Positions 1 through 64,000 of a stretch of 64,000 bases of DNA are shown piece by piece. The stretch's first letter is position 1; each line of letters starts with the position of its first letter. The translations under genes were made by a program, and so were the position numbers. The stretch is from Planctomycetota bacterium (lineage in GTDB: Bacteria > Planctomycetota > SZUA-567 > H5-PLA8): the NCBI GenBank assembly GCA_016200135.1, contig JACQFI010000060.1:1-64000 (forward strand), in the 5' to 3' direction. Below the pieces are notes generated by a model. It was not told where the DNA came from and searched no databases. It was given only the letters and a program-made list of their open reading frames with translations.

Positions 1-162
1 GACCCGGCAGACGACCTCGTTCTCGAGCTCCAGGTATTTCACCGGCTCGGCGGCCGTGCCCCTATGGCAGGCGCACCCAGCCGCCAGAGCCAGGGCAAGC
101 GTGCCGGCGGCCGTCCATTTTAACGGGCCTGTAGGGATGCGCCTTTTGATCATCATGGCCAT
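1..162 (-). CDS. Lipoprotein, N-terminal fragment (runs off the window)
   Basis: This open frame enters the left edge of the window without a stop, so only about 54 residues are visible. It begins MAMMIKRRIPTGPLKW, continues with a hydrophobic stretch rich in Ala and Leu, and then has a lipobox-like LAAGC. That is what a type II signal peptide with a lipidated cysteine looks like, so the product is probably anchored in a membrane by its N-terminus. Starts at 162, 156 or 153 are all possible and no clear Shine-Dalgarno sequence decides between them. It lies downstream of the PPIase gene on the same strand. The mature part is too short to identify. Confidence 0.55.
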   Translation of the reverse strand, partial: MAMMIKRRIPTGPLKWTAAGTLALALAAGCACHRGTAAEPVKYLELENEVVCRV

Positions 163-340
163 CTTAATGGGTAAGCTCGCAATGCCAACTTGTTGAATGC
201 AAAGGACCTTTGGGATCGATCTAACCGTAGACGCTCGAACCGCTTGCGAACTTCAACACTTCCATGAATCTGGATCGGCAATAAGCGCTCGAAGGCGGAG
301 ATTTTTGAAAAAAGGTGCACCTTGTTAAATTTGGTCGAGC

Positions 341-1522
341 TTATGGGTTCGCTTCGCCCCTGGTTCTGGCGGGATCCGCCGGCCTTCTCGTGGGCGCAGC
401 GTCTGGAAAGAGGAAGGCATCCCGGAAATTGGTTTCTCGGCCGCCCTCGATTCTCTGCACGAGGTTCTCCGCAAGGGCCTTGTGGAACCAGGCTTCCTCT
501 TTGAGCCGGATCTTCTCCTGCAGCAGATCTTTGCCAATCTTTTCCAGCAGACTGGCGTCGAGTGGCCGGATACCGGCTGCGCGGACATCGATCAGCAGGA
601 CAAACGCAAACGAGCCCCGCCCCATCTCGAAGACCGGCGAGAGGCCGTCGGGCGGCTTCAATCCGCGCAGTGCGCGGGCCAAGGGCGCTTCGGAATCGTC
701 GAGTTCCAGAAATGGATCGCCGTCCGAGCCCTCCAGAAGTCCGCCCTTCTTGCGGACGTCCTCCGGATCGTCCGAGTGTTTCGCCGCGAGTTCCTTGAAG
801 CATGAAGGATCGCGTGCGGCCTCTGCGTGCAGTTCCTCCGCCCGCTTCGGCGCGCCAGGGTCCACCACCTCCCGGCCGTCGAGCCCGGTCCTGACGCAGT
901 CGACGCGAATCCTGCGGACGCTGTAGCCCGTCCCGCGGCGGAACTCCTCGGGATGCTCGCGGTAGTAGCGTTCGATCTCCGGGCGCCGGGGCGCATCGAG
1001 AAAATCCATCAGGCTGGCACGGAAGGTTTCGACCAGCATCTCCGCGCGCAGCCGTTTGCGGATCTCCTCGACGCTGTTGCCTGGCGTGAAGAGCAGTTTG
1101 TGCTTGCGGTAAAGTTCGAGCACGCCTTCGAGCCTGCGTGCGAACGCGGCGCGGTCGAGTTCCAGGCGCTCGCGCTTCGCCTGCTGCAACATCAGGCGCT
1201 CGCGAATGGCATTGCGAAGTTCTTCGTTGAAGGCGGGAAGATAGCGTTCATCAAACTGCGCAGCGTGCTCGGGCGTCCACGCGCCGTCCGCTTTCAAGCG
1301 GTCCCGGAGCGCAAAGAGCCGGACCATCTCGGCGCTTGCGTTGAGCATGCGGCTCTCGATCTCGCGCTTGGAAAGGGCCTCGATGCCCACGCGGGCGACG
1401 GACTCGTTGTCCAGGTCCAACGTCATGCGCTTCTCTTCGCCGGCCGCCCAGCTCACGCAGAGGGCGCCTGCGCATAGGAGCGCTGGAAGAAAGGAGCAGG
1501 CAGGGCGGAAAGAGCGTCGCAT
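341..1522 (-). CDS. SurA/PpiC-like periplasmic peptidyl-prolyl isomerase
   Basis: The product is about 393 residues. It has an N-terminal signal peptide (MRRSFRPACSF followed by a hydrophobic core ending near SWAAGEE). A helical chaperone-like region rich in Arg and Glu follows at about residues 40-195, then a parvulin-type rotamase domain at about 199-314. SurA-family proteins catalyse prolyl isomerisation and chaperone exported proteins. The start at 1522 was chosen over an upstream frame because GAGGAT precedes it at good spacing and the signal peptide begins there. It is the last complete gene downstream of the pilus ATPase cluster on the same strand, 146 bases after pilB. Family membership is clear from layout, but the substrate is unknown. 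Confidence 0.72.
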   Translation of the reverse strand: MRRSFRPACSFLPALLCAGALCVSWAAGEEKRMTLDLDNESVARVGIEALSKREIESRMLNASAEMVRLFALRDRLKADGAWTPEHAAQFDERYLPAFNEELRNAIRERLMLQQAKRERLELDRAAFARRLEGVLELYRKHKLLFTPGNSVEEIRKRLRAEMLVETFRASLMDFLDAPRRPEIERYYREHPEEFRRGTGYSVRRIRVDCVRTGLDGREVVDPGAPKRAEELHAEAARDPSCFKELAAKHSDDPEDVRKKGGLLEGSDGDPFLELDDSEAPLARALRGLKPPDGLSPVFEMGRGSFAFVLLIDVRAAGIRPLDASLLEKIGKDLLQEKIRLKEEAWFHKALAENLVQRIEGGRETNFRDAFLFPDAAPTRRPADPARTRGEANP

Positions 1523-1668
1523 CGGGCGATCCTCGGCGGATTCCGCAGGATTTCGGCGTGGCTGCGCGCGGCGTGAAGATTCGGCCTGCGGGATGAACAA
1601 AAAGACGCGGGGGACGCCAGCGTCTTCAAGCGATTGTAAAGGGATAGCAGTATGGACCGTAGGCCGTG

Positions 1669-3429
1669 CTAATCGAACGAGAGCGTCTCGCGGACGACCT
1701 CTTCGATTGTGGTCTGGCCGTCGAAGACCTTAAGGATGCCGGACTCGCGCAGGGTGCGCATGCCGGAAGACTGCGCCTCGGCGCGCAGCACTTCGGTGGA
1801 TTTGCGGCCCATGATCAACTCGCGCATCTTCGGATCGATCTTCATGATCTCGAAGATGGCGCAGCGGCCGCGGAAGCCGGTCTTGTTGCAGTTCTCGCAG
1901 CGGTTGCCGTAATAGAACGTGCGGTCGCCGACGTCGTCGGTACGCAGGTTGATTTCCATCAACTGTTCTTCGGTCGGCGCGTAAGTGGTCTTGCATTTGG
2001 AGCAGATCACGCGCACGAGGCGCTGGGCGACGACCGAGTGCAGCGTCGCGGAGACGAGGAAGGGTTCGATGCCCATGTCCAGCATACGCGTGATGGTGCT
2101 CGGCGCGTCGTTGGTGTGCAGGGTGCTGAAGACCAGGTGGCCGGTGAGCGACGCTTCGATCGCGATCTCGGCCGTTTCCAGGTCGCGGATCTCGCCGACC
2201 AGGATCTTGTCCGGGTCCTGGCGCAGGATGGAGCGCAGGCAGGCCGCGTAGGTGACGCCGATGTCTTCGCGGATCGGCACCTGGACGATGCCGTCGAGGT
2301 CGTATTCGACGGGGTCCTCGGTGGTGATGATCTTGATGTCGGGCTGGTTGGCCTCGTTGAGCACCGAGTAGAGCGTGGTGGTCTTGCCGGAGCCGGTGGG
2401 GCCGGTGACGAGCACGATGCCGTTGGGTTGATCGACGGCGCCTTTGAAGAACTCGAGTTCCTCTTCGCGCATCCCTAAGCGTTCCAGGTCCAGCGCGACG
2501 ACCGAGCGGTCGAGCACGCGCATCACGGTCGATTCGCCGAAGACGGTGGGCAGCGTGCTGACGCGCAAGTCGATCTTGTTGCCGCCGACGACGAGCTCGA
2601 TGCGATTGTCCTGCGGGATGCGGCGCTCGGCGATGTCCATGTTCGCCATGACCTTGATGCGGCTGACGAGCGCCAAGGCGAGCTGCCGCGGCGGCGGCGT
2701 GATCTCGAGCAGCGTGCCGTCGATGCGGTAGCGGATGCGGAACTCGTTCTCGAACGGCTCGAAGTGGATGTCCGAGGCCTGGTCCTTGATGGCCGTAAGC
2801 AGCACGAGGTTGAGGAACTTCACCACGGGCGCGGCGTTGGCCATGTTCTCGATGTCGCGCGCGCTGGCGCCGCTGTCCTGCTTGCCCTCGAACTGGCTCA
2901 GCTCGTCCGGGGACATCTCGTCGAGCAGGTCCTTCATCGACTCGGTCTGGTCGCCGTAGTAGTGGTCGATAGCGTCCTTGATCTGCTGGGGCGAAGCGAC
3001 CGCGCCCGAGATGTTGCAGTTGAGGATGAAGCGCAGGTCGTCCAGCGCGTTGACGTTGCGCGGGTCGGCCATGGCCACGCGCAGTTCGCCGCCGTCGAAC
3101 TCGATCGGCACGATCTGGTACATCTGCGCCATGGAGACCGAGACCATCTGGATCACTTCGGGCGCGATCTGGACGTTGCGCAGGTCCACCGGCGGCATGT
3201 CGTGCTGGGTGGCGAGCGCCGAAAGCAGGTCCTCTTCGCTGATGACGCCCATCTCGATCAGGATCTGGCCGATGGGCACGCCTTTTTCGCGCTGCTGCTC
3301 GAGCCCCTGTTGCAGAGTGGCTTCGTCCAGGACCCCCATCTCGATGAGGATCGCGCCGATCAGCTTGCGTTCGCTGCCGTAGTCTTCTTGCACCGCGAGT
3401 TCCTGGGTCCTACCCTGGCCAAGCCCCAT
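1669..3429 (-). CDS. pilB: PilB/GspE-family assembly ATPase (first copy)
   Basis: A 586-residue secretion/pilus extension ATPase. Residues 22-75 hold two MshEN-type half motifs (KLIGAILIEMG and PIGQILIEMG), the module that in MshE binds cyclic di-GMP. The ATPase core has Walker A GPTGSGKTT (343-351), an Asp box (TTEDPVEY, 369-376), Walker B ILVGEIRD (409-416) and a His box TGHLVFSTLHTND (429-441). A four-cysteine zinc site sits at C476/C479 and C511/C514. The family powers pilin or pseudopilin polymerisation at the inner membrane. GGGAG precedes the ATG. It follows pilT by 40 bases on the same strand. A second, diverged copy lies two genes upstream, so the two probably serve different machines or steps. 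Confidence 0.93.
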   Translation of the reverse strand: MGLGQGRTQELAVQEDYGSERKLIGAILIEMGVLDEATLQQGLEQQREKGVPIGQILIEMGVISEEDLLSALATQHDMPPVDLRNVQIAPEVIQMVSVSMAQMYQIVPIEFDGGELRVAMADPRNVNALDDLRFILNCNISGAVASPQQIKDAIDHYYGDQTESMKDLLDEMSPDELSQFEGKQDSGASARDIENMANAAPVVKFLNLVLLTAIKDQASDIHFEPFENEFRIRYRIDGTLLEITPPPRQLALALVSRIKVMANMDIAERRIPQDNRIELVVGGNKIDLRVSTLPTVFGESTVMRVLDRSVVALDLERLGMREEELEFFKGAVDQPNGIVLVTGPTGSGKTTTLYSVLNEANQPDIKIITTEDPVEYDLDGIVQVPIREDIGVTYAACLRSILRQDPDKILVGEIRDLETAEIAIEASLTGHLVFSTLHTNDAPSTITRMLDMGIEPFLVSATLHSVVAQRLVRVICSKCKTTYAPTEEQLMEINLRTDDVGDRTFYYGNRCENCNKTGFRGRCAIFEIMKIDPKMRELIMGRKSTEVLRAEAQSSGMRTLRESGILKVFDGQTTIEEVVRETLSFD

Positions 3430-3470
3430 GTCAGTCTCCCGAGCCGCCTAGCCGAGCGCGGCTCCCGCCT

Positions 3471-4742
3471 TCAGCGCTTCCGGTTCTTCATCTGCTCGGT
3501 GTAATCGCGCACCTTCCGCTCGAGGATTTCCGGCTCCTGGCAGTGGTGCATCATTTCGTTGTAGGTGATCCGCTGCGTGCTCCAGAGGTTGAAGAGGCAG
3601 TCGTCGAGCAGGATGTTGCCTTCCTTCGCGCCGGTCTGGATGTGCGAGTTGATCTTGAAGGTCTCGCCTTTGCGCATCAGGGCGCGGATCGCGTCGTTGC
3701 AGAACATGAGTTCGAACGCCGCGACGCGGCCCTTCCCGTCCGACGTGGGCATCAGCGCCTGGGAGACTACGGCCAGAAGCGTGGCCGCGAGCTGCGTGCG
3801 GATCTGCGCCTGCTGGTTGGTCGGGAAGGCGTCCACGATGCGGTTCACGGTCTCGGCCGCGCCGGTCGTGTGCAGCGTGCCGAAGACCAGGTGGCCGGTC
3901 TCGGCCGCGGTGATCGCCGTCTGGATCGTGTCCAGGTCGCGCATTTCGCCGACCAGCACCACGTCCGGGTCCTGGCGCAGCGCGCGCCGCAGGGCCTCGG
4001 GAAAGTTCGGCACGTCGTTGCCGATCTCGCGCTGCGTCACCACGCACTTCTTGTGCGGGTGGTAGTACTCGATGGGGTCCTCGATCGTGATGATGTGATC
4101 GGGACACTCGTTGTTGATGAAGTCGATCATCGTCGCGAGGGTGGTCGTCTTGCCGGAGCCGGTGGGCCCCGTGACCAGCACCAGTCCGCGCGGACGCATG
4201 CAGAGTTCCTTGATGACCGGCGGCAGGCCGATCTCCTCGAAAGATCGCAGCTTCGAGGGAATCTGGCGCAGCACCAATCCGACTACGCCCTTTTGCTTGA
4301 AGACCGAGACGCGGAAGCGGGCCTTATCGAGGTACGCGAACCCGAAGTCCGCGCCGCCGCGTTCGGCCAGTTCCTGCTGATGCCGGTCGCTGGTGATCGA
4401 TTTCATCAGCGCGACGGTGTTGTCGGGCGTAAGCGGGGTCTGGCCCAGGTTGTGGAGTTCCCCGCGCACCCGCGCCGCGGGCGGGCGGCCGACCGCCAGG
4501 TGCAGGTCGGATGCGTCGTACTTGATGATCGCCTCCAGCAGGCGCGTGATATCGGCCTGGGCGCCGCCACTGCTCGCTCCCACGCCGCCCATGTTGCCGC
4601 TTCCCGGCGTTCCCGGCCGGGCCGCGGGACTGCCGGCGGCCAGCGGGGGACGGGCGACCGGCGTACCGCCGCCGCTCACGGGCACCGCGCCCGGAATCAT
4701 GGGCCGTCCGGCGGGGGGCTGGGAAGGACCTGGCTGGCTCAT
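3471..4742 (-). CDS. pilT: PilT-family pilus retraction ATPase with Pro/Gly-rich N-terminal extension
   Basis: A 423-residue ATPase. The first 60 residues are a low-complexity Pro/Gly/Ala tail absent from typical PilT (about 345 residues). The PilT fold follows: Walker A GPTGSGKTTT (192-201), Asp box TIEDPIEY (219-226), Walker B VVLVGEMRD (261-269), a His box at 282-293, and the AIRALMRKGE segment (351-360) that matches the AIRNLIRE signature of retraction ATPases. The long MshEN region and zinc cysteines of PilB are missing. It sits between two pilB-like genes, 49 and 40 bases from its neighbours. GGAGGT lies 12 bases before the ATG. The tail may be a flexible localisation or interaction segment, which is inference. 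Confidence 0.93.
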   Translation of the reverse strand: MSQPGPSQPPAGRPMIPGAVPVSGGGTPVARPPLAAGSPAARPGTPGSGNMGGVGASSGGAQADITRLLEAIIKYDASDLHLAVGRPPAARVRGELHNLGQTPLTPDNTVALMKSITSDRHQQELAERGGADFGFAYLDKARFRVSVFKQKGVVGLVLRQIPSKLRSFEEIGLPPVIKELCMRPRGLVLVTGPTGSGKTTTLATMIDFINNECPDHIITIEDPIEYYHPHKKCVVTQREIGNDVPNFPEALRRALRQDPDVVLVGEMRDLDTIQTAITAAETGHLVFGTLHTTGAAETVNRIVDAFPTNQQAQIRTQLAATLLAVVSQALMPTSDGKGRVAAFELMFCNDAIRALMRKGETFKINSHIQTGAKEGNILLDDCLFNLWSTQRITYNEMMHHCQEPEILERKVRDYTEQMKNRKR

Positions 4743-4791
4743 CGGCGCGCGTTACCTCCGTCTCTGGCGGTTCCCGGATCGTTCCGTGCCC

Positions 4792-6510
4792 TTACGCGTA
4801 CTGCTTGGCTTCGCCCATCACCTCGTCCAGCGTGGTCCAGCCGTCCAGGACCTTGCGCAGGCCGTCTTCGAGCAGCGTGTGCATGCCGTCGCGGCGGGCC
4901 TGGTCGCGCAGGGCGTCGGTGGTGCCCTTGTTGAAGCACATCTCGCGCAAGCGCGAGTTCATCACCATGATCTCGTAGATGCCCTTGCGGCCCTTGTAGC
5001 CGATGTTGTTGCAGGTCATGCAGCCGGTGCCGCGATAGAAGGTGCGCCCCGCGTACTGTTCTTCGCGCAGGCCCACGGACTTGAGCCGCACCGGGTCTTC
5101 GTCGTAGGGCGTCTTGCAGTCGGGGCAGACCTGGCGGATCAGGCGCTGCGCCTGCACGGCCTGGATCGAGCTGGCCACGAGGAACGGCGCCACGCCCATG
5201 TCGATGAGGCGCGTCAGCGCGCTTGGCGCGTCGTTGGTGTGCAGGGTGCTGAAGACCAGGTGCCCGGTGAGCGCCGCCTGAATCGCGATCTCGCTCGTCT
5301 CTTTATCGCGGATCTCGCCGACGAGGATGATGTTCGGCGCCTGGCGCAGCATCGCGCGGAGCGCGCGCTGGAAGGTCATGCCCGCGTCGACGTTCACCTG
5401 GCACTGGTTGATGCCGCCGATGGTGTATTCGACGGGGTTCTCCACCGTGATGATCTTGCGGTCTGGTTTGTTGAGTTCGCTCAGCGCCGAGTACAGCGTC
5501 GTCGTCTTGCCCGAGCCCGTCGGCCCCGTGATCAGGATGATGCCGTTGGGCTTCTTGATCAGCCCGCGGATGATCTTGATGTCCGAGTCGTGGAACCCGA
5601 GTTCTTCCAGGCCGAAGCTCACGCTTTTCTTGTCGAGGATACGCATGACGACCGACTCGCCGTGCGTCGAAGGCAGCGTGCTGATGCGCAGGTCCAGGTG
5701 GCGGCCGAGCATCTTCAGCGGAATCTTGCCGTCCTGGGGGCGCCGCTTCTCTTCCACGTGCAGGTCGGCCATGATCTTGATGCGTGAGATCACCGAGCCC
5801 TGCAGGCGCTTGGCCGGCGAGTCGACTTCGTAGCAGACGCCGTCGATGCGGTAACGCACGCGCAGCCGGTCCAGCATCGGCTCGATGTGAATGTCGCTCG
5901 CGCGGTTCTTCACCGCTTCCTGGATGATCAGATGCACGAGCTTGATCACCGGCGCGTCGTCGCCCTCGCCGCTGATGCGCTCGGCGTCCTCCTTGATCTT
6001 TTCCGTATCGACGTACTCGATGTCGGACTGGCTGAGGTCGGCGAGCTGGTCCTTGAACTGGTCGGACTCGCGCACGCCGCCGTACCACGTGTCGATGGCC
6101 GCGTCGATGGCCGAGCGCGTCGCGAGGACGGGTTCGACCTGGCAGTTGACCATGAAGCGGATGTTGTCGAGGGCCTGTAGGTCCAGCGGATCGGAGATGG
6201 CCAGGGTGAGCACGCCGTCGAACATGTCGATCGGCATCACGTGGTTGTCCCGGGTCTGCTGCTCGGGGACCATGTCCGTGACCGTCTTGGGGATCTCGAT
6301 GCCTTCGAGGTCCACCATCTCCATGTTGAACTGTTCGGCTAGGGCGGCGGTGATGTCGTTGGCGTTGCAGGTGTTCTCGGCGACGAGGATCTCGCCGATC
6401 TTGCGCGCGTCGCCGTTCATCTGCATCTCGAGGGACTTGTCCACGTCTTCTTGCGTGACGCAGCCCATGTCCATGAGGATCTCGCCGATAAAACGCCGGG
6501 TATCGGACAT
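4792..6510 (-). CDS. pilB: PilB/GspE-family assembly ATPase (second copy)
   Basis: A 572-residue paralogue of the other PilB, with an N-terminal MshEN-like region (FIGEILMDMG then KIGEILVAEN). The ATPase core has Walker A GPTGSGKTTT at about residues 329-338, Walker B LVGEIRD at about 396-402 and a His box TGHLVFSTLHTND. Zinc-site cysteine pairs are CPDC and CMTC. Its Asp box reads TVENPVEY, with Asn in place of the usual Asp, and RQAPN replaces RQDPD before Walker B, so it belongs to a different PilB/GspE subgroup from its neighbour. The start at 6510 is preferred because GGGGGA lies about 6 bases before it; an ATG at 6525 would add five residues. It is the first ATPase gene of the run. Confidence 0.92.
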   Translation of the reverse strand: MSDTRRFIGEILMDMGCVTQEDVDKSLEMQMNGDARKIGEILVAENTCNANDITAALAEQFNMEMVDLEGIEIPKTVTDMVPEQQTRDNHVMPIDMFDGVLTLAISDPLDLQALDNIRFMVNCQVEPVLATRSAIDAAIDTWYGGVRESDQFKDQLADLSQSDIEYVDTEKIKEDAERISGEGDDAPVIKLVHLIIQEAVKNRASDIHIEPMLDRLRVRYRIDGVCYEVDSPAKRLQGSVISRIKIMADLHVEEKRRPQDGKIPLKMLGRHLDLRISTLPSTHGESVVMRILDKKSVSFGLEELGFHDSDIKIIRGLIKKPNGIILITGPTGSGKTTTLYSALSELNKPDRKIITVENPVEYTIGGINQCQVNVDAGMTFQRALRAMLRQAPNIILVGEIRDKETSEIAIQAALTGHLVFSTLHTNDAPSALTRLIDMGVAPFLVASSIQAVQAQRLIRQVCPDCKTPYDEDPVRLKSVGLREEQYAGRTFYRGTGCMTCNNIGYKGRKGIYEIMVMNSRLREMCFNKGTTDALRDQARRDGMHTLLEDGLRKVLDGWTTLDEVMGEAKQYA

Positions 6511-6766
6511 GCTTGAATCCCCCACTCAACCGCGCAGGACGCGCCGCAAATTCCGCCTTGTTATGGGCTCTCATGCGCGCCAAAACATCGAAGCGCTGCA
6601 CGGGGCGCAGTCAGCCCGGCCGCATCCTCGATAAGGTTCAATAGATCATACGTTTCAATAGGCGCAGGGGCAAATGGATTCAATACGCGAGCAGGCTGAA
6701 ATGACCGAAAAGTCCGAGCGCTTCTGCACGTGTGCAATTCGAGCCCGGCCATGCCCTGTTTTGCGC

Positions 6767-7504
6767 TTACGTCTTGCCTTCATCCGCCGTGGTCTGCGTG
6801 CCGCGGATCTTCGAGGGCAGGTGTTCCATGCGGATGACGTCGTTGGGCGCGCGCTTGGAGGCGATCTCCATCATTTCCATCAGTTCCCGGACGCTGGTCC
6901 AGCGGTACGCGAGCAGCGCGCCGAGGGCCATGCGCGAGATCTTCATGATGCGCCCGCTGGTGCTGGAGAAGTCCTTCAAGAAGAGGCCGATCAGGCGGCG
7001 CAGGTCCTGCTTGCGTTCCCACAAGAGCGGCGGGCGCAACGGGCTGGGCTGCATGGGCGAGCCACGGTAGACCCGCTGCAGCGCCCGGTCGAGCGCCTCG
7101 ATGGTGGAGAGCACCGGCTTGACCTTCAGGCCCGTCGATTCCGCGATCTTCTGCAACGGATCGAGATACAGGGGATCGAAGATCGCGACCTTGAGGAATC
7201 CGCCCTCGTAGCGGTACGGGAGAATGATGTTCTCCCAGGCGAAGTCGCGCGAGACGAGGCCCACGGCGCTGGCGTCGAAGTCGATCTTGTCGAGGTCCAC
7301 GCACTCCATGTCGAACTGCTTGGCGAGCACGCGGACGACATCGTCGGAACCGACTTCGGTCAGCGCGAGGATAATCTGCCCGAGCGGGCGCGGGTCGCCC
7401 TCTTTCTGCAACTCGAGGGCTTTCGCGATATCGTCCTCGGTCGCAAGGCCCTGGGAAACCAGGATCTCGCCTATGGGCCTGCGCTGAGGTTTGGGAGCCG
7501 CCAC
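6767..7504 (-). CDS. Standalone MshEN (GspE N-terminal) domain protein without ATPase
   Basis: A 245-residue protein made of the N-terminal module of PilB/GspE only. Residues 9-64 have the two repeated half motifs (PIGEILVSQG, then PLGQIILALTE). Residues 65-150 resemble the second N-terminal subdomain (IILPYRYEGGFLKVAIFDP). The last 95 residues are a basic helical region with no Walker A or B. MshEN modules bind cyclic di-GMP and contact the PilC/GspF platform or partner ATPases, so this could be a regulator or adaptor; that is inference. The start is a GTG with AAGGA 9 bases upstream. It lies 256 bases upstream of the second pilB copy on the same strand. Confidence 0.8.
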   Translation of the reverse strand: MAAPKPQRRPIGEILVSQGLATEDDIAKALELQKEGDPRPLGQIILALTEVGSDDVVRVLAKQFDMECVDLDKIDFDASAVGLVSRDFAWENIILPYRYEGGFLKVAIFDPLYLDPLQKIAESTGLKVKPVLSTIEALDRALQRVYRGSPMQPSPLRPPLLWERKQDLRRLIGLFLKDFSSTSGRIMKISRMALGALLAYRWTSVRELMEMMEIASKRAPNDVIRMEHLPSKIRGTQTTADEGKT

Positions 7505-7766
7505 GCTTGGGGTCCTTGTCTAAGAAAGTGCCCGTCAGGCAAAGCGTTATATCTAACATGAAAAGGCTTTGCAGCAAGGACGTAGATGTCTGCACCTGTT
7601 GGCGCTCAAAGGGCGCGATAGGTCGCATAGAGCCGGGAGTCGCGTTGACACCGTCCGGCCCTCATACTATCACATTCCCCGCTCTGCTTGCGCACGGCGC
7701 ACCGTTCCCATTCCGTCCGGTCTCCGTGCCTTTGTCTCTCCGTCGTGAATAAAGGAGGTTGTTCGC

Positions 7767-8930
7767 ATGGCTTTTCCGGTTGCCGATCGTTTCAAGCGGC
7801 TCCCGCCGTACCTCTTCGCCGAGATCGACAAGAAGAAGAAGGCCGCGCTGGCCGCGGGCCACGACGTCATCAACCTCGGCATCGGCGATCCCGATACGCC
7901 GACGCCCAAGGTCATCATCGACGCGCTTACCCAAGGCGCCGCGGACGCCGCCACGCATCAGTACGCGCTGGACAACGGCGACCCCGTCTTCCGCAAGCAG
8001 ATCAGCGCGTTTATGCAGAAGCGCTTCGGCCTCGAGATGGACGCCGAGACCGAGATCTACCCGACCATCGGCAGCAAGGAGGCGCTCGCGAACTTCACCT
8101 TCGCGTTCGTCAACCCCGGTGAGATCGCGCTTGTGCCGGAGCCCTGCTATCCGGTCTACCGCGGCGCGACGTACTTCGCCGGCGGCGTGCCGCTCTACAT
8201 GGACCTGAAGGCCGAGAACGACTTCTTCCCGGACTTCGACGCCATCGACCCCCGCGACGCCGCGCGCGCGAAGGTCCTCTGGCTGAACTACCCCAACAGC
8301 CCCACGGGCAAGCTGGCGACCAAGGCCTTCTTCGAGCAGGCCGTCGCCTTCTGCAAAAAGCATGGCATCATCCTCGCCCAGGACGCGGCCTACACGGAGA
8401 TGTACTTCGACGCCAAGGCCATCAGCGTCTTTGAGATTCCGGGCGCGAAGGACGTGGCCATCGAGTTCCACTCCTGCTCGAAGACCTTCAGCATGACCGG
8501 CTGGCGCGTGGGCTGGGCCTGCGGCAACAAGGAACTGATCGCGGGCCTGGGCCGCATGAAGAGCAACGTGGACAGCGGCATCTTCACCGCCGTGCAGCGC
8601 GCCGCGACCGTGGCGCTGCAGCACTACGACGAGATCGTCCCGCCGCTGATGGGCATGTACAAGAAGCGCCGCGATACGTTCTGCAACGGGCTGCGCGCGT
8701 TCGGCTGGAACGTCCGCCCGCCCGAAGGCACGTTCTACACCTGGATCCCGATCCCGAAGGGCTACACGAGCTCGCAGGTGACGATGAAGCTGCTCGAAGA
8801 GGCACACATCGTCACCGTGCCGGGCAACGGCTTCGGCGCGCCGGGCGAAGGCTACATCCGCGCGACGCTCACCGTGCCGGAGGACCGCCTCGCGCTGGCC
8901 GTGGAGCGCATCAAGAAGCTGAAGTGGTGA
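7767..8930 (+). CDS. dapL: LL-diaminopimelate aminotransferase
   Basis: A 387-residue class I/II PLP aminotransferase. The N-terminus (ADRFKRLPPYLFAEIDKKK) and GIGDPDTPTP are characteristic of DapL, which converts tetrahydrodipicolinate plus glutamate directly to LL-2,6-diaminopimelate for lysine and peptidoglycan synthesis. The NYPNSPTG motif and the PLP lysine in SCSKTFSMTGWRVG (K239) are intact. A strong AGGAGG precedes the ATG. It stands alone, transcribed divergently from the pilus cluster, and ends at an intrinsic terminator. Closely related aminotransferases with other substrates exist, so the reaction is inferred from overall similarity. Confidence 0.88.
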   Translation: MAFPVADRFKRLPPYLFAEIDKKKKAALAAGHDVINLGIGDPDTPTPKVIIDALTQGAADAATHQYALDNGDPVFRKQISAFMQKRFGLEMDAETEIYPTIGSKEALANFTFAFVNPGEIALVPEPCYPVYRGATYFAGGVPLYMDLKAENDFFPDFDAIDPRDAARAKVLWLNYPNSPTGKLATKAFFEQAVAFCKKHGIILAQDAAYTEMYFDAKAISVFEIPGAKDVAIEFHSCSKTFSMTGWRVGWACGNKELIAGLGRMKSNVDSGIFTAVQRAATVALQHYDEIVPPLMGMYKKRRDTFCNGLRAFGWNVRPPEGTFYTWIPIPKGYTSSQVTMKLLEEAHIVTVPGNGFGAPGEGYIRATLTVPEDRLALAVERIKKLKW

Positions 8931-8953
8931 GCGGGCGTTCGCAGTTCGTCGTG

Positions 8954-8986
8954 AAAGGGCAGCCTGCGGGCCGCCCTTTTTTGTTT
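8954..8986 (+). terminator. Intrinsic terminator after dapL
   Basis: AAAGGGC at 8954-8960 pairs with GCCCTTT at 8973-8979, enclosing a GC-rich loop and running into a T-rich tract. It lies 23 bases after the dapL stop and separates dapL from the hydrolase gene. Confidence 0.8.
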
Positions 8987-9057
8987 TAGCAGCGGCACTT
9001 TCTCCGCGCTCCTGCTTGGGTTACGGTCGGTCCTTCCTCATATAAGGAGCCACCCCC

Positions 9058-10449
9058 ATGGCTGAATCGCTTGCGTACATCCCGGAAGTCGCGGCGCAGA
9101 TCAAGCTGCTGGATGCCTGGATCGAGGGCCAGATGGCCTATGCGGAACAGCCGGGCTTATCGATCGCCGCCGTTTACGATCAGCAACTGGTCTGGGCCAG
9201 GGGCTTCGGCTGGGCGGATGTGGCGCGCAAGACGCCCGCCGCGCCGGAGACGCTCTACCGCATCGCTTCCATCACCAAGCTCTTCACGGCCACGGCTCTG
9301 ATGCAGCTTCGCGACGCGGGCAAGCTGCAGCTCGACGACCCGCTCGCCAAGCATCTCCCGTGGTTCCGCTTGAAGGACGTGCCCGCGGACGAGCGCGCGA
9401 TCACGCTGCGCCACCTCATCACGCATACTTCGGGCATGCCGCGCGAAGCGGGCTTCCCCTACTGGACCGACCTGCGCTTCCCCACGCGCGAGCAACTCAA
9501 GGAGAACGTGCCCACTCGGCCCGCAATCATGCCTGTGGAAACGCGCTGGAAGTATTCGAACCTGGCGCTCGCGCTGGCGGGCGAAGTGGTGATGGCGGCC
9601 TCGGGCAGAGCGTTTGCCGAGTACGTACGCGAGAAGATCCTGAACCCGCTCGGCATGGAGCGGACGTTCGTGGACAGCCCTGCGCCCGACGACCTACGCT
9701 TGGCTCGCGCCTACGGCCGCCGGCTGCCGGGCAAGCCGCGCGAAGACGCGCCGTTCACGGACACCGCCGGCATTGCGCCCGCGGCCAACATGACCACCTG
9801 CGTCACCGACCTGGCGCGCTTTGCCATGCTCCAATTCCGCGACGGACCTGTAGGCGGCGCGCAGATTCTAAGCGGCGCCAGCCTGCGCGAGATGCAACGC
9901 ATTCATTGGCTGGAGCCCGACTGGCAGGCCGGCTGGGGCCTGGGGTTCCGCATCGAACGGACCGAGGGCAAGACGTGGATCGGGCACGGCGGCGCGGTGC
10001 GCGGCTACCGCACGCATCTGCACCTCTGTCCCGCCGACAAGGTCGCCTTCGCGGTCTTCACCAATTCCGACGACGGCAATGCCGCGCAGTACACCGCCAA
10101 GGCCGCGAAGTGGCTGGCGCCGGCCCTGGTGAAGGCCGCGCGACTCGAAGAGCCCGCGCCCGCCGCCGATCCCGCGTGGACGGCGTACGAGGGCCGCTAC
10201 CGCAATGCGTGGGGCGATGTGCAGGTGCTCGTGCTCAACGGCGAGTTGGTACTGCTCGATCCGTCGCAGCCCGATCCGCTGCCGACGCTGGTGAAGCTCC
10301 TGCCGGTCGCGCCGCAGAGCTTCAAGATGGAAGCCAAGGCGGGCTTTTTGAGCCACGGCGAGCGTTGTATTTTCGAACTGGATGGGCACGGAAAAGTCGT
10401 GCGCGCCAAAGTCGGCGAAGGGTACACCTATCCCGTTAACGAATGGTGA
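9058..10449 (+). CDS. Serine hydrolase of the class C beta-lactamase/penicillin-binding fold
   Basis: A 463-residue protein with the three catalytic motifs of the beta-lactamase class C / DD-peptidase / esterase EstB family: S71-I-T-K74 (nucleophile and general base), Y166-S-N168, and H310-G-G312 in place of KTG. The C-terminal 100 residues form an extra beta-rich domain as in many family members. These enzymes act on esters, amides or D-amino-acid peptides, and the substrate cannot be told here. No signal peptide is visible, so it is probably cytoplasmic, unlike true beta-lactamases. AAGGAG precedes the start. It is a monocistronic gene behind the dapL terminator. Confidence 0.87.
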   Translation: MAESLAYIPEVAAQIKLLDAWIEGQMAYAEQPGLSIAAVYDQQLVWARGFGWADVARKTPAAPETLYRIASITKLFTATALMQLRDAGKLQLDDPLAKHLPWFRLKDVPADERAITLRHLITHTSGMPREAGFPYWTDLRFPTREQLKENVPTRPAIMPVETRWKYSNLALALAGEVVMAASGRAFAEYVREKILNPLGMERTFVDSPAPDDLRLARAYGRRLPGKPREDAPFTDTAGIAPAANMTTCVTDLARFAMLQFRDGPVGGAQILSGASLREMQRIHWLEPDWQAGWGLGFRIERTEGKTWIGHGGAVRGYRTHLHLCPADKVAFAVFTNSDDGNAAQYTAKAAKWLAPALVKAARLEEPAPAADPAWTAYEGRYRNAWGDVQVLVLNGELVLLDPSQPDPLPTLVKLLPVAPQSFKMEAKAGFLSHGERCIFELDGHGKVVRAKVGEGYTYPVNEW

Positions 10450-10630
10450 GCACCGCACAACGTGAGTCGGGCGTGAACTGTTCGATAGAAATACACTCGC
10501 AGATTGATCTGTAAATTCTCGGCATTTCTTGAGGCGAATCGTATTGACGCGGCGGACATCGGGGCTAGAGTCCCCCGGCCCATTCAGGCTTCGCGTCGAA
10601 CCTGAGCCCACGATCCCGGAGGAGAAGGAC

Positions 10631-11275
10631 ATGTCTCGAACGTTGCTGGCCGTTCTATTTAGCGTCTGCTGTGCGTGGGTCTTCACGCCCGCGAGCGCGC
10701 ACGCCCTCAGCATTCCCGGCGTAAAGGACAAGGAAAAGAAGACGGAAGAGAAGAAGGCGCCCGAAGCCAAGACCGCGGAACAGCCCGCGGCTCAGAGCGA
10801 GAAGAAAACCGAGCCCGCGGCCGCGCCCAAGAACGAAGAAGCGCCGGCGCCCGCGGCCGGCAACGTGAGCACCAGCGAGACGACGATCAGCAAGGAAGCC
10901 TGGGATGAGTACAAGAAGTACAAGGTGGGCGCGTTCGTCGAATACAGCATGCCTGCCCAGGCGGACATGAAGATGCGCTACGAGGTTCTGGAAGTCACCG
11001 ACACGACCATGACGATCCTGACCACGACGTCCAGCCCGCAGTTCAAGCAGCAGGCCAAGATCAAGTACGTCCTGAAAGCCGACTCGACCGAGAAGGTCTC
11101 GGCCGCCGGCAAGGAGTTCACTGCCACCAAGACCGAGACGACCACCGACGGCAAGCTAACGATGCGCTCCTGGACCACCAAGGAGATCCCGCAGTTCATG
11201 GGCGGTGTGGTGAAGACCGAAGGCGGCGACGGCAAGGTGATGATGGTGCTGAGCGCGTACGGCGAAGGGAAGTAG
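10631..11275 (+). CDS. Secreted protein with charged low-complexity linker, function unknown
   Basis: A 214-residue product. The first 25 residues are a signal peptide (MSRTLLAVLFSVCCAWVF, cleavage near ASAHA). Residues 28-80 are Lys/Glu/Ala/Pro-rich and probably disordered. The remaining 130 residues form a compact Thr-rich domain with several beta strands (EYSMPAQADMKMRYEVLEV and onwards). The start at 10631 is set by GGAGGAGAAGG just upstream; the frame is open further up but lacks a ribosome site there. I do not recognise the C-terminal domain. It is followed by a strong terminator and looks monocistronic. Confidence 0.7.
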   Translation: MSRTLLAVLFSVCCAWVFTPASAHALSIPGVKDKEKKTEEKKAPEAKTAEQPAAQSEKKTEPAAAPKNEEAPAPAAGNVSTSETTISKEAWDEYKKYKVGAFVEYSMPAQADMKMRYEVLEVTDTTMTILTTTSSPQFKQQAKIKYVLKADSTEKVSAAGKEFTATKTETTTDGKLTMRSWTTKEIPQFMGGVVKTEGGDGKVMMVLSAYGEGK

Positions 11276-11314
11276 CCAGGAATTGGCAAAACAGAAGATG
11301 ATTTCTGAATCGAC

Positions 11315-11352
11315 CCCGGCCATGGCGTTCAACCCGCCATGGCCGGGCTTTT
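11315..11352 (+). terminator. Strong intrinsic terminator
   Basis: A perfect 13-bp stem (CCCGGCCATGGCG at 11315-11327 with its complement at 11335-11347) and a 7-base loop, followed by CTTTTAT. It ends the secreted-protein gene 40 bases after its stop. The stem is self-complementary, so it could also act weakly for the convergent AT-rich gene. Confidence 0.85.
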
Positions 11353-11424
11353 ATCCGACCTTCAATAACCGTTTAACTTTCCGCTGCGGTTTGTGCTTAG
11401 CTAGATCGCAACACGCTTGCATGG

Positions 11425-12027
11425 TCATTTGTTCTCATGCGGATGCTTCTGATCTTTTGTGGTAGGCAACCCATTTGTGCCATCATCTGCTTTGGGGATA
11501 TCCGATGTACTGAGCCTTTCAGTAACGAAGGCAATTACGATTAAAAGAAACATTACACACAAGAAATCCACTGCAATCGATGAAATCCTCACTCCACCAT
11601 TGTCAAACCTATAAAGGCAGCTCCAACCCTCCAATTTTCCATAAAATATGAAAGGCGCTGGCCAACCATACTCAATTTTATTGGTAGGACCCACGACCGA
11701 ATGGGGCAAGAAGCTCAACCCCGCAAAAAAACCTGCGGCAATAAGAGACACTGTAGACGTTAACAGGCTAAACTGGAATCGAACTCCACCAGATTTACTC
11801 TCAAAATCTTCTCGCCAAAATCCACCTGCCATACCGCCTGCAATAAACCCAGCAATAGCAGCAGGCGTCGATAAAATAACCAAAGCAATTATTGTTAGCT
11901 GTGTAATCTCGCTACCGAAAAAGGGATCAGGATAAAAATTTCCCTCACAAAGGATGACTGCAATAAGAAAAATCGAGAATAGCGCAGCTCCCGCAAATGC
12001 CCATCGAACTTTGAACTTTGGCTTCAT
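11425..12027 (-). CDS. AT-rich four-helix membrane protein, function unknown
   Basis: About 200 residues from the preferred ATG (MKPKFKVRW); the frame is open a further 23 codons upstream. Four hydrophobic segments are visible (FAGAALFSIFLIAVILC, TIIALVILSTPAAIAGFIAG, STVSLIAAGFFAGLSFL, AVDFLCVMFLLIVIAFV), with a hydrophilic C-terminal tail. Base composition is clearly lower in GC than everything around it, and codon third positions are mixed rather than G/C-saturated. That suggests recent acquisition. It follows the LOG gene by 90 bases on the same strand but probably is not part of its transcription unit. No family recognised. Confidence 0.6.
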   Translation of the reverse strand: MKPKFKVRWAFAGAALFSIFLIAVILCEGNFYPDPFFGSEITQLTIIALVILSTPAAIAGFIAGGMAGGFWREDFESKSGGVRFQFSLLTSTVSLIAAGFFAGLSFLPHSVVGPTNKIEYGWPAPFIFYGKLEGWSCLYRFDNGGVRISSIAVDFLCVMFLLIVIAFVTERLSTSDIPKADDGTNGLPTTKDQKHPHENK

Positions 12028-12117
12028 GTTATTCCAGGGAAACCAGTAGACCAGGTTCCAGCATAACTTCGTCTCATATTCAAACCTGTTCCTCACACCT
12101 ATCTTGGAACCAATAAA

Positions 12118-13368
12118 TCACGCGTTGTTAATCGCATCAATCAACCGCCGCAGTTTCCCGAAATTGCGGCGGTTGAAAGTAAGCACCAGGCGCGGGAGCG
12201 AGGCGAGTTCCGGCTGGTCGGACTCCATGGGCAGCGCGGCGGTCTGCGCGATGGGCGGCGAGCCCGGCACGAGCAGGCTTCCGAACTCGGCGTTGATCTT
12301 GTCCACCATTCCCTCGGGCAGCGGCGTGAGCATGCGGAGCACCAGCTTGTCGCGGACGTAGCGGCTGGAGTGGTAGCGCTTGTAGAAGTTCGCGATCTCG
12401 TCGGCGGCCCACTGCGCGTCGTCGGTGATCTTGAAGAGGTTCATGTCCTCCTCGCCGATCAGCTTGTTCCCGAGCAGGTGTTCGGCGACGTAGTCGGCCC
12501 ATTCGCGCCAGTACGAGCCGCCGGGCTTATCGACGAAGACGACGGGGATCGGCGCAGACTTGCCGGTCTGGATCAGCGTGAGCGCCTCGAAGCCCTCGTC
12601 GTGCGTGCCGAAGCCGCCGGGGAAGAGCGCGATGCCGGAGGCCTCCTTCACGAAGCAGAGCTTGCGCGTGAAGAAGTAGCGGAACTGGATCAGCTTCTTG
12701 TCGCCGTCGATCACCGGGTTGGCCGACTGCTCGAACGGCAGGCGGATGTTGACCCCGAAACTGTTCTCGCGCCCCGCCCCGCCCTGCGCGGCTTCCATGA
12801 TGCCCGGGCCCGCACCCGTGATGACCATATAGCCGCGGCGCGCCATCTCTTCGGAGAACGCGTGCGCCTGCTTGTACTCGGGCGCGTCCGGCGGCGTGCG
12901 CGCGGAACCGAAGACCGTCACTTTGCGGACGTTGGCGTAGGGCCGGAAGGTCTTGAAGGCGTAGCGCAGCTCGCGCAGGGCCGCGGCCAGCACTTTCAGT
13001 TCGCCGCGCGGCGCGCCGTCGCGCATGAGCCGCAATGCGGTCTGGATGATGTCCTCGATCAGGTCGTCGTCGGGATGCCCGCCCTGCAACGCGATCAGTT
13101 CGCGCACTTTTACGTCGAGTTCCTCGCGCGCGATCTGCGGGACCACCGGCGGCGGCGCCGTTTGACCGGCCGCCTCGGGGACGGGCGGCGTCGGCGCGAG
13201 CACTTCGCCCATGGGCACCGCGTTCAGCAGTGTATGCGAACGAAAGGACGAACCCGCGGCCGGCGCAACCGGCGCATTCGGGTTGGGGGTTCCTGTTTTG
13301 GCTACCCGGGAGGCTACGCGAGGTGTACGTCCGGATTTGGAGGGAGAACGCGCAGCGCTCTTGGACAT
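12118..13368 (-). CDS. LOG-family nucleotide-binding protein (lysine-decarboxylase-like Rossmann fold)
   Basis: A 416-residue protein. The LOG core spans about residues 145-340 and includes TVFGSARTP, ITGAGPGIMEAAQGGAG (184-200) and the signature PGGFGTHDEGFEALT (250-264), which forms the nucleotide site. LOG proteins cleave nucleoside 5-prime monophosphates to base and ribose phosphate; the old name lysine decarboxylase is misleading. The 80-residue Pro/Ala/Lys-rich N-terminus and the 75-residue C-terminal extension make it longer than the 190-220 residue plant-type LOGs and closer to the long bacterial class. It is alone in its orientation apart from the AT-rich gene downstream. Confidence 0.85.
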   Translation of the reverse strand: MSKSAARSPSKSGRTPRVASRVAKTGTPNPNAPVAPAAGSSFRSHTLLNAVPMGEVLAPTPPVPEAAGQTAPPPVVPQIAREELDVKVRELIALQGGHPDDDLIEDIIQTALRLMRDGAPRGELKVLAAALRELRYAFKTFRPYANVRKVTVFGSARTPPDAPEYKQAHAFSEEMARRGYMVITGAGPGIMEAAQGGAGRENSFGVNIRLPFEQSANPVIDGDKKLIQFRYFFTRKLCFVKEASGIALFPGGFGTHDEGFEALTLIQTGKSAPIPVVFVDKPGGSYWREWADYVAEHLLGNKLIGEEDMNLFKITDDAQWAADEIANFYKRYHSSRYVRDKLVLRMLTPLPEGMVDKINAEFGSLLVPGSPPIAQTAALPMESDQPELASLPRLVLTFNRRNFGKLRRLIDAINNA

Positions 13369-13770
13369 GGATTCAACCTTTGAGGGATTCGCACTTTTTG
13401 AGGGAGCGCTTGTCGCGGCGGGGGATTTTGGCTCCTGCTCGGTACCTTCTCCGACAGCTCATGAGACACACTATACCACAGGCCGCAAGCGCCTGCCCGC
13501 TTCCCGGCCTGCGAACGAAACCCGAATTGTGCTCCGCTGAAATCCCCTCCTTATGTAAGGAGGGGTTAGGGGAGGTTTCAGAAGCGCAGGAAACGACCCC
13601 CTGTATCCACCCTTACATAGGGGGAAATTCTTAGCGCTGACTCAATGCTTGAACGAAACCCGAATTGGTTTCATGAACGTGTGCGGAGAAGGTTAGCCGC
13701 CGGTTTTGCTTTCGATGCGCGGTTCGGCGCGCCGATACAAAAGAGGTTATAGCGCCGCCGGAGTTCCCCC
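13369..13770. other. 402-base gap between divergent genes, holding one repeat element
   Basis: No supportable gene. The recognisable structure is the palindromic element at 13539-13630. The remainder should contain the promoters of the divergent LOG and secreted-protein genes, but no convincing -35/-10 pair could be picked by eye. Confidence 0.6.
13539..13630. repeat. Approx. 90-bp palindromic MITE/REP-like element, copy 1
   Basis: The left half begins GAAATCCCCTCCTTATGTAA and continues GGAGGGGTTAGGGGAGG. The right half is an imperfect inverted copy ending CATAGGGGGAAATTC. Each half also folds on itself. A half copy occurs at 31032-31071 and a related full-length element at 25295-25383. No coding capacity. 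Confidence 0.7.
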
Positions 13771-14538
13771 ATGTGGATCGTATGCGTCTTCAATTCAAAG
13801 CAGGCCGCGCTGACGATGGCCGTGGCCGCCGCGCTCGCCTGGACGCCGCATCTCGCCGCTCTGCAAGCGCCGGCGCTGCGCGTCACACCCACCGGAAGCG
13901 CGCTGACCGAAGTGCTCGAAGCGCCGCTCGCGGAGACGTCGTCCGGCACGCTTGAGCACGCCGCGCTGAACGTCACGGTCTACAAACTGTGCCCAAGTTC
14001 AGGGTCCTCCGATCTGGTCCTGCGCGTTTTCTGGGAGCCGAGCGAATACCCGGGCACGTTCGGCTTGTTCAGGCGCATGGAGATCGTCCGCGCATCCGAC
14101 GGCCGAAGAATACAGGTGCTCGAGGACCCCGCCGCGACCTGCTTCTTTGGGCCGGATTCGTTCCTGGAACTGAAGGACCTGAATTTTGACGGCAATCCGG
14201 ACCTGAAGATCCTGACCAGTTCGGGCAGCGGCGGCTTGTGTTACGATTGCTGGCTCTACGATCCCGCGCGCGGCCGTTTTGTTTTCAATCTCGAGCTCAC
14301 GAATTTGGGCAACCCCGATCCCGATCCGGAGACCGGGCAGATCTGCGCCGCGGGAAAGAATTGGATGGGACGCTATCGCTATCTCGGCGGCAAACTGACG
14401 CTGGTTTGGAATAAGAGCGAGGAGTGGCGCGCGAAGGGCCTCTTCGAGGTCACCGAGGAACGCGTGGACGGCGAGATGCGCGTCGTGAAGGAAGAGCTTC
14501 TGGAACCGTCGGCCGCTGAGATCGAAGACGAGCCGTGA
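13771..14538 (+). CDS. Exported protein, XAC2610/FG-GAP-like, function unknown
   Basis: A 255-residue protein with a probable signal sequence (hydrophobic stretch MAVAAALAWTPHLAALQA within the first 35 residues). The middle holds a segment reading LKDLNFDGNPDLKIL, which matches the Asp-rich strand-loop of FG-GAP/XAC2610-type domains, followed by CYDCWLYD with a likely disulphide or metal pair. The last 60 residues describe a beta-rich tail (GGKLTLVWNKSEEW). Such proteins are usually periplasmic or surface-exposed, but no enzymatic role is known for this layout. CGGAG lies 8 bases before the ATG. It is convergent with the next gene. Confidence 0.65.
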   Translation: MWIVCVFNSKQAALTMAVAAALAWTPHLAALQAPALRVTPTGSALTEVLEAPLAETSSGTLEHAALNVTVYKLCPSSGSSDLVLRVFWEPSEYPGTFGLFRRMEIVRASDGRRIQVLEDPAATCFFGPDSFLELKDLNFDGNPDLKILTSSGSGGLCYDCWLYDPARGRFVFNLELTNLGNPDPDPETGQICAAGKNWMGRYRYLGGKLTLVWNKSEEWRAKGLFEVTEERVDGEMRVVKEELLEPSAAEIEDEP

Positions 14539-14550
14539 CGGCGCCTCGGC

Positions 14551-15261
14551 TTACCAGTCCTCGTTGCCGCCTTCTTCGCCCTCTTCGGCGCCTTCGCCTG
14601 CCACCGCCACGCCGCCGATCTGAACCTGGGCTTGCCCGGCGCCGCCGCCGCCTTGAATGACGATCTGCACCTGCGCGCCGCCCTGGTTTCGCCGGATCAC
14701 GCGCACGCCGTTGCCGCCTTCTTCTCCGCCTTCTTCCGTGCCGTTCTTGGCCAAGCCTTCGGCGCGGGTCTTGCGCTTGGCGCTTTTGTCGGCCTTGGCC
14801 GCCAGGTCTTTCTGCTTCACTTCGTCTTTCTCGTCCGCCGCCAGCTTTTTGTATTGGTCCGCGGCCTTAGCGTAGAACTTGGCCGCTTCGGCGTAGCGCT
14901 TGGCCAGCGCGTCTTCCTTGCCGAGCTTGGCCAGCGCGTCGGGGTCCTTTTCGCCATCCAGCGCGAGCGCCTTGGTGACGCGGTCGAGCCGCGTTTTGAC
15001 TTCGGTGTCCTTGGTGGCCGTCAGCGCGTCTTTCACCTGCGGCAGGATCCCCGCGCCCAGGGCAATCAGCCCCTTCTCCGCGCCTTCGCGCGCGCCGAAG
15101 TCCTCGGAGGCGAGTTCCTCGATCAGCTTCGCGGCCTTGATGCGCTCGCGCGCGGCCGCGGCCTTCTGTTCTTCGGTCGGCTCCTTGAGCTCATCCGCCG
15201 CGCGCAATCCCAAGGCGTTCAAACCCGCGAGCACAAACAGAACGGTCCAAAGCCTGCGCAT
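14551..15261 (-). CDS. Secreted helical-repeat protein with Gly/Glu-rich tail
   Basis: About 236 residues. The start at 15261 is fixed by AAAGGAG nine bases upstream; ATGs further up sit on or before that site. A signal peptide (MRRLWTVLFVLAGLNALGLRA) is followed by HEAT-like helices (LIEELASEDFGAREGAEKGL...) at about 30-95. A Lys/Ala-rich coiled region containing AKRYAEAAKFYAKAADQYKK, which resembles a TPR, follows. The last 60 residues are Gly/Glu/Val-rich with alternating VQI strands. HEAT-type repeats bind proteins, and planctomycete genomes carry many secreted examples. The specific role is unknown. It is convergent with the preceding exported-protein gene. Confidence 0.65.
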   Translation of the reverse strand: MRRLWTVLFVLAGLNALGLRAADELKEPTEEQKAAAARERIKAAKLIEELASEDFGAREGAEKGLIALGAGILPQVKDALTATKDTEVKTRLDRVTKALALDGEKDPDALAKLGKEDALAKRYAEAAKFYAKAADQYKKLAADEKDEVKQKDLAAKADKSAKRKTRAEGLAKNGTEEGGEEGGNGVRVIRRNQGGAQVQIVIQGGGGAGQAQVQIGGVAVAGEGAEEGEEGGNEDW

Positions 15262-15415
15262 GAGCGGCATCTCCTTTAAGGAATCGAAGGGCTCTCCCGA
15301 ATAGGACGGTTTAAGCACGGTCAGGTATGATGAAAACCGAAGCAATTCCAACACTGGCCTGGGCCGCTATGCGCCATGTTTCTTCTTGTGGTTCCATGAG
15401 ATACGAGAAGGAAAT

Positions 15416-16303
15416 TTACCGGCCAATCTCCGCCAGGACGGCTTTGAGATCCGCGAACGAGCGGCGCGAACTCTCTTCGGCGTCCAGGCCCTCGCCGCGC
15501 CAATGCGTTTCCAGCGTCAGCGCGCCTGGATAGCCATCCGCAAAGAGCCGCTTCAGCAACGGGCGATAGTCTATGGCTCCGCCGCCGATGCGCTGCCAGC
15601 GCGTCAGGCCGCTCGCGGCGTCGGCGACTTCGGCGTTCTTGAGATGGACGTGGACCATCCAGGGCTTCTGGGCCTCGTAGCCCGCAGGGAAGGGATCGCC
15701 GCCAGCGACGAAATCGTTGCCCGGGTCCCAGACGCACTTCAGGCGCGGGTGCTTCGCGGCGCGGAGAATTTGGGCGAGGTTCACGCACGAATTCCCCCAG
15801 CAGGAACGGACGTTCTCGACGATGAGGTCCACGCCGTGGGCTTCCGCAATGTCGCCGGCCTCGCGCAGGCCGGAAGCGATCTTGCCGAGCGTCGCCTCGG
15901 GAATCGGTCCGCCACCGGGCAGCCGGGGCGAAGGGTTCCCGTTGCCGGCCATGCCCGTCTTGTAGAAGCTGAAGACGCGCACGAACGGCGCGCCGAAGCG
16001 CCGGGCGCGTTCGCAGCCGCGCTTCAGCCAGGAGAGATGCACCGGCCAGTCGGTGTGCGCGCGCGGAGCGGCGACGGCCTCGAGCGCGAGCTTCTTGAAG
16101 GCCATGGTATCGACGGCGCAGACGGGCATGCGTGCGTCTTTGAGCAGCCGTTCGACGCGGTCCACGTCGTCTTCGGAAAGCTCCGCGAATTCGCGGCCCC
16201 AGAGCCCGTTCAATTCCACTTCGCCGATGCCCAGTTCCCGGGCGACGGCGAGCGCCCGCTCCAGGTCCGGGGAGATCTCATCGGTGATGGCGGCGAAGCG
16301 CAT
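15416..16303 (-). CDS. Sugar phosphate isomerase/epimerase (xylose isomerase-like TIM barrel)
   Basis: A 295-residue AP-endonuclease-2/xylose-isomerase-like barrel. It starts MRFAAITDEISPDLERALA, typical of these proteins. Likely divalent-metal ligands occur in order: Glu in DLIVEN, Asp in VWDPGND, His in MVHVHLKN, Glu in ALTLETHW. Members interconvert keto- and aldo-sugars or inositol derivatives in the cytoplasm, and the substrate is not deducible. It starts 18 bases after the stop of the coiled-coil protein gene, so the two are likely co-transcribed. No clear ribosome site, consistent with translational coupling. Confidence 0.82.
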   Translation of the reverse strand: MRFAAITDEISPDLERALAVARELGIGEVELNGLWGREFAELSEDDVDRVERLLKDARMPVCAVDTMAFKKLALEAVAAPRAHTDWPVHLSWLKRGCERARRFGAPFVRVFSFYKTGMAGNGNPSPRLPGGGPIPEATLGKIASGLREAGDIAEAHGVDLIVENVRSCWGNSCVNLAQILRAAKHPRLKCVWDPGNDFVAGGDPFPAGYEAQKPWMVHVHLKNAEVADAASGLTRWQRIGGGAIDYRPLLKRLFADGYPGALTLETHWRGEGLDAEESSRRSFADLKAVLAEIGR

Positions 16304-16321
16304 GCGGATAGATTGGCCGGA

Positions 16322-17149
16322 TTACTTGCCTTTGCCCTTCGCGGGCTCGTCGGCGGGCAGTTCGGTCTGGATCGCCGGATCGTCCTCGTCCTTCTTCTTG
16401 TCTTCCTCGAATTTCTTGTAGCGTTCCTTCTGCGTTTCAAGGACTTTGCGGCGGCGTTCGGCGGCCTTGCGCTGCATCTCCACGGGATCGTGGGTTGCTT
16501 CCACCACGATGAGCTTGCCGTCCTTGCCGACGAGGGGCTTGGGCTCGTCTTCCGCCAGCGCCACGGTCTTGCGGCGGAGCTCCGCGACTTCTTTCTGGAG
16601 CTCGCTGAACGCGATGCGGACGTGCGTCCAGCGCCGGGGCTCGGCCTGGAGCTGTTCCTCCAGGACCAGCGCATAGCGCTTGCTGCTGGCGCACGAAGTC
16701 ATGAGGTCCTCGTCGGCGGGCCAGAGTTCGGAGAGCTGCGTGATGCTCTTCCCGACCAGCTCCGACGCTTGGATGAGCCGCGTGCGTTCCTTGCCGTTGT
16801 CGTCGAGGTCCTGCGAGATCTGCGTGATCTGTTTCTTGAGTGCTTCAACCAGGTCGTAGGCCTTGCGGCACTTCTCGTTCATCAGGCCGCTGGACGAGAA
16901 GTCTTCCATCTCGATGGCGAAGACGCTCTTGGGCTTAATCGGCGCGACCACGGGGATTTCAGGCGCCACGTCGCCAATTGTCGTCTTGGGGTCGGTCACC
17001 GGCTTTAGCGCGGCGCCGGGGCTCTCGCCCTTGGCCGGTTTCCCGCCCGGGTCGATATCCACCCCGTCGCTCAACTGATCGGCCGCGTAAGCGCCGGCTC
17101 CAGCAAGCACGCATACCGCAAGAATGGTGCACCATGGTGCAATTCGCAT
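16322..17149 (-). CDS. Secreted coiled-coil protein, function unknown
   Basis: A 275-residue product starting MRIAPWCTILAVCVLAGAGAY, a clear signal peptide, with AAGGAG about 7 bases upstream. The mature protein has a Pro/Gly linker (residues 25-70). Long amphipathic helices rich in Glu, Lys, Leu and Gln follow (VEALKKQITQISQDLDDNGK, LEEQLQAEPR, FSELQKEVAEL), and a charged Lys/Asp/Glu tail ends ADEPAKGKGK. No domain recognised. Located immediately upstream of the sugar isomerase gene in the same direction. Confidence 0.65.
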   Translation of the reverse strand: MRIAPWCTILAVCVLAGAGAYAADQLSDGVDIDPGGKPAKGESPGAALKPVTDPKTTIGDVAPEIPVVAPIKPKSVFAIEMEDFSSSGLMNEKCRKAYDLVEALKKQITQISQDLDDNGKERTRLIQASELVGKSITQLSELWPADEDLMTSCASSKRYALVLEEQLQAEPRRWTHVRIAFSELQKEVAELRRKTVALAEDEPKPLVGKDGKLIVVEATHDPVEMQRKAAERRRKVLETQKERYKKFEEDKKKDEDDPAIQTELPADEPAKGKGK

Positions 17150-17321
17150 AGCCGTCTCCTTGGAACAAACCTTAGACGCTCGAAGCGCTCCGTTCTTGCC
17201 CGGATTGTCCTCGGACGGGCTTCTTTTATAGCGTGACCGCGCCCATAATGCCATCGTAACGTCTCATGGACAGGCACCCTTGGTATCCTTCTGCCTAAGG
17301 GATTGAATTCGCGCGACCGTC

Positions 17322-17675
17322 ATGGAAGATGAGCACATGAAACGCCCATTGAAAAGAGACCGCGATGCCACCCAGGTTGATTGCGTGGAAGCCATGCGCG
17401 CGCTGGCCGACCCGAACCGGCTCAAGATCATGGATCAGTTGCTGCGCGGGCCGCGCAACGTGACGTGGCTGGCCGATTCGGCGGGGCTCACGGCGTACAA
17501 CGCCAGCCGCAACCTCTCGATGCTGGCTCGGGCCGGGCTGGTCTCCAAAGAGAAGAAGGGCCAGCAGCGCATCTACCGGCTCTCCACGGCCTGCGAAGTG
17601 CTCGTGGACAAGAAGAAACGCACGCTGAACCTGGGGTGCTGCCAGTTCCGCTTCGACGCGCTTGTAGACCGTTGA
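17322..17675 (+). CDS. ArsR-type winged-helix regulator
   Basis: A 117-residue DNA-binding protein. Residues 20-95 form an ArsR winged helix (ALADPNRLKIMDQLLRGPRN, recognition helix around YNASRNLSMLARAGLVSKEK, wing GQQRIYRLS). Family members repress targets and respond to metals or other signals. The usual ArsR CxC metal site in the recognition helix is absent. Cysteines are instead found at about 21, 87 and a CC pair near the C-terminus (LGCCQFRF), which might sense metal or redox. It is divergent from the coiled-coil gene and convergent with the anti-sigma gene; the target is not evident. Confidence 0.78.
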   Translation: MEDEHMKRPLKRDRDATQVDCVEAMRALADPNRLKIMDQLLRGPRNVTWLADSAGLTAYNASRNLSMLARAGLVSKEKKGQQRIYRLSTACEVLVDKKKRTLNLGCCQFRFDALVDR

Positions 17676-17749
17676 TCCTTATCCACGCAGCCTACTCAGC
17701 CTTTAAACCACGCCGCTTGCGCCAGCGGCACAGCGCGAAACGATGCCGG

Positions 17750-18295
17750 TCAAGCTTCGCGGGTGCCCGGGAGGATGAGCGTCGTGGGACGGGTCTCGGG
17801 CGGTTTGCGGTGCGGCGCAGGCGGGAGGTCGTTCTTGGGCAGGTCGCGCAGGCCGGCGAGATTGGCCACGTCGCGGTCGCTCACTTCCGCGGGACCAAAG
17901 GCGACGAAGACGCGGTCGAGGAAGCCTTCGACGCGGTCGGTCGTCTTCGTGCCGAGCAGGCGCTCGGAAGCCCGGCCGATCCGTTCGGCGGTGTCGAGGT
18001 TCACCACGAGGCCCATCATCACGGCCAGCAAGAGCATGGCCGCGGCGCGCGCCAGCGGGTTGGTAATCTTGCGGAGCCACCACGAACGGCGTCTCTCGGG
18101 CGCCAGCGGCTTGGCGGCCTGGCCGGGGCGCAGGGGTTCGGCGGCGTTGGCTGCGGCGGCGGAACCGACGCCCGCGTCGATGCGCGCGAGCGTGCGGCCG
18201 GCCAGATCCGCGGGCGGCTGCGGGCGCGGCAAGCGCTGCACGGCCGCGCCGATGCGCTGCAACTCGCGCGGAAGTTCTTCGTTCGTCTCGCTCAT
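17750..18295 (-). CDS. Probable single-pass membrane anti-sigma factor
   Basis: A 181-residue protein encoded 62 bases downstream of an ECF sigma factor on the same strand. Residues 1-80 are cytoplasmic and hydrophilic. One transmembrane helix (RAAAMLLLAVMMGLVVNL) lies at about 83-100, and the outside part has a Pro-rich tail (LPPAPHRKPPETRPTTL). The order sigma then single-pass partner is the standard ECF arrangement, so an anti-sigma role is inferred from context. No HxxxCxxC zinc motif is present, so it is not a classical ZAS-type anti-sigma factor. Confidence 0.6.
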   Translation of the reverse strand: MSETNEELPRELQRIGAAVQRLPRPQPPADLAGRTLARIDAGVGSAAAANAAEPLRPGQAAKPLAPERRRSWWLRKITNPLARAAAMLLLAVMMGLVVNLDTAERIGRASERLLGTKTTDRVEGFLDRVFVAFGPAEVSDRDVANLAGLRDLPKNDLPPAPHRKPPETRPTTLILPGTREA

Positions 18296-18357
18296 AGCCG
18301 TCGCCCCGTTCCCGTCACCCGTGCCCTTGGTACACCCGTGTAAGATTCCTTAGCCGC

Positions 18358-19083
18358 TCAGCCCAGCACGCCGTCAAGGAGTCCCTTCAGCCTCGTCAGC
18401 GCCCCGTGCAGGCGGCTCTTAACTGTGCCCAGCGGGACCTCCAGCGTGTAGGCCACTTCCGCTAGCGTCATCCCGTCGTAAAAGTGCAGCAGCACGACCT
18501 CGCGTTCCTTCTCGGTCAGCCGTTCGAGCGCAGCGCGGATCTGTTCGGCCTCGTCTCCGCGCTCCGCGTGTTCGGCGGGTGTGCCGTTGGGGTCCACTGC
18601 CGCGCCGTGAAGATGCGCGCCGTCCTCCGCCTCCAGGGCCACTTCGCCGCGCAGCCTGCGCTTGCGGGCCTCGTCGCGGACCAGGTTCACGGCGATCGCC
18701 GTGATCCACGGCCGGAAGCGCTTGCTCGCGTCGAACGTAACGGCCGCCCGCACTGCCCGCAGAAACGTCTCCTGAAATAGATCGTCGGCGCGATGCGTAT
18801 CGCCGCCGGTCATGCGCACCAGCAGCGCAAACAGGCCGTGCTCGTAGCGCTTCACCAGTAGCGCCAGGCTCGCCCGGTCGCCCGAGCGGACCTGCTTAAA
18901 GAGCTCCTCGTCGTTCGGCTCGGCCACCGATACCGCCGCGGCCGGTTCCTCCAACAAGGCGTCCGGTCCCGCTGCACACGCCCGAATGGCCTGGCCTCCT
19001 TCTCGCTGCGCTCTTGGTACGAGCGAGACGGGCACGGGGTTCGGCGCCGCAAGCGCGGCAGCGATGGGAAGCTTAGGGACCAT
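18358..19083 (-). CDS. ECF (sigma-70 family) RNA polymerase sigma factor
   Basis: A 241-residue group 4 sigma factor. Region 2 covers about 60-140 (LFKQVRSGDRASLALLVKRY, DDLFQETFLRAVRAA, FRPWITAIAVNLVRDEARKR). Region 4 spans about 180-235 (LTEKEREVVLLHFYDGMTLA, TVKSRLHGALTRLKGLL). It directs RNA polymerase to stress or envelope promoters. The N-terminus carries about 55 extra residues rich in Ala and Pro. The ATG at 19083 is preferred over a GTG two codons earlier that overlaps GAGGTG. A TGTTATATT extended -10 lies about 15 bases upstream. It is followed by the putative anti-sigma gene. Confidence 0.9.
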   Translation of the reverse strand: MVPKLPIAAALAAPNPVPVSLVPRAQREGGQAIRACAAGPDALLEEPAAAVSVAEPNDEELFKQVRSGDRASLALLVKRYEHGLFALLVRMTGGDTHRADDLFQETFLRAVRAAVTFDASKRFRPWITAIAVNLVRDEARKRRLRGEVALEAEDGAHLHGAAVDPNGTPAEHAERGDEAEQIRAALERLTEKEREVVLLHFYDGMTLAEVAYTLEVPLGTVKSRLHGALTRLKGLLDGVLG

Positions 19084-19296
19084 AGTCACCTCAATATAAC
19101 ATGTTGATGCTAAGAGAGTAACGCTGTTTCCTAAGATGCACTCGTGACCTTTTAGAACGTCCTGGCGAAAAGAGATTTACAGAATCCGGTGCGGCAGCCA
19201 CAGCACGTAAACCCTGGTCAATAACCCTATTTTAAGCGGACAGGCGGGGAACCTTTCGGTAGAACGGTTGGCGCCGAACCGAGGAACGCAGGACCT

Positions 19297-21591
19297 ATGA
19301 GCATCCCCGTCGCCATCGTCTGGCACCAGCACCAGCCTTACTACAAGAATCTCGCTACCGGCGAGCTGGAGATGCCGTGGGTGCGCCTGCACGGCATCAA
19401 GGATTACTACGGCATGGCGCGGCTCGTGGAGCGCTGCCCGGGCATGCGCTGCACGATCAACATGGTCCCGTCCCTGGTCGCGCAACTGCTCGACTACGTC
19501 GAACACAAGGCTACGGACGAGTTCCTCAAGCGCACGGAGATCCCTGCCGACGGCCTGAGCGAACCCGACGCCATCTTTATCCTCGACCACTTCTTCATGG
19601 CGCAGTGGGACCGCATGATCCGCATCTACCCGCGCTTTGCGGAACTGCTCGAACTGCGCCGCTTTGGCCGCCGCCCGGCCAAGCGCGCGCTGGTGGACTT
19701 CAGCGAACAGGACCTGCGCGATCTGCAGGTCTGGTTCAACCTCGCCTGGTTCCACCCGGTGAGCTTCGACGAATCGGAGGTCTTGCGCAGCCTGCGCGAG
19801 AAGGGCCGCGGCTTCAACGAGGACGACAAGGCCGCCCTGCTGAAGGTTCAGGACGAGGTGCTCGCACGGATCCTGCCGCTGCATGCGGAACTGGTGAACC
19901 GCGGCCAGGTGGAACTGACCACCACGCCCTTCTACCACCCGATCCTGCCGCTGCTCTGCGATATGAAGTGCGCGCGCGAGGCGATGCCGAAGACGCCCAT
20001 GCCTTCCGGGCATTCGTCCCTGGCCGAAGACGCGGAAGCGCAGATCGCTAAGGCCGTGGACTTCCACCAGAAGGTGTTCGGCACTCGGCCCGTCGGGATG
20101 TGGCCGTCGGAAGGCAGCGTGAGCCCCGATATTCTGCCTCTATTAGAGCGCCACGGCATCCGCTGGATCGCCACCGACGAACAGATCCTCAGCGCGTCTT
20201 TGAGCACGGGATTGCGCGGCGGGTTCGGCAAGCTGGAACGCCCGGAACTGCTCTACCGGCCTTGGCGCGCGCAGGTGAACGGCGCGGGCATCGACATGGT
20301 CTTCCGCGACCACGAACTCTCCGACCTCGTCGGCTTCCAGTACCAGGGCTGGGACGGCGAGGCCGCCGCGGCGGACTTCGTCGCGCGCATTCAGCACGGC
20401 GCGAAGAACAAGCCGGCCGGAGCCGAGACGCTGGTGAGCGTGATCCTGGACGGCGAGAACTGCTGGGAGCACTATCCGGACCAGGGCGTGAAGTTCCTGA
20501 GCACGCTCTACCGCACGCTGGCCGCAGGCCAGAGCGGCGTCCATCCCACCCGCGTCGCGGACTTCCTCAACGGCTCGCGGCCGACGCACCGGCTCGAGCG
20601 GCTCTTCTCGGGCTCCTGGATCAACCACAACTTCTACATTTGGGTCGGGCATCAGGAGGACCGTAAGGCGTGGGAGTACGTCTTTCGCGTGCGCGAGGAC
20701 CTCGTGCGCGAGACCCAGCGCCGCGGCGAGGCCGTGCCCGCGCTCCAGACCGGCGCGCCCGCGGACGGCTGGCCGCGCTTTAAGGACCCGGCTCTTGCGC
20801 ACGCCTGGGAGGAACTCTACATCGCCGAAGGCTCCGACTGGTACTGGTGGTACGGCGACGACCACACCAGCGGCAACGACGAGGCCTTCGACCGGCTCTT
20901 CCGCACGCATCTGAAGAACATCTACACGTTCCTGGCGCTGACACCGCCGCTCTTTCTGGACGACCCCATCAAGGTCTTCGCGCGCGAGGGCACTTACACG
21001 CTGCCCAGCCAGCTCCTGCAGATCACCCTCGACGGCCGGGCGTCGACGTACTTCGAATGGATCGGCGCGGGTCGCTACCGCCCCGAAAAGGAAGGCGGCG
21101 TGATGACCGCCGCCGGCGCGCCGCTCGTCCACCAGATCTTCTTCGGCTACGAGAAAAACCGGCTCTGCATCCGCGTGGATTTCCACGAACTCGAACAGGA
21201 GATCCAGGCCTCGCCGTCGGAATCTCATCCGGCCAGCCAATCGGCGGCGCAATCTACGCACATCGCGCCCGCGATCCAGGCGGCGACGAACTTGCGCGTG
21301 CTCTTTGCCGAACCCAAGGGCCTGGCGCTGAAAGTGGAAGCGGGCCCGCCCGTGAACATCCTCCACGAAGGCCCCTGGCCGGATGGACAGAACGGCGCCC
21401 GCGTGGCCTGGGACGAGATCGTCGAACTCTATGTACCCTTCCAATCGCTGGGCCTGGCGCCCGGCCAGGATGTGGCCTTCTATATTGAGGTCACTGCTAC
21501 CGGCGGAAACAGCGAACGCTTCCCGCGCTCGGGTTCCCTGAAGATTACCGTCCCGCCGCTGAACATCGAAGAACACGAATGGATGGTTTAA
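19297..21591 (+). CDS. Glycoside hydrolase family 57 (alpha-glucan active)
   Basis: A 764-residue GH57 protein. The family motifs are visible: HQHQPYY (11-17, metal/substrate site), the catalytic nucleophile region GMWPSEGSVSP with E272, and the acid/base candidate D294 in IRWIATDEQ. LDGENCWEHY is also present. The barrel occupies about residues 1-480, and a helical plus beta-sandwich C-terminal part completes it. GH57 enzymes hydrolyse or transfer alpha-1,4/1,6-glucan bonds (amylase, pullulanase, 4-alpha-glucanotransferase, branching enzyme); the exact activity is open. No signal peptide, so it is cytoplasmic and probably linked to storage glucan. It is divergent from the sigma factor gene. 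Confidence 0.88.
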   Translation: MSIPVAIVWHQHQPYYKNLATGELEMPWVRLHGIKDYYGMARLVERCPGMRCTINMVPSLVAQLLDYVEHKATDEFLKRTEIPADGLSEPDAIFILDHFFMAQWDRMIRIYPRFAELLELRRFGRRPAKRALVDFSEQDLRDLQVWFNLAWFHPVSFDESEVLRSLREKGRGFNEDDKAALLKVQDEVLARILPLHAELVNRGQVELTTTPFYHPILPLLCDMKCAREAMPKTPMPSGHSSLAEDAEAQIAKAVDFHQKVFGTRPVGMWPSEGSVSPDILPLLERHGIRWIATDEQILSASLSTGLRGGFGKLERPELLYRPWRAQVNGAGIDMVFRDHELSDLVGFQYQGWDGEAAAADFVARIQHGAKNKPAGAETLVSVILDGENCWEHYPDQGVKFLSTLYRTLAAGQSGVHPTRVADFLNGSRPTHRLERLFSGSWINHNFYIWVGHQEDRKAWEYVFRVREDLVRETQRRGEAVPALQTGAPADGWPRFKDPALAHAWEELYIAEGSDWYWWYGDDHTSGNDEAFDRLFRTHLKNIYTFLALTPPLFLDDPIKVFAREGTYTLPSQLLQITLDGRASTYFEWIGAGRYRPEKEGGVMTAAGAPLVHQIFFGYEKNRLCIRVDFHELEQEIQASPSESHPASQSAAQSTHIAPAIQAATNLRVLFAEPKGLALKVEAGPPVNILHEGPWPDGQNGARVAWDEIVELYVPFQSLGLAPGQDVAFYIEVTATGGNSERFPRSGSLKITVPPLNIEEHEWMV

Positions 21592-21637
21592 CTTAACCAT
21601 CATAATATAAATAGGTTGTGAAAACGTAAGATCATAT

Positions 21638-21665
21638 TTGACAGTGATATATTACAGTGTTTAAT
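21638..21665 (+). promoter_or_regulatory. Candidate promoter and direct-repeat operator of the MerR/VIT operon
   Basis: TTGACA (21638-21643) is followed after 16 bases by TTTAAT (21660-21665), a good sigma-70-type pair in an AT-rich patch. The hexamer ACAGTG occurs twice, 14 bases apart, between and over the elements. This could bind the MerR product just downstream, which is inference. Transcription would start almost at the ATG. Confidence 0.4.
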
Positions 21666-21671
21666 AAGGCC

Positions 21672-22358
21672 ATGAGAACGACGCCGACACAACCGCTCGA
21701 AAATGCCCGCTGGACGCTGGGCGAGTTATGCGCGCTGGTCGAACATGCGCTGGCGCGCGATTACGCGGGACCTGCGAACGGCCAGGTGCGAGCAGTTCCG
21801 GACGCGCGGACGGTTCGCTACTACACCACGCTGGGGTTGCTGGACCGTCCCGCCGAGATGCGCGGGCGGACGGCGTACTACGCGCGGCGGCACTTGCTGC
21901 AGATCGTGGCGATCAAGCGGCTGCAGGCGCAGGGGCTGCCGCTGGCCGCGATTCAGGAACGTTTGGTCGGCCTGACCAACGCGAAGCTCGAAGACATCGC
22001 GCATCTTCCGGCGCAGCTTGTCGAGGACCTCTCCGCCGCAGCCGGCGGTTTGCGGGCTACGGACGAAGGCGCCCTCGTATCTGTTTCGCCCGCGCAGGAG
22101 GCCGAGGCGAGCCGGCGCGAGACGCTCTTTTGGGCCGCGGCGCCGGTTCCTGCGCCGCCACCGACGGAGGTCTCGCCTGTGCGGGCCCAGGGCGTGGACC
22201 TGTCAGCGGACGCGATGCTTTTGTTGACCGATGTTCGAACGCTTTCAAATGAGGACCTTGAGGCCCTGCGCCGAGCGGCGGCGCCGATCCTGGAGGTCCT
22301 CCGGACCCGTGGTTTGACGAAGGAGGGGCGTGCGCATGGCCAGCCAGATGCTCATTAA
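21672..22358 (+). CDS. MerR-type transcriptional regulator
   Basis: A 228-residue regulator. The N-terminal winged helix has a MerR-type core (WTLGELCALVEH, TVRYYTTLGLL, YARRHLLQIVAIKRLQAQGL, AAIQERLVGLT) at about residues 12-105. A stretch of roughly 25 extra residues lies between helices 1 and 2. The C-terminal 120 residues are Ala/Pro-rich and lack the metal-binding cysteines of classical MerR. ATG 21672 is preferred over an in-frame GTG at 21657 that overlaps the predicted promoter. Its 3-prime end overlaps the VIT-vWA gene by 23 bases, so the pair is translationally linked and the regulator probably controls that operon. Confidence 0.78.
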   Translation: MRTTPTQPLENARWTLGELCALVEHALARDYAGPANGQVRAVPDARTVRYYTTLGLLDRPAEMRGRTAYYARRHLLQIVAIKRLQAQGLPLAAIQERLVGLTNAKLEDIAHLPAQLVEDLSAAAGGLRATDEGALVSVSPAQEAEASRRETLFWAAAPVPAPPPTEVSPVRAQGVDLSADAMLLLTDVRTLSNEDLEALRRAAAPILEVLRTRGLTKEGRAHGQPDAH

Positions 22359-25287
22359 TGTAAATCCTGTTCGGATCGGTTCGAATCCCGTTACGCTGGA
22401 GAATCCTATGACGACCGTTGGCGCGCTCACGCAGGAAGAACTTCGCAAGGCCGCGCCGCCGGCCGGCGACGAGCAGGGTTTCGGCGCGCTGAGCACCGAC
22501 AAGGGCCCGCTGCCGCTCAAGGCGCTGGCGGTCTCGGGCGAGGTCACGGGCCTGCAGTACCGTATTCGCGTGAAGCAGACCTTCGTGAACACGCATGCGG
22601 AGCCGCTCGAGGCGACCTACCTCTTCCCGCTCCCCGACCGCGCGGCCGTCTCGCGCTTCACGATGACTGTGGGCAAGCGCGAGATCGAGGGGGTGCTCAA
22701 GGAACGCGCCGCCGCGCGCCGCGAGTACACCCAGGCGCTCCAGGCCGGGCACCGCGCGGCCATCGCCGAGGAAGAACGGCCCAACGTCTTTAGCATGCGT
22801 GCGGGGAACATTCTGCCCAACGAGCACGCCATCGTGGAGTTGACGCTCGACGGCCCGCTGAGCCTCGAGGGCGGCGAAGCGACGTTCCGCTTCCCGCTCG
22901 TGGTTGCGCCGCGCTACATCCCGGGTACGCCGCTGCCGGGCGACCAAGTCGGCGACGGCGTGGCGGAAGACACCGACGCGGTGCCGGACGCCTCGCGCAT
23001 CAGCCCGCCGGTGCTCCTGCCGGGCTTCCCGAATCCCGTGCGGCTGAGCATCGAACTCGACGTCGACCCCGCGGGCCTGCCGTTCAAGGATTACCGTTCG
23101 AGCCTGCACGCGGTGGCGGGGGAAGGGCTCGGCCAAGGACGCATGAAGCTCAAGCTTCAGCCCGGCGAGCGGCTCGACCGCGACTTCATCCTGCGCTTCC
23201 AGCTCGGGAGCGAGACCGTCAGCACCGCGCTGAACTTCACGCCGGACGCAAAGGACAAGGGTGAAGGGACTTTTACGCTTACTTTGGTTCCGCCGAGTGC
23301 GAGTGAGCGTCAAGGGGCGGCGGGCAGGGACGCCCGCCCCACCGAATCCAGCGCCACCGCAGCCAGCCCTTCGGTGCAGAGACCGCGCGATATTCTTTTC
23401 GTGCTCGATCGCAGCGGGAGCATGGAAGGCTGGAAGATGGTGGCGGCGCGGCGCGCGATGGCGCGCATGGTGGAGACGCTCACTGAGCGCGACCGCTTCG
23501 ACATCTTCGCCTTCGACGACACCGTCGAGTCCTTCCGCGGCTCGAACCCCGGCGGCCCTGCGCGCGGCGAACGCGCGTTCTGGGCCGAGGGCGTCACCGC
23601 GCCCGCGGAGCACGGGCCGTTCATAGCCGCGAACGACCGCAACCGCGTGCGCGCCGTGGAGTTCCTCTCCAAGATTGAGTCGCGCGGCGGGACCGAGCTG
23701 GCCCGGCCGCTGATCGACGCGGTGACGCGGCTCGCCGACCAGGCCGCCGCTTCAGCGCCAAGCGCAGATGCTCCGACGCGCGAGCGGATTCTGGTGCTCG
23801 CGACGGACGGGCAGGTGGGCAACGAGAGCCAGATTCTGCGCGAGATCGCGCCGAAGCTGGCGGGCATCCGCGTCTTTGCGCTGGGCATCGACCGCGCGGT
23901 GAACGAGGCCTTTTTGAAGCAGCTCGCGCAGGCCGGCGGCGGCGCGATGGAACTCGTGGAATCGGAGGAACGGCTCGACGAGGTGATGGACCGCGTGCAC
24001 CGCAAGATTGGCACGCCGGTGCTCACGGAACTGAAGCTCGACGCGCAGGGCGTCACATTCGACGCGGAGTCCATCGCGCCGCAGCGCTTGCCGGACCTCT
24101 TTGCGGATGCGCCGGTGGTGATCCAGGGCCGCTACAAGGGCGCGCCGCGCGGTTTGGTCGAACTGCGCGCGAACGACGCGGGCGGCAAGCCTTGGTCGGC
24201 GAAAATCTCCGGTACGGAGAGCGCCAACGAGGCCGCGCGCAAGATCTGGGCGCGCGCGAACCTGCGCGACCTGGAAGACCGCGTCGCCGCCGAGCGCGTT
24301 GACGCGAGCGCGCTGCAGCGCCGGATTCTGGAGCTCTCGCTCGCCCACGGCGTGCTCTGCCGCTACACGGCGTTCGTGGCCGTGGACCGCGCGGAGATCG
24401 TGAACAAGGGCGGGCAGGCGCATCAGGTGCTGCAGCCGGTCGAGCAGCCCGAAGGCTGGGAGCAGAAGCGCGCGACGGGGATGTTCAATCTAGCGGGAGG
24501 ACCGGCCATGGCGGTGCGCTGCGCCGCGCCGATGGCAGCGCGTGCGCTGGCTTCCATGCCTCCGCCGCCCGCACCCAAGGCCGAGGCTCCGACGACCGGA
24601 AAATTCCTCCACGCGATCTTCGGGCAGGCGTCGAAGGCTCCCGAGCCCGTCAACGCACCGGCACCAACCACTCCTCCTGGCGCCGCGGCGGAAGAGGTCG
24701 TTTTCGACGCTATCGAACTCCTGCCGTCGAAAGAGGGCCTGAGTCTTCAGAAGGCCGCAGCGGCAAGCCGGCCGGCCGGCCCTGGGAAGAACGTCCCTTT
24801 CGACGAGGCCGAGACGCTGCCGCCGGATGCGCTGGCGAATGTTTCGTTCGACGAAGCGGAGACGCTGCCACCGGACGCGCTGGCGAATGTCTCGTTCGAT
24901 GAAGCGGAGACGCTGCCACCGGACGCGCTGACCGACGTGGCGATGTCCATGGTTCTTCCGCAGGAGCCCGCACCCGAGCAGGCGCCGGCCAAGACCGCGG
25001 GCAAGACGACGCTGGCCCCGGCCGTGGTGGTGGCGGCATCCGGAAGCCGGGTGCCTGCGCGGGAGACGCAGGCGAACATGGGCGCGGCGAGCGCCAAGGC
25101 CTTCGCGGGCTTGAGCGCGACCTTCTGGGCGCTTCTTACGGCGATCCTGGTCGCGGTGGGGATGCTGATCGCGTGGTACCTCTTCTTGACGCCGAAGGAG
25201 GGCCTCACGCCGCCGGAACCGCAGAAGAAGGAACGCGAGAAGACGTCGATGGTGGAGCGAATGGAGCGCCGTAGCCTGGCCGGGTAG
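22336..25287 (+). CDS. VIT plus von Willebrand factor A membrane protein
   Basis: A 983-residue protein. A VIT domain covers about residues 58-185 (VTGLQYRIRVKQTFVNTHAE, YLFPLPD). A vWA domain follows at about 350-530 with the MIDAS start LDRSGSMEGW. Pro/Ala-rich linkers come next, including three 16-residue repeats (24790-24933), then one C-terminal transmembrane helix (TFWALLTAILVAVGMLIAWYL) and a short charged tail. It resembles bacterial relatives of inter-alpha-trypsin inhibitor heavy chains, thought to mediate metal-dependent protein binding. No N-terminal signal peptide is obvious, so it is a tail-anchored protein facing either side. AGGAGG at 22321 sets the start at 22336 inside the merR gene. 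Confidence 0.86.
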   Translation: MASQMLINVNPVRIGSNPVTLENPMTTVGALTQEELRKAAPPAGDEQGFGALSTDKGPLPLKALAVSGEVTGLQYRIRVKQTFVNTHAEPLEATYLFPLPDRAAVSRFTMTVGKREIEGVLKERAAARREYTQALQAGHRAAIAEEERPNVFSMRAGNILPNEHAIVELTLDGPLSLEGGEATFRFPLVVAPRYIPGTPLPGDQVGDGVAEDTDAVPDASRISPPVLLPGFPNPVRLSIELDVDPAGLPFKDYRSSLHAVAGEGLGQGRMKLKLQPGERLDRDFILRFQLGSETVSTALNFTPDAKDKGEGTFTLTLVPPSASERQGAAGRDARPTESSATAASPSVQRPRDILFVLDRSGSMEGWKMVAARRAMARMVETLTERDRFDIFAFDDTVESFRGSNPGGPARGERAFWAEGVTAPAEHGPFIAANDRNRVRAVEFLSKIESRGGTELARPLIDAVTRLADQAAASAPSADAPTRERILVLATDGQVGNESQILREIAPKLAGIRVFALGIDRAVNEAFLKQLAQAGGGAMELVESEERLDEVMDRVHRKIGTPVLTELKLDAQGVTFDAESIAPQRLPDLFADAPVVIQGRYKGAPRGLVELRANDAGGKPWSAKISGTESANEAARKIWARANLRDLEDRVAAERVDASALQRRILELSLAHGVLCRYTAFVAVDRAEIVNKGGQAHQVLQPVEQPEGWEQKRATGMFNLAGGPAMAVRCAAPMAARALASMPPPPAPKAEAPTTGKFLHAIFGQASKAPEPVNAPAPTTPPGAAAEEVVFDAIELLPSKEGLSLQKAAAASRPAGPGKNVPFDEAETLPPDALANVSFDEAETLPPDALANVSFDEAETLPPDALTDVAMSMVLPQEPAPEQAPAKTAGKTTLAPAVVVAASGSRVPARETQANMGAASAKAFAGLSATFWALLTAILVAVGMLIAWYLFLTPKEGLTPPEPQKKEREKTSMVERMERRSLAG
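24790..24933 (+). repeat. Three tandem 48-bp coding repeats in the VIT-vWA gene
   Basis: Three units of 16 codons each encode NV(P/S)FDEAETLPPDALA. The second and third units are nearly identical at DNA level and the first differs mostly at third positions. They lie in the linker before the transmembrane helix, consistent with slippage-driven length variation. Confidence 0.85.
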
Positions 25288-25294
25288 CGTTTTT

Positions 25295-25383
25295 CCCTCC
25301 CCCCTTGAGGGGGAGGGCTGGGAGGGGGGAAGCCTTTAGGTCAACCTCCCCCCACCCTGACCCTCTCCCTCAAGGGGGGAGGG
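25295..25383. repeat. Approx. 89-bp palindromic MITE/REP-like element, C/G-tract version
   Basis: The left arm begins CCCTCCCCCCTTGAGGGGGA (from 25295). The right arm at 25345-25383 is an imperfect inverted copy ending CTCAAGGGGGGAGGG, with about 15 bases between arms. Overall length and architecture match the element at 13539-13630. It lies 8 bases after the VIT-vWA stop, so it may also serve as a terminator. Confidence 0.65.
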
Positions 25384-25443
25384 AACTAGAGCGCCGAGTC
25401 GCTCGGTACGAGGAAACAAATAGCGACAGACTGGCGATGCAGA

Positions 25444-25520
25444 ACGACCGTGCGGTCGTCGTCGCCTGAGCCGCCGCGGGCCCAACGCCCCTTGGGTCAG
25501 CGGCGGCGCTATTTTATTTT
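25444..25520 (+). terminator. Hairpin plus intrinsic terminator, possible small RNA 3-prime end
   Basis: A first hairpin (ACGACCG/CGGTCGT, 25444-25459) is followed by a GCCGCCGC/GCGGCGGC stem (25470-25477 with 25500-25507) that encloses CCCAA/TTGGG, then TATTTTATTTT. It stands more than 150 bases from any plus-strand stop. It may end a small RNA starting near 25390, or be a distal terminator for the VIT-vWA operon. Confidence 0.5.
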
Positions 25521-25751
25521 GGATTAGCGATTTTGGATTGGGACGGCGGAGAGCGTTGGCCGCCAAGACGCAGCGTGTGCTAAGAACGCTGGAGCGCCAC
25601 CGCAGCAGAGGCCATGGCGGCAGTTTTAGAAATGGCTATAACTACGCTGCCTAACCATGCGCTGAAGCGATCCCGGCCATCGCGTCCGATTGCAATCCAC
25701 GCGTCCCGTGGGCTGGGTCACTGAGCTTGGGTCGTTCGGCGGGACACGACA

Positions 25752-26624
25752 ATGACTGACTCGACACATCACACATCGGGCTTGGTCTGGGGGGCGATCC
25801 TGCCCCATGGGCCGGATGTCGTCCTTGAAGTCACCGAAGATCCGGCGCTGATGGCCGAGACGCGGGCGGCGATGGAGGCGGCGGGGCGGCGGTTCGCCGC
25901 TGCGCGGGTGGACACGGTCATCCTGATCGATCCGCTCCTGGTCCACACGCAGAACTCGTTCAAAGAGCGTTCCCTTTTCCGAGGCGAGGGCACGCTCTCC
26001 ATCGGGATGGCCGCGCACGCCGGAGGTGCCATGGGCGGAGTTGGGGAGCGCTTTGGGTGCGATGTGTCCATGGCGCGCGCCATTCTGGAGGCCGGCCGTG
26101 CGGCATCCCTCCCGGTCTCGGGCGACACGGGCCGGAACGGCGAACTGCCGCTCGTGGGCGGAGCGCTGATCCCGCTCTGGTTCACGCTCCGTCCCCAGCC
26201 GGCGCCGCAACCGCAGCTCGTGGTGATCGCGCCCAGCCCGGCCGTGCCGCGGGAGACGCTCATGCGTTTCGGCGGGCTGCTCGCAGCGGTCGCAGCGGAC
26301 TCGGGTAAGCGCGTCGCCCTCATCGCCTCGGCGGATCACGGCCACACTCATGATCCCGGTCACCCGCGCTTTGGGTACTCTCCCGCCGCGGCGCAATACG
26401 ACGCCATGTACTGCAAGGCGGTCGCGGCCAACCGCCTCGACAACCTGCTGGACATCAGCGACGAGATGCTGATTGATTCCTGGGCCGACTCTCTGTGGCA
26501 GACGCTGGTCTTCGCCGGAGCTTTGAAGGCCGTGCCGATGCAAGTGGACGTCCTCTCGTACGCCGTTCCGTCCTATTATGGGATGGTCGTCGCCGTCTAC
26601 GACTTGGCGCGGGAACGGGGTTGA
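25752..26624 (+). CDS. Class III extradiol dioxygenase-like (LigB fold) protein
   Basis: A 290-residue protein with the LigB fold. It opens GLVWGAILPHGPDVVLEV, where the first conserved His of the family lies, and later has IASADHGHTHDPG, the position of the catalytic His pair. LigB-type enzymes cleave catechols using non-haem iron. MEMO-like and AmmeMemoRadiSam-B relatives share the fold without that activity, so the reaction is uncertain. There is no aromatic degradation gene nearby. It is a lone gene between repeat-rich gaps. Confidence 0.7.
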   Translation: MTDSTHHTSGLVWGAILPHGPDVVLEVTEDPALMAETRAAMEAAGRRFAAARVDTVILIDPLLVHTQNSFKERSLFRGEGTLSIGMAAHAGGAMGGVGERFGCDVSMARAILEAGRAASLPVSGDTGRNGELPLVGGALIPLWFTLRPQPAPQPQLVVIAPSPAVPRETLMRFGGLLAAVAADSGKRVALIASADHGHTHDPGHPRFGYSPAAAQYDAMYCKAVAANRLDNLLDISDEMLIDSWADSLWQTLVFAGALKAVPMQVDVLSYAVPSYYGMVVAVYDLARERG

Positions 26625-26635
26625 TGGCGCTTCAC

Positions 26636-26721
26636 GGCGTCGCTTAAGCGACGCCGCACGCAGGTGCACCGCACACCGTGGGTTGAAACCCACGGCTGCC
26701 ATCACGTGGTCGCTCCGCGAC
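26636..26721. repeat. Cluster of three short perfect palindromes
   Basis: GGCGTCGCTTAAGCGACGCC (26636-26655), CCGTGGGTT/AACCCACGG around GA (26676-26695) and GTCGCTCCGCGAC (26709-26721) follow one another. The layout resembles the hairpin array at 37352-37435. The cluster sits between the LigB-like gene and the restriction-modification genes, so it may mark the left edge of that insert. Confidence 0.6.
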
Positions 26722-26808
26722 AAAGAGCAGTTCGACGAAAACGCAGACGTGCCATGGCGAAAGCCAATGTTTTGAGCATTAAAAGACCGTGGTAACCATC
26801 GCGCCCTG

Positions 26809-26838
26809 TTGATTGGTTACGGCAATGGGATAATATCC
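26809..26838 (+). promoter_or_regulatory. Candidate promoter with palindromic operator upstream of the methyltransferase
   Basis: TTGATT (26809-26814) is separated by 16 bases from TAATAT (26831-26836). The -10 lies inside a perfect 11-bp palindrome GGATAATATCC (26828-26838). Restriction-modification systems often autoregulate, so this could be a repressor site; that is inference. Confidence 0.4.
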
Positions 26839-26905
26839 TGTTCGAACTAGACCGCGTGGATGCTGCCAAATACCTGTTAGGCGGAGCACAACTGGAGACG
26901 ATTGC

Positions 26906-28387
26906 GTGCTGTCAGACGTTGAACAAGCCCGGTTACGCGTATCCAGGGACACGGACGCGAAGAAGAAATCGCTGTACGGCCAGTTCTTGACGCCGGAAAG
27001 GACGGCGGCCTTCATGGCTGGGCTGTTCCCTCCTGCCGAGGGCGTCTGCAGCCTGCTTGATGCGGGCGCCGGTATTGGATCGCTTGCCGCAGCCTTTCTG
27101 GAGCGATGGCGTTCCGGCGCTCTTCGCTTCCAGCGCGTGGAACTCGATGCTTTCGAGATCGACTTTTCTCTACATGCTCATCTGGCTCAGACGTTGTCGA
27201 AATTCCAAAGCGACGCGTTTTCCGTAAAGGTTCATAGTGAAGATTTCGTACTCGCCGCGGCCGATGCACTTTCCGGCGGACTGTTCGCGAAGCCGCTCCC
27301 GCGGTATAGCCATGCCATCCTCAACCCGCCCTACAAAAAGATAAGCAGCCATTCCGCGCATCGGCAGGCCCTTCGTCGTGCCGGAATCGAGACGGTCAAC
27401 TTATACTCGGCGTTTGTGGCATTGGCGGTGGCACAGTCCGCGCCAGGCGGACAGATCGTGGCCATCGTTCCACGCAGTTTCTGTAACGGACCGTATTACC
27501 GTCCGTTTCGCGACTTCATCCTTGAGCGTGCCAGCCTGCAACACATGCACCTATTCGAGTCACGCAGCAAGGCTTTTAAGGATGATGCAGTGCTTCAAGA
27601 GAATATCATTATTCGTCTTGAGCGTGGCGGCCGGCAGGGACCGGTGACGATTTCGACTTCGACCGACGACACCTTCTCAGATCTTATAAGACATGAGCAC
27701 CCGTTCGAGCGAATCATGTTTCCGGACGACCCGGAGAGGTTTGTGCATGTGCCCACGTCGCCCGAGAAGAATGCCATTGAGCTATCTCCCGCTATCAAGT
27801 ACACGCTCGCCGACCTTGGCATCAAAGTATCGACCGGTCCGGTGGTCGATTTCCGGCTAAAGGAGCACCTGCGCGCCATGCCCGGGCCGCGAACGGTCCC
27901 CTTGCTCTATCCGGGGCATTTCACCCATGGAGGCGCCAAGTGGCCTATCGAGGGCATGAAGAAGCCCAACGCCATTGAACGCAATGCCGACACGGAGAAG
28001 TGGCTTTATCCGAGCGGCTACTATTGCGTGGTGCGGCGCTTCTCCGCCAAGGAAGAAGCGCGCCGTATTGTGGCGAGCGTAGTTGAACCTGGCGTATTCG
28101 GCGATGTGCCTGTGCTGGGTTTTGAGAACCACCTGAATGTTTTCCACGATAACAGGCGTGGGTTGCCGTCGGCACTGGCTCATGGTCTGGCAGTCTTCCT
28201 GAATACGTCTGCGGTTGACGAGGCCTTCCGCCGTTTCAACGGACACACGCAGGTCAACGCAACCGACCTCACGCTCATGAAATACCCAAGCCGCGAGGTC
28301 CTGATACAGATGGGCGAATGGGCCACGCAACAAGGGGAACTCACCCAGAGCATGATAGACGATAAGTTTGGAACCGTGGCCGCATGA
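26906..28387 (+). CDS. Type II adenine-specific DNA methyltransferase (PstI/BsuBI type)
   Basis: A 493-residue gamma-class N6-adenine methyltransferase. The early GQFLTPERTAAFMAGLF, the SAM-binding motif LLDAGAGIGSLAAAF and the catalytic NPPYKK (in HAILNPPYKK) are all present, followed by a target-recognition half. Length fits M.PstI/M.BsuBI (about 500 residues), and the adjacent nuclease gene supports that assignment. Members methylate the adenine of CTGCAG; the specificity here is inferred, not shown. The start is a GTG with GGAG eight bases upstream. The stop overlaps the next start by four bases (ATGA), giving the usual methylase-then-nuclease coupling. The gene is intact. Confidence 0.87.
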   Translation: MLSDVEQARLRVSRDTDAKKKSLYGQFLTPERTAAFMAGLFPPAEGVCSLLDAGAGIGSLAAAFLERWRSGALRFQRVELDAFEIDFSLHAHLAQTLSKFQSDAFSVKVHSEDFVLAAADALSGGLFAKPLPRYSHAILNPPYKKISSHSAHRQALRRAGIETVNLYSAFVALAVAQSAPGGQIVAIVPRSFCNGPYYRPFRDFILERASLQHMHLFESRSKAFKDDAVLQENIIIRLERGGRQGPVTISTSTDDTFSDLIRHEHPFERIMFPDDPERFVHVPTSPEKNAIELSPAIKYTLADLGIKVSTGPVVDFRLKEHLRAMPGPRTVPLLYPGHFTHGGAKWPIEGMKKPNAIERNADTEKWLYPSGYYCVVRRFSAKEEARRIVASVVEPGVFGDVPVLGFENHLNVFHDNRRGLPSALAHGLAVFLNTSAVDEAFRRFNGHTQVNATDLTLMKYPSREVLIQMGEWATQQGELTQSMIDDKFGTVAA

Positions 28388-29342
28388 CAAGCAGCAAAAA
28401 GAGCCGCCACATAAAGGCCGCCCATCAGATTTTCGCGTCACTCGGGCTACCTCGCGCACAACAGAACGAACGTTCGGCACTCTGTCTATTGGCGCTTCTC
28501 AACCTCACACCGGGAAAGCCGTGGTCGAAGTCGGAGAATCCACTCATTGGCATTACGCCCATCATGGATTGGACTCGTGAATACTACGACAAGAAATATG
28601 CGCCGAATACCCGCGAGACCGTCCGCCGCCAGACCATGCACCAGTTCTGTGACGCGGGCATCGCACGTTACAACCCGGACCAGCCGGACCGTCCTGTGAA
28701 CAGCCCCAAGGTTGTCTATCAGATCGAACCTGCCGCTCTGTCCTTGTTGAAACCTTCGGTACGCCCGCATGGCGTGACGCGCTCACGAACTACTTGGCCA
28801 AACGTGAGACGCTCGTCGCTCGCTACGCCAAAGAGCGTGCGCAGTGTCGAGTCCCGGTGAATATTGCACCGGGGAAGCAGATTACCCTCAGCCCCGGCGA
28901 GCACAGTGAACTGATCCGCGCCATAATCGAAGAATTCGCTCCACGCTTCGCGCCGGGTAGCGAGTTGGTCTATGCCGGAGACACGGGCGACAAGTGGGGA
29001 TACTTTGATGCCCCCTTGCTTGCCAAGTTGAGTGTCGATGTGGGGTCACACGGAAAAATGCCGGATGTGGTGTTGCACTACACCGCGAAGGACTGGTTGC
29101 TGCTGGTCGAATCGGTCACCAGCCACGGGCCGGTCGACGGAAAGCGGCACGCAGAGCTTGCGAAACTCTTTGCACCCTCAAAAGCCGGGCTGGTTTATGT
29201 TACAGCCTTTCCAACTCGGGCCATTATGAGCCGTTACCTTGGAGATATCGCTTGGGAAACCGAGGTGTGGGTAGCGGACGCTCCGTCCCACTTGATTCAC
29301 TTTAACGGCGCGCGCTTCCTTGGTCCGTATAGTGTGTCCTAA
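28384..29342 (+). pseudogene. BsuBI/PstI-family type II restriction endonuclease, frameshifted
   Basis: Two overlapping frames together encode one nuclease of about 319 residues, the family length. The first frame (28384-28860) gives the N-terminal DNA-recognition domain up to IEPAALSLLK. The second, entered near 28750, continues TFGTPAWRDALTNYLAKRET, then the catalytic domain with MPDVVLHYTAKDWLLLVESV and the TSHGPVDGKR motif. Restoring one A in the AAA run at 28750-28752 rejoins them. The catalytic PD...E residues are intact, so this is either a recent loss or a sequence error. The site is not a canonical heptameric slippery sequence. It overlaps the methyltransferase stop by four bases. 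Confidence 0.88.
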
Positions 29343-29363
29343 AATCGGTGACAGAGCATTCTA
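29343..29363 (+). repeat. 21-bp conserved motif, copy 1
   Basis: AATCGGTGACAGAGCATTCTA begins one base after the nuclease stop. A copy differing only by four transitions lies at 37087-37107, just after the AT-rich orphan gene. It may be an insertion boundary; inference only. Confidence 0.5.
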
Positions 29364-29423
29364 GCTTAACGATGGTTCTGCGTTGTTCAGATCGCGTGCT
29401 CTGCCCGGTCTGCCGCCCTACTT

Positions 29424-30368
29424 TTATTCGGTCTTGCGCGTCGCGCTGGGCCGCGGGCTCTGCGGATCGGCTTGGACGCCGCTCAGCGGATGCCGGTAGA
29501 CGGCGTCCCAGGCCAGCTCCTGCAGCAAGCGGTTCAGCTTCTCGTCGTTCAAGGTCTTGCTCTTGGCCAGAATCTCGGGCATGGGCAGGCCGACCGGACA
29601 GCGGCGATAGAGGACGGCGAAATGGCAATAGCCGGCCAGGACCATCAACGCTTCGCCGGGATGGCCCCAGGAATCGTGGAACAGTTCGCTCTGTTTCCGC
29701 AGCCCAGGAGCCTGGCCCGCGATGATCTTTTCCCGCAGCAGAATCGCGGCCTCGCCGGACGGCACCACGAAACAGACCTGCTTGCCGAGTTGCTCGTTCT
29801 GTTTGCGAACCATGTCGTCCATGTCCTTGCGGTACTTTTCATAATGCTTGCGCAACTGCTCAACGGTCGCCGCGTCGTGGTCCACCTTTTTCGAGGTCTG
29901 CAGCGGATAGACCGGCACGTATTCGTCGTTCGGCAGCCAGAACTCCTGCACCGTGATTCGCACATTGGGGTTGTGCTCCACGGCCAGCTTTGCGAATTTC
30001 TCGATCCCCTCGTCAGGCAGCCAGATCGGGGACAGAGTCAGCACGTCGACCGCGCCGGCGGTCAGGGCATGTTTGGCCTTGTTCTGGTCGTCCGGCACGT
30101 CCCAGTGCTGCATGACGCGCGAACCGCCAATGGACGATATCCCGGCTACTTTGTGCCCTTTGATCCCGGCGCCCTTGGCGATGTCGCTGAGAATATCCGC
30201 CACCCAGACGTGAAAACTGTGTCCGGCCGTGAAGACGCGCAGTCCGGCGGGCGGCGCAGCGGGCGGTAGAGCGGCCCCGTTCTCGCCTGCGAGCAACGCG
30301 CCGGCCAGCAGGAACAGGACCAGCGTAACCACAATCAAGCGCACTCCGAGCCAGCACAGCGTTATCAC
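29424..30368 (-). CDS. SGNH-hydrolase-like exported protein
   Basis: A 314-residue protein starting at a GTG with AAGGAGG 5-6 bases upstream. An N-terminal hydrophobic segment (LIVVTLVLFLLAGALLAGE) is a signal peptide or anchor. The mature part opens LRVFTAGHSFHVW, where GHS occupies the place of the SGNH/GDSL nucleophile block, and near residue 245 DSWGHPGEA supplies the Asp-x-x-His pair of block V. SGNH proteins are esterases or acyl hydrolases, often of carbohydrate esters. The blocks are divergent, so activity is not certain. It is convergent with the nuclease remnant. Confidence 0.62.
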   Translation of the reverse strand: MITLCWLGVRLIVVTLVLFLLAGALLAGENGAALPPAAPPAGLRVFTAGHSFHVWVADILSDIAKGAGIKGHKVAGISSIGGSRVMQHWDVPDDQNKAKHALTAGAVDVLTLSPIWLPDEGIEKFAKLAVEHNPNVRITVQEFWLPNDEYVPVYPLQTSKKVDHDAATVEQLRKHYEKYRKDMDDMVRKQNEQLGKQVCFVVPSGEAAILLREKIIAGQAPGLRKQSELFHDSWGHPGEALMVLAGYCHFAVLYRRCPVGLPMPEILAKSKTLNDEKLNRLLQELAWDAVYRHPLSGVQADPQSPRPSATRKTE

Positions 30369-30482
30369 ATGCGCCTCCTTAAGCGGCTGGGATGCAATGC
30401 AAGGGCGTCGTTCTGAAGTCGTACTTGACTATCCGTCCCTTTCTTGCAAATGACCTCTATCTTCAACTTCCTGGGGAAGAAT

Positions 30483-30902
30483 ATGAAAACGTCGGGCGCG
30501 AAGCAAGGCCAGCCGGCAGCGGAACTCATCTCGAAAAGAATCGCCGCGCTCGGGGACTGGCGGGGGGAGACTCTCCGCAGAATGCGCAAGCTCATCAAGG
30601 AGGCCGTTCCGGACGTTGTCGAGGAATGGAAGTGGATGGGCACGCCGGTCTGGTCGCGCGACGGCATTATCTGCACGGGCGAATCCTACAAGAACGTCGT
30701 GAAGCTCACCTTCCTCAAGGGCGCGTCCTTGAAGGATCCGGCCCGGCTCTTCAACTCGAGTCTCGACGGAAACGCGCGCCGCGCGATCGACATCCACGAA
30801 GGCGAAGAAGTGAACGCGTCCGCCTTCAAGGCGCTCGTGCGCCAAGCGGCCGCCTTCAACAGCGCCGGCAAATCGAGACCCGCGAAGAAAGCGAAGTCCT
30901 AA
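30483..30902 (+). CDS. DUF1801 domain protein
   Basis: A 139-residue small protein. The sequence LIKEAVPDVVEEWKWMGTPV, followed by WSRDGIICTGESYKNVVKLTF and later ARRAIDIHEGEEV, is characteristic of the DUF1801/YdhG-like fold (a compact alpha/beta domain of unknown biochemical role). The C-terminus is Lys/Ala-rich (KSRPAKKAKS). The start at 30483 is preferred because GGGGAAG precedes it; an upstream in-frame start would add 13 residues. Divergent from the SGNH-like gene, with a repeat-rich gap after it. Confidence 0.75.
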   Translation: MKTSGAKQGQPAAELISKRIAALGDWRGETLRRMRKLIKEAVPDVVEEWKWMGTPVWSRDGIICTGESYKNVVKLTFLKGASLKDPARLFNSSLDGNARRAIDIHEGEEVNASAFKALVRQAAAFNSAGKSRPAKKAKS

Positions 30903-30921
30903 GAACGGCGTATAAAATGAA

Positions 30922-30999
30922 CCGCCTAGGCGCCAAGTTCGCCAAGAAATGCGAAATCCGTCTGCAGTATCCGTTCTTGGCGCTTTGGCGTCTTAGCGG
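30922..30999. repeat. Imperfect inverted repeat (27-bp arms)
   Basis: Arms at 30922-30948 (CCGCCTAGGCGCCAAG...) and 30974-30999 (...TTTGGCGTCTTAGCGG) are complementary with a few mismatches around a 25-base loop. It lies 20 bases after the DUF1801 stop and 33 bases before a half copy of the palindromic element. No gene here. Confidence 0.6.
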
Positions 31000-31031
31000 C
31001 TAATCCCATTCCGTTAGGCATGGGCTCTGTT

Positions 31032-31071
31032 GAAATCCCCTCCTTAAGTAAGGAGGGGTAATGGGAGGTGG
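31032..31071. repeat. Half copy of the palindromic MITE/REP-like element
   Basis: GAAATCCCCTCCTTAAGTAA followed by GGAGGGGTAATGGGAGGT matches the left half of the element at 13539-13630 almost base for base, with AAG for ATG in the middle. The right half is missing. Confidence 0.7.
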
Positions 31072-31179
31072 ACGCGCGCGGCTTTTTTGCCGCATCGGAT
31101 TCGGGCAAAGACCTGCCGGGTGCAGCCAAGTACAGTCTTGCGCGGGCAGTGTAGTCTGAGCGGGGCGGAGGAACGCAAC

Positions 31180-32835
31180 GTGGTGAATCGCCGCTGGGCC
31201 ATCTTAGCTGTGGTTGCGCTTACGCTGGCGCTCCAGGCCGAGGAAGGCAAAGGTCCGGCCGCGGGCGATTCTTCCGCCAAGGCCGGCGAGAACGATTGGC
31301 CGCAGTGGCGCGGGCCGACGCGGGACGGCGTGGTGCACGGCGGCGCGAGTCTGCTCGAAGCCTGGCCCAAAGAAGGGCCGCGGCAACTCTGGAAGAGCGC
31401 CTACATCCCCGGCTACCAGTCCGGAGGCTGCGGCAGCGTCTGCGTCGTGGGGGGGCGGGCCTTCGTCTTCGTCAACGAGGCGCGCTTCGAACCCAAGAAA
31501 CTGGTCACGGCCGAATATCTGGCCGGCTGGGGCTGGGCGCCGGACATGCCGGACGAGCTGGTGAAGAAGGTCGAGGCCGCGCGGACATCCGAGCAGCGCA
31601 AGAAAGCCAACACCGGTCCGCTGCTGGATGCGTGCGTCAAAGAGTTCGTGGCCGCGCTCGACGCCGAACACGCCCGGAAGTTCGGCGCGGCGATCGATAT
31701 CCGCATACGCAAAGGCGAGCACGCGTGGGCGTGGGAGACGCTGACGGCCCTGGCCCAGCATCGCGACACCGCGTTCAAGTCCTTCGACGAGTTCAAGGAC
31801 CTGTACAAGGCGACCAACGACTACCAGAAGTACGGCATCGACAACGAGGTCTTCGTCATCGGCCGCAGTGCCCAGCGCTTTCTCGATATTGTCATCGCCC
31901 TCGACGCGGCGACGGGCAAGGAACTCTGGAGGAAGGAGTTCCCGGGCATTTACACGCAGATGTTCGGCGGCCAGAACGCGTCCTGCGCCTGCGGCACGCT
32001 GGCCGTGGCGGAGGGCCGGTGCTACGCGACCGGCAGCGCGGGGCTCTATTGTTTGAACGCCAAGGACGGCGCGGAAGTCTGGAAGGCCGCCACCAAGTAC
32101 AGCAACTCATCGCCGCTGGTGCTCGGCGGCGCGGTTTACGTAATGGCCGAGCCCGCCGAGAAGCCTACGACCGTCATGGGCGGGGCGCTCTGCGCGTACG
32201 ACGCCGCCAGCGGCAAGCTGCTCTGGAAGCAGCCGAAGATCGACAGCGGCTGGGGCTGCTCGGTGGTTGCGTGGAGCAGCGCCGGCAAGACGTATCTCAT
32301 CGGCGGCGCGGCGTGCGTCGATCCGGCGACGGGCTCTATTCTCTGGTCGGTGAAAGGCGGCGGGCACGCGACGCCGGCTATCAGCGGCGACGTCATGGTC
32401 CTGCACGGCGACAAGATCCGCGCGTACAGGATCGCGCCGGAAAAAGGTGAGTTGCTGTGGGAAGCGAACAGCAGCACCGACCGCATGAGCAGCCCGGTCA
32501 TCTATCGGGACTGCGTCTTCTTCGACGGCGCGTACCAGAGCGGGTTCGGCTGCCTGGACCTGAAGACCGGCGCCGAAAAGTGGCGCCAGAAAGCGCAGAC
32601 CAGCCACTGTTCTTCCTTGGTCGCGGCCGACGGCCGGATCTTCATGAGCTTCGGCGCGCTGGGCCACGGGTACGACACCGAGTCCTTGCGCATGTTCAAG
32701 GCCGTGCCGGAGAAGTTCGAAGAACTGGGCCGCTTCACGCCACACGTGACGATCTGTTCGTCGCCCACCATCGCCGGAAGCAAGTTGTACCTGCGCCTGG
32801 ACGACGGCATCGCGTGCTATGATCTCACGAAGTGA
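31180..32835 (+). CDS. Secreted PQQ-like beta-propeller protein (dispersed copy)
   Basis: About 551 residues. A signal peptide (VNRRWAILAVVALTLALQA) is followed by DWPQWRGPTRDG, the opening motif of the family. Repeated propeller strands such as VIALDAATGKELWRKEFPG, LYCLNAKDGAEVWK and CLDLKTGAEKWRQ come next, ending LYLRLDDGIACYDL. A helical insert of about 130 residues (from LVTAEYLAGWGWAPDMP) interrupts the first blades, as in the four paralogues at 40-47 kb. PQQ-like propellers of this kind usually bind proteins or ligands and need not carry the cofactor. GGAGG is eight bases before a GTG at 31180; a GTG one codon later is equally possible. It stands alone 6 kb from the array. Confidence 0.8.
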   Translation: MVNRRWAILAVVALTLALQAEEGKGPAAGDSSAKAGENDWPQWRGPTRDGVVHGGASLLEAWPKEGPRQLWKSAYIPGYQSGGCGSVCVVGGRAFVFVNEARFEPKKLVTAEYLAGWGWAPDMPDELVKKVEAARTSEQRKKANTGPLLDACVKEFVAALDAEHARKFGAAIDIRIRKGEHAWAWETLTALAQHRDTAFKSFDEFKDLYKATNDYQKYGIDNEVFVIGRSAQRFLDIVIALDAATGKELWRKEFPGIYTQMFGGQNASCACGTLAVAEGRCYATGSAGLYCLNAKDGAEVWKAATKYSNSSPLVLGGAVYVMAEPAEKPTTVMGGALCAYDAASGKLLWKQPKIDSGWGCSVVAWSSAGKTYLIGGAACVDPATGSILWSVKGGGHATPAISGDVMVLHGDKIRAYRIAPEKGELLWEANSSTDRMSSPVIYRDCVFFDGAYQSGFGCLDLKTGAEKWRQKAQTSHCSSLVAADGRIFMSFGALGHGYDTESLRMFKAVPEKFEELGRFTPHVTICSSPTIAGSKLYLRLDDGIACYDLTK

Positions 32836-32880
32836 TGGGCGTGCTCTGGAATTGCGACGGCTGGACCTGCGGCTGCGTGA

Positions 32881-33555
32881 TTACTGTCCCGCCGCCACTT
32901 CCACGGATTCTGCGGGCGCTTCTTCTTCGACTGCGGACTTACGCGTGGCGTTCGTCTCGCCGTGCATGTGCGCAGGCACGCCGTTCGCTTTGTAGTAGCG
33001 GACTTCGAGGTACAGGTTGTACGCCGCGACGAAGGTCGGGAAGAGGTTCTGCAGCACGCCCACGGAGTCCTGCTTCGGGCCGAAGATCCAGTACGTCAGA
33101 CAGAAGACGCTCCCGACGAAGCTCATCACCCAGAACCACGCGGTGGTCACCGGGCGGCCGGCCTTGCGCGAGGCCAGCATCTGCACCAGCCAGCGGCCCG
33201 CGAAGATGAACGTGCCCAGGTACGCGATCAGTTTCCAGAGCGTGATGCGCAGGCCCCAGCCTTGAAAGACCACCGTGTCCAGCACGCCCTGCGAATGCGC
33301 GGCGGGCTTGGGATTGCCCATCATCACCGCGAGCACGCTCGCGGGCACGCCCGCATCCTTGCACGCCTGGACGCGCTCGTACGTCAGGTGGAATCCTTCC
33401 TCGTTGCGCTCGGCGGCATAGAGCAACGCCTTCTCGCCCTTGCCGGCCTTGGCCAGAGCCAGGATCTCATCGAACGTCTCGGCGTGAGCTACCCCTGCGC
33501 ACACGAATGCACACGTGAACAGCGCCAAGGCCAGACCGCGTTGAGCAAAGGTCAT
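32881..33555 (-). CDS. LAB_N-domain membrane protein (lipid-A-disaccharide synthase N-terminal domain)
   Basis: A 224-residue membrane protein. A signal peptide (residues 1-25, ending VAHAE) precedes about 65 residues of helical periplasmic sequence. The LAB_N region with three transmembrane helices follows (WKLIAYLGTFIFAGRWLVQML, TAWFWVMSFVGSVFCLTYWIF, NLFPTFVAAYNLYLEVRYY), then a charged tail. The domain is found in front of some LpxB proteins and as stand-alone proteins next to polyprenyl-phosphate glycosyltransferases. The gene lies 40 bases downstream of a GT2 gene on the same strand, so it probably works in lipid-linked sugar transfer. The signal-peptide plus helical extension is unusual for the family. 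Confidence 0.8.
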   Translation of the reverse strand: MTFAQRGLALALFTCAFVCAGVAHAETFDEILALAKAGKGEKALLYAAERNEEGFHLTYERVQACKDAGVPASVLAVMMGNPKPAAHSQGVLDTVVFQGWGLRITLWKLIAYLGTFIFAGRWLVQMLASRKAGRPVTTAWFWVMSFVGSVFCLTYWIFGPKQDSVGVLQNLFPTFVAAYNLYLEVRYYKANGVPAHMHGETNATRKSAVEEEAPAESVEVAAGQ

Positions 33556-33595
33556 ATTGCAAATATCCTAAAGGCTTGGTTTGTAACGGGCAACA

Positions 33596-34339
33596 CTAAA
33601 GTTCCTCGGCCTTATAGAGCAGGTACCGCTTCTGCATCCAGCGCACGGCGAAGGCGTCGTGCAGGGCTACGAACGTCCGCCCGAGCCCCCCGCCGTACTT
33701 GGGCGTGCCCTTGGGGCGGGGCCGATGGTTCACATCAACTTCAACCACCGTACCGCCTTCCATGCGGATAAGAGTCGTCAGGAAGCGGTGCATCCCTTTA
33801 TAGATCTTGCAGCGCTTCAGGATCTCCGCGCGGAAGGCCTTTAAGCTGCAACCGGTGTCTTTGATCCCGTCCTTCGTGAGCCAGATGCGGACGCCGTTGG
33901 CGATCCGCGACTGCAAGCGCCGGAACCACGTGTCCTGGCGCTTGGCGCGGCGGCCCGCGGCGCAGGTGGGCTTCTCGGGGCCTTCGAGCACCGCCACGAG
34001 TTTGCCGATGTCGGCCGGATCGTTCTGCAGGTCCGAATCGATCAGCACCACGATCTCGCCCTTGGCGAACTGGATCCCCGCGTCGAAGGCCGCGGACTGC
34101 CCCGAGTTCTTGTTCAGGCCCACGACCCGCAGGCTGGGGAAGCGGGTCTTCATGCCGAGGAGCAGCTCGCGCGAGCCGTCCTTCGAGCCGTCGTCGACGC
34201 AGACGATCTCGTAGGGCTTGCCGAGCTTCTGCAGCTCCGCGTCGGCCTCGGCGACGAACTCCTCGATGCACTCCTTCTCGTTGTAGACCGGCGCCACGAG
34301 GGTTACGTAGGGGCGCGAAGACGGGACGGCACTGGCCAT
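33596..34339 (-). CDS. Family 2 glycosyltransferase (polyprenyl-phosphate sugar synthase-like)
   Basis: A 247-residue GT-A fold enzyme. VTLVAPVYNEKECIEEFV opens the nucleotide-sugar domain, CVDDGSKDGSREL supplies the first acidic pair, and DSDLQNDP is the DxD metal motif in the form seen in dolichol/undecaprenyl-phosphate mannose synthases. The C-terminal transmembrane helices of some homologues are absent. It likely transfers a hexose to polyprenyl phosphate at the cytoplasmic face. GAGGTCGCC precedes the ATG. Together with the LAB_N gene behind it, it may supply lipid-linked sugar for envelope modification. Confidence 0.87.
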   Translation of the reverse strand: MASAVPSSRPYVTLVAPVYNEKECIEEFVAEADAELQKLGKPYEIVCVDDGSKDGSRELLLGMKTRFPSLRVVGLNKNSGQSAAFDAGIQFAKGEIVVLIDSDLQNDPADIGKLVAVLEGPEKPTCAAGRRAKRQDTWFRRLQSRIANGVRIWLTKDGIKDTGCSLKAFRAEILKRCKIYKGMHRFLTTLIRMEGGTVVEVDVNHRPRPKGTPKYGGGLGRTFVALHDAFAVRWMQKRYLLYKAEEL

Positions 34340-34744
34340 GCGGCGACCTCAATGGAGCGGTTAGGCGCTACCCTTTATCGACGCGAGACCGGGCCAACCT
34401 TCGCGGATGGGAGCGCCGATTTTGCGCGGAATTCCCGCCCGCGCAAGGCCATCCGGAAACACCGGACCTTTTCCCGGTGGCCGAACGGGATGTCGTTTAG
34501 CAGACAGGTAGCGACGCTCACGTAAAATAATGCACCTGTGCATATGTAAATTCAAGCGTTACCATAACAAAATGGATGGGGATATCCTGCTAAATACCCA
34601 CATAAATACCAAATATATCCGAAACTTCCCCCGATGATGCTTTGAAAGTCCCTCTCAAAATGGTACAAAGTTCAAAGGAGCTAAATGAATCGGGCCGACC
34701 GGGGGGATATGCTTTCGTCGTAGCCTTCCGTTGGCACATAAAAG
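34340..34744. other. 405-base AT-richer gap between divergent genes
   Basis: No supportable gene, RNA or terminator. It must hold the promoters of the glycosyltransferase and transporter genes. A short palindrome TGCACCTGTGCA lies near 34530. I looked for a riboswitch core in it and found none. Confidence 0.5.
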
Positions 34745-36199
34745 ATGGAATCTGAAAATCTATTCTACATCGGGCTGGCGCTGATCCTTCTTGCCGCCAA
34801 TGCCTTCTTTGTTGCCGCCGAGTTTGCGCTGGTCGGCCTGCGCCGGACCAAGATTGAAGAACTGGTCCAGGAAGGCAGCCGTCCGGCCGAACGCGTCAAA
34901 GCGATTCTCGCCAATCTCAACGACTGCCTCTCGACCTGCCAGGTCGGGATCACGCTAGCCAGCCTGGGCTTGGGCTGGATCGGCGAGGCCTCGTTCGAGA
35001 AGAACATCGAAGCCCTTTTCGTTTATTTGAACATCGGCCAGGGCCCGGCCGCGGTGGTCTCCGCGCACGCCATATCCTTCCTCCTGGCCTTCCTCTGCAT
35101 CACCTTCCTGCATGTGGTGCTCGGCGAACAGTCGCCCAAGATCGTGGCGATCCAGTTCCCCGAAGCCCTGGCCATGTGGATTGCGTGGCCGATGCGCTAC
35201 TTCAACAAGCTCTTCTTCCCCTTGGTCTGGATCCTCAACGGGTCTACGCGCGCCGTGCTCGGCGTCTTCGGTTTGAAGGCTCAGCCCGCCCACGCGCGCG
35301 TGCACTCCGAAGAAGAGCTCGGCATGATCCTCGACGAGAGCCATAAGGCCGGGCTGATGAGCCCCGAAGAGCGCAAGATGCTCGAGCGCGTCTTCGCCTT
35401 CCACGACAAGACGGTTAAGGAGATCATGACGCCGCGGCCGGACATCGTGGCGCTGGACCTGCGCACGCCGGAGGGCAAGGTCGCGGACCTGGCCTTTAAA
35501 GAAGGCTACAGCCGCCTGCCGGTCTTCGACGGCAACCTGGACAAGATCGTCGGCATCGTCTACGTGAAGGACCTGCTCTACACGATCCGCGACCCCAAGC
35601 TGATCAAGATCGCCGACCTGATCCGCGAGCACATCGAGATCTCCGAGACCTACAGCGTCTCGCTGCTGCTGCGCGACTTCCAGCGCCGCCGCATCCACAT
35701 GGCGATCGTGGTGGACGAGTTCGGCGCGACGGCGGGGCTGGTGACGCTGGAGGACATCGTGGAGGAGATCGTCGGCGAGATTCAGGACGAGCATGATGAG
35801 GAGAAGCCCGAGGTCGAGAAACTCGCCGACGGCGCCGTCCTCTTCGACGGCAAGGCGCACCTGGACAAGTTCCGCGAGGTCTTCGCCGAGGTGGAACTGC
35901 CCGAGGGCGGCTTCGAGACCGTCGCGGGGCTGGTGCTGCACCTGGCCGGGCGCGTGCCGACCGAAGGCGACACCGTGCGCCTGGGCGAGTACGTCCTGCG
36001 CGTGGCCCAGCGCGACGGCCGGCGCATCAAGAAGATCGCCGTGCGCAAAGTCCCGCTCGGAGCGACGCAGACCTTCGCGCCACTGAACCTCGCCGAAGCA
36101 GCGCCCGGGACCGCAACGCCCGGCTCCCCCTCCGACCGCCGCCCGATGCCCGAAGAGATTGTTCCGCCGAAGAAAGCGAAAGCGCCGGCGGAAAGATGA
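34745..36199 (+). CDS. CNNM/CorC-family transporter (HlyC/CorC hemolysin-like)
   Basis: A 484-residue membrane protein. The DUF21 transmembrane domain covers residues 1-185 (FYIGLALILLAANAFFVAAE at the N-terminus, several more helices). Paired CBS domains occupy about 205-330 (KTVKEIMTPRPDIVALDLRT and DLLYTIRD, MAIVVDEFGATAGLVTLEDI). The C-terminal CorC_HlyC domain lies at about 350-430. Members export Mg2+ or Co2+ or maintain Mg2+ balance, with CBS domains sensing nucleotides. The last 40 residues are Pro/Lys-rich. Monocistronic; the ribosome site is weak. Confidence 0.9.
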   Translation: MESENLFYIGLALILLAANAFFVAAEFALVGLRRTKIEELVQEGSRPAERVKAILANLNDCLSTCQVGITLASLGLGWIGEASFEKNIEALFVYLNIGQGPAAVVSAHAISFLLAFLCITFLHVVLGEQSPKIVAIQFPEALAMWIAWPMRYFNKLFFPLVWILNGSTRAVLGVFGLKAQPAHARVHSEEELGMILDESHKAGLMSPEERKMLERVFAFHDKTVKEIMTPRPDIVALDLRTPEGKVADLAFKEGYSRLPVFDGNLDKIVGIVYVKDLLYTIRDPKLIKIADLIREHIEISETYSVSLLLRDFQRRRIHMAIVVDEFGATAGLVTLEDIVEEIVGEIQDEHDEEKPEVEKLADGAVLFDGKAHLDKFREVFAEVELPEGGFETVAGLVLHLAGRVPTEGDTVRLGEYVLRVAQRDGRRIKKIAVRKVPLGATQTFAPLNLAEAAPGTATPGSPSDRRPMPEEIVPPKKAKAPAER

Positions 36200-36296
36200 T
36201 TAGGTTGAAAATGTGCTAGAAACGAAGGAAGACGATCCGCCCAATAGTTGTGAAACAGTGTTGATTCACGGTTGAATACTATAAGGATAGAAATTC

Positions 36297-37040
36297 ATGG
36301 CCGATTTAAATTCAAAAAACATGCAGAAAAAACAAGAGTTGTTGGACTTCTTAGAAAACGGCGTACTGTATAAGCGATACTCTATGAGCTCATTGAAAAT
36401 AATTAAGGAAAAAGCTTCAGGTGGATATTCTACTTCCGAAGCAAATGTAAAATTTCAATCAACTCCTAAACTGCAACTCCCTTGCGAATGCTCTGAGTCA
36501 AGTACCACAACCTGGGTACCCAGTTCCAGCCTCAAATATTATAACCCTGATTATATTGTGATGACTTATCGCTGTGCATCCTGTGATCAACTTCGGTATT
36601 ACTTTCTAGAGATAGAACTCGAGTTTCAAAGAAGAGATCTACTCGAAGATACTTTGTATTCGGTTCTCATTATCAAGAAAAATGGCCAACGTCCTGGTCT
36701 CGACCTAGCGATTGAAAAAGATCGAGCCCTTCGTCGTGTTGTAGAAGCAAAATTTGAAGGTCTGAGGTTAAAAGCACTTCAAGAAAATCCAGGGGATATA
36801 GCTAAGCTAGATGGTATAAAGAAAATGCTGTCGTTTGATGAAAAAATGGAAATATTAATTAAATATATTCCAAGTGAACTTAAACTTGGAGAAGGCTCTC
36901 TTAGAAAATTATACAGTCAAGCGAGCGATGGAATTCACAATAAAACCGATGAAGAATGTGTAGAAGTATACGATAATCTTAGGCCCCAGTTAGATTATTG
37001 GCTCGCATTATTTCAGGCCTATTACAAAAGACCCAAATGA
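36297..37040 (+). CDS. AT-rich orphan protein with zinc-binding-like cysteines, function unknown
   Basis: A 247-residue hydrophilic protein. LPCECSESS and YRCASCDQLRYYF provide a CxC/CxxC set that probably binds zinc at about residues 60-105. The C-terminal half is helical, and its end, SDGIHNKTDEECVEVYDNLR followed by LDYWLALFQAYY, resembles DUF4145/HEPN-like C-termini, though I cannot assign it firmly. AAGGA lies nine bases before the ATG. Base composition and codon use are far more AT-rich than both neighbours, which marks it as acquired. A conserved 21-bp motif and a giant hairpin follow it. Confidence 0.65.
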   Translation: MADLNSKNMQKKQELLDFLENGVLYKRYSMSSLKIIKEKASGGYSTSEANVKFQSTPKLQLPCECSESSTTTWVPSSSLKYYNPDYIVMTYRCASCDQLRYYFLEIELEFQRRDLLEDTLYSVLIIKKNGQRPGLDLAIEKDRALRRVVEAKFEGLRLKALQENPGDIAKLDGIKKMLSFDEKMEILIKYIPSELKLGEGSLRKLYSQASDGIHNKTDEECVEVYDNLRPQLDYWLALFQAYYKRPK

Positions 37041-37086
37041 CACCGCTACGCAGCTAAAATAAAGAAAATCAATGTGTGCGACTAAT

Positions 37087-37107
37087 AATCGGTAACAGAA
37101 CACTCCA
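37087..37107 (+). repeat. 21-bp conserved motif, copy 2
   Basis: AATCGGTAACAGAACACTCCA matches the motif at 29343-29363 at 17 of 21 positions, with all four differences being transitions. It lies 46 bases after the AT-rich orphan gene. Confidence 0.5.
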
Positions 37108-37170
37108 ATTTTGACGGACCGCTCGCTCAACTCGCGCTTGGTTTGGACTCATGCGATCATGCGGAACGTT

Positions 37171-37265
37171 CTCCTTTTTCTAACCCCCCCCGCGCCGGTC
37201 GCTGGGTTGTGCGGCATGGCCGCGCCTCCCCGCGACCGGCGCGGGGGGGGGGGTAGAAAAAAGGG
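37171..37265. repeat. Large perfect hairpin with C/G tracts
   Basis: CCCCCCCCGCGCCGGTCGC at 37184-37202 is perfectly complementary to 37232-37250, around a 29-base loop. Flanking CTCCTTTTTCTA and TAGAAAAAAGGGG extend the complementarity outward. The length and symmetry suggest a mobile palindromic element or a very strong bidirectional terminator. Confidence 0.7.
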
Positions 37266-37351
37266 GGCCGTTGCATCCTCTGGAAAAGCGCAGGCTTTCC
37301 GCACAGCAGTCGGCGTAGCCGCAACAGAGACGGCGGCAGCATACCTCTGTC

Positions 37352-37435
37352 GTCCCTAACGGGACTTACTTTGAAGGGATGCGTTCGTTTCCCAGGACTC
37401 ACGTCCTGGGCCACCCTCTGTCGCCGCTACGCGGC
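37352..37435. repeat. Array of three short hairpins
   Basis: GTCCCTAACGGGAC (37352-37365), CCCAGGACTCACGTCCTGGG (37391-37410) and GCCGCTACGCGGC (37423-37435) follow at short intervals. The style matches the palindrome cluster at 26636-26721, though the sequences differ. Confidence 0.55.
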
Positions 37436-37464
37436 TGAAAGCGTTGCGTGCGAAGGATGAAGGT

Positions 37465-38559
37465 CTATTCGCCGCGCGGCGCGACGAGCGTCTCGCCGGC
37501 GTGCCATACGGCGGGCATGCGGAGGTGGGTGGGCTTGCGCGGGCGGGCGCGGAGCAGGTCCACGGCGGCGCGGCCCATGGCGACGAAATCGAGCGCCGGG
37601 CCGGTCCAATCGATCGTGCTCTCTGCGGGGCCGCGGAACGTTACCACGCTGAGGTCGCGCGGGATGGCGAGGCCCAGCGCCCGCGCTTCCGTTTCAATCT
37701 GGCCCGCGTGCATCTGGCTCGTGCAGAGCACCGCCGTCACGCGCGGGCGCGCCTGGAGCAGCTCCCCGATCGCGCTGCTGCGCGGTTCGAAGGTGGCGCT
37801 CACGATGCGGCACTGGTTCGATTTTAACCCCGCGCGCTTGCAGGCGGCCAGGAAGCCTGCCTGCCGTTCCTTGGCGTCGGGGTCGATGTTCTTGAGGTTG
37901 GAGACCACCGAGCGCACGAAGGCCAGTTGCCGGTGGCCGTGCTCGAGCATGCGCGCGGTCGCGTCGAACGCGGCGTCGTAGTTGCCGGCGGCGATCGAGT
38001 GCATCTTGTACTCATCGCCCGGCTGGTCCACGAGGACCACGGGCACGCCGACGGACTCGTACTTCTTCAGCAGCGCCGGAGGAAAGTTGCCCGGCAGGAT
38101 GATGCCGAGCAGCGGCAGGTCGCGCAGGCCGGAGGGACTCTCCTGCCGCCACCAGCGGAGTTCCTGTAGAAAGAGGAACGTGTGGCGCGTCTCCGCCAGG
38201 CGCTGCACGATGCCGTGGCCCACGCCCGGCCCGAGCCCGAAGCCGACGAACTCGGCCAGCGCGATTTTCGAGACCACCGCGACGGTCTGGTCCATGACTT
38301 CGGCGAGCGGCACGCGGCGCGTGGCGACGGCGGGGCGGCTCTGGCTGAGGCGCACGCGCCCGGCTTTTTGCAGCGCGTGCAGCGCGAGCCAGACCGTCTT
38401 GACGCCGACCCCGTGCGCGCGGGCCAGTTGCCGGCACGAAGGCAGGGCCTGGTCCACGGGCCATGCGCCCGCGTCGAGCTTCTGCTCGAAGGCCGCCGCG
38501 AGCGCCTTGAAGCGGGCCGCGGTTCCCGGCGGCCGGCCGCGGCGCGGCTTTTTCTTCAT
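37465..38559 (-). CDS. Transcriptional regulator: GntR-type HTH fused to LacI-type ligand domain
   Basis: A 364-residue regulator. The N-terminus KKKPRRGRPPG contains an AT-hook-like RGRP core. A GntR-type winged helix follows at about residues 25-85 (LPSCRQLARAHGVGVKTVWL, LQKAGRVRLS). From about 120 onwards it is a periplasmic-binding-protein-like effector domain of the LacI/GalR class (LPLLGIILPGNF, GVPVVLVDQPG, DAAFDATARMLEHGHRQLAF, VTAVLCTSQMHAG, LSVVTFRGPAES). Such hybrids respond to sugars. It is divergent from the five-gene propeller array, starting 268 bases away, and is the obvious candidate to control it. Confidence 0.85.
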   Translation of the reverse strand: MKKKPRRGRPPGTAARFKALAAAFEQKLDAGAWPVDQALPSCRQLARAHGVGVKTVWLALHALQKAGRVRLSQSRPAVATRRVPLAEVMDQTVAVVSKIALAEFVGFGLGPGVGHGIVQRLAETRHTFLFLQELRWWRQESPSGLRDLPLLGIILPGNFPPALLKKYESVGVPVVLVDQPGDEYKMHSIAAGNYDAAFDATARMLEHGHRQLAFVRSVVSNLKNIDPDAKERQAGFLAACKRAGLKSNQCRIVSATFEPRSSAIGELLQARPRVTAVLCTSQMHAGQIETEARALGLAIPRDLSVVTFRGPAESTIDWTGPALDFVAMGRAAVDLLRARPRKPTHLRMPAVWHAGETLVAPRGE

Positions 38560-38732
38560 GCCGTGATCCTCATGCGTGGCTCAGGCGTTCCGCCTGTTCA
38601 AAGAGTCCGGCGAAGCCGCTGCATCTGCATCCGAAACGAACGCTGGCGCGCTTCGCGTTCCTGATTGGACGGCCGAGACGGCTGTGCCACGTTTTCCCGC
38701 CCGAACTCGAAGCGTCACGCGCTCCGCAGCAT

Positions 38733-38755
38733 AAGGCAACAATAAGGGAACAATA
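38733..38755 (+). promoter_or_regulatory. Tandem 11-bp direct repeats, candidate operator
   Basis: AAGGCAACAATA and AAGGGAACAATA repeat with an 11-base period, one helical turn, about 75 bases before the first propeller gene and 175 bases from the divergent regulator start. A cooperative regulator site is a reasonable guess. No confident -35/-10 pair was found beside it. Confidence 0.35.
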
Positions 38756-38827
38756 GCGCGGAACTTGGCTGAGCGCAATGGGGGCGGGGACTCCCCGGTG
38801 TAGATTAGGCATGCGGGGGAGGCCGAA

Positions 38828-40372
38828 ATGCTTGATTCACATGTGCTTAACCAGACATTGCGAGTGCTGCTCACGACCTGCGTGATTTTGGCCGGAGGCA
38901 GCGCCGCCAGCGAAGCCCTCGCCGCGAAACCGGCCAAGTCGGAATTCGAGGCATTCTTCGGGCCGCAGACGGACTGGCCGCGCTACCGCGGTCCGCAGGG
39001 GAATGGCGTCGCGGAGCAGAAGGGCCTGCCCGTCAAATGGAGCAAGAAGGAGAACATCCTCTGGTCGGTGGACCTGTTTCAGCAGCCGAAGGACATCTAT
39101 CCACTTTACCCGTACACATCCCCGATTGTGTATAAGGATAAGATCTTCGTCACGCTCGCGACGTACAAGCCCGGCATCTTCGTCGAGCCGCCGAAAAACT
39201 TTAAACTCAAGGACCCGAAGCCGGCCACCTTCGCGGAGCTGGCGGAGTTCAAGCTGGTCTGCTTCAACAAGAGCGACGGCCGGAAACTCTGGGAGACGTT
39301 CATCGAACCCGGCGAAGGCTGGGAGGCGGGTCCGCTTCCCGGCGACCACGGGGACGAATGCTCGTTCGACGTCACCACGCCCTGCACCGACGGCGAGCGC
39401 GTGTACGTCGCCTTTGGCGGCCGGGGGATGGAAAAGAACCTGGGCGAGGGCGTGCTCGCCGCGGTGGACTACAGCGGCAAGGTGGTCTGGCGGCAGGATT
39501 TCACCAAGATGATCAAAGGGACCTTCGAGTACAACCTGAGCACCAGCCCGGTGCTCTACAAGAATACGATCGTCATGGTCCTGACCGTCGGGAACGGCGG
39601 CGGGTATACGGTCGCCTTCGACAGCAAGACGGGGACCTTGAAATACTGCGACCCGCGCCCCGTTCCGCCGTGGCCTGGGCGCAAACATATGGGCGGGCAC
39701 AGCACGCCGACTCCGGTGCTGGCGAATGGCACGCCGCTCCTTCTGTACAACGCGATCGCGTCGGTTGAAGGCATCAACCCCGAGGACGGCAAGGTCGTCT
39801 GGTTCGCCAAGTCGGGAGGCGGCTCGTCCTCCATGGTCCATGGCGGCGGGATCGTGTACGGCGACTATGCCAGCACCAAGTGGTCGGGCGCGGCCCTGGC
39901 GCTCGATACGCTCGCCGCAGCCAAGGGCGATATCACGAGCGCCGTGAAGTGGCGTCCGCCCACCGACGTGAGCATCGCCAACGACGACCTCGGCGAGTTG
40001 TCATCGCCGGTGCTTTACGGCGGCTACGTGTACCGCGCGGTGGGCGGGAAGGTGTATTGCACCGAAGCAGCGACGGGCAAGGTGCTGTACGCCGAGAAGC
40101 TGCCTTCGATCTCCTGGATCGCCAATCCCATCGCGACGGGCGACGGCCTGATCTACTTCGCGTCGTCGTACATGACGTACGTCCTCAAGGCCGGCCCCAC
40201 GTTTGAACTTGTCGCGACCAACGAGCTGGACGACGGCGAGTTCGCGCCGGCGTTTCTGCATAGCTGGCGGCCGAACGGCCCGCGGCACGGGTATCCCTAC
40301 AGTTCGTTCGCCGTATCGGAGGGGAAGTTCTTTGTCCTTGGATCCAACAAGCTGTGGTGTGTCGGGAAATAG
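38828..40372 (+). CDS. Secreted PQQ-like beta-propeller protein, array member 1 (no helical insert)
   Basis: A 514-residue protein. A signal peptide (hydrophobic TLRVLLTTCVILAGGSAASE) is followed by DWPRYRGPQGNGV, a variant of the family opening motif. It then carries propeller blades (LVCFNKSDGRKLWETF, LAAVDYSGKVVWRQDF, YTVAFDSKTGTLKY). It differs from the next four genes: the helical insert is missing, the N-terminal region includes VKWSKKENILWSVDL, and the C-terminus ends FFVLGSNKLWCVG. So it is the most diverged of the array and closer to general planctomycete PQQ proteins. GGGGGAGG lies six bases before the ATG. First gene of the array, 18 bases before the next. Confidence 0.85.
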   Translation: MLDSHVLNQTLRVLLTTCVILAGGSAASEALAAKPAKSEFEAFFGPQTDWPRYRGPQGNGVAEQKGLPVKWSKKENILWSVDLFQQPKDIYPLYPYTSPIVYKDKIFVTLATYKPGIFVEPPKNFKLKDPKPATFAELAEFKLVCFNKSDGRKLWETFIEPGEGWEAGPLPGDHGDECSFDVTTPCTDGERVYVAFGGRGMEKNLGEGVLAAVDYSGKVVWRQDFTKMIKGTFEYNLSTSPVLYKNTIVMVLTVGNGGGYTVAFDSKTGTLKYCDPRPVPPWPGRKHMGGHSTPTPVLANGTPLLLYNAIASVEGINPEDGKVVWFAKSGGGSSSMVHGGGIVYGDYASTKWSGAALALDTLAAAKGDITSAVKWRPPTDVSIANDDLGELSSPVLYGGYVYRAVGGKVYCTEAATGKVLYAEKLPSISWIANPIATGDGLIYFASSYMTYVLKAGPTFELVATNELDDGEFAPAFLHSWRPNGPRHGYPYSSFAVSEGKFFVLGSNKLWCVGK

Positions 40373-40390
40373 TCCGCTGAGAACTTGATT

Positions 40391-42220
40391 ATGCGCTGCG
40401 CACGGTTCGGTCTGCTCGCGCTCTTGTGTGCCGCCGGACTCGCCGGACTCGCTGGAACTACGCCCACTTTTGCCGGCGAACCGGCCAAAGGGACCACGGG
40501 CCCGAACGCCGCCGCGCCCGGCGCGATGGACTGGCCGCAGTGGCGCGGGCCGAACCGCGACGGCACCATGCCCGGCTGCCCGAAACTGCTCGACCAATGG
40601 CCCAAAGAAGGCCCGCGGCTGCTCTGGAAGAGCGAGCGCATCCCCGGCGGCGGCGGCAACGGCGTAAGCCATCCCGTGGTGGCGGACGGGAAGGTCTTCG
40701 TCTACGTGAACTGGAAACATCCTTTGGGCACGAAGGACGAGAACCAAGTGAAGCCTTACAACGCGGAAGTGCTGCGCGACTGGGGCTGGATTCCGGAACT
40801 CCCCGCCGACCTGGCGCAGAAGATCGAAGAGGCCCGCGTCTCGCCCAGCAAACCCAAGTTTAAAGGGATCTCGTTCCTGGGCGGCATGCCGCAGAAGGTC
40901 CAGGATGAGATGGTCGCGGATATTCTGAAGAAGAACCCGGAACTGGCGAAATACATCCAGGACTTCCTCGCTAAGCTCGACCCGAGCGCCGCCCAGCAGT
41001 ACGGGCCCTACGCCAAGCGCCGCATCTGCCACGCGGGGTTTACCTGGGAACAGTTGGGGCGTTTCGCCGCGATCGTGAAGGATCAGACGTTCAGTGAAAG
41101 CAAGAAGGTCGACGAGTTACTCAAGAGCAAAGGCTTCACGCTTGACCTGGAACTCAAGAAGTGCGGCATGAATCAGGACGAGTTCAACAAGTGTTTCACG
41201 GGCATCGCCTGGGCGCGCGCGTACACGCTGGTGGACACGGTCGTCTGCCTGGACGCGGCGACCGGAAAGGCGCTCTGGAAGAAGGAGTTCCCGCTCTTCG
41301 ATCTCGAGAGCCGTTTGAATTACGCGGGTTTCAGCCCGGGCAACTGGACGGCCGGGAGCGACCTGGTGGGCATCCCGACCGATTTCGTCAACTGGTTCGG
41401 TTCGGTGAGCACGCCGGCGGTCTGGGGCGGCCGGTGCTACGTGAAAGGGCTCCTGTCCCTGTACTGCCTTTCCGCGAAGGACGGCGCGGTGCTGTGGGAG
41501 GTCAAACGCAGCGGCACGCACTCTTCGGTGCTGGTGGCCGACGGCGTAGTCTACGCGGGCGGCGAAGCGTACGACGCCGACTCCGGCAAGCCGCTCTGGA
41601 AGGGCGGGGGCAACGGGCGCAGTTCGCCGATTCTCTGGGCCTCCGGCCAGAACAAGTATCTGATCGTCGATAATTCCTGCCTGGATCTGCGCACCGGCAA
41701 GGTCGTGTGGAAGTCCGACTGGAGCGACGGCGGCGGCATCACGCCGGTGCTCAGCGGCGATACGCTCGTCGCCAGCAACGGCGCGTACAAGCTGACGCCG
41801 GAGAAGGCCGAACTGCTCTGGAAGATGCCCGACATCTACATGGGCTCCTCCGACTGCACGAGCCCCATCGTGTACCAGGATTACATCTACTGGTATCACG
41901 ATTGGTATTCCGAGCCCGATTGGTGGTGCATCGACCTGAAGACCGGGAAAGTGCAATGGAAACAGAAGTCGCTGATTCCCTCCGGCACCAGCATCTCGTC
42001 CCCGATCCTGGTGGACGGCAAGATCATCCGGCCGAACGGCGACGGGCATAGCTGCAAGCCGTTCAAGGTCGAGATGCTGCAAGCCACGCCGGAGAAGTTC
42101 GTGCAGTTGAGCGTCTTCGATCCCGGCGCGCTCTATTTCTGCTCGCCCGCGTTGGCCGGCGGAAGACTGTACCTGCGCACCGCGGACGGCGTCTCCTGCT
42201 ACGACCTCGTTCACAATTAA
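40391..42220 (+). CDS. Secreted PQQ-like beta-propeller protein, array member 2
   Basis: A 609-residue protein from the ATG at 40391 (MRCARFGLLALLCAAGLAGL, signal peptide). DWPQWRGPNRDGTMPG opens the mature propeller. A long helical insert (VLRDWGWIPELPADLAQKIE through about residue 270) precedes blades such as VVCLDAATGKALWKKEFPL, LYCLSAKDGAVLWEVKRSG, CLDLRTGKVVWK and CIDLKTGKVQWKQ. It ends LYLRTADGVSCYDL. It has the longest insert of the array. It begins 18 bases after the previous stop. Outside or periplasmic location is inferred from the signal peptide. Confidence 0.85.
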   Translation: MRCARFGLLALLCAAGLAGLAGTTPTFAGEPAKGTTGPNAAAPGAMDWPQWRGPNRDGTMPGCPKLLDQWPKEGPRLLWKSERIPGGGGNGVSHPVVADGKVFVYVNWKHPLGTKDENQVKPYNAEVLRDWGWIPELPADLAQKIEEARVSPSKPKFKGISFLGGMPQKVQDEMVADILKKNPELAKYIQDFLAKLDPSAAQQYGPYAKRRICHAGFTWEQLGRFAAIVKDQTFSESKKVDELLKSKGFTLDLELKKCGMNQDEFNKCFTGIAWARAYTLVDTVVCLDAATGKALWKKEFPLFDLESRLNYAGFSPGNWTAGSDLVGIPTDFVNWFGSVSTPAVWGGRCYVKGLLSLYCLSAKDGAVLWEVKRSGTHSSVLVADGVVYAGGEAYDADSGKPLWKGGGNGRSSPILWASGQNKYLIVDNSCLDLRTGKVVWKSDWSDGGGITPVLSGDTLVASNGAYKLTPEKAELLWKMPDIYMGSSDCTSPIVYQDYIYWYHDWYSEPDWWCIDLKTGKVQWKQKSLIPSGTSISSPILVDGKIIRPNGDGHSCKPFKVEMLQATPEKFVQLSVFDPGALYFCSPALAGGRLYLRTADGVSCYDLVHN

Positions 42221-42265
42221 GCGCGCTGCACGCGGCGCCGCGATACTTCGAGAGGAACAAGCGAG

Positions 42266-43981
42266 ATGGAAAAGCGCACGCTCCTAACGTTCATGCTGGC
42301 GGCGAGCCTCGCGGCTACCGCGCTTTCAAACGGCCGCGCCGAGAACGCGCCCAGTCTCGCGCCGGGCGCGAAGAGCGCGCCACCGCCGGCCGGCTCGCTG
42401 GACTGGCCGCAATGGCGCGGGCCCAACCGCGACGGCGTTGCACCCGCGTCGCCGAAGCTGCCGGACCAGTGGCCGAGCGGCGGGCCGGCGCTGCTGTGGC
42501 GGAACCAGACCATCGGATCGGGCGCGGACGGCGGCTCCGGCAGCCCGGTGATCGCCGACGGCAAGGTCTACATCTACGCGAACATGACTATTTGCCAGCC
42601 GGGCAAGAAGCTGGTCACCGCGGAGGTGCTCGCCGATTGGGGCTGGACCCCGGACATGCCGCCGGACCTGGCGAAGAAGATCGAAGAAGCGCGCCTCGCG
42701 CCAAAGCGCAAGACGCTGAAGACGCCCGTGGAGATCGAGGCATACGCGAAGGAGTTCGCCGCGTCGCTGGACCCCAAGGACGGCGCAAAGTACGGCGCGC
42801 TCATCAAGAGCCGCTTCGCCCGGGACCCGGGCTTCTTCACGCTGGACGAACTGGGCCGGCTGGCCACGCTGCGCGATAAGGATTTCAAGACCGTCACTGA
42901 GTTCATGGATCAGGTCGAGAAGCTCGCGAGCATGCACCATCGCTACGGCGGCTGCGGCGAGGCGCTGGACGCGGCCATCCGGCAGGTCTTCACGCTGAGC
43001 GACGTGTTCGTCTGCCTGGACGCCGCGACGGGCAAGGAACTCTGGAGGAAGGAACTGCCGGCCGAGGGCCTGGCTTCGTCGCCGCAGTGGGCGCGCTGGG
43101 GCGCGTCGGGCACGCCCGCGGTTGCCGGCGGCCGGCTGATCGTGCAAGGCAGCGTCGCGCTCTACGGCCTGTCCGCCAAAGACGGTGCGCTCGTCTGGAA
43201 GACCAAGACCACCTACAGCAACGCCTCGCCGCTGGTCGCGGGCCGCGTGGTGCTCGCGGGCGCGGAGCCGCGCCAGGGCGACAAGGTGGAAGGACGCATC
43301 GGCGGCGCGCTGAGCGCCTACGACCTCGAGACGGGCAAGCCGCTCTGGCGCGCCAAGGCGGGCAACAGCGGGTGGGGCGGCTCGGTCGCGCCGTGGACCG
43401 GCGGCGGCAAGAACGCCGTCTTCACCATGGGCGGCGGGCTCTTCTGCGTCGATGCCGACAACGGCAACCTGCTGGCCGATACGAACAAGGGCGAGGGCGT
43501 CGATTGCTGGGCGACGCCCGCGGTCGCCGGCGACATCGTCGTCTCGCGCAGCGAGAACGTCACTAAAGCGTACAAGATCGCGCTGCCCAAGATGGAAAAA
43601 CTCTGGGAGAGCAAGAACCGCGGCGGCGATTTCGAGAGCGCCAGCCCGCTGATCTATCAGGGCGCGGTGTACGTCGCGGACCACGGTTCGCTGCGCTGCC
43701 TGGACCTGAAGACCGGCGAGCAGAAATGGATGGCGCCGAACAACGTCAACCCCGAGAGCTCCACGCCGCTGGTGGTGGACGGGAAGCTGATCACGAACGT
43801 CGGCAGCAACCACGCCAAGACGAACGAGACCGTGATGCTGCGCGCCACGCCCGAGAAGTGCGAAGTGCTGGGCCGGATCACGCACCCCGCGGCTGTGTGC
43901 ACTTCGCCCGCGGTCGCCGGAGGCCGCCTGTATGTGCGCCTGAGCGACGGCGTCGCCTGCTATGACCTGACCGCCAAATAA
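42266..43981 (+). CDS. Secreted PQQ-like beta-propeller protein, array member 3
   Basis: A 571-residue protein. A signal peptide (MEKRTLLTFMLAASLAATAL) and a short Pro/Ala linker lead to DWPQWRGPNRDGVAP. The helical insert reads VLADWGWTPDMPPDLAKKIE and contains a MHHRYGG turn. Blades include VFVCLDAATGKELWRKELP, LYGLSAKDGALVWKTKTTY, AYDLETGKPLWRAKAG and CLDLKTGEQKW. The C-terminus is LYVRLSDGVACYDLTAK. GAGAGGAA lies just before the ATG. It begins 45 bases after the previous gene. Function unknown beyond the propeller fold. Confidence 0.85.
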   Translation: MEKRTLLTFMLAASLAATALSNGRAENAPSLAPGAKSAPPPAGSLDWPQWRGPNRDGVAPASPKLPDQWPSGGPALLWRNQTIGSGADGGSGSPVIADGKVYIYANMTICQPGKKLVTAEVLADWGWTPDMPPDLAKKIEEARLAPKRKTLKTPVEIEAYAKEFAASLDPKDGAKYGALIKSRFARDPGFFTLDELGRLATLRDKDFKTVTEFMDQVEKLASMHHRYGGCGEALDAAIRQVFTLSDVFVCLDAATGKELWRKELPAEGLASSPQWARWGASGTPAVAGGRLIVQGSVALYGLSAKDGALVWKTKTTYSNASPLVAGRVVLAGAEPRQGDKVEGRIGGALSAYDLETGKPLWRAKAGNSGWGGSVAPWTGGGKNAVFTMGGGLFCVDADNGNLLADTNKGEGVDCWATPAVAGDIVVSRSENVTKAYKIALPKMEKLWESKNRGGDFESASPLIYQGAVYVADHGSLRCLDLKTGEQKWMAPNNVNPESSTPLVVDGKLITNVGSNHAKTNETVMLRATPEKCEVLGRITHPAAVCTSPAVAGGRLYVRLSDGVACYDLTAK

Positions 43982-44052
43982 CCCGCACGAGCGCCTCCGC
44001 GGTGTATGCTTATTCGATAAGCTTCAACGCGCGGACAAGGCGAGGTGAAACC

Positions 44053-45657
44053 ATGATCGAGATGAAGATCAGGATGGCGGCGGCTTTTATCGTGGTGGCG
44101 TGGATGTGGAGTTGCTCCTTGGCCGTTGCGGCCGAGACCGACTGGCCGCAGTGGCGCGGCCCTAACCGCGACGGCATTGCTCCGGAGAGCCCGAAACTTC
44201 TTGAGGTCTGGCCCGCGGAAGGCCCCAAGCTGCTCTGGAAGAGCACGCCCATGCCCTCCGGCCAGGACGGCGGCCTGGGCAGCGTGGCCGTGGCCGGCGG
44301 CAAGGTTTTCGTGTATGTGAACTGGAAGACCGAGATCCCCATCGAGAAGCGGGTGCTCTCCTCGCAAGCGCTCAATAATCTCGGTTGGACCGCCGATCTG
44401 CCGGAGGAACTGGCGCAAAAGATCGAAGAGGCCCGCCTTTCCGAAAAGCGCACGGGCTTGAAAGGCGAGGAGCTGGCTAAGTACATCAAGGAATTCGTCG
44501 CGGCCAACCTCGAGACGCCGGCGCCGGCGGCCGGGCAGCCCAATCTGGCGCAGAAATACGGGGGCTACGTCAACGCGCGCTTGAACAAGGGCGCGGACGC
44601 GCTGGCTTGGGATGTACTCGCCAAATTGAGCGGCATCCGCGACATGGAGTTTCCCAACTCGGCGGACTTCGAGAAGCTGATGACCGAGATCGGGATCCCC
44701 GAGGCCGCGCGGAAGCAGGTCCAGTGCGCGGCGCCGGCCAAAGGTTCCAACTACCAGGACACGGTGCTCTGTCTGGACGCGGCCACGGGCAAGGAAGTCT
44801 GGAAGCGCGAGTTCCCCGGGCGCGGCTACGACTGGGGCTGCTCGGCGACGCCCACCCTCGCCGGCGACAAGTGCTACATCACGGCCAGCAACGCGCGGCT
44901 CTACTGCCTCTCAGCCAAGGACGGAACCGTCGCGTGGGTCGCGGCCACTAAGAACGGCGGGCGCGATTCGTCTTCGGTGCTGGTGGCCGGCAACGCGGCG
45001 TACGTCTGCGGCGGGGAACTGCTGGCCTTCAATAAGGAGACCGGCCGGCAGCTCTGGAGCCAGCCCAAGGTCCGCGCCACGGAGAACTCGGTGGTGCTCT
45101 GGGCGAACGGCGGCAAGAACTACCTGCTCTGCAACACGCAGGACAAGGTCAACTGCGTGGACCCGGACACCGGCGCGATGCTCTGGCAGGCCGACGGTGG
45201 CGGCTGTACTTCGGCGGCGATCCTCGGCGACAACATGGTGCTGTACAGCGAGCGCGGCCTGCTCGCGTACACGCTCACGCCGCAAGCGGCACAGCCGCTC
45301 TGGTCCAAGAAGGAATGGCATGACCGCGGGGCCAGCGCGATTGTCTATAAGGACTGCGTTTACGTTGTCGGCGGCCGGATCGCCTGCGCGGACCTGAAGA
45401 CCGGCGCCGTGAAATGGGAGAAGCCCGCCGGCGGGGAGATCACCTCGCCGATCATGGCCGACGGCAAAATCATCAGCGGCGTGGACAGTTGCTCGGCGAC
45501 GGTAATCTTCCGGGCTTCGCCGGATAAGTACGAGGAACTCGGCCGCGCCAAGCTGAGCCAGTTGACGTGCTCCTCGCCGGCCATCGCCGGAGGGAAGCTG
45601 TACCTGCGCCTGGTGGACGGCGTCGCCTGCTACGACCTGGGGGCTCCAGAGAAATAG
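44053..45657 (+). CDS. Secreted PQQ-like beta-propeller protein, array member 4
   Basis: A 534-residue protein. The start at 44053 is supported by GAGGTG and by the signal peptide (MIEMKIRMAAAFIVVAWMWS) that begins there. TDWPQWRGPNRDGIAPE follows only 30 residues in. The insert begins ALNNLGWTADLPEELAQKIE, and blades include VLCLDAATGKEVWKREFPG, LYCLSAKDGTVAWVAATKN, AFNKETGRQLWSQPK and CADLKTGAVKWEK. The end is LYLRLVDGVACYDL. Same strand as its neighbours, with 71 and 36 bases between them. Confidence 0.85.
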   Translation: MIEMKIRMAAAFIVVAWMWSCSLAVAAETDWPQWRGPNRDGIAPESPKLLEVWPAEGPKLLWKSTPMPSGQDGGLGSVAVAGGKVFVYVNWKTEIPIEKRVLSSQALNNLGWTADLPEELAQKIEEARLSEKRTGLKGEELAKYIKEFVAANLETPAPAAGQPNLAQKYGGYVNARLNKGADALAWDVLAKLSGIRDMEFPNSADFEKLMTEIGIPEAARKQVQCAAPAKGSNYQDTVLCLDAATGKEVWKREFPGRGYDWGCSATPTLAGDKCYITASNARLYCLSAKDGTVAWVAATKNGGRDSSSVLVAGNAAYVCGGELLAFNKETGRQLWSQPKVRATENSVVLWANGGKNYLLCNTQDKVNCVDPDTGAMLWQADGGGCTSAAILGDNMVLYSERGLLAYTLTPQAAQPLWSKKEWHDRGASAIVYKDCVYVVGGRIACADLKTGAVKWEKPAGGEITSPIMADGKIISGVDSCSATVIFRASPDKYEELGRAKLSQLTCSSPAIAGGKLYLRLVDGVACYDLGAPEK

Positions 45658-45693
45658 CGGGAACCGTGGAAAGAAAGCGGAGGCTTGAACCCA

Positions 45694-47352
45694 ATGGCAA
45701 GAGCGAACAGCACCTGGGCCGTGATGGCTCTGGCCGGCGCAGCACTTCTTTTTCTTGCGAACGGCCATGCGGCAGAGACGCCCGCAAGCGAATGGCCGCA
45801 GTGGCGCGGGCCCAACCGCGACGGCGTCGCGCCCAGCAGTCCCGCGTTGCTCGACGCCTGGCCCAAAGAAGGCCCGCCGCTGGCGTGGAAGTACCCGGTA
45901 TTCCACTGCACGCCCACCGACGGCGGCATGGGCAGCCCGGTCATGGGCGAAGGCAAAGTCGTCGCGTTTTTCAACTTTCACCGCCGCATCCCCAACGATC
46001 CTGAAGGCGTGCGCGTGATCACCGACGAGGTCCTGAAGAAATGGATGTGGCTGCCGGACCTGCCGCCGGACTTGGCGAAGAAGTTCGAGGATGCGTGGCT
46101 GGCTCATAAGACGCGTGACGATCAGGGCGCGGCGCAGGGCAAAGCCTTCGCCGCGACGCTCGAGCCGCAGGTCGCCGAGAAGTACGGGAAGTATCTCGAA
46201 GAGCGCTTCCGGGGCTGGCCGGGCTGCGAGTTCAGTTGGGCGGAACTGACGTATCTGGCCAGCCACAAGGACGACAAGTTCAAGATGGTCGACGATTTCA
46301 ACACCATGGTCGGTAAGGGCGTGGGGATGCATCATCGCGGCGGCGCGCCCGAGCTGTTCGAAGCGGCGCTGAAGCTGGCGTTCAAGGACGCATGGATCGA
46401 CACGACGGTCTGCCTCGACGCTGCCACCGGGAAGGAACTCTGGAAGAAGGAGATGCCGGGCGCGCATCCCAAGTTCTACGCCGACTTCTGCGCCACTTGC
46501 ACGCCGGCCATCGCCGGCGGCAAGGCGTATAGCATGACCACCTCCGGGCTCTTCTGTTACGCGCTCAAGGACGGCGCGGTGGTCTGGCAGGCGAAGGCGG
46601 GCTTTGCGAACTCCGGACCGATGGTGGCCAACGGCGCGGTCTACATCGTCCTGCCCGACGGGCCGACGGCTTTCAACGCCGAGAACGGCCAGCAGCTCTG
46701 GAAACAGTCCAAGCTGGACACGCGCGCGAACAACTCGCTAGTGCCGTGGAACTCCGGCGGGAAGAACTATCTGCTCTGCGCCTCGGCGGGTTCGGGCGGA
46801 AACTTCTTCTGCCTGAATGCGAGCGATGGCCAGATTGTTTGGAGAGCGCCCGAGGAAGGGCGCGGCAGCGTGGGCGAAGGCGTGTACACCACGCCGGTCG
46901 TCGCCGGCGATCAGGCCTACGTTTACTGGGGCAAGCTGCGGCAGTTCAAGCTCTCGCCGGCCGGCGTGGAGGTGGGCGGCAAGTGGGATCTCGGCGGCGG
47001 CGACCGTGACGGCAGCCAGCTCGTCTACCAGGGCTTCGCATACGTCGTTCAGCACGGCGCGTGCAAATGCATGGACGCGAAGAGCGGCGAACTGAAGTGG
47101 TCGCAGCCGAACGGGAACCTCCAGAACAGCCTCTCGTCGCCGATCCTAGCGGACGGCAAGATCATCGCCACGCTGGTCTCCGGCCACGAAGGCGGCGGAA
47201 GCGTGGTGATGTACAAGGCCGCGCCCGGCAAATACGAAGAAGGCGGACGCTTTAATCCGCACGTGGTCGAGTGCAGTTCGCCGGCCATTGCAGGCGGCAA
47301 GCTCTACCTGCGCTGCGAAGACGGCATCTACAGCTACAACCTCGCGAAATAG
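45694..47352 (+). CDS. Secreted PQQ-like beta-propeller protein, array member 5
   Basis: A 552-residue protein. GGAGG ten bases upstream favours ATG 45694 over an in-frame TTG at 45685. The signal peptide (MARANSTWAVMALAGAALLF) is followed by EWPQWRGPNRDGVAPS. The insert contains VLKKWMWLPDLPPDLAKKFE and a MHHRGG turn shared with member 3. Blades include TVCLDAATGKELWKKEMPG, FCYALKDGAVVWQAKAG, AFNAENGQQLWKQ and CMDAKSGELKW. The C-terminus is LYLRCEDGIYSYNL. It closes the array, 251 bases before pilC. Confidence 0.85.
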   Translation: MARANSTWAVMALAGAALLFLANGHAAETPASEWPQWRGPNRDGVAPSSPALLDAWPKEGPPLAWKYPVFHCTPTDGGMGSPVMGEGKVVAFFNFHRRIPNDPEGVRVITDEVLKKWMWLPDLPPDLAKKFEDAWLAHKTRDDQGAAQGKAFAATLEPQVAEKYGKYLEERFRGWPGCEFSWAELTYLASHKDDKFKMVDDFNTMVGKGVGMHHRGGAPELFEAALKLAFKDAWIDTTVCLDAATGKELWKKEMPGAHPKFYADFCATCTPAIAGGKAYSMTTSGLFCYALKDGAVVWQAKAGFANSGPMVANGAVYIVLPDGPTAFNAENGQQLWKQSKLDTRANNSLVPWNSGGKNYLLCASAGSGGNFFCLNASDGQIVWRAPEEGRGSVGEGVYTTPVVAGDQAYVYWGKLRQFKLSPAGVEVGGKWDLGGGDRDGSQLVYQGFAYVVQHGACKCMDAKSGELKWSQPNGNLQNSLSSPILADGKIIATLVSGHEGGGSVVMYKAAPGKYEEGGRFNPHVVECSSPAIAGGKLYLRCEDGIYSYNLAK

Positions 47353-47603
47353 CGGACGCAAGAAGGATCGTCGTTGCACGTGCGCGTGGAATTTCTGCAT
47401 ACAATGCCTCGCAATTTCGCGGCATTTCCATAGATATGACAAAAGATTCAAAGAGTGGCGCGTAACACGTAATCAGGCGGCTGCCATGTCTGAAAACACG
47501 GCGGGCGTCCCACCCCTTCGGCAACTTGTCCGATTATTCATTGCCGCGAGCACGCGGAAGGTTCGTTTACGTGTGCGGTTATTTCTGAGGGAAGGAGTCC
47601 GCC

Positions 47604-48851
47604 ATGCCTACGTTCATCTATGAGGCGATGGACAGCCAGGGCCGCGAGGTGAAGGCGGAGATCGAGGCCGCCTCCGAGAAGGAGGCCGGCGAGAAGATTC
47701 GCGCGCTGAATTTCTTCCCGACCAAGGTTTTCATGAAAGGTGTGCCCGCGGCCGGCGCCACAGCACCCACGGCGACGAGGCCCAAGCCCGCAGGCTTCGC
47801 GTTCGGGTTTGGGGTGGGCTCGAAGCTGCTCTGCCAATTCACGCGCCAGTTTGCGACGCTGATGGACGCGGGCCTGCCCATCGTCCGCACACTTGAGATT
47901 CTGCAGCACCAGACCCGGGCGGGCCTGCTCAAGGACGCGCTGCTGGAGGTGAAGGAGGACGTCGAGGGCGGCTCGGCGCTGTCCGAGGCATTCGGCAAGC
48001 ACCCGCGCATCTTCGACAAGCTTTACGTGAACATGATCAAGGCCGGAGAAGCCGGCGGCATCCTTCCGGAGATCCTACTCAAGCTGGCCGAGTACATGGA
48101 GAAATCGCAGCGCCTGAAGCAGAAGATTATCGGCGCGTTGGTCTACCCGGTGGCCGTGGTCACGATCGCCGCCGGCATCCTCTCACTGATCATGATCTTC
48201 ATCATCCCGCGCTTCGAACAGATGTTCCACGAGATGGGCATGGGCGCGATGCCGCTGCCGACGCAGATCCTGATGGGCGTCGCGAACACGATAGCGGATT
48301 ACTGGTACATCCTGATCTTCACGCCGCTCTTCGCATGGGGCGCGGTCCACTATATCGGCAAGACCCCAAAGGGCCGCTACACGATCGACCTCATTAAACT
48401 CAAGTTCCCAATCTTCGGGAGCATCGTCTCCAAGTCCGCGGTCAGCCGCTTCTGCCGTACCTTGGGCACGCTGCTCCAATCGGGCGTACCAATCCTGAGC
48501 GCGCTCGCGATCATCAAGAACGCGACCGGCAACGCGGTGGTGGCTGGGGCGGTGGATCGCGTCCACAACTCCATCCGCGAAGGCGACACTATCGCCGAGC
48601 CGCTCAAGCACTCGGGCGTCTTCGACGAGCTGGTGGTGAACATGATCGCCGTCGGCGAAGAGACCGGCGAGCTCGACAAGATGCTGATCAAGGTCGCCGA
48701 CACCTACGATGGCCAAGTGGACCTGCTCGTCGGCGCGCTGATGAGCTTGCTCGAACCGGTCCTGATCATCGGCATGGGCATCACCGTCGGTTTCATCGTT
48801 ATCAGCCTCTTCCTGCCGCTGATCATCTTCATGCAGAATCTGACCACGTAG
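47604..48851 (+). CDS. pilC: PilC/GspF-family inner-membrane platform protein
   Basis: A 415-residue platform protein. It starts MPTFIYEAMDSQGREVKAEI, the usual PilC/GspF opening. Two T2SSF domains follow (about 80-200 and 280-405), each with the LLxSGxPxxxAL-type signature (FATLMDAGLPIVRTLEILQH and TLGTLLQSGVPILSALAII). Three transmembrane segments are visible (VAVVTIAAGILSLIMIFII, YILIFTPLFAWGAVHYIG, PVLIIGMGITVGFIVISLF). It is the inner-membrane partner of PilB/PilT, which lie 40 kb away on the other strand. GGAAGGAG precedes the ATG. No pilin or secretin gene is adjacent. Confidence 0.93.
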   Translation: MPTFIYEAMDSQGREVKAEIEAASEKEAGEKIRALNFFPTKVFMKGVPAAGATAPTATRPKPAGFAFGFGVGSKLLCQFTRQFATLMDAGLPIVRTLEILQHQTRAGLLKDALLEVKEDVEGGSALSEAFGKHPRIFDKLYVNMIKAGEAGGILPEILLKLAEYMEKSQRLKQKIIGALVYPVAVVTIAAGILSLIMIFIIPRFEQMFHEMGMGAMPLPTQILMGVANTIADYWYILIFTPLFAWGAVHYIGKTPKGRYTIDLIKLKFPIFGSIVSKSAVSRFCRTLGTLLQSGVPILSALAIIKNATGNAVVAGAVDRVHNSIREGDTIAEPLKHSGVFDELVVNMIAVGEETGELDKMLIKVADTYDGQVDLLVGALMSLLEPVLIIGMGITVGFIVISLFLPLIIFMQNLTT

Positions 48852-48907
48852 CTTCTCTAATTGGCGTGAGAGGTGGCAATCCGCACGTGTGCGCAACTTT
48901 CGTAATA

Positions 48908-48916
48908 TGCTATAAT
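48908..48916 (+). promoter_or_regulatory. Extended -10 promoter upstream of the glycan operon
   Basis: TGCTATAAT gives a perfect TATAAT with the TG extension, in an AT-rich patch; no good -35 is needed for such promoters. Transcription would start near 48923 and give a leader of about 130 bases before the DUF4091 gene. Confidence 0.5.
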
Positions 48917-48962
48917 TAAATGGGTTGTATAGACGATGCCCTTGCTGCTTCCGTCAAGTATT

Positions 48963-48979
48963 TAGTGATTAAATCACTA
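48963..48979 (+). promoter_or_regulatory. 17-bp perfect palindrome, candidate operator
   Basis: TAGTGATT-A-AATCACTA lies about 40 bases downstream of the predicted transcription start. Size and symmetry fit a dimeric repressor. No second copy was noticed in the window. Confidence 0.5.
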
Positions 48980-49054
48980 CGGCGGTGTATATTTGTGGAC
49001 GAGGCGAACGGGCCTCTCTATCCTTATATAGCGTGCAGCGAGGTAAGGGGGGGG

Positions 49055-52000
49055 ATGCAGGCGATGAATCCAACCGCGAACATTGGCAGACTTGGTGCAG
49101 GGACCGCACTGGCGCTGGCCGTGCTGGCGTGTGTGTCGGCGCGCGCGGCCGAAGAGCGCGTCCTCTGCGACTTCGAAGCGCCGGATGGGATGAAGCTCAT
49201 TGAGGGCCGCGATAAGATTCAGCTTGTGGCCGAACACGCCACGCAGGGCAAGCAGGCGGGCAAGATTCCCGGCGGCTTCACATTGACTGCGGGTACCTGG
49301 ACGGGCCTCCCTGCCGACTGGAGCGGCTTCGACCAGTTCCGCCTGGACGTCTTCAACCCCGGCGAACCCGTCAAGGTCTCGGCGTGGATCACCGACAAGG
49401 AAGGCAACGATTACTGGAAGCGCCACAACGCCCAGTTCAATCTCCGTGCGGGCGCGAACACCCTGGTCATCGCCGTCGGCGGGCTCTACCGCGGCGAGAA
49501 AGGCAGCGGCAAGTTCCTCGACCCGAAAGGGATCCAGCAGCTTCTGCTCAGCTTCCCCAAGAGCGACGGCGGGTTCTTCATAGACAACATCGTCCTCGCC
49601 AAGGGCGCAGCGGGCGGCAAGGCCGAGATCAAGGTGCTGGCCGGCTTCGAGGCCGACAAGGAGGCGGGCCTGAAGTGGGCCATCGAGGACTGGCCCGAGG
49701 ACAAGCCCGGGAAGTCGGAGTCCTCGTTCGTCGCCGAGCATGTGACCGAAGGCAAGCGCGCGCTGAAGGTCGTCTTCCGCGCCAACGGCGGCGGCATTCA
49801 CGTTACCGATCTGGCCGACGGCGACTGGAGCAAGTACGACAGCCTGGAGCTCGACTGCTTCAACACGTCCGAGCAGCCGCTCAAGATCTCCGGCTGGTTC
49901 CGCGACGCGGAGGCCGCGCCGAGCGACGGCGATTACTGGAAGCGCCACAACTACCAGACCAACCTCAAGCCCGGCGCGTCCACGATCCGCTTCCCGATGG
50001 GCGGCTTCTACCGCGGCGAGAAAGGCAGCGGAAAGTTCCTCGACACGAAGAAGATGCTCTCCTTCTGTATCTCCTGCTCGAACGTGACGCTGTACCTCGA
50101 TAACCTGCGCCTGGTGAAGGGCGGGGAAGAGGTTGCGGTCGAGGGCCTCAAGGCGTTCGACTTCGGTTCCAAGAACAGCCCCACGTACCCGGGCTTCACC
50201 GCGGTCTCGAACGATACCGATTACAACAAAGCCCAGGGCTACGGCTGTGCCGGCCAGCGCCCGACCGATGCGCGCGACTACGAGCATCCCGACCCGCTCT
50301 TCAGCGACTTTGTGCGCCTGTCCGGCAACGAGACCTTCGCCGTGGACGTGCCGAACGGCGAGTACACGGTCTACGCGGTAATCGATTCGATCGGTTACTG
50401 GGACTACATGCACTGGTCGCACCGCAGCATCGAGGCCAACGGCGTGGAAGTCATCAACGAGAAGGTCAGCGCGGAGCAGTTCCTAAAGGAATTTTACTTC
50501 CGCCATCAGGACGACGAAGACCTGCCCGGCACGGACATCTGGCAGAAGTACATCCAGCGCCGCTTCCAGCCCAAGATCTTCAGCGCGAAGGTTGAGAACG
50601 GGCAACTCAAGCTCGCATTCAAGGGCGACACCTGGGGCCTGACGCTTTGCGCGCTTGTCGTCTACCCCGTGACCCAGAAGGACGCCGGCGCGCGCTGGCT
50701 GGAGCAGCTCGACCGCCGCCGCCGCGAGGACTTCTACACCGCGTTCGCCGAGACCGTCCGCAAGGCGGAGCCCAAGCCGGAACTCAGCGCCGCCGAACAG
50801 TCCGCGGGTTACGCGCTCTTCCGCCGCGACTTGGAGCAGGACATCTACTTCAACTCCGCGCCCGGCGGCGACCCGAAGGACGCGAAGGACGTCAAGATCG
50901 ATTGGGCCGCCTGCCCTGGCGAGTACGCCGCGGCCGACTTTTGCGTCTACCCGCTCAAGGACTGTGGCACGCTGACCGTGATGGCCGGCGACCTGAGCGG
51001 TCCGAACGGCGCGAAGATCTCCGGCGAGGCGGTGCGCATCCGCGCCATCCGCTACAAGTTCAAGCGCATCGGTGGGCGCATCACCAGCGCGTTCGAGTAC
51101 CGCCCGGAGCTGCTCGTGGACTTTAAAGAGTGGCCCGTGCCCGCGAACGTCACGCGGCGCTTCTGGGTCACGGCCAAGGTGCCCGCCGACGCCGCGCCCG
51201 GCGCGTACACGGGCAAGCTCACGCTGAACCTCGCCGGCGGCACGCGCGAGATCCCCATCGCGCTGCAGGTCTACCCGATCAAACTCGACGAGCCCGAGAT
51301 GTCCTTCGGGATGTACGGCGGTTCGGGCCCGACCGCCGGCTGGTGGCCGCAGGACGTGAAGGCCCTGTTCCGCATCGACGAGCGCATCGAGGAAGTGATC
51401 CGCGACCAGCGCGAGCACGGCATGACCGCGCTGACGCCGCCCGCGCCGTCGTTCAAGGGCTTCAAGGACGGCAAGGCCGAGTTCGATTATTCGAACATCG
51501 ACCGCGCCATGGAGCTGCTGCACAAGTACGGCTACCAGCGCACGTGCTTCACCTACGCGAGCATGTTCCGCGTGCACGAAGGCGACCTTGAAGCCGAGTG
51601 CAAGAAACAGTACGGCCTGCCGCTCGAACAGGCGATCAAGCTCGCCTACGAGGAACTCGGGCGGCACGCGAAGGAGAAGAGCTGGCTGCCCATGGCTTGG
51701 GCGCTCGCGGACGAACCGCTTATTCACGGCATCTCCGCGGAGACGGTGATCAAGGTCTTCGAGGCACACCGCAAGGCCGCGCCGCAGATGCAGTTCGTCA
51801 GCGAAGACGCGATGGGCGACCCGGCGCACTACGTCGTCATCCCCGCGATCGACATCGTGAGCGGCAACTCGCCACGCTACAAAGTGGCCGAGGCCGTGAA
51901 GAAGAACAAGAGCCGCTACTGGTACAACAACATCGGCTGCGACCGCCTGACGTTCGGCTGGTTCCTCTGGAAGTCGCGCAAGGAACTCGGCGTCGAGGCG

Positions 52001-52135
52001 CTCTTCCAGTGGGGCTACAGCACCAACGCCGCGGATATCTATTACGACCTGGACGGCTCCGAGGGCGACTCCGGCGTGAGCTTTACCGCCAGCGAGGGCC
52101 AGCGCGCGCGGCGCCCGTGGGAGACGATCCGCTAG
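49055..52135 (+). CDS. DUF4091-type glycoside hydrolase-like secreted protein (interrupted by an in-frame TAG)
   Basis: 1026 residues up to the TAG. A signal peptide (IGRLGAGTALALAVLACVSA) is followed by two homologous carbohydrate-binding-like modules that share DYWKRHN and YRGEKGSGKFLD (about residues 30-190 and 195-355). A malectin-like segment comes next (about 360-560), then a barrel with the DUF4091 region (MSFGMYGG, PMAWALADEPLIHG, RYWYNNIG, LFQWGYS). DUF4091 proteins are thought to act on polysaccharides. The family ends in a conserved W-E-x-I-R-E-G-x-x-D-x-R-Y-L stretch; here the Glu position is TAG. The ATG at 49055 is used, and 49064 with GGGGGG nine bases away is an alternative. 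Confidence 0.82.
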   Translation: MQAMNPTANIGRLGAGTALALAVLACVSARAAEERVLCDFEAPDGMKLIEGRDKIQLVAEHATQGKQAGKIPGGFTLTAGTWTGLPADWSGFDQFRLDVFNPGEPVKVSAWITDKEGNDYWKRHNAQFNLRAGANTLVIAVGGLYRGEKGSGKFLDPKGIQQLLLSFPKSDGGFFIDNIVLAKGAAGGKAEIKVLAGFEADKEAGLKWAIEDWPEDKPGKSESSFVAEHVTEGKRALKVVFRANGGGIHVTDLADGDWSKYDSLELDCFNTSEQPLKISGWFRDAEAAPSDGDYWKRHNYQTNLKPGASTIRFPMGGFYRGEKGSGKFLDTKKMLSFCISCSNVTLYLDNLRLVKGGEEVAVEGLKAFDFGSKNSPTYPGFTAVSNDTDYNKAQGYGCAGQRPTDARDYEHPDPLFSDFVRLSGNETFAVDVPNGEYTVYAVIDSIGYWDYMHWSHRSIEANGVEVINEKVSAEQFLKEFYFRHQDDEDLPGTDIWQKYIQRRFQPKIFSAKVENGQLKLAFKGDTWGLTLCALVVYPVTQKDAGARWLEQLDRRRREDFYTAFAETVRKAEPKPELSAAEQSAGYALFRRDLEQDIYFNSAPGGDPKDAKDVKIDWAACPGEYAAADFCVYPLKDCGTLTVMAGDLSGPNGAKISGEAVRIRAIRYKFKRIGGRITSAFEYRPELLVDFKEWPVPANVTRRFWVTAKVPADAAPGAYTGKLTLNLAGGTREIPIALQVYPIKLDEPEMSFGMYGGSGPTAGWWPQDVKALFRIDERIEEVIRDQREHGMTALTPPAPSFKGFKDGKAEFDYSNIDRAMELLHKYGYQRTCFTYASMFRVHEGDLEAECKKQYGLPLEQAIKLAYEELGRHAKEKSWLPMAWALADEPLIHGISAETVIKVFEAHRKAAPQMQFVSEDAMGDPAHYVVIPAIDIVSGNSPRYKVAEAVKKNKSRYWYNNIGCDRLTFGWFLWKSRKELGVEALFQWGYSTNAADIYYDLDGSEGDSGVSFTASEGQRARRPWETIR

Positions 52136-52369
52136 GGCGCCAACGACCATCGCTATCTACAGACGCTCGCGAATCTCATCGCAAAGGCCGAGGCAGGCGG
52201 CAGCGTGGACGCGAAGGCCAAGGCCGCCGAGGCCGTGAAGTTCATCGATGGCGTGATGGAGAAGATCGAACTCGAAAACAAGAGCAAGAAGGCCTACTCT
52301 TTCGCGGAGCTCGACGGCTTAAAGCGCAAGCTCGCCGAGTACATTCTGGCGCTGCAGGGCTCGAAATAG
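52136..52369 (+). other. In-frame continuation of the DUF4091 gene after the amber codon
   Basis: Directly after TAG (52133-52135) the same frame stays open for 77 codons to a TAG at 52367-52369. It reads GANDHRYLQTLANLIAKAEA and continues as a helical tail, exactly what follows the conserved Glu in related proteins. Composition and codon use match the gene. So the stop replaces a sense codon, most simply GAG, one base away. The next gene's ribosome site begins just after the second TAG. Confidence 0.8.
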
Positions 52370-52385
52370 GGGAGGGGACACCTTC

Positions 52386-53438
52386 ATGCGCGTGGCCGTC
52401 GTCGGTATTCGTGGGATGGGCAAGAATCACCTGAGTGCGGCCAAGAAGTGCGCGCTGGTGCGCGAAGTGGCCGGCTGCGACATCAGCGAGGACGTGCGGG
52501 CGAGCGTCGGCGCCGAGTTCCAGATTCCGACGTTCGGCAGCGTCGACGCGGTGCTGCGCGACTTCAAGCCGCAAGTGCTCGTTGTCGCGACTCCGCCCAA
52601 CCGGCACGGCGAGGTCGTCCGGGCCGCGTTCGAGCGCGGCGTTGCGGTGCTGACCGAGAAGCCGATCGCCGAGAGCCTGAAAGAATCGCAGGACCTCGTG
52701 GAGTTGGGCGAACGCAAGGGCGTTCCGTTCCAGTGCGGCTTTCAACTGCGCTACTGCGGCATGATGCTGAAAGTGAAAAACCTAATCGATGCCGGCGAAC
52801 TCGGCACGCTCGGCCGCGTCAGCCTCACGCAGTACTCCGGTTCGCACACGAAACTTGGCTACATGACGCGCGAGCGCACCGGCGGCATCTTTTACGAGAA
52901 GCTCTGCCATCAGGTCGATATCTTCCGCTACCTTCTGGGCGAACCCGAGCGCGTGATGGCCAGCGCCGCGCCTACGGTGCTCAAGCATTACGGCATCGAC
53001 GACAACGTGCTGGCGGTCTTCGCGTTTCCCGGCGGAAAGCAGGGCGTCATCACCTTCGATACGCGCCGCGCGGCGCAGGTGGACGCGGTCGAGAAGCCCG
53101 GCCGCGATTTCGAGGGCCGCGAGGCCGGGCACTTCTACGAACTGACGTTCACGGGCGACCGCGGCACGGCGGTGTACGATGCGTGGACTTCTTGCGTCGA
53201 TGTCATGCGCTTCAACCACCGCGAGGACCTGAAGACCGAATGGGTCCGCCGCATCGACTTGCGCAAAGAAGGCTGCGAGTCCGCCTACGATCTTTCTGGC
53301 CAGGACGGCGACTTCTTCCGCCACGTGGCGGAAGGCAAAGCGCCGCGCTTCCCCGCGTCCGACGCGCTGAAGTCCATGCAGTGGGTCGAGCGCGCCGAGG
53401 AATCGCTGCGCCGGAACGGTGCGTGGGTGGAAGTCTGA
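52386..53438 (+). CDS. Gfo/Idh/MocA-family NAD(P)-dependent oxidoreductase
   Basis: A 350-residue oxidoreductase. The N-terminal Rossmann fold begins MRVAVVGIRGMGKNHLSAAK, VATPPNRHGEVV lines the nucleotide site, and EKPIAESLKES holds the catalytic Lys. The C-terminal sheet domain contains YEKLCHQVDIFRYLLGEPE with the usual Asp/His pair. Members oxidise or epimerise sugars and sugar acids. The gene starts 16 bases after the true end of the DUF4091 frame with GGGGAGGGG before it, so it belongs to the same operon. Confidence 0.88.
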   Translation: MRVAVVGIRGMGKNHLSAAKKCALVREVAGCDISEDVRASVGAEFQIPTFGSVDAVLRDFKPQVLVVATPPNRHGEVVRAAFERGVAVLTEKPIAESLKESQDLVELGERKGVPFQCGFQLRYCGMMLKVKNLIDAGELGTLGRVSLTQYSGSHTKLGYMTRERTGGIFYEKLCHQVDIFRYLLGEPERVMASAAPTVLKHYGIDDNVLAVFAFPGGKQGVITFDTRRAAQVDAVEKPGRDFEGREAGHFYELTFTGDRGTAVYDAWTSCVDVMRFNHREDLKTEWVRRIDLRKEGCESAYDLSGQDGDFFRHVAEGKAPRFPASDALKSMQWVERAEESLRRNGAWVEV

Positions 53439-53484
53439 GTTGCAGCCGATGCGTACGTTCGTCTTTTCTTCGAGGAGGATATCC

Positions 53485-55650
53485 GTGCGCGCAACCTTCA
53501 TGTTAACCGTGGCGCTCTGTGCGGCCGCTGCATTCGCGAGCGAAGACGCGGGCTTCAAGCCCATGGGTCTCGGCGGCGGCGGCGGGCTCTTTACGCCCGT
53601 GGGCTCGCCGCACGACACCAAGCTCCTGCTGGTCTCCTGCGATATGGGCGGCTTCTACCGCTCGACCGACGGCGGCCAGCACTGGACGATGCTCGACGGC
53701 CGCATCATCAGCGGCAATACGCGCTGCCTGCCCGTCTTCGATCTAAAGGACGCCAAGCGCGTTTACTTTGCCAGCCATGGAAAGATTCTGACCAGCACCG
53801 ACGCGGGCGAAACCTGGAGCCCCACCTCCGAGAGCGTGCACTGGAAGGGCGAGGTCCAGGAGCTCGCCGCCGATCCGGGCGGCGGAGCGCTGCTGCTCGC
53901 CGGCTACGACAAGGGCGCGTTTAAGTCGGACGACCGCGGCAAGACCTGGCAAGCGTGCGAAGGATTGGCGGGCAAGATTGCGGGACTTTTTATCGACCCC
54001 AATTCGCCGTCGGATAAGCGCGTGGTGCTCGCGGGTTCTTCCGAAGGCGTCTTCCGCTCCGAGGACGGCGGCAAGACGTTCGCCGCTTCGGGCGAGGGCC
54101 TCCCCGGCAAGAACGCCGAACGCCTCTGCGGCGGCGCCGGCAAAGACGGCGCGCGCGCGTACGCGCTGGTTCAGGGCAAGCTCTTCAAGTCCGCGGACCT
54201 CGGCAAGAAATGGGAAGCGGCCGAAGCCAAGGGCCTGCCCGGTAAGCTGCGCTTCATGGCCATGGCCAAGACCGACGCGAAGACGCTCTACATTACCGAC
54301 ACCGACGGCCGCTGGGGCGTTTACAAGAGCGAAGACGAGGGCCAGACGTTCGCCAACGTTTTCCGCGGCTTTGCGAACGACACGAACAAGAACGTCGAGT
54401 GGGGCTGGCTCGCGTTCGACGCCGGATACGGCTGGGGCGGACCGGCCATTGGCTTTTCGGTGAACGCCGGCCATCCCGAACAGTCGTTCTACACCAACTC
54501 CGGCGAACTTTACGGCACCAACGACGGCGGCACGCAATGGAAGCAGCTCTTCTCGCACTGCGAGGACCCCGCGCCGGGCAAGGACAAGCGCTGGTCGTCG
54601 ATCGGTCTCGAGGTCACGACCACCTGGCAGTTCACCATCGATCCGTTCGATCCGCAAAAGATGTTCATCTGCTACACGGATATCGGCTTTGCGCGCAGCA
54701 GCGACGGCGGAAAATCCTGGCAGCACAGCGTGAGCGGTTCGCCGTGGGGCAACACGTTCTACCAGCTCGTGCCGGACCCCAAGCAGGACGGCCTCTTCTA
54801 CGCCGTCGCGGCGAATCAGCACGATATTCCCGGCTGGACGCAGGTAGACGGCGCGCACGGCGGCGGCGGCGTGCTGGTCTCCACCGATCACTGCGCGACC
54901 TGGAAGCCGCTCTCGAAAGGCTTCCCCGAGAAGAAGCCCTGCCGCGGAATTGCGGTGGATCTCAAATCGCCCGTGGACAAGCGCGTGATCTACGCCGCGG
55001 TCTACGGCGAAGGCGTCTTAAAGACCAGCGACGGCGGGGCGACTTGGGCAAAGAAGTCCGCAGGCGTCGGCCACGGCGAAAACCCGCACGTCTCCTCGCT
55101 CTATCTCGCCGAAGACGGCGCGCTTTATTGCCTCGTCACCGGCAAGCGCAAGGACATCGACTTCGATCCGCCCGGCGGCCTGTGGGTCTCGCGCGACGGC
55201 GCCGAGACCTGGACGGAACTTACCAAGGGGCAGACGATCTGGTGGCCGACGGAATTTGCCGTCGATCCCAAGGATCCGAAGACGATCCTGCTCGCCGCGG
55301 CCGATGTGCCGAAAAAGTCCCCCGCCACCGGCGGCCTCTGGAAAACGAGCGACGGCGGGGCCACTTGGACCCACATCCTGAACCAGAAGGCGTTCAATCC
55401 GGCGCTGTGCGGGTTCGTGCACTCGTACCAGCCCATGTTCGATCCGGAGAACTCGCAGCGCGTCTACTTCGCGAACTGGACGCACGGCCTGCTCATTAGC
55501 GACGACGGCGCGAAGACCTTCCGCGAGTTCAAGGACGTCCCGTTCATATCGACCAACCGCGTCACCCTGGACCCGAAGACCGGCACGCTCTACGTCTGCA
55601 CTTTTGGCGGCGGCGTCTGGAAGGGCAAGATTCCGCCCGCCGCAAAGTAA
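53485..55650 (+). CDS. Sortilin/BNR-repeat secreted protein (Asp-box propeller)
   Basis: A 721-residue protein. The GTG at 53485 is favoured by AGGAGG about seven bases upstream and by the signal peptide starting there (RATFMLTVALCAAAAFAS). At least nine Asp-box repeats are visible (STDGGQHW, STDAGETW, SDDRGKTW, SEDGGKTF, SSDGGKSW, TSDGGATW and others), the signature of a sialidase/VPS10-type propeller. Such domains bind or cleave glycans, and oligoxyloglucan-reducing-end cellobiohydrolase-like GH74 proteins share this layout. Activity cannot be fixed from the motifs. It is in the operon, and its stop overlaps the next start (TAATG). Confidence 0.82.
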   Translation: MRATFMLTVALCAAAAFASEDAGFKPMGLGGGGGLFTPVGSPHDTKLLLVSCDMGGFYRSTDGGQHWTMLDGRIISGNTRCLPVFDLKDAKRVYFASHGKILTSTDAGETWSPTSESVHWKGEVQELAADPGGGALLLAGYDKGAFKSDDRGKTWQACEGLAGKIAGLFIDPNSPSDKRVVLAGSSEGVFRSEDGGKTFAASGEGLPGKNAERLCGGAGKDGARAYALVQGKLFKSADLGKKWEAAEAKGLPGKLRFMAMAKTDAKTLYITDTDGRWGVYKSEDEGQTFANVFRGFANDTNKNVEWGWLAFDAGYGWGGPAIGFSVNAGHPEQSFYTNSGELYGTNDGGTQWKQLFSHCEDPAPGKDKRWSSIGLEVTTTWQFTIDPFDPQKMFICYTDIGFARSSDGGKSWQHSVSGSPWGNTFYQLVPDPKQDGLFYAVAANQHDIPGWTQVDGAHGGGGVLVSTDHCATWKPLSKGFPEKKPCRGIAVDLKSPVDKRVIYAAVYGEGVLKTSDGGATWAKKSAGVGHGENPHVSSLYLAEDGALYCLVTGKRKDIDFDPPGGLWVSRDGAETWTELTKGQTIWWPTEFAVDPKDPKTILLAAADVPKKSPATGGLWKTSDGGATWTHILNQKAFNPALCGFVHSYQPMFDPENSQRVYFANWTHGLLISDDGAKTFREFKDVPFISTNRVTLDPKTGTLYVCTFGGGVWKGKIPPAAK

Positions 55651-57704
55651 TGACCCGCTGCGCGCGAGGCTTGCGACCCATGCCAAGTTCAAGCTCAAGG
55701 TTAATTGGCCTTTGGCTCCTGCCGGCGATCCTGTTCGGCTGTGCGGCGTCCGCGGGGGAATCCGCGCCGCCCCCGATCCCCGCGCCCGTGTTGCTCAAGA
55801 GTTTCGATGCGGGCGAGGGGATGTACCGCGGCTCGCCGGTGGTGGCGGACCTCGATGGCGACGGCCAACCCGAGATCGTCGTCGCGCCCTGGAGCGAAGT
55901 GCAAGTATGGAGCGTCTCCGGCAAGAAGCTGCATGGCCTGAAGGTGAACGGGCGCGTCTATTCCGGCGCGGTTGTCGGCGATCTCTTCGGCGACAAGCAT
56001 CTGGAGATCGTCGCCGGCGACAACCAGGGCAACGTGCACGCTTGGCGCGCCGACGGGACGCCGGTCCCCGGTTTTCCGCAGAAGGTCGAAAGCAGCGCCG
56101 ACATCCGCCAGATCGCGTGCGCCGACCTGGACGGCGACGGCAAGGACGAGATCGTCGCGTACTCGAACCTCACCGACCATGGCTGCCTGCCCAACATGTA
56201 CGTCTTCCAGAACGACGGAACGATTCGCAAAGGCTGGCCGCATTTCCACAAGGACGACAAGTACCTCGGGCAGCACTTCGACCACGCGGGCGGCTTCAAC
56301 AACTGCCTTGCCGTGGGCGACCTCGACGGCGACAGAAAGCTGGACCTGATCTTCCCGCAGGATTACGGCTCGATCTGCGTCTTCCACGACGACGGAACGC
56401 CGTTCGAAGCCAAGGGCCAGGAGGTCCCGGACAAGAAGGGCCCGGTCTGGTGGGGCGAATGCCGCGCGTGGGAGCCGTTCACCTGCGAGAAAATCAAGTG
56501 GGGTCCGGGCAAGACGCACTTGCTCGAGTTCACGTACTCGCCGCCGCTGATCGCCGACCTGGACCTCGACGGCCACCCCGAGATCCTCTGCGTCGCGAAC
56601 ACCGAAGATCCCGCCAAGATCGGCCCCATCACGGGAAGCTGCCTGATCGTGCGCAACATGGACTTCACGCCCAAGGCCGGCTTCACGCCCTGGAAGCGCT
56701 CGGGCAAGGCGCTCTCCGGCGAGGGCACCGGCTCGAAATTCGAGGCCAACCCGTGCGTCGTCGCGGGCGATATCGCCGGCGACGCGCGGCTGGAAGTGAT
56801 CGTCGTGCATCTGGACGGCGTCGTCCATGCGTACGGCCCCGACGGCGCCGATTTGTGGAAGGTGGAGGCCGCCACCTCGAATACGCAAGTCGTCACCGAG
56901 CCGCTTCTCGCGGACCTGGATGGCGACGGCAAGGCCGAGGTGCTCGTGACGGTCTCCGACAGCGCGGCGAAATCCGGAAAACTGCTTGTGCTCGACGGCG
57001 CCGGCCGCACGCGGCTCGAATTCCCGCTGCCTTTCCACAGCCAGGCCGCGCCGACGCTCGCCGACCTGAACGGCGACGGCGTGCCCGAGCTGATCTTTAA
57101 CGCCTTCAACAAAGGCTCGGGGAAGGACTCGGTCTTCGTCTACGCCTGGCCTTGCGTGAACCCGAAGGGACTGCAATGGCCCACGGGCCGCGGAAACTTC
57201 GGGCATACCGCGTGCGTTCAAAAGCCGCCGCCGTCCCAAGCCTTGGCCGCGAAGAAAGTCGAGAAAGCCGAGCAGCCCTCCGCGTCCCCACTCGCGCCGA
57301 AGATCGATCCCAAGCTGCTCGCACCCTGGAACGCGAAGCTCACGGAATGGGTGGCGCAGTGCGTCCAGAACGGCGCGCGGCCGCAAGCCTTCCTGCGCGT
57401 GATGGGCGAACGCGCAGAGCGCGTGAAGGTCGTGGGCGCGGACGCAAAGGCGCTGGTCGTCGAAGTTCAAGGGAATAAACTGCCGCTCCAATGGGACAAG
57501 CTCGGCGGTCTCGAGCGCCTGAGCCTCGCGCAGGCGTTTCTCAAAGAGGACGACGCGGGCTCCTGCGCGCTCGCCGCGGTCTTCGCGCTCGCCGGCGAAC
57601 GCACGGACCTCGCCGCGGAACTCTTCGCCAAGGCGCAGGCGGCCGATCCCAAAGGCGGCGCGGCGCTCGTGACCAAGGCGCGCAACGACTTGGGCTTGAA
57701 GTAA
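55650..57704 (+). CDS. FG-GAP/VCBS-repeat lipoprotein with C-terminal helical domain
   Basis: A 684-residue protein. The start at 55650 shares a base with the previous stop; an ATG at 55680 is an alternative and gives a more compact signal peptide. The lipobox-like ILFGC predicts a lipidated cysteine. At least six Ca-binding Asp loops mark FG-GAP repeats (VADLDGDGQPEIVV, CADLDGDGKDEIVA, VGDLDGDRKLDLIF, IADLDLDGHPEIL, LADLDGDGKAEVLV, LADLNGDGVPELIF), forming an extracellular propeller. The last 135 residues, from about 545, are a separate domain with a short beta part and TPR-like helices. Probably a surface ligand-binding protein of the operon. Confidence 0.82.
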   Translation: MTRCARGLRPMPSSSSRLIGLWLLPAILFGCAASAGESAPPPIPAPVLLKSFDAGEGMYRGSPVVADLDGDGQPEIVVAPWSEVQVWSVSGKKLHGLKVNGRVYSGAVVGDLFGDKHLEIVAGDNQGNVHAWRADGTPVPGFPQKVESSADIRQIACADLDGDGKDEIVAYSNLTDHGCLPNMYVFQNDGTIRKGWPHFHKDDKYLGQHFDHAGGFNNCLAVGDLDGDRKLDLIFPQDYGSICVFHDDGTPFEAKGQEVPDKKGPVWWGECRAWEPFTCEKIKWGPGKTHLLEFTYSPPLIADLDLDGHPEILCVANTEDPAKIGPITGSCLIVRNMDFTPKAGFTPWKRSGKALSGEGTGSKFEANPCVVAGDIAGDARLEVIVVHLDGVVHAYGPDGADLWKVEAATSNTQVVTEPLLADLDGDGKAEVLVTVSDSAAKSGKLLVLDGAGRTRLEFPLPFHSQAAPTLADLNGDGVPELIFNAFNKGSGKDSVFVYAWPCVNPKGLQWPTGRGNFGHTACVQKPPPSQALAAKKVEKAEQPSASPLAPKIDPKLLAPWNAKLTEWVAQCVQNGARPQAFLRVMGERAERVKVVGADAKALVVEVQGNKLPLQWDKLGGLERLSLAQAFLKEDDAGSCALAAVFALAGERTDLAAELFAKAQAADPKGGAALVTKARNDLGLK

Positions 57705-57745
57705 TTGGAAGACTTTCCGATCACACAATTCCGGAGGATCGATAG

Positions 57746-58723
57746 ATGTTCCGCATCGACGCGCATCTCCATTTCAACGCCAACACGCCCGAGTCCCTTG
57801 CGGTGCTCGAAAAGTACGACCTCAAGCTGCTCAACATCTGCGTCGCCACGGACAACAAGGGCAAGTGGCGCTCGCAGGCCGAGATGTGGTCCGCGCGGAC
57901 GCGGGAGAACCCAAAGCGCTTCGCGTGGATCACGAGCTTCGATCTGCCTCGCTTCGACGATCCGCACTACGCCGACGCCGAGATCGAGAACGTGCGGCGC
58001 GATCTGAGCCAGCGCGGAGCGGTGGGCGTGAAGATCTGGAAGAACATCGGAATGGAAGTGAAGAAGCCCGACAGGAGTTGGTGCTACGTGGACGACCCGA
58101 TTTTCACGCCCATCGTCGAAGCCATCGAGCGCTCCGGCAAGACGCTGCTCATGCATATCGCCGAACCGCTCGGTTGCTGGCAGCCGCTCAAGGAAGGCAC
58201 GCCGCACTACGGCTACTACAAGAACCATCCCGAATGGCACATGTACAACAAGCCCGAGTTCGCCTCGCACGCGCGTCTGATGGAAAGCCGCGACAGCCTT
58301 GTGGCTCGGCACCCCAAGCTGCGCATGATCGGCGCGCACTTCGGCAGCTTGGAGTACGACGTGGTCGAGATGGCGAAGCGCTTCGAGAAATACCCGAACT
58401 TTGGCGTCGATACCTCCGCGCGCCTAGGCGACCTGCTGCTCCAGGACTCGAAGAAGGTGCGCCAGTTCTTCCTCGACTTCCAGGACCGCATCCTCTACGG
58501 CACCGACTACGTGAACACGGAAGATCAGAAGAAGATCAACCCCGAGGTCGTCAAGAACGGCTACTCGTACTTCCGCCTCATGACCGACCAGTGGTGGGAC
58601 TACCTCACCAAATCCGGAACGGTCAAGATCAACGACAAGGAAGTGCAGGCCCTAGGACTTCCCGCCACCGTGCTCGACAAGGTCTATTTCAAAAACGCGC
58701 AGCAGTGGTATCCGGACATCTGA
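57746..58723 (+). CDS. Amidohydrolase (metal-dependent hydrolase, PF04909-type)
   Basis: A 325-residue TIM-barrel hydrolase. The metal site motifs appear in order: DAHLHF (HxH), GVKIWKNIG (Lys position), TLLMHIAEP (His), MIGAHFGSLEY (His) and RILYGTDYV (Asp). Members hydrolyse or decarboxylate diverse small molecules and include lactonase-like enzymes associated with sugar acid metabolism. Cytoplasmic, with no signal peptide. It lies 41 bases after the FG-GAP gene. In this neighbourhood a sugar lactone or related compound is a plausible substrate, which is inference. Confidence 0.85.
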   Translation: MFRIDAHLHFNANTPESLAVLEKYDLKLLNICVATDNKGKWRSQAEMWSARTRENPKRFAWITSFDLPRFDDPHYADAEIENVRRDLSQRGAVGVKIWKNIGMEVKKPDRSWCYVDDPIFTPIVEAIERSGKTLLMHIAEPLGCWQPLKEGTPHYGYYKNHPEWHMYNKPEFASHARLMESRDSLVARHPKLRMIGAHFGSLEYDVVEMAKRFEKYPNFGVDTSARLGDLLLQDSKKVRQFFLDFQDRILYGTDYVNTEDQKKINPEVVKNGYSYFRLMTDQWWDYLTKSGTVKINDKEVQALGLPATVLDKVYFKNAQQWYPDI

Positions 58724-58844
58724 GGGCGCGGCAGCTTTGCAATTTTGCAAGGAATGCGGCGCGTGAACGCGTCGGGGAACCATCCGCCATGGTGTCCTCC
58801 ATTTCCTCATTGGATCATTTGCCGAACTCCCCAGGAGAGCATGC

Positions 58845-60134
58845 ATGAAGCCCCAGGAAGTCGTCATCGTCGGCTGCGGCGGGCGCGGGCATGGCTACGG
58901 CACGTTCGCGCTGAACTTTCCGCATGAGATGAAAGTCGTCGCGATTGCTGAGCCCGATGAAGCGCGCCGCGAGCGCATGCAGAAGGAGCACAAGCTCCCG
59001 GCGGAGCGCTGCTTCAAATCCTGGGACGAGCTGTACGCCAAGGGCCAGCTCGCGCCGGGCCTGATCAACGGCACGATGGACCTCGACCACACCAAGTCCA
59101 CGCTCGGCGCACTGGACACGGGCTACCACGTGCTGCTCGAAAAGCCGATCGCGACGACGCCCGAAGAATGCCTGCAGCTCGTGCACAAGAGCGAGGACAC
59201 GAAGAAGATTCTGACGATCTGCCACACGATGCGTTACACGCCGTTCTCGTTCGCGATGCATGACGTGATCAAGAGCGGGCGGCTCGGCGAGATCATCACC
59301 ATCGAGCACAAGGAAAACGTGGCCTTCTGGCACATGGCTCACAGTTTCGTGCGCGGCAACTGGCGCAACTCGAAGACGTCCAGCCCCATGATCCTGGCGA
59401 AGTGCTGCCACGACATGGACTTTTTGAACTGGATGATCGGGCGCAAAGCGGTGCGGCTCTCCTCGTTCGGCTCGCTGACGCACTTCCGCCACGACCGCGT
59501 AGGCCCGGAGATCCCCGAGCGCTGCACCGACGGCTGCCCCATCGAACCCGAATGCCCGCACTCGGCGTTGAAAGTCTACGTCAACCCGGACCCCAGCACC
59601 GCGGGCTGGGTCGCGCACTCGCCGGCGTTCGTTCACGACGGCACATTTGAAGGCAAGCTGAAGGCTCTGCGCGAAGGACCGTTTGGGCGCTGCGTCTTCC
59701 GCTGCGACAACGACGTGGTGGACCACATGGTCATCGCCGCGGAGTTCGAAGGCGGGCTGACACTCAGCTTCACCATGCACGGGCACAGCCACGACAACGT
59801 TCGGACGATGCGCTACTCGGGCACCAAGGCCACGCTGCGCGCGCACATGGAAGAGAACGAGATCTCGATTCACGATTACCTGACGGGCCAGGTGGACAAG
59901 ATCGCGCCCGGCCACGCCGCGGGCGGGCACGGCGGCGGTGACTACGGGGTCACGCGCGAATTCCTCAAAGCAATCCGCGACCCCTTGTTCAAGCCGCTCA
60001 CGAACGTCCGCGACTCGCTCGAAAGCCATTACATGGCCTTTGCCGCCGAAGAGGCCCGCGTGACCGGCAAGATGATCGACATGTCCGAGTACCGAGCGCG
60101 CTACGAGAGAAAGCTCGCGGCCAAGGCGCGGTAA
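58845..60134 (+). CDS. Gfo/Idh/MocA-family oxidoreductase, second copy in operon
   Basis: A 429-residue oxidoreductase. The Rossmann start is VVIVGCGGRGHGYGTFAL, with the catalytic Lys in LLEKPIATTPEE. The C-terminal domain includes CCHDMDFLNWMIGRKA and an unusual Cys-rich insertion ERCTDGCPIEPECPHS typical of a subgroup of large Gfo/Idh proteins. AGGAGA precedes the ATG. It closes the operon, 121 bases after the amidohydrolase. It is clearly different in length and sequence from the 350-residue enzyme upstream, so the two likely act on different steps. Confidence 0.87.
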   Translation: MKPQEVVIVGCGGRGHGYGTFALNFPHEMKVVAIAEPDEARRERMQKEHKLPAERCFKSWDELYAKGQLAPGLINGTMDLDHTKSTLGALDTGYHVLLEKPIATTPEECLQLVHKSEDTKKILTICHTMRYTPFSFAMHDVIKSGRLGEIITIEHKENVAFWHMAHSFVRGNWRNSKTSSPMILAKCCHDMDFLNWMIGRKAVRLSSFGSLTHFRHDRVGPEIPERCTDGCPIEPECPHSALKVYVNPDPSTAGWVAHSPAFVHDGTFEGKLKALREGPFGRCVFRCDNDVVDHMVIAAEFEGGLTLSFTMHGHSHDNVRTMRYSGTKATLRAHMEENEISIHDYLTGQVDKIAPGHAAGGHGGGDYGVTREFLKAIRDPLFKPLTNVRDSLESHYMAFAAEEARVTGKMIDMSEYRARYERKLAAKAR

Positions 60135-60186
60135 CGGCACATTCGAGGGGTTGATTCGCGCGGACTTCTGAACTATCTCTGCCCGG

Positions 60187-60528
60187 ATGGAAGAGCCCGC
60201 CGCCGCGCGCCTGAAGCGCCTCGAAGCCAACTTCGACACGCGCTACAAGTACGAACCCAAGCTGCCCTCGTCGGCGCTGCTCACCGGAGCGGTGGCGATG
60301 GCCTGCGGCTTCGGCGCGGTGATGTTCTTCATGTTCGCGTGGGCCAACCATTTCGAGCGCTGGGTGCAGCCACTCGCAATCTTTGCGACGTTGGCCCTGG
60401 CGCTGGGTTTCACCAACCGGATCCTGGCCAAGCGCTGGTTCGCGATGGTGCAGGTCTGGAGCGCCGAGCGCGAGGCGCTGCTGGCCGAGATCGAGGCCTT
60501 GCGTTTGGACGCCCGTAAGAACGGTTGA
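60187..60528 (+). CDS. Small two-helix membrane protein, function unknown
   Basis: A 113-residue protein. Two transmembrane segments are visible (ALLTGAVAMACGFGAVMFFMF at about 30-50 and WVQPLAIFATLALALGF at about 58-75), flanked by charged helices. The N-terminus is acidic/basic (EEPAAARLKRLEANFDTRYK) and the C-terminus ends EREALLAEIEALRLDARKNG. No family recognised. It is preceded by a 52-base gap and followed directly by the DinB gene; no strong ribosome site is visible. Confidence 0.6.
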   Translation: MEEPAAARLKRLEANFDTRYKYEPKLPSSALLTGAVAMACGFGAVMFFMFAWANHFERWVQPLAIFATLALALGFTNRILAKRWFAMVQVWSAEREALLAEIEALRLDARKNG

Positions 60529-60554
60529 GCCGCTCTTCGAATAGGAGACCGCCG

Positions 60555-61040
60555 ATGGATACCATGGCCGTGTTCCTGTGCATGTTCGACGACGCCTGGG
60601 AGCACAAATGGGAATCGCTCTCCGTGGTGCTGAAGGGCGTGACCGAAGAAGAAGCCGCGTGGCAGGCGCCCTGCTACCTAGAAGAAGAGGACGGGAAGGA
60701 TTGGCCGCTACCCGGTTCCATCGCCGGACAAGTCGCGCATCTGGCGTGGTGTAAGGAAGAGTACACCGGGCAGATGCGGAGCCGCGGCGGCAATGAAGCG
60801 CCGGCGAAACCGGAGCGCCGGCCCTGCGCATCCTTTGCCGAAGAGCTGCGGCGCTTCGAAGCGGTTCATCGGGCGCAGCGCGACGCGATCGCGCAACTGA
60901 CCGGCGCGGATTTAGAACGGAAAACCGCGAGCGGGCAGCCGCTTGTCGAGTACCTCGCGATGATCATTCGCCACGACATCTGGCACGCGGGGCAGATCGC
61001 GCTCGCGCGCCGGCTTTTCAGCACGCGGCAAGTGGGTTGA
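60555..61040 (+). CDS. DinB-like four-helix protein
   Basis: A 161-residue protein from the ATG at 60555, which has TAGGAG upstream; an in-frame start at 60525 would overlap the previous gene. It fits the DinB/YfiT-like fold: GQVAHLAWCKEEY supplies the first His, and IIRHDIWHAGQIALARRLF near the C-terminus provides the HxxxH pair of the metal site. Members include thiol transferases and proteins of unknown role. Stand-alone function not deducible. Confidence 0.75.
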   Translation: MDTMAVFLCMFDDAWEHKWESLSVVLKGVTEEEAAWQAPCYLEEEDGKDWPLPGSIAGQVAHLAWCKEEYTGQMRSRGGNEAPAKPERRPCASFAEELRRFEAVHRAQRDAIAQLTGADLERKTASGQPLVEYLAMIIRHDIWHAGQIALARRLFSTRQVG

Positions 61041-61110
61041 ATGGATGGGTGCGCGGATGTTTTGAAAGCAACTCTTCTTGAAACCGGCGCGCGCGTGATA
61101 CCATGCGCCC

Positions 61111-62424
61111 ATGCATAACCTGTCCGACCTGCGTGAGATCCTGCGCTACGTCCCCAACTATCGCGAGAAGGTCTTCGTGGTGGCGGCCGACGGCGAAGTG
61201 GTCGAGTGCGAGCAGTTCCAGAACCTGCTGCTCGATATCGCGCTGCTGCGCAGCTTGAACATCCACGTCGTGCTGGTCCACGGCGCGGGCCACCAGATCC
61301 GCCGCCAGGCCGCGGAAGAAGGCCAGGCGATCAGCAACTCCGACGGCGCCGGCGTCACCGACGCTTACACATTGCGGCTGGCGCTCAACGTCAGCAACCG
61401 CATCACGCACGAGATTCTCGAGGGCCTGGCGGGCGCGGACTTGCGCGCCGCCTGCACCAACGCCGTCGTCGCGCATCCGGCGGGCATCCTGCGCGGCGTG
61501 GACATGCAGTTCACCGGCAAGGTCGAACGCATCGACTCGGCGTATCTGCGCACGCTGCTGGACAACGGCATCGTCCCCGTCATCCAGCCGCTCGGCTTCG
61601 ACGGCGAGGGCCACACCTTCCGCCTGAATTCCGACGCTGTGGCGATGAATGTCGCGCTGGCGCTGCACGCGATCAAGCTCGTCTACATCACCGGCCGCGA
61701 CGGCGTCGAGCGCTCCGGCAAGCTGCTGCGGCAGCTCTCGGTCGGCGAGGCCGAAGAGTGCCTCAAGAAAGACCGCGAGAAGCTCGCGCCCGAGATGGTC
61801 TCGAAGCTCGAGCACGCCTTCAAGGCCTGCGAAGGCGGCGTCGAGCGCGTCCACATCATCAACGGGCGCACCGAAGAAGGGCTGCTCGCGGAGGTCTTCT
61901 CGCCCTCGGGCATCGGGACGCTGGTGTACGTCAACGAGTACCAGGCGGTGCGGCAGGCGCGCAAGCGCGACGCGCGCACGATCCAGAAGCTGATCGAGCC
62001 GTCGGTGAAGAACGATGAACTGCTCAAGCGCAGCCGCGCGGCGATCGAGAAGCAGATCGCCGACTACTACCTCTTCGAGATCGACGGGAATCCGGTGGGC
62101 TGCGTCGCGCTGCACCCGTACGCAGAGGAAGGCAAGGCCGAACTCGCGTGCCTCTCGGTGAGCGACGCCTACGAGAACCGCGGCATCGGTCGCAAGCTGA
62201 TGAACTTTATCGAGAAGGTCGCGCGCGAGCGCGGCTACAAGGACCTGTTCCTGCTCTCGACGCAGGCCTATAATTATTTCCAGCAGAAGGGCGGCTTCCA
62301 GGAAGCCACACCCGCCGACCTGCCGCCCGCGCGGCGCCTGCAATGGGAGCAGAGCAAGCGCAACTCGCGCGTGCTGCTCAAGCCGCTGCAGGGCGCGGGC
62401 GTCACGCAGGCGCCCGGCGCATAG
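61111..62424 (+). CDS. argA: N-acetylglutamate synthase (ArgA type: kinase-like plus GNAT domain)
   Basis: A 437-residue protein with two domains. The amino-acid-kinase-like domain covers about 1-270 (VLVHGAGHQIRRQAAEEG, LNSDAVAMNVALALHAIKLV) and lacks need for kinase activity in this family, where it senses arginine. The GNAT acetyltransferase domain covers about 290-420 (GCVALHPYAEEGKAELACLS, YENRGIGRKLMNFIEKVARE). This layout is that of ArgA, which makes N-acetylglutamate from acetyl-CoA and glutamate, the first step of arginine synthesis. No other arginine gene is in view. The C-terminal 20 residues are a short Ala/Gly tail. Confidence 0.87.
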   Translation: MHNLSDLREILRYVPNYREKVFVVAADGEVVECEQFQNLLLDIALLRSLNIHVVLVHGAGHQIRRQAAEEGQAISNSDGAGVTDAYTLRLALNVSNRITHEILEGLAGADLRAACTNAVVAHPAGILRGVDMQFTGKVERIDSAYLRTLLDNGIVPVIQPLGFDGEGHTFRLNSDAVAMNVALALHAIKLVYITGRDGVERSGKLLRQLSVGEAEECLKKDREKLAPEMVSKLEHAFKACEGGVERVHIINGRTEEGLLAEVFSPSGIGTLVYVNEYQAVRQARKRDARTIQKLIEPSVKNDELLKRSRAAIEKQIADYYLFEIDGNPVGCVALHPYAEEGKAELACLSVSDAYENRGIGRKLMNFIEKVARERGYKDLFLLSTQAYNYFQQKGGFQEATPADLPPARRLQWEQSKRNSRVLLKPLQGAGVTQAPGA

Positions 62425-62497
62425 AGCCCGGCCAACTCAAGCGCAGCATGCAACTCTGACACGCGCTACGGACGTGGACCGCCCGTGACGCGTCGAG

Positions 62498-62941
62498 CTA
62501 GCGTTTGCGCTGCGCTTGATAGCAGTTCCGGCAGTAGATCGGCCGGTTTGGGTCGGGCTTGAACGGCACCGACGTCTCGACGCCGCAGGACGAGCAGACG
62601 ACTTTGAAGAGCTCGCGCTGAGGCGCGCCGCCGCCACCTCCGCCACCGTAGCCGCCCCCGCCGCCGCCGGAGGATTCGCGGGAGTACCCGCCGCCACCCC
62701 CGCCGCCGCCGTAACCGCCGCCACCCCCGCCGTAACCTCCTCCGCCACCGCCATAGCCGCCGCCCCCACCTCCGCCGCCACCTCCGTCATTCTTGCGCTT
62801 CTGGCGGCAGGTCTTGCACCGGCGCGGCGGACTGAAGCCGCGTTCACGATAGAACGCCTGGTCGCGGCCGCTGAAAGAAAATTCCGCGCCGCAATCCGAG
62901 CACTTCAGAACCTGATCTTGACCTTCGCCTTCGTTGTCCAT
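62498..62941 (-). CDS. Gly-rich double zinc-ribbon protein
   Basis: A 147-residue protein with a zinc ribbon at each end and a Gly/Tyr low-complexity linker of about 55 residues between them. The first ribbon reads LKCSDCGAEF...PPRRCKTCRQKR, and the second CSSCGVETSVPF...PIYCRNCYQ. The second is nearly identical in pattern to the ribbon at the end of the helicase encoded upstream. Gly-rich RGG-like linkers suggest RNA or protein binding, but no function is established here. Located 169 bases downstream of the helicase on the same strand. Confidence 0.78.
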   Translation of the reverse strand: MDNEGEGQDQVLKCSDCGAEFSFSGRDQAFYRERGFSPPRRCKTCRQKRKNDGGGGGGGGGGYGGGGGGYGGGGGGYGGGGGGGGYSRESSGGGGGGYGGGGGGGAPQRELFKVVCSSCGVETSVPFKPDPNRPIYCRNCYQAQRKR

Positions 62942-63110
62942 GACACGACCTCCGTGATCCGGCGGCCTGGTGCGCCGGTTGACTGCTCCTGCCCTTGTTT
63001 GACGTCCCTGCCGGGTCCGATCCGCTTGTACACTACGATCCGCTGTACGGCTGCCTGCAATAGATTCATGTATGCTTCGTGGCGGTTCCTCCGTGGGTCA
63101 TGGTTTGGTC

Positions 63111-64000
63111 TCAGGGATTCGGCTGTTCGCTCGCGGGCTGTTCCTTGGTTGAGGGCGCGGCCTGGCGCGCGGGTTTCATCGCCGTGTAGCAGGCGTCGCA
63201 ATACACCGGCCGGTTGGGATTGGGTTTAAAGGGCACGGTCGTCTGTTTACCGCAGGCCGAGCAGGTGATCTCGACCGGCGCGCCCGTGCTGCGGCGGCCC
63301 CGGCTGCGCCTGCGCCGTGAGCCCTCGCCCTGGGGCTCTGCTTCGGCTCCTGCCGCTGCTCCGGAACTTCCAGCGGCTGGAGGCGCAGCCTGCGCGGGCC
63401 GCGCGTGGCCGCCGCGTTCACGCGACCGTTCGCTGCGCCCGCCGCCTCCGCGTTGGCGCGAATGTCCGCCTTTGCGCCGGCCGCCCTCGTCCTCTTCTTT
63501 GTCGACGTAGTCTCCGGCGCCGATATCCGTCTCGCGGTCTTCGCCCAGGAACTCCGCCGGCAGTTCCGCGGGCGGATTGGGCCAGAAGAGGCTGTTGAGG
63601 CTATCGAACTTGATCGGAACGATCTCGCGGTTGATCAGGATCTCGATTTCGGTCAGGTACGGCGCCTCTTCGCGCGTCACGAACGTGAAGGCTTTGCCGG
63701 TCTTCTCCATGCGCCCGGTGCGGCCGATGCGGTGGACGTAGTCCTCGATCTTGTACGGCACGTCGTAGTTGACGATGTGCGAGATGTCCTGGACGTCGAT
63801 GCCGCGGGAGGCCACGTCGGTCGCGATCAGGAGCTGGACCTTGCCCGTCCGGAAATGGCCCATGATCTTCTCGCGCTTCGACTGCACCAGATCGCCGTGG
63901 ATCTCGCGGGCGTTGAGCTTGTAGTTCTTCAGTTTGCCGGCGAGCTTCTTCGCGCCGAGTTTGGTCGCGCAGAAGACGATGGCCAGAGAAGGCCGTTCCG
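63111..64000 (-). CDS. DEAD-box RNA helicase, C-terminal part (runs off the window)
   Basis: The frame is open to the right edge, so the N-terminal helicase domain lies outside. Visible are RecA domain 2 motifs: IVFCATKLGAKKLA, VQLLIATDVASRGIDV (motif V) and YVHRIGRTGRMEKTGK (motif VI). A basic RGG-type region (GGGGRSERSRERGGHARP) and a C-terminal zinc ribbon CSACGKQTTVPF...PVYCDACY follow. DEAD-box proteins unwind RNA in ribosome assembly or decay. The fused ribbon is the same type as in the small protein next door. The stop is at 63111. Confidence 0.88.
   Translation of the reverse strand, partial: ERPSLAIVFCATKLGAKKLAGKLKNYKLNAREIHGDLVQSKREKIMGHFRTGKVQLLIATDVASRGIDVQDISHIVNYDVPYKIEDYVHRIGRTGRMEKTGKAFTFVTREEAPYLTEIEILINREIVPIKFDSLNSLFWPNPPAELPAEFLGEDRETDIGAGDYVDKEEDEGGRRKGGHSRQRGGGGRSERSRERGGHARPAQAAPPAAGSSGAAAGAEAEPQGEGSRRRRSRGRRSTGAPVEITCSACGKQTTVPFKPNPNRPVYCDACYTAMKPARQAAPSTKEQPASEQPNP

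Follow-up and report, generated by a model that had tools for sequence, protein, structure and literature searches.

Five genes for secreted proteins with a predicted propeller fold follow each other head to tail in a planctomycete contig, opposite a single regulator gene of a sugar-sensing type. The window, i.e. the whole stretch of 64,000 nucleotides analysed here, contains a sixth similar gene at 31 kb. Was this array built by local multiplication of one gene, as the original prediction proposed, and what do the regulator and the propellers have to do with each other?

The array and its propeller proteins

The five consecutive genes exist as predicted: all are open reading frames on the plus strand between positions 38828 and 47352, and all exceed the cut-off of the PF13360 (PQQ_2) model (Table 1). 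The gaps between them come to the predicted 18 to 71 bases if copy 2 is taken to start at its likely ATG, position 40391, and the sixth copy is present at 31.09-32.84 kb. Judging from these short gaps, the array may be co-transcribed; a promoter scan of the array gave nothing above chance, and terminator-like sites were more frequent than in shuffled sequences only to a slight and uninformative degree. In agreement with the predicted secretion, all five copies begin with what looks like a cleavable signal sequence, as judged by eye and not by a signal-peptide program.

Table 1. Positions of the propeller genes, the regulator and related features in the window, and propeller units of the genome.
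Feature	Position	Strand	Evidence
P0007, GntR-LacI hybrid regulator, divergent from the array	37465..38559	-	PF13377 67 bits; PF00392 26.6 bits
Divergent intergenic region, presumed shared promoter/operator	38560..38827	.	sequence
Candidate operator, tandem direct repeat AAGGCAACAATAAGGGAAC	38733..38751	+	three sites, pattern by eye, weak
Array copy 1, BamB-type propeller without insert, divergent sequence	38828..40372	+	23% identity to others; PF13360
Array copy 2, insert-bearing propeller, likely ATG 40391	40385..42220	+	PF13360
Array copy 3, insert-bearing propeller	42266..43981	+	PF13360; structure model pLDDT 80
Helical insert, copy 3	42602..42985	+	insert profile match; helical, pLDDT 86
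Array copy 4, insert-bearing propeller	44053..45657	+	PF13360; deep single branch
Array copy 5, insert-bearing propeller, likely ATG 45694	45685..47352	+	PF13360; deep single branch
Sixth copy, insert-bearing propeller, start codon uncertain	31087..32835	+	PF13360; orthologue G001:C290
Helical inserts of the other copies	40745-41200, 44344-44706, 46006-46368, 31492-31836	+	insert profile matches
Multi-copy units: window array (four insert-bearing), contig 36 (eight), contig 94 (three)			copy 3 genome search
Single-copy units: 31 kb copy; contigs 2, 6, 19, 33, 34, 93, 105, 112			copy 3 genome search

The opening motif, which was thought to run through the array, and the C-terminal end, predicted to be the same in four copies, are common to copies 2 to 5 and the 31 kb copy, but not to copy 1. 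The five insert-bearing copies share approximately 40% identity, the opening DWPQWRGPNRDG, the C-terminal end and a helical insert of 125-165 residues inside the first blade. Since they align over their full length at this identity, their likeness is far beyond chance. Copy 1, which is the gene directly following P0007 in the window, is 23% identical to the other array copies, has DWPRYRGPQGNG in place of DWPQWRGPNRDG, ends with a different C-terminus and lacks the insert. It falls outside the insert-bearing subfamily and is thereby ruled out as founder of the array. The paralogue closest to it in this genome (G000), with 55% identity, is found on contig 41 as the propeller half of a fusion with an ECF sigma factor. 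In this fusion gene (G000:C41:300-2529, L137), sigma factor regions 2 and 4 are joined to a BamB-type propeller; the gene looks frameshifted, as the match to copy 1 resumes in another frame after approximately position 2100.

The designation as PQQ propellers holds for the fold (PQQ_2) but not for the cofactor, as PQQ binding is not indicated. The copy 3 model shows an eight-bladed BamB-like propeller (Foldseek E 7.8e-17, TM 0.66 on BamB length), with BamB and tetrathionate hydrolase among the best fold matches. In this model (pLDDT 80), two long strands of the first blade are separated by a series of helices, residues 119-237, and the insert modelled alone is a confident helical domain (pLDDT 86, pTM 0.78), which is probably a cap. 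Comparison of the insert fold with the PDB gave no match better than E 1.3, and the sequence search with the insert gave no credible match. Hypervariability of the insert was not seen: its identity of 37% compares with 36-44% in the blades. The conserved positions of the subfamily are mostly W, G, D, T and C of the blade cores, and no conserved catalytic set stands out among them. The original prediction also suggested selection for diversified ligand binding. For a dN/dS analysis the array copies are too old, and the insert, as noted, varies no more than the blades.

Several other genes surround the array. Downstream of it, at 48920-57704, genes for GH123-like, Gfo/Idh/MocA, sortilin/BNR and FG-GAP propeller proteins are located, and thus two further propeller folds (sortilin/BNR and FG-GAP) are encoded at most 11 kb away. 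The T2SSF gene that follows the array (47604) was considered for a conserved role, but this was ruled out, its close relatives in G001 having no propellers nearby. The region 26906-29342 contains a Type II restriction-modification pair of the BsuBI/PstI type, the endonuclease of which is probably frameshifted, as it is split between two frames that overlap (28384-28860 and 28794-29342).

Size and history of the family

The family proved not to be confined to the window. The search with copy 3 revealed 24 members of the insert-bearing subfamily at 12 units across the genome, which is available as a fragmented assembly of 6.1 Mb (91% complete) with 121 PQQ_2 matches overall. An eight-copy array on contig 36 (G000:C36:6223-26032, L009 and L010) is larger than the one in the window. 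Several of its copies, as well as the copy on contig 33, have a C-terminal extension of approximately 350 residues, for which no Pfam match was found. In the phylum the insert is present in 11 of 294 sampled genomes, with four copies in each of two relatives and one in the rest; this survey scored 14 candidates per genome, the count of 24 coming from the separate search with copy 3. Single members with about 31% identity are found in Verrucomicrobia. No plasmid-borne relatives of copy 3 and no phage families were found.

If the array had grown by local tandem duplication, as the original prediction had it, its copies should be each other's closest relatives. The phylogeny revealed that the four insert-bearing array copies do not group, their nearest relatives being encoded on different contigs or by different species. 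The partner of copy 2 is a propeller on contig 94 (C94:106470; support 97/85), that of copy 3 is the contig 33 copy (98/87), and that of the 31 kb copy is its orthologue G001:C290 from a second species of the genus (51% identity, support 100/100). Copies 4 and 5 are deep branches, each standing alone. A single clade of the four insert-bearing array copies was rejected in the AU test (p = 4.9e-6), and so was a clade of these four together with the 31 kb copy (p = 4e-49). In line with this, the array was present in no relative examined, and the flanks of the window are absent at the relatives' propeller loci. Both outcomes had been named in the original prediction as grounds for doubting local duplication. 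Recent local tandem amplification is thus ruled out by the tree, the AU test and the synteny. With its members having separate nearest relatives and no shared flanks, the window array is, on this phylogenetic evidence, an old assembly of separate lineages and not the product of recent duplication.

Hybrid regulators and candidate operators

The divergently oriented gene P0007 was predicted to encode a GntR/LacI hybrid, and this was confirmed: the protein combines a GntR-type helix-turn-helix with a LacI-type sensor (Table 1). The score of the helix-turn-helix by hmmscan is 0.4 bits under the 27-bit cut-off, and in the genome search it is above it (29.8 bits).

The coupling between regulator and propellers is real, as it recurs at further loci of the genome and was also seen in two relatives. 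A hybrid regulator of the GntR+Peripla_BP_3 type is located immediately upstream at seven of the 12 units, a figure that measures linkage and not independent events, as neighbouring genes may share descent. Under uniform placement approximately 1% per unit would be expected, and the chance of seven in 12 is approximately 2e-11. The linkage limit of 1.6 kb was set after the data had been seen, although a moderately different limit would leave the conclusion unchanged. All seven paired regulators carry both PF13377 and PF00392. The arrangement of the window, with the regulator directly next to a propeller gene and divergent from it, returns with paralogues of P0007 and subfamily members on contigs 2, 6, 19 and 34, and a sixth regulator of this type lies less than 5 kb from the array on contig 36; in the regulator tree, these six and two regulators of G001 form one clade. 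The propellers of contigs 93 and 94 directly follow a hybrid regulator of a second type (type B), and propeller clade and regulator type correspond. At G001:C135, in the other species of the genus, the linkage is kept with both genes on one strand and 49 bp between them, and at G006:C3, in a different genus of the family, with the genes in divergent orientation. An adjacent regulator was not found at five of the 12 units, one of which, on contig 112, starts 588 bp from the contig end, too near for a judgement. Distant members outside the family, including those of Verrucomicrobia, have no hybrid regulator linked to them. The presence of regulators upstream of about half of the units suggests that these are reusable, separately controlled modules rather than the outcome of one local multiplication.

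As to the signal sensed, the orthologue of P0007 in G001 adjoins genes for acetate kinase and phosphoketolase (identified by eye from the sequence), which fits sugar sensing. No consistently linked sugar transporter or hydrolase was seen in the loci, which were looked over unsystematically.

In the region between P0007 and copy 1, the promoter scan found no sigma-70 consensus. The repeat AAGGCAACAATAAGGGAAC in this region is common only to the window, the contig 34 cassette and the orthologous regulator of G001. As a candidate operator pattern it was drawn by eye from these three sites, and it had no independent match and one match in the reversed control. In the type-B cassettes, two ACWWGCWWGT-like palindromes, 21-22 bp apart, are followed by NYTGGTGTAT. 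This element is present upstream of the second regulator type at two loci in G000, in G001 and in G006, the palindromes being imperfect at contig 94. NYTGGTGTAT resembles an extended -10 region, and the type-B operator overlaps it. The 16-base core was found five times in 21 genomes and not at all in the reversed control, and the only site outside the defining set is located 24 bp before another hybrid regulator in G001. The type-B element is the strongest regulatory evidence, but for sister cassettes and not for the window. At that additional locus (G001:C257:23053-26975, L156), the type-B operator and the hybrid regulator are followed by a gene for an 887-residue secreted protein of the FlgD-Ig/NHL type, a propeller family different from that of the PQQ_2 array.

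Possible roles of the propellers

Acido-empty-quinoproteins are expanded, quinoprotein-like propellers thought to lack PQQ. The window family resembles them in being an expanded propeller family, but the lineages differ, the best score with the group A model TIGR04528 is 44.8 bits (cut-off 650), and we know of no helical insert in these proteins. Planctomycetes are also known for ECF sigma factors with C-terminal propellers of the WD40 type. The fusion carrying the closest paralogue of copy 1 resembles such proteins, although its propeller is of the PQQ_2/BamB type, and the propellers of the array are free-standing. The regulators are like the GntR-LacI (AraR-like) repressors of sugar operons: a winged helix is combined with a Peripla_BP_3 sensor, the gene is in a divergent or leading position, and in the type-B cassettes the operator overlaps the promoter. 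Unlike in AraR-like systems, the targets here would be secreted propellers and not catabolic genes or transporters.

With BamB (YfgL) and the expanded BamB-like families of Planctomycetes, the window family shares the PQQ_2 fold, secretion and the many paralogues per genome. The planctomycete Tuwongella immobilis has 28 BamB paralogues (PMC8567305), and a Gluconobacter protein annotated as PQQ dehydrogenase proved to act as BamB (PMC11302035). These cases, together with the place of BamB among the best fold and sequence relatives, would agree with specialised BamB-like factors, which assemble particular outer-membrane proteins and are expressed when these clients are made. We consider this role unlikely, however: scores with the BamB models lie at 24-60 bits, where the cut-offs are 285-423 (TIGR03300 at most 59.6, cut-off 285.2; PRK11138 54, cut-off 423), no lipobox Cys was seen by eye in the N-termini, which have ordinary cleavable signals, and BamB lacks the first-blade helical insert, the dedicated hybrid regulators and the arrays. 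One regulator per cassette would also be odd for a general assembly factor. A similarly low probability is assigned to secreted enzymes, be it quinoproteins or hydrolases or lyases using the propeller funnel. Quinoprotein dehydrogenases and tetrathionate hydrolase have the same fold, the latter (6l8a) being nearest among solved structures in the sequence-profile comparison (E 3e-33) and one of the best fold matches, and carbohydrate-active and oxidoreductase genes lie downstream of the array. But the PQQ dehydrogenase model TIGR03075 reaches 49.9 bits at most (cut-off 480), some copies exceed the cut-off of PF01011 but match only short pieces of its 595 positions, and no catalytic set stands out among the conserved residues. 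Tetrathionate hydrolase itself is approximately 20% identical and has no helical insert, and no sulfur-oxidation context was noticed in the propeller loci examined.

That the propellers are extracytoplasmic sensors, which report ligands to membrane signalling proteins, seems more doubtful still. It would be in line with the similarity of copy 1 to the outer part of the sigma factor fusion and with solved structures of kinases having such propellers (7eq5), but in the insert-bearing copies neither a membrane anchor nor a signalling domain was detected, and no partner is linked to them. Equally improbable in our opinion is a largely neutral, mobile-element-like expansion, in which regulators are linked because cassettes duplicate together with their neighbours. 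Signs of decay do exist: the insert-bearing propeller gene on contig 34 (G000:C34:40024-41688) has an in-frame TGA next to an intact regulator and is either a pseudogene or an assembly error, most of the insert is lost in C36:23354 and on contig 105, and the copy number is 0 or 1 in most genomes and up to 24. However, most copies are full-length, with approximately 71% identity in the opening motif and a strong third-position GC bias, and intact frames with these properties after deep divergence imply selection.

The reading we prefer, and to which we give about an even chance, is that of sugar-responsive, repressor-controlled secreted binding propellers with a helical insert, which spread through the genome as cassettes. 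Secreted, insert-bearing proteins with the BamB fold would form a repertoire that extends over the whole genome, with the array as a single locus of it, and a cassette would consist of a GntR-LacI hybrid regulator and one or more propeller genes, the family having spread largely in this form. The regulator may keep the cassette to which it belongs repressed by occupying operators that overlap the promoter, and binding of a small sugar-like ligand to the LacI-type sensor would release the operator. The secreted propellers could then act outside the cytoplasm as non-catalytic binders or scaffolds for the matching substrate. Binding rather than conversion is proposed because no enzyme-level model matches and because the relatives of copy 1 are sensor-like. 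Against this reading count the five units at which no adjacent regulator was found, the fact that copy 1 and not an insert-bearing gene is next to P0007, the weak candidate operator of the P0007 type, and the missing linkage outside the family; nor did a glycan-binding feature of the propellers come to light. It is tempting to go further and speculate that repressor and helically capped propellers duplicated and diverged jointly, each cassette sensing and binding a different extracellular glycan. This would be a repertoire of BamB-fold proteins with a new helical domain, functionally analogous to those of the SusCD type, but this extended version we regard as rather improbable.

The expansion of BamB-like paralogues in Planctomycetes and their misannotation as PQQ enzymes are already known; the regulator-propeller cassette and the helical insert are the newer parts. 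In the open-access full-text literature we found no description of the array organisation, the insert-bearing subfamily or the pairing with hybrid repressors. Planctomycetes carry dozens of BamB/PQQ-like propellers without a known role. The recurring link to a sugar-type repressor, together with a specific operator, is a testable handle on the purpose of at least one large subfamily. The hybrid regulator is an inducer-sensing protein that could reveal the ligand, and the helical insert, for which solved structures offer no counterpart, would represent a new domain.
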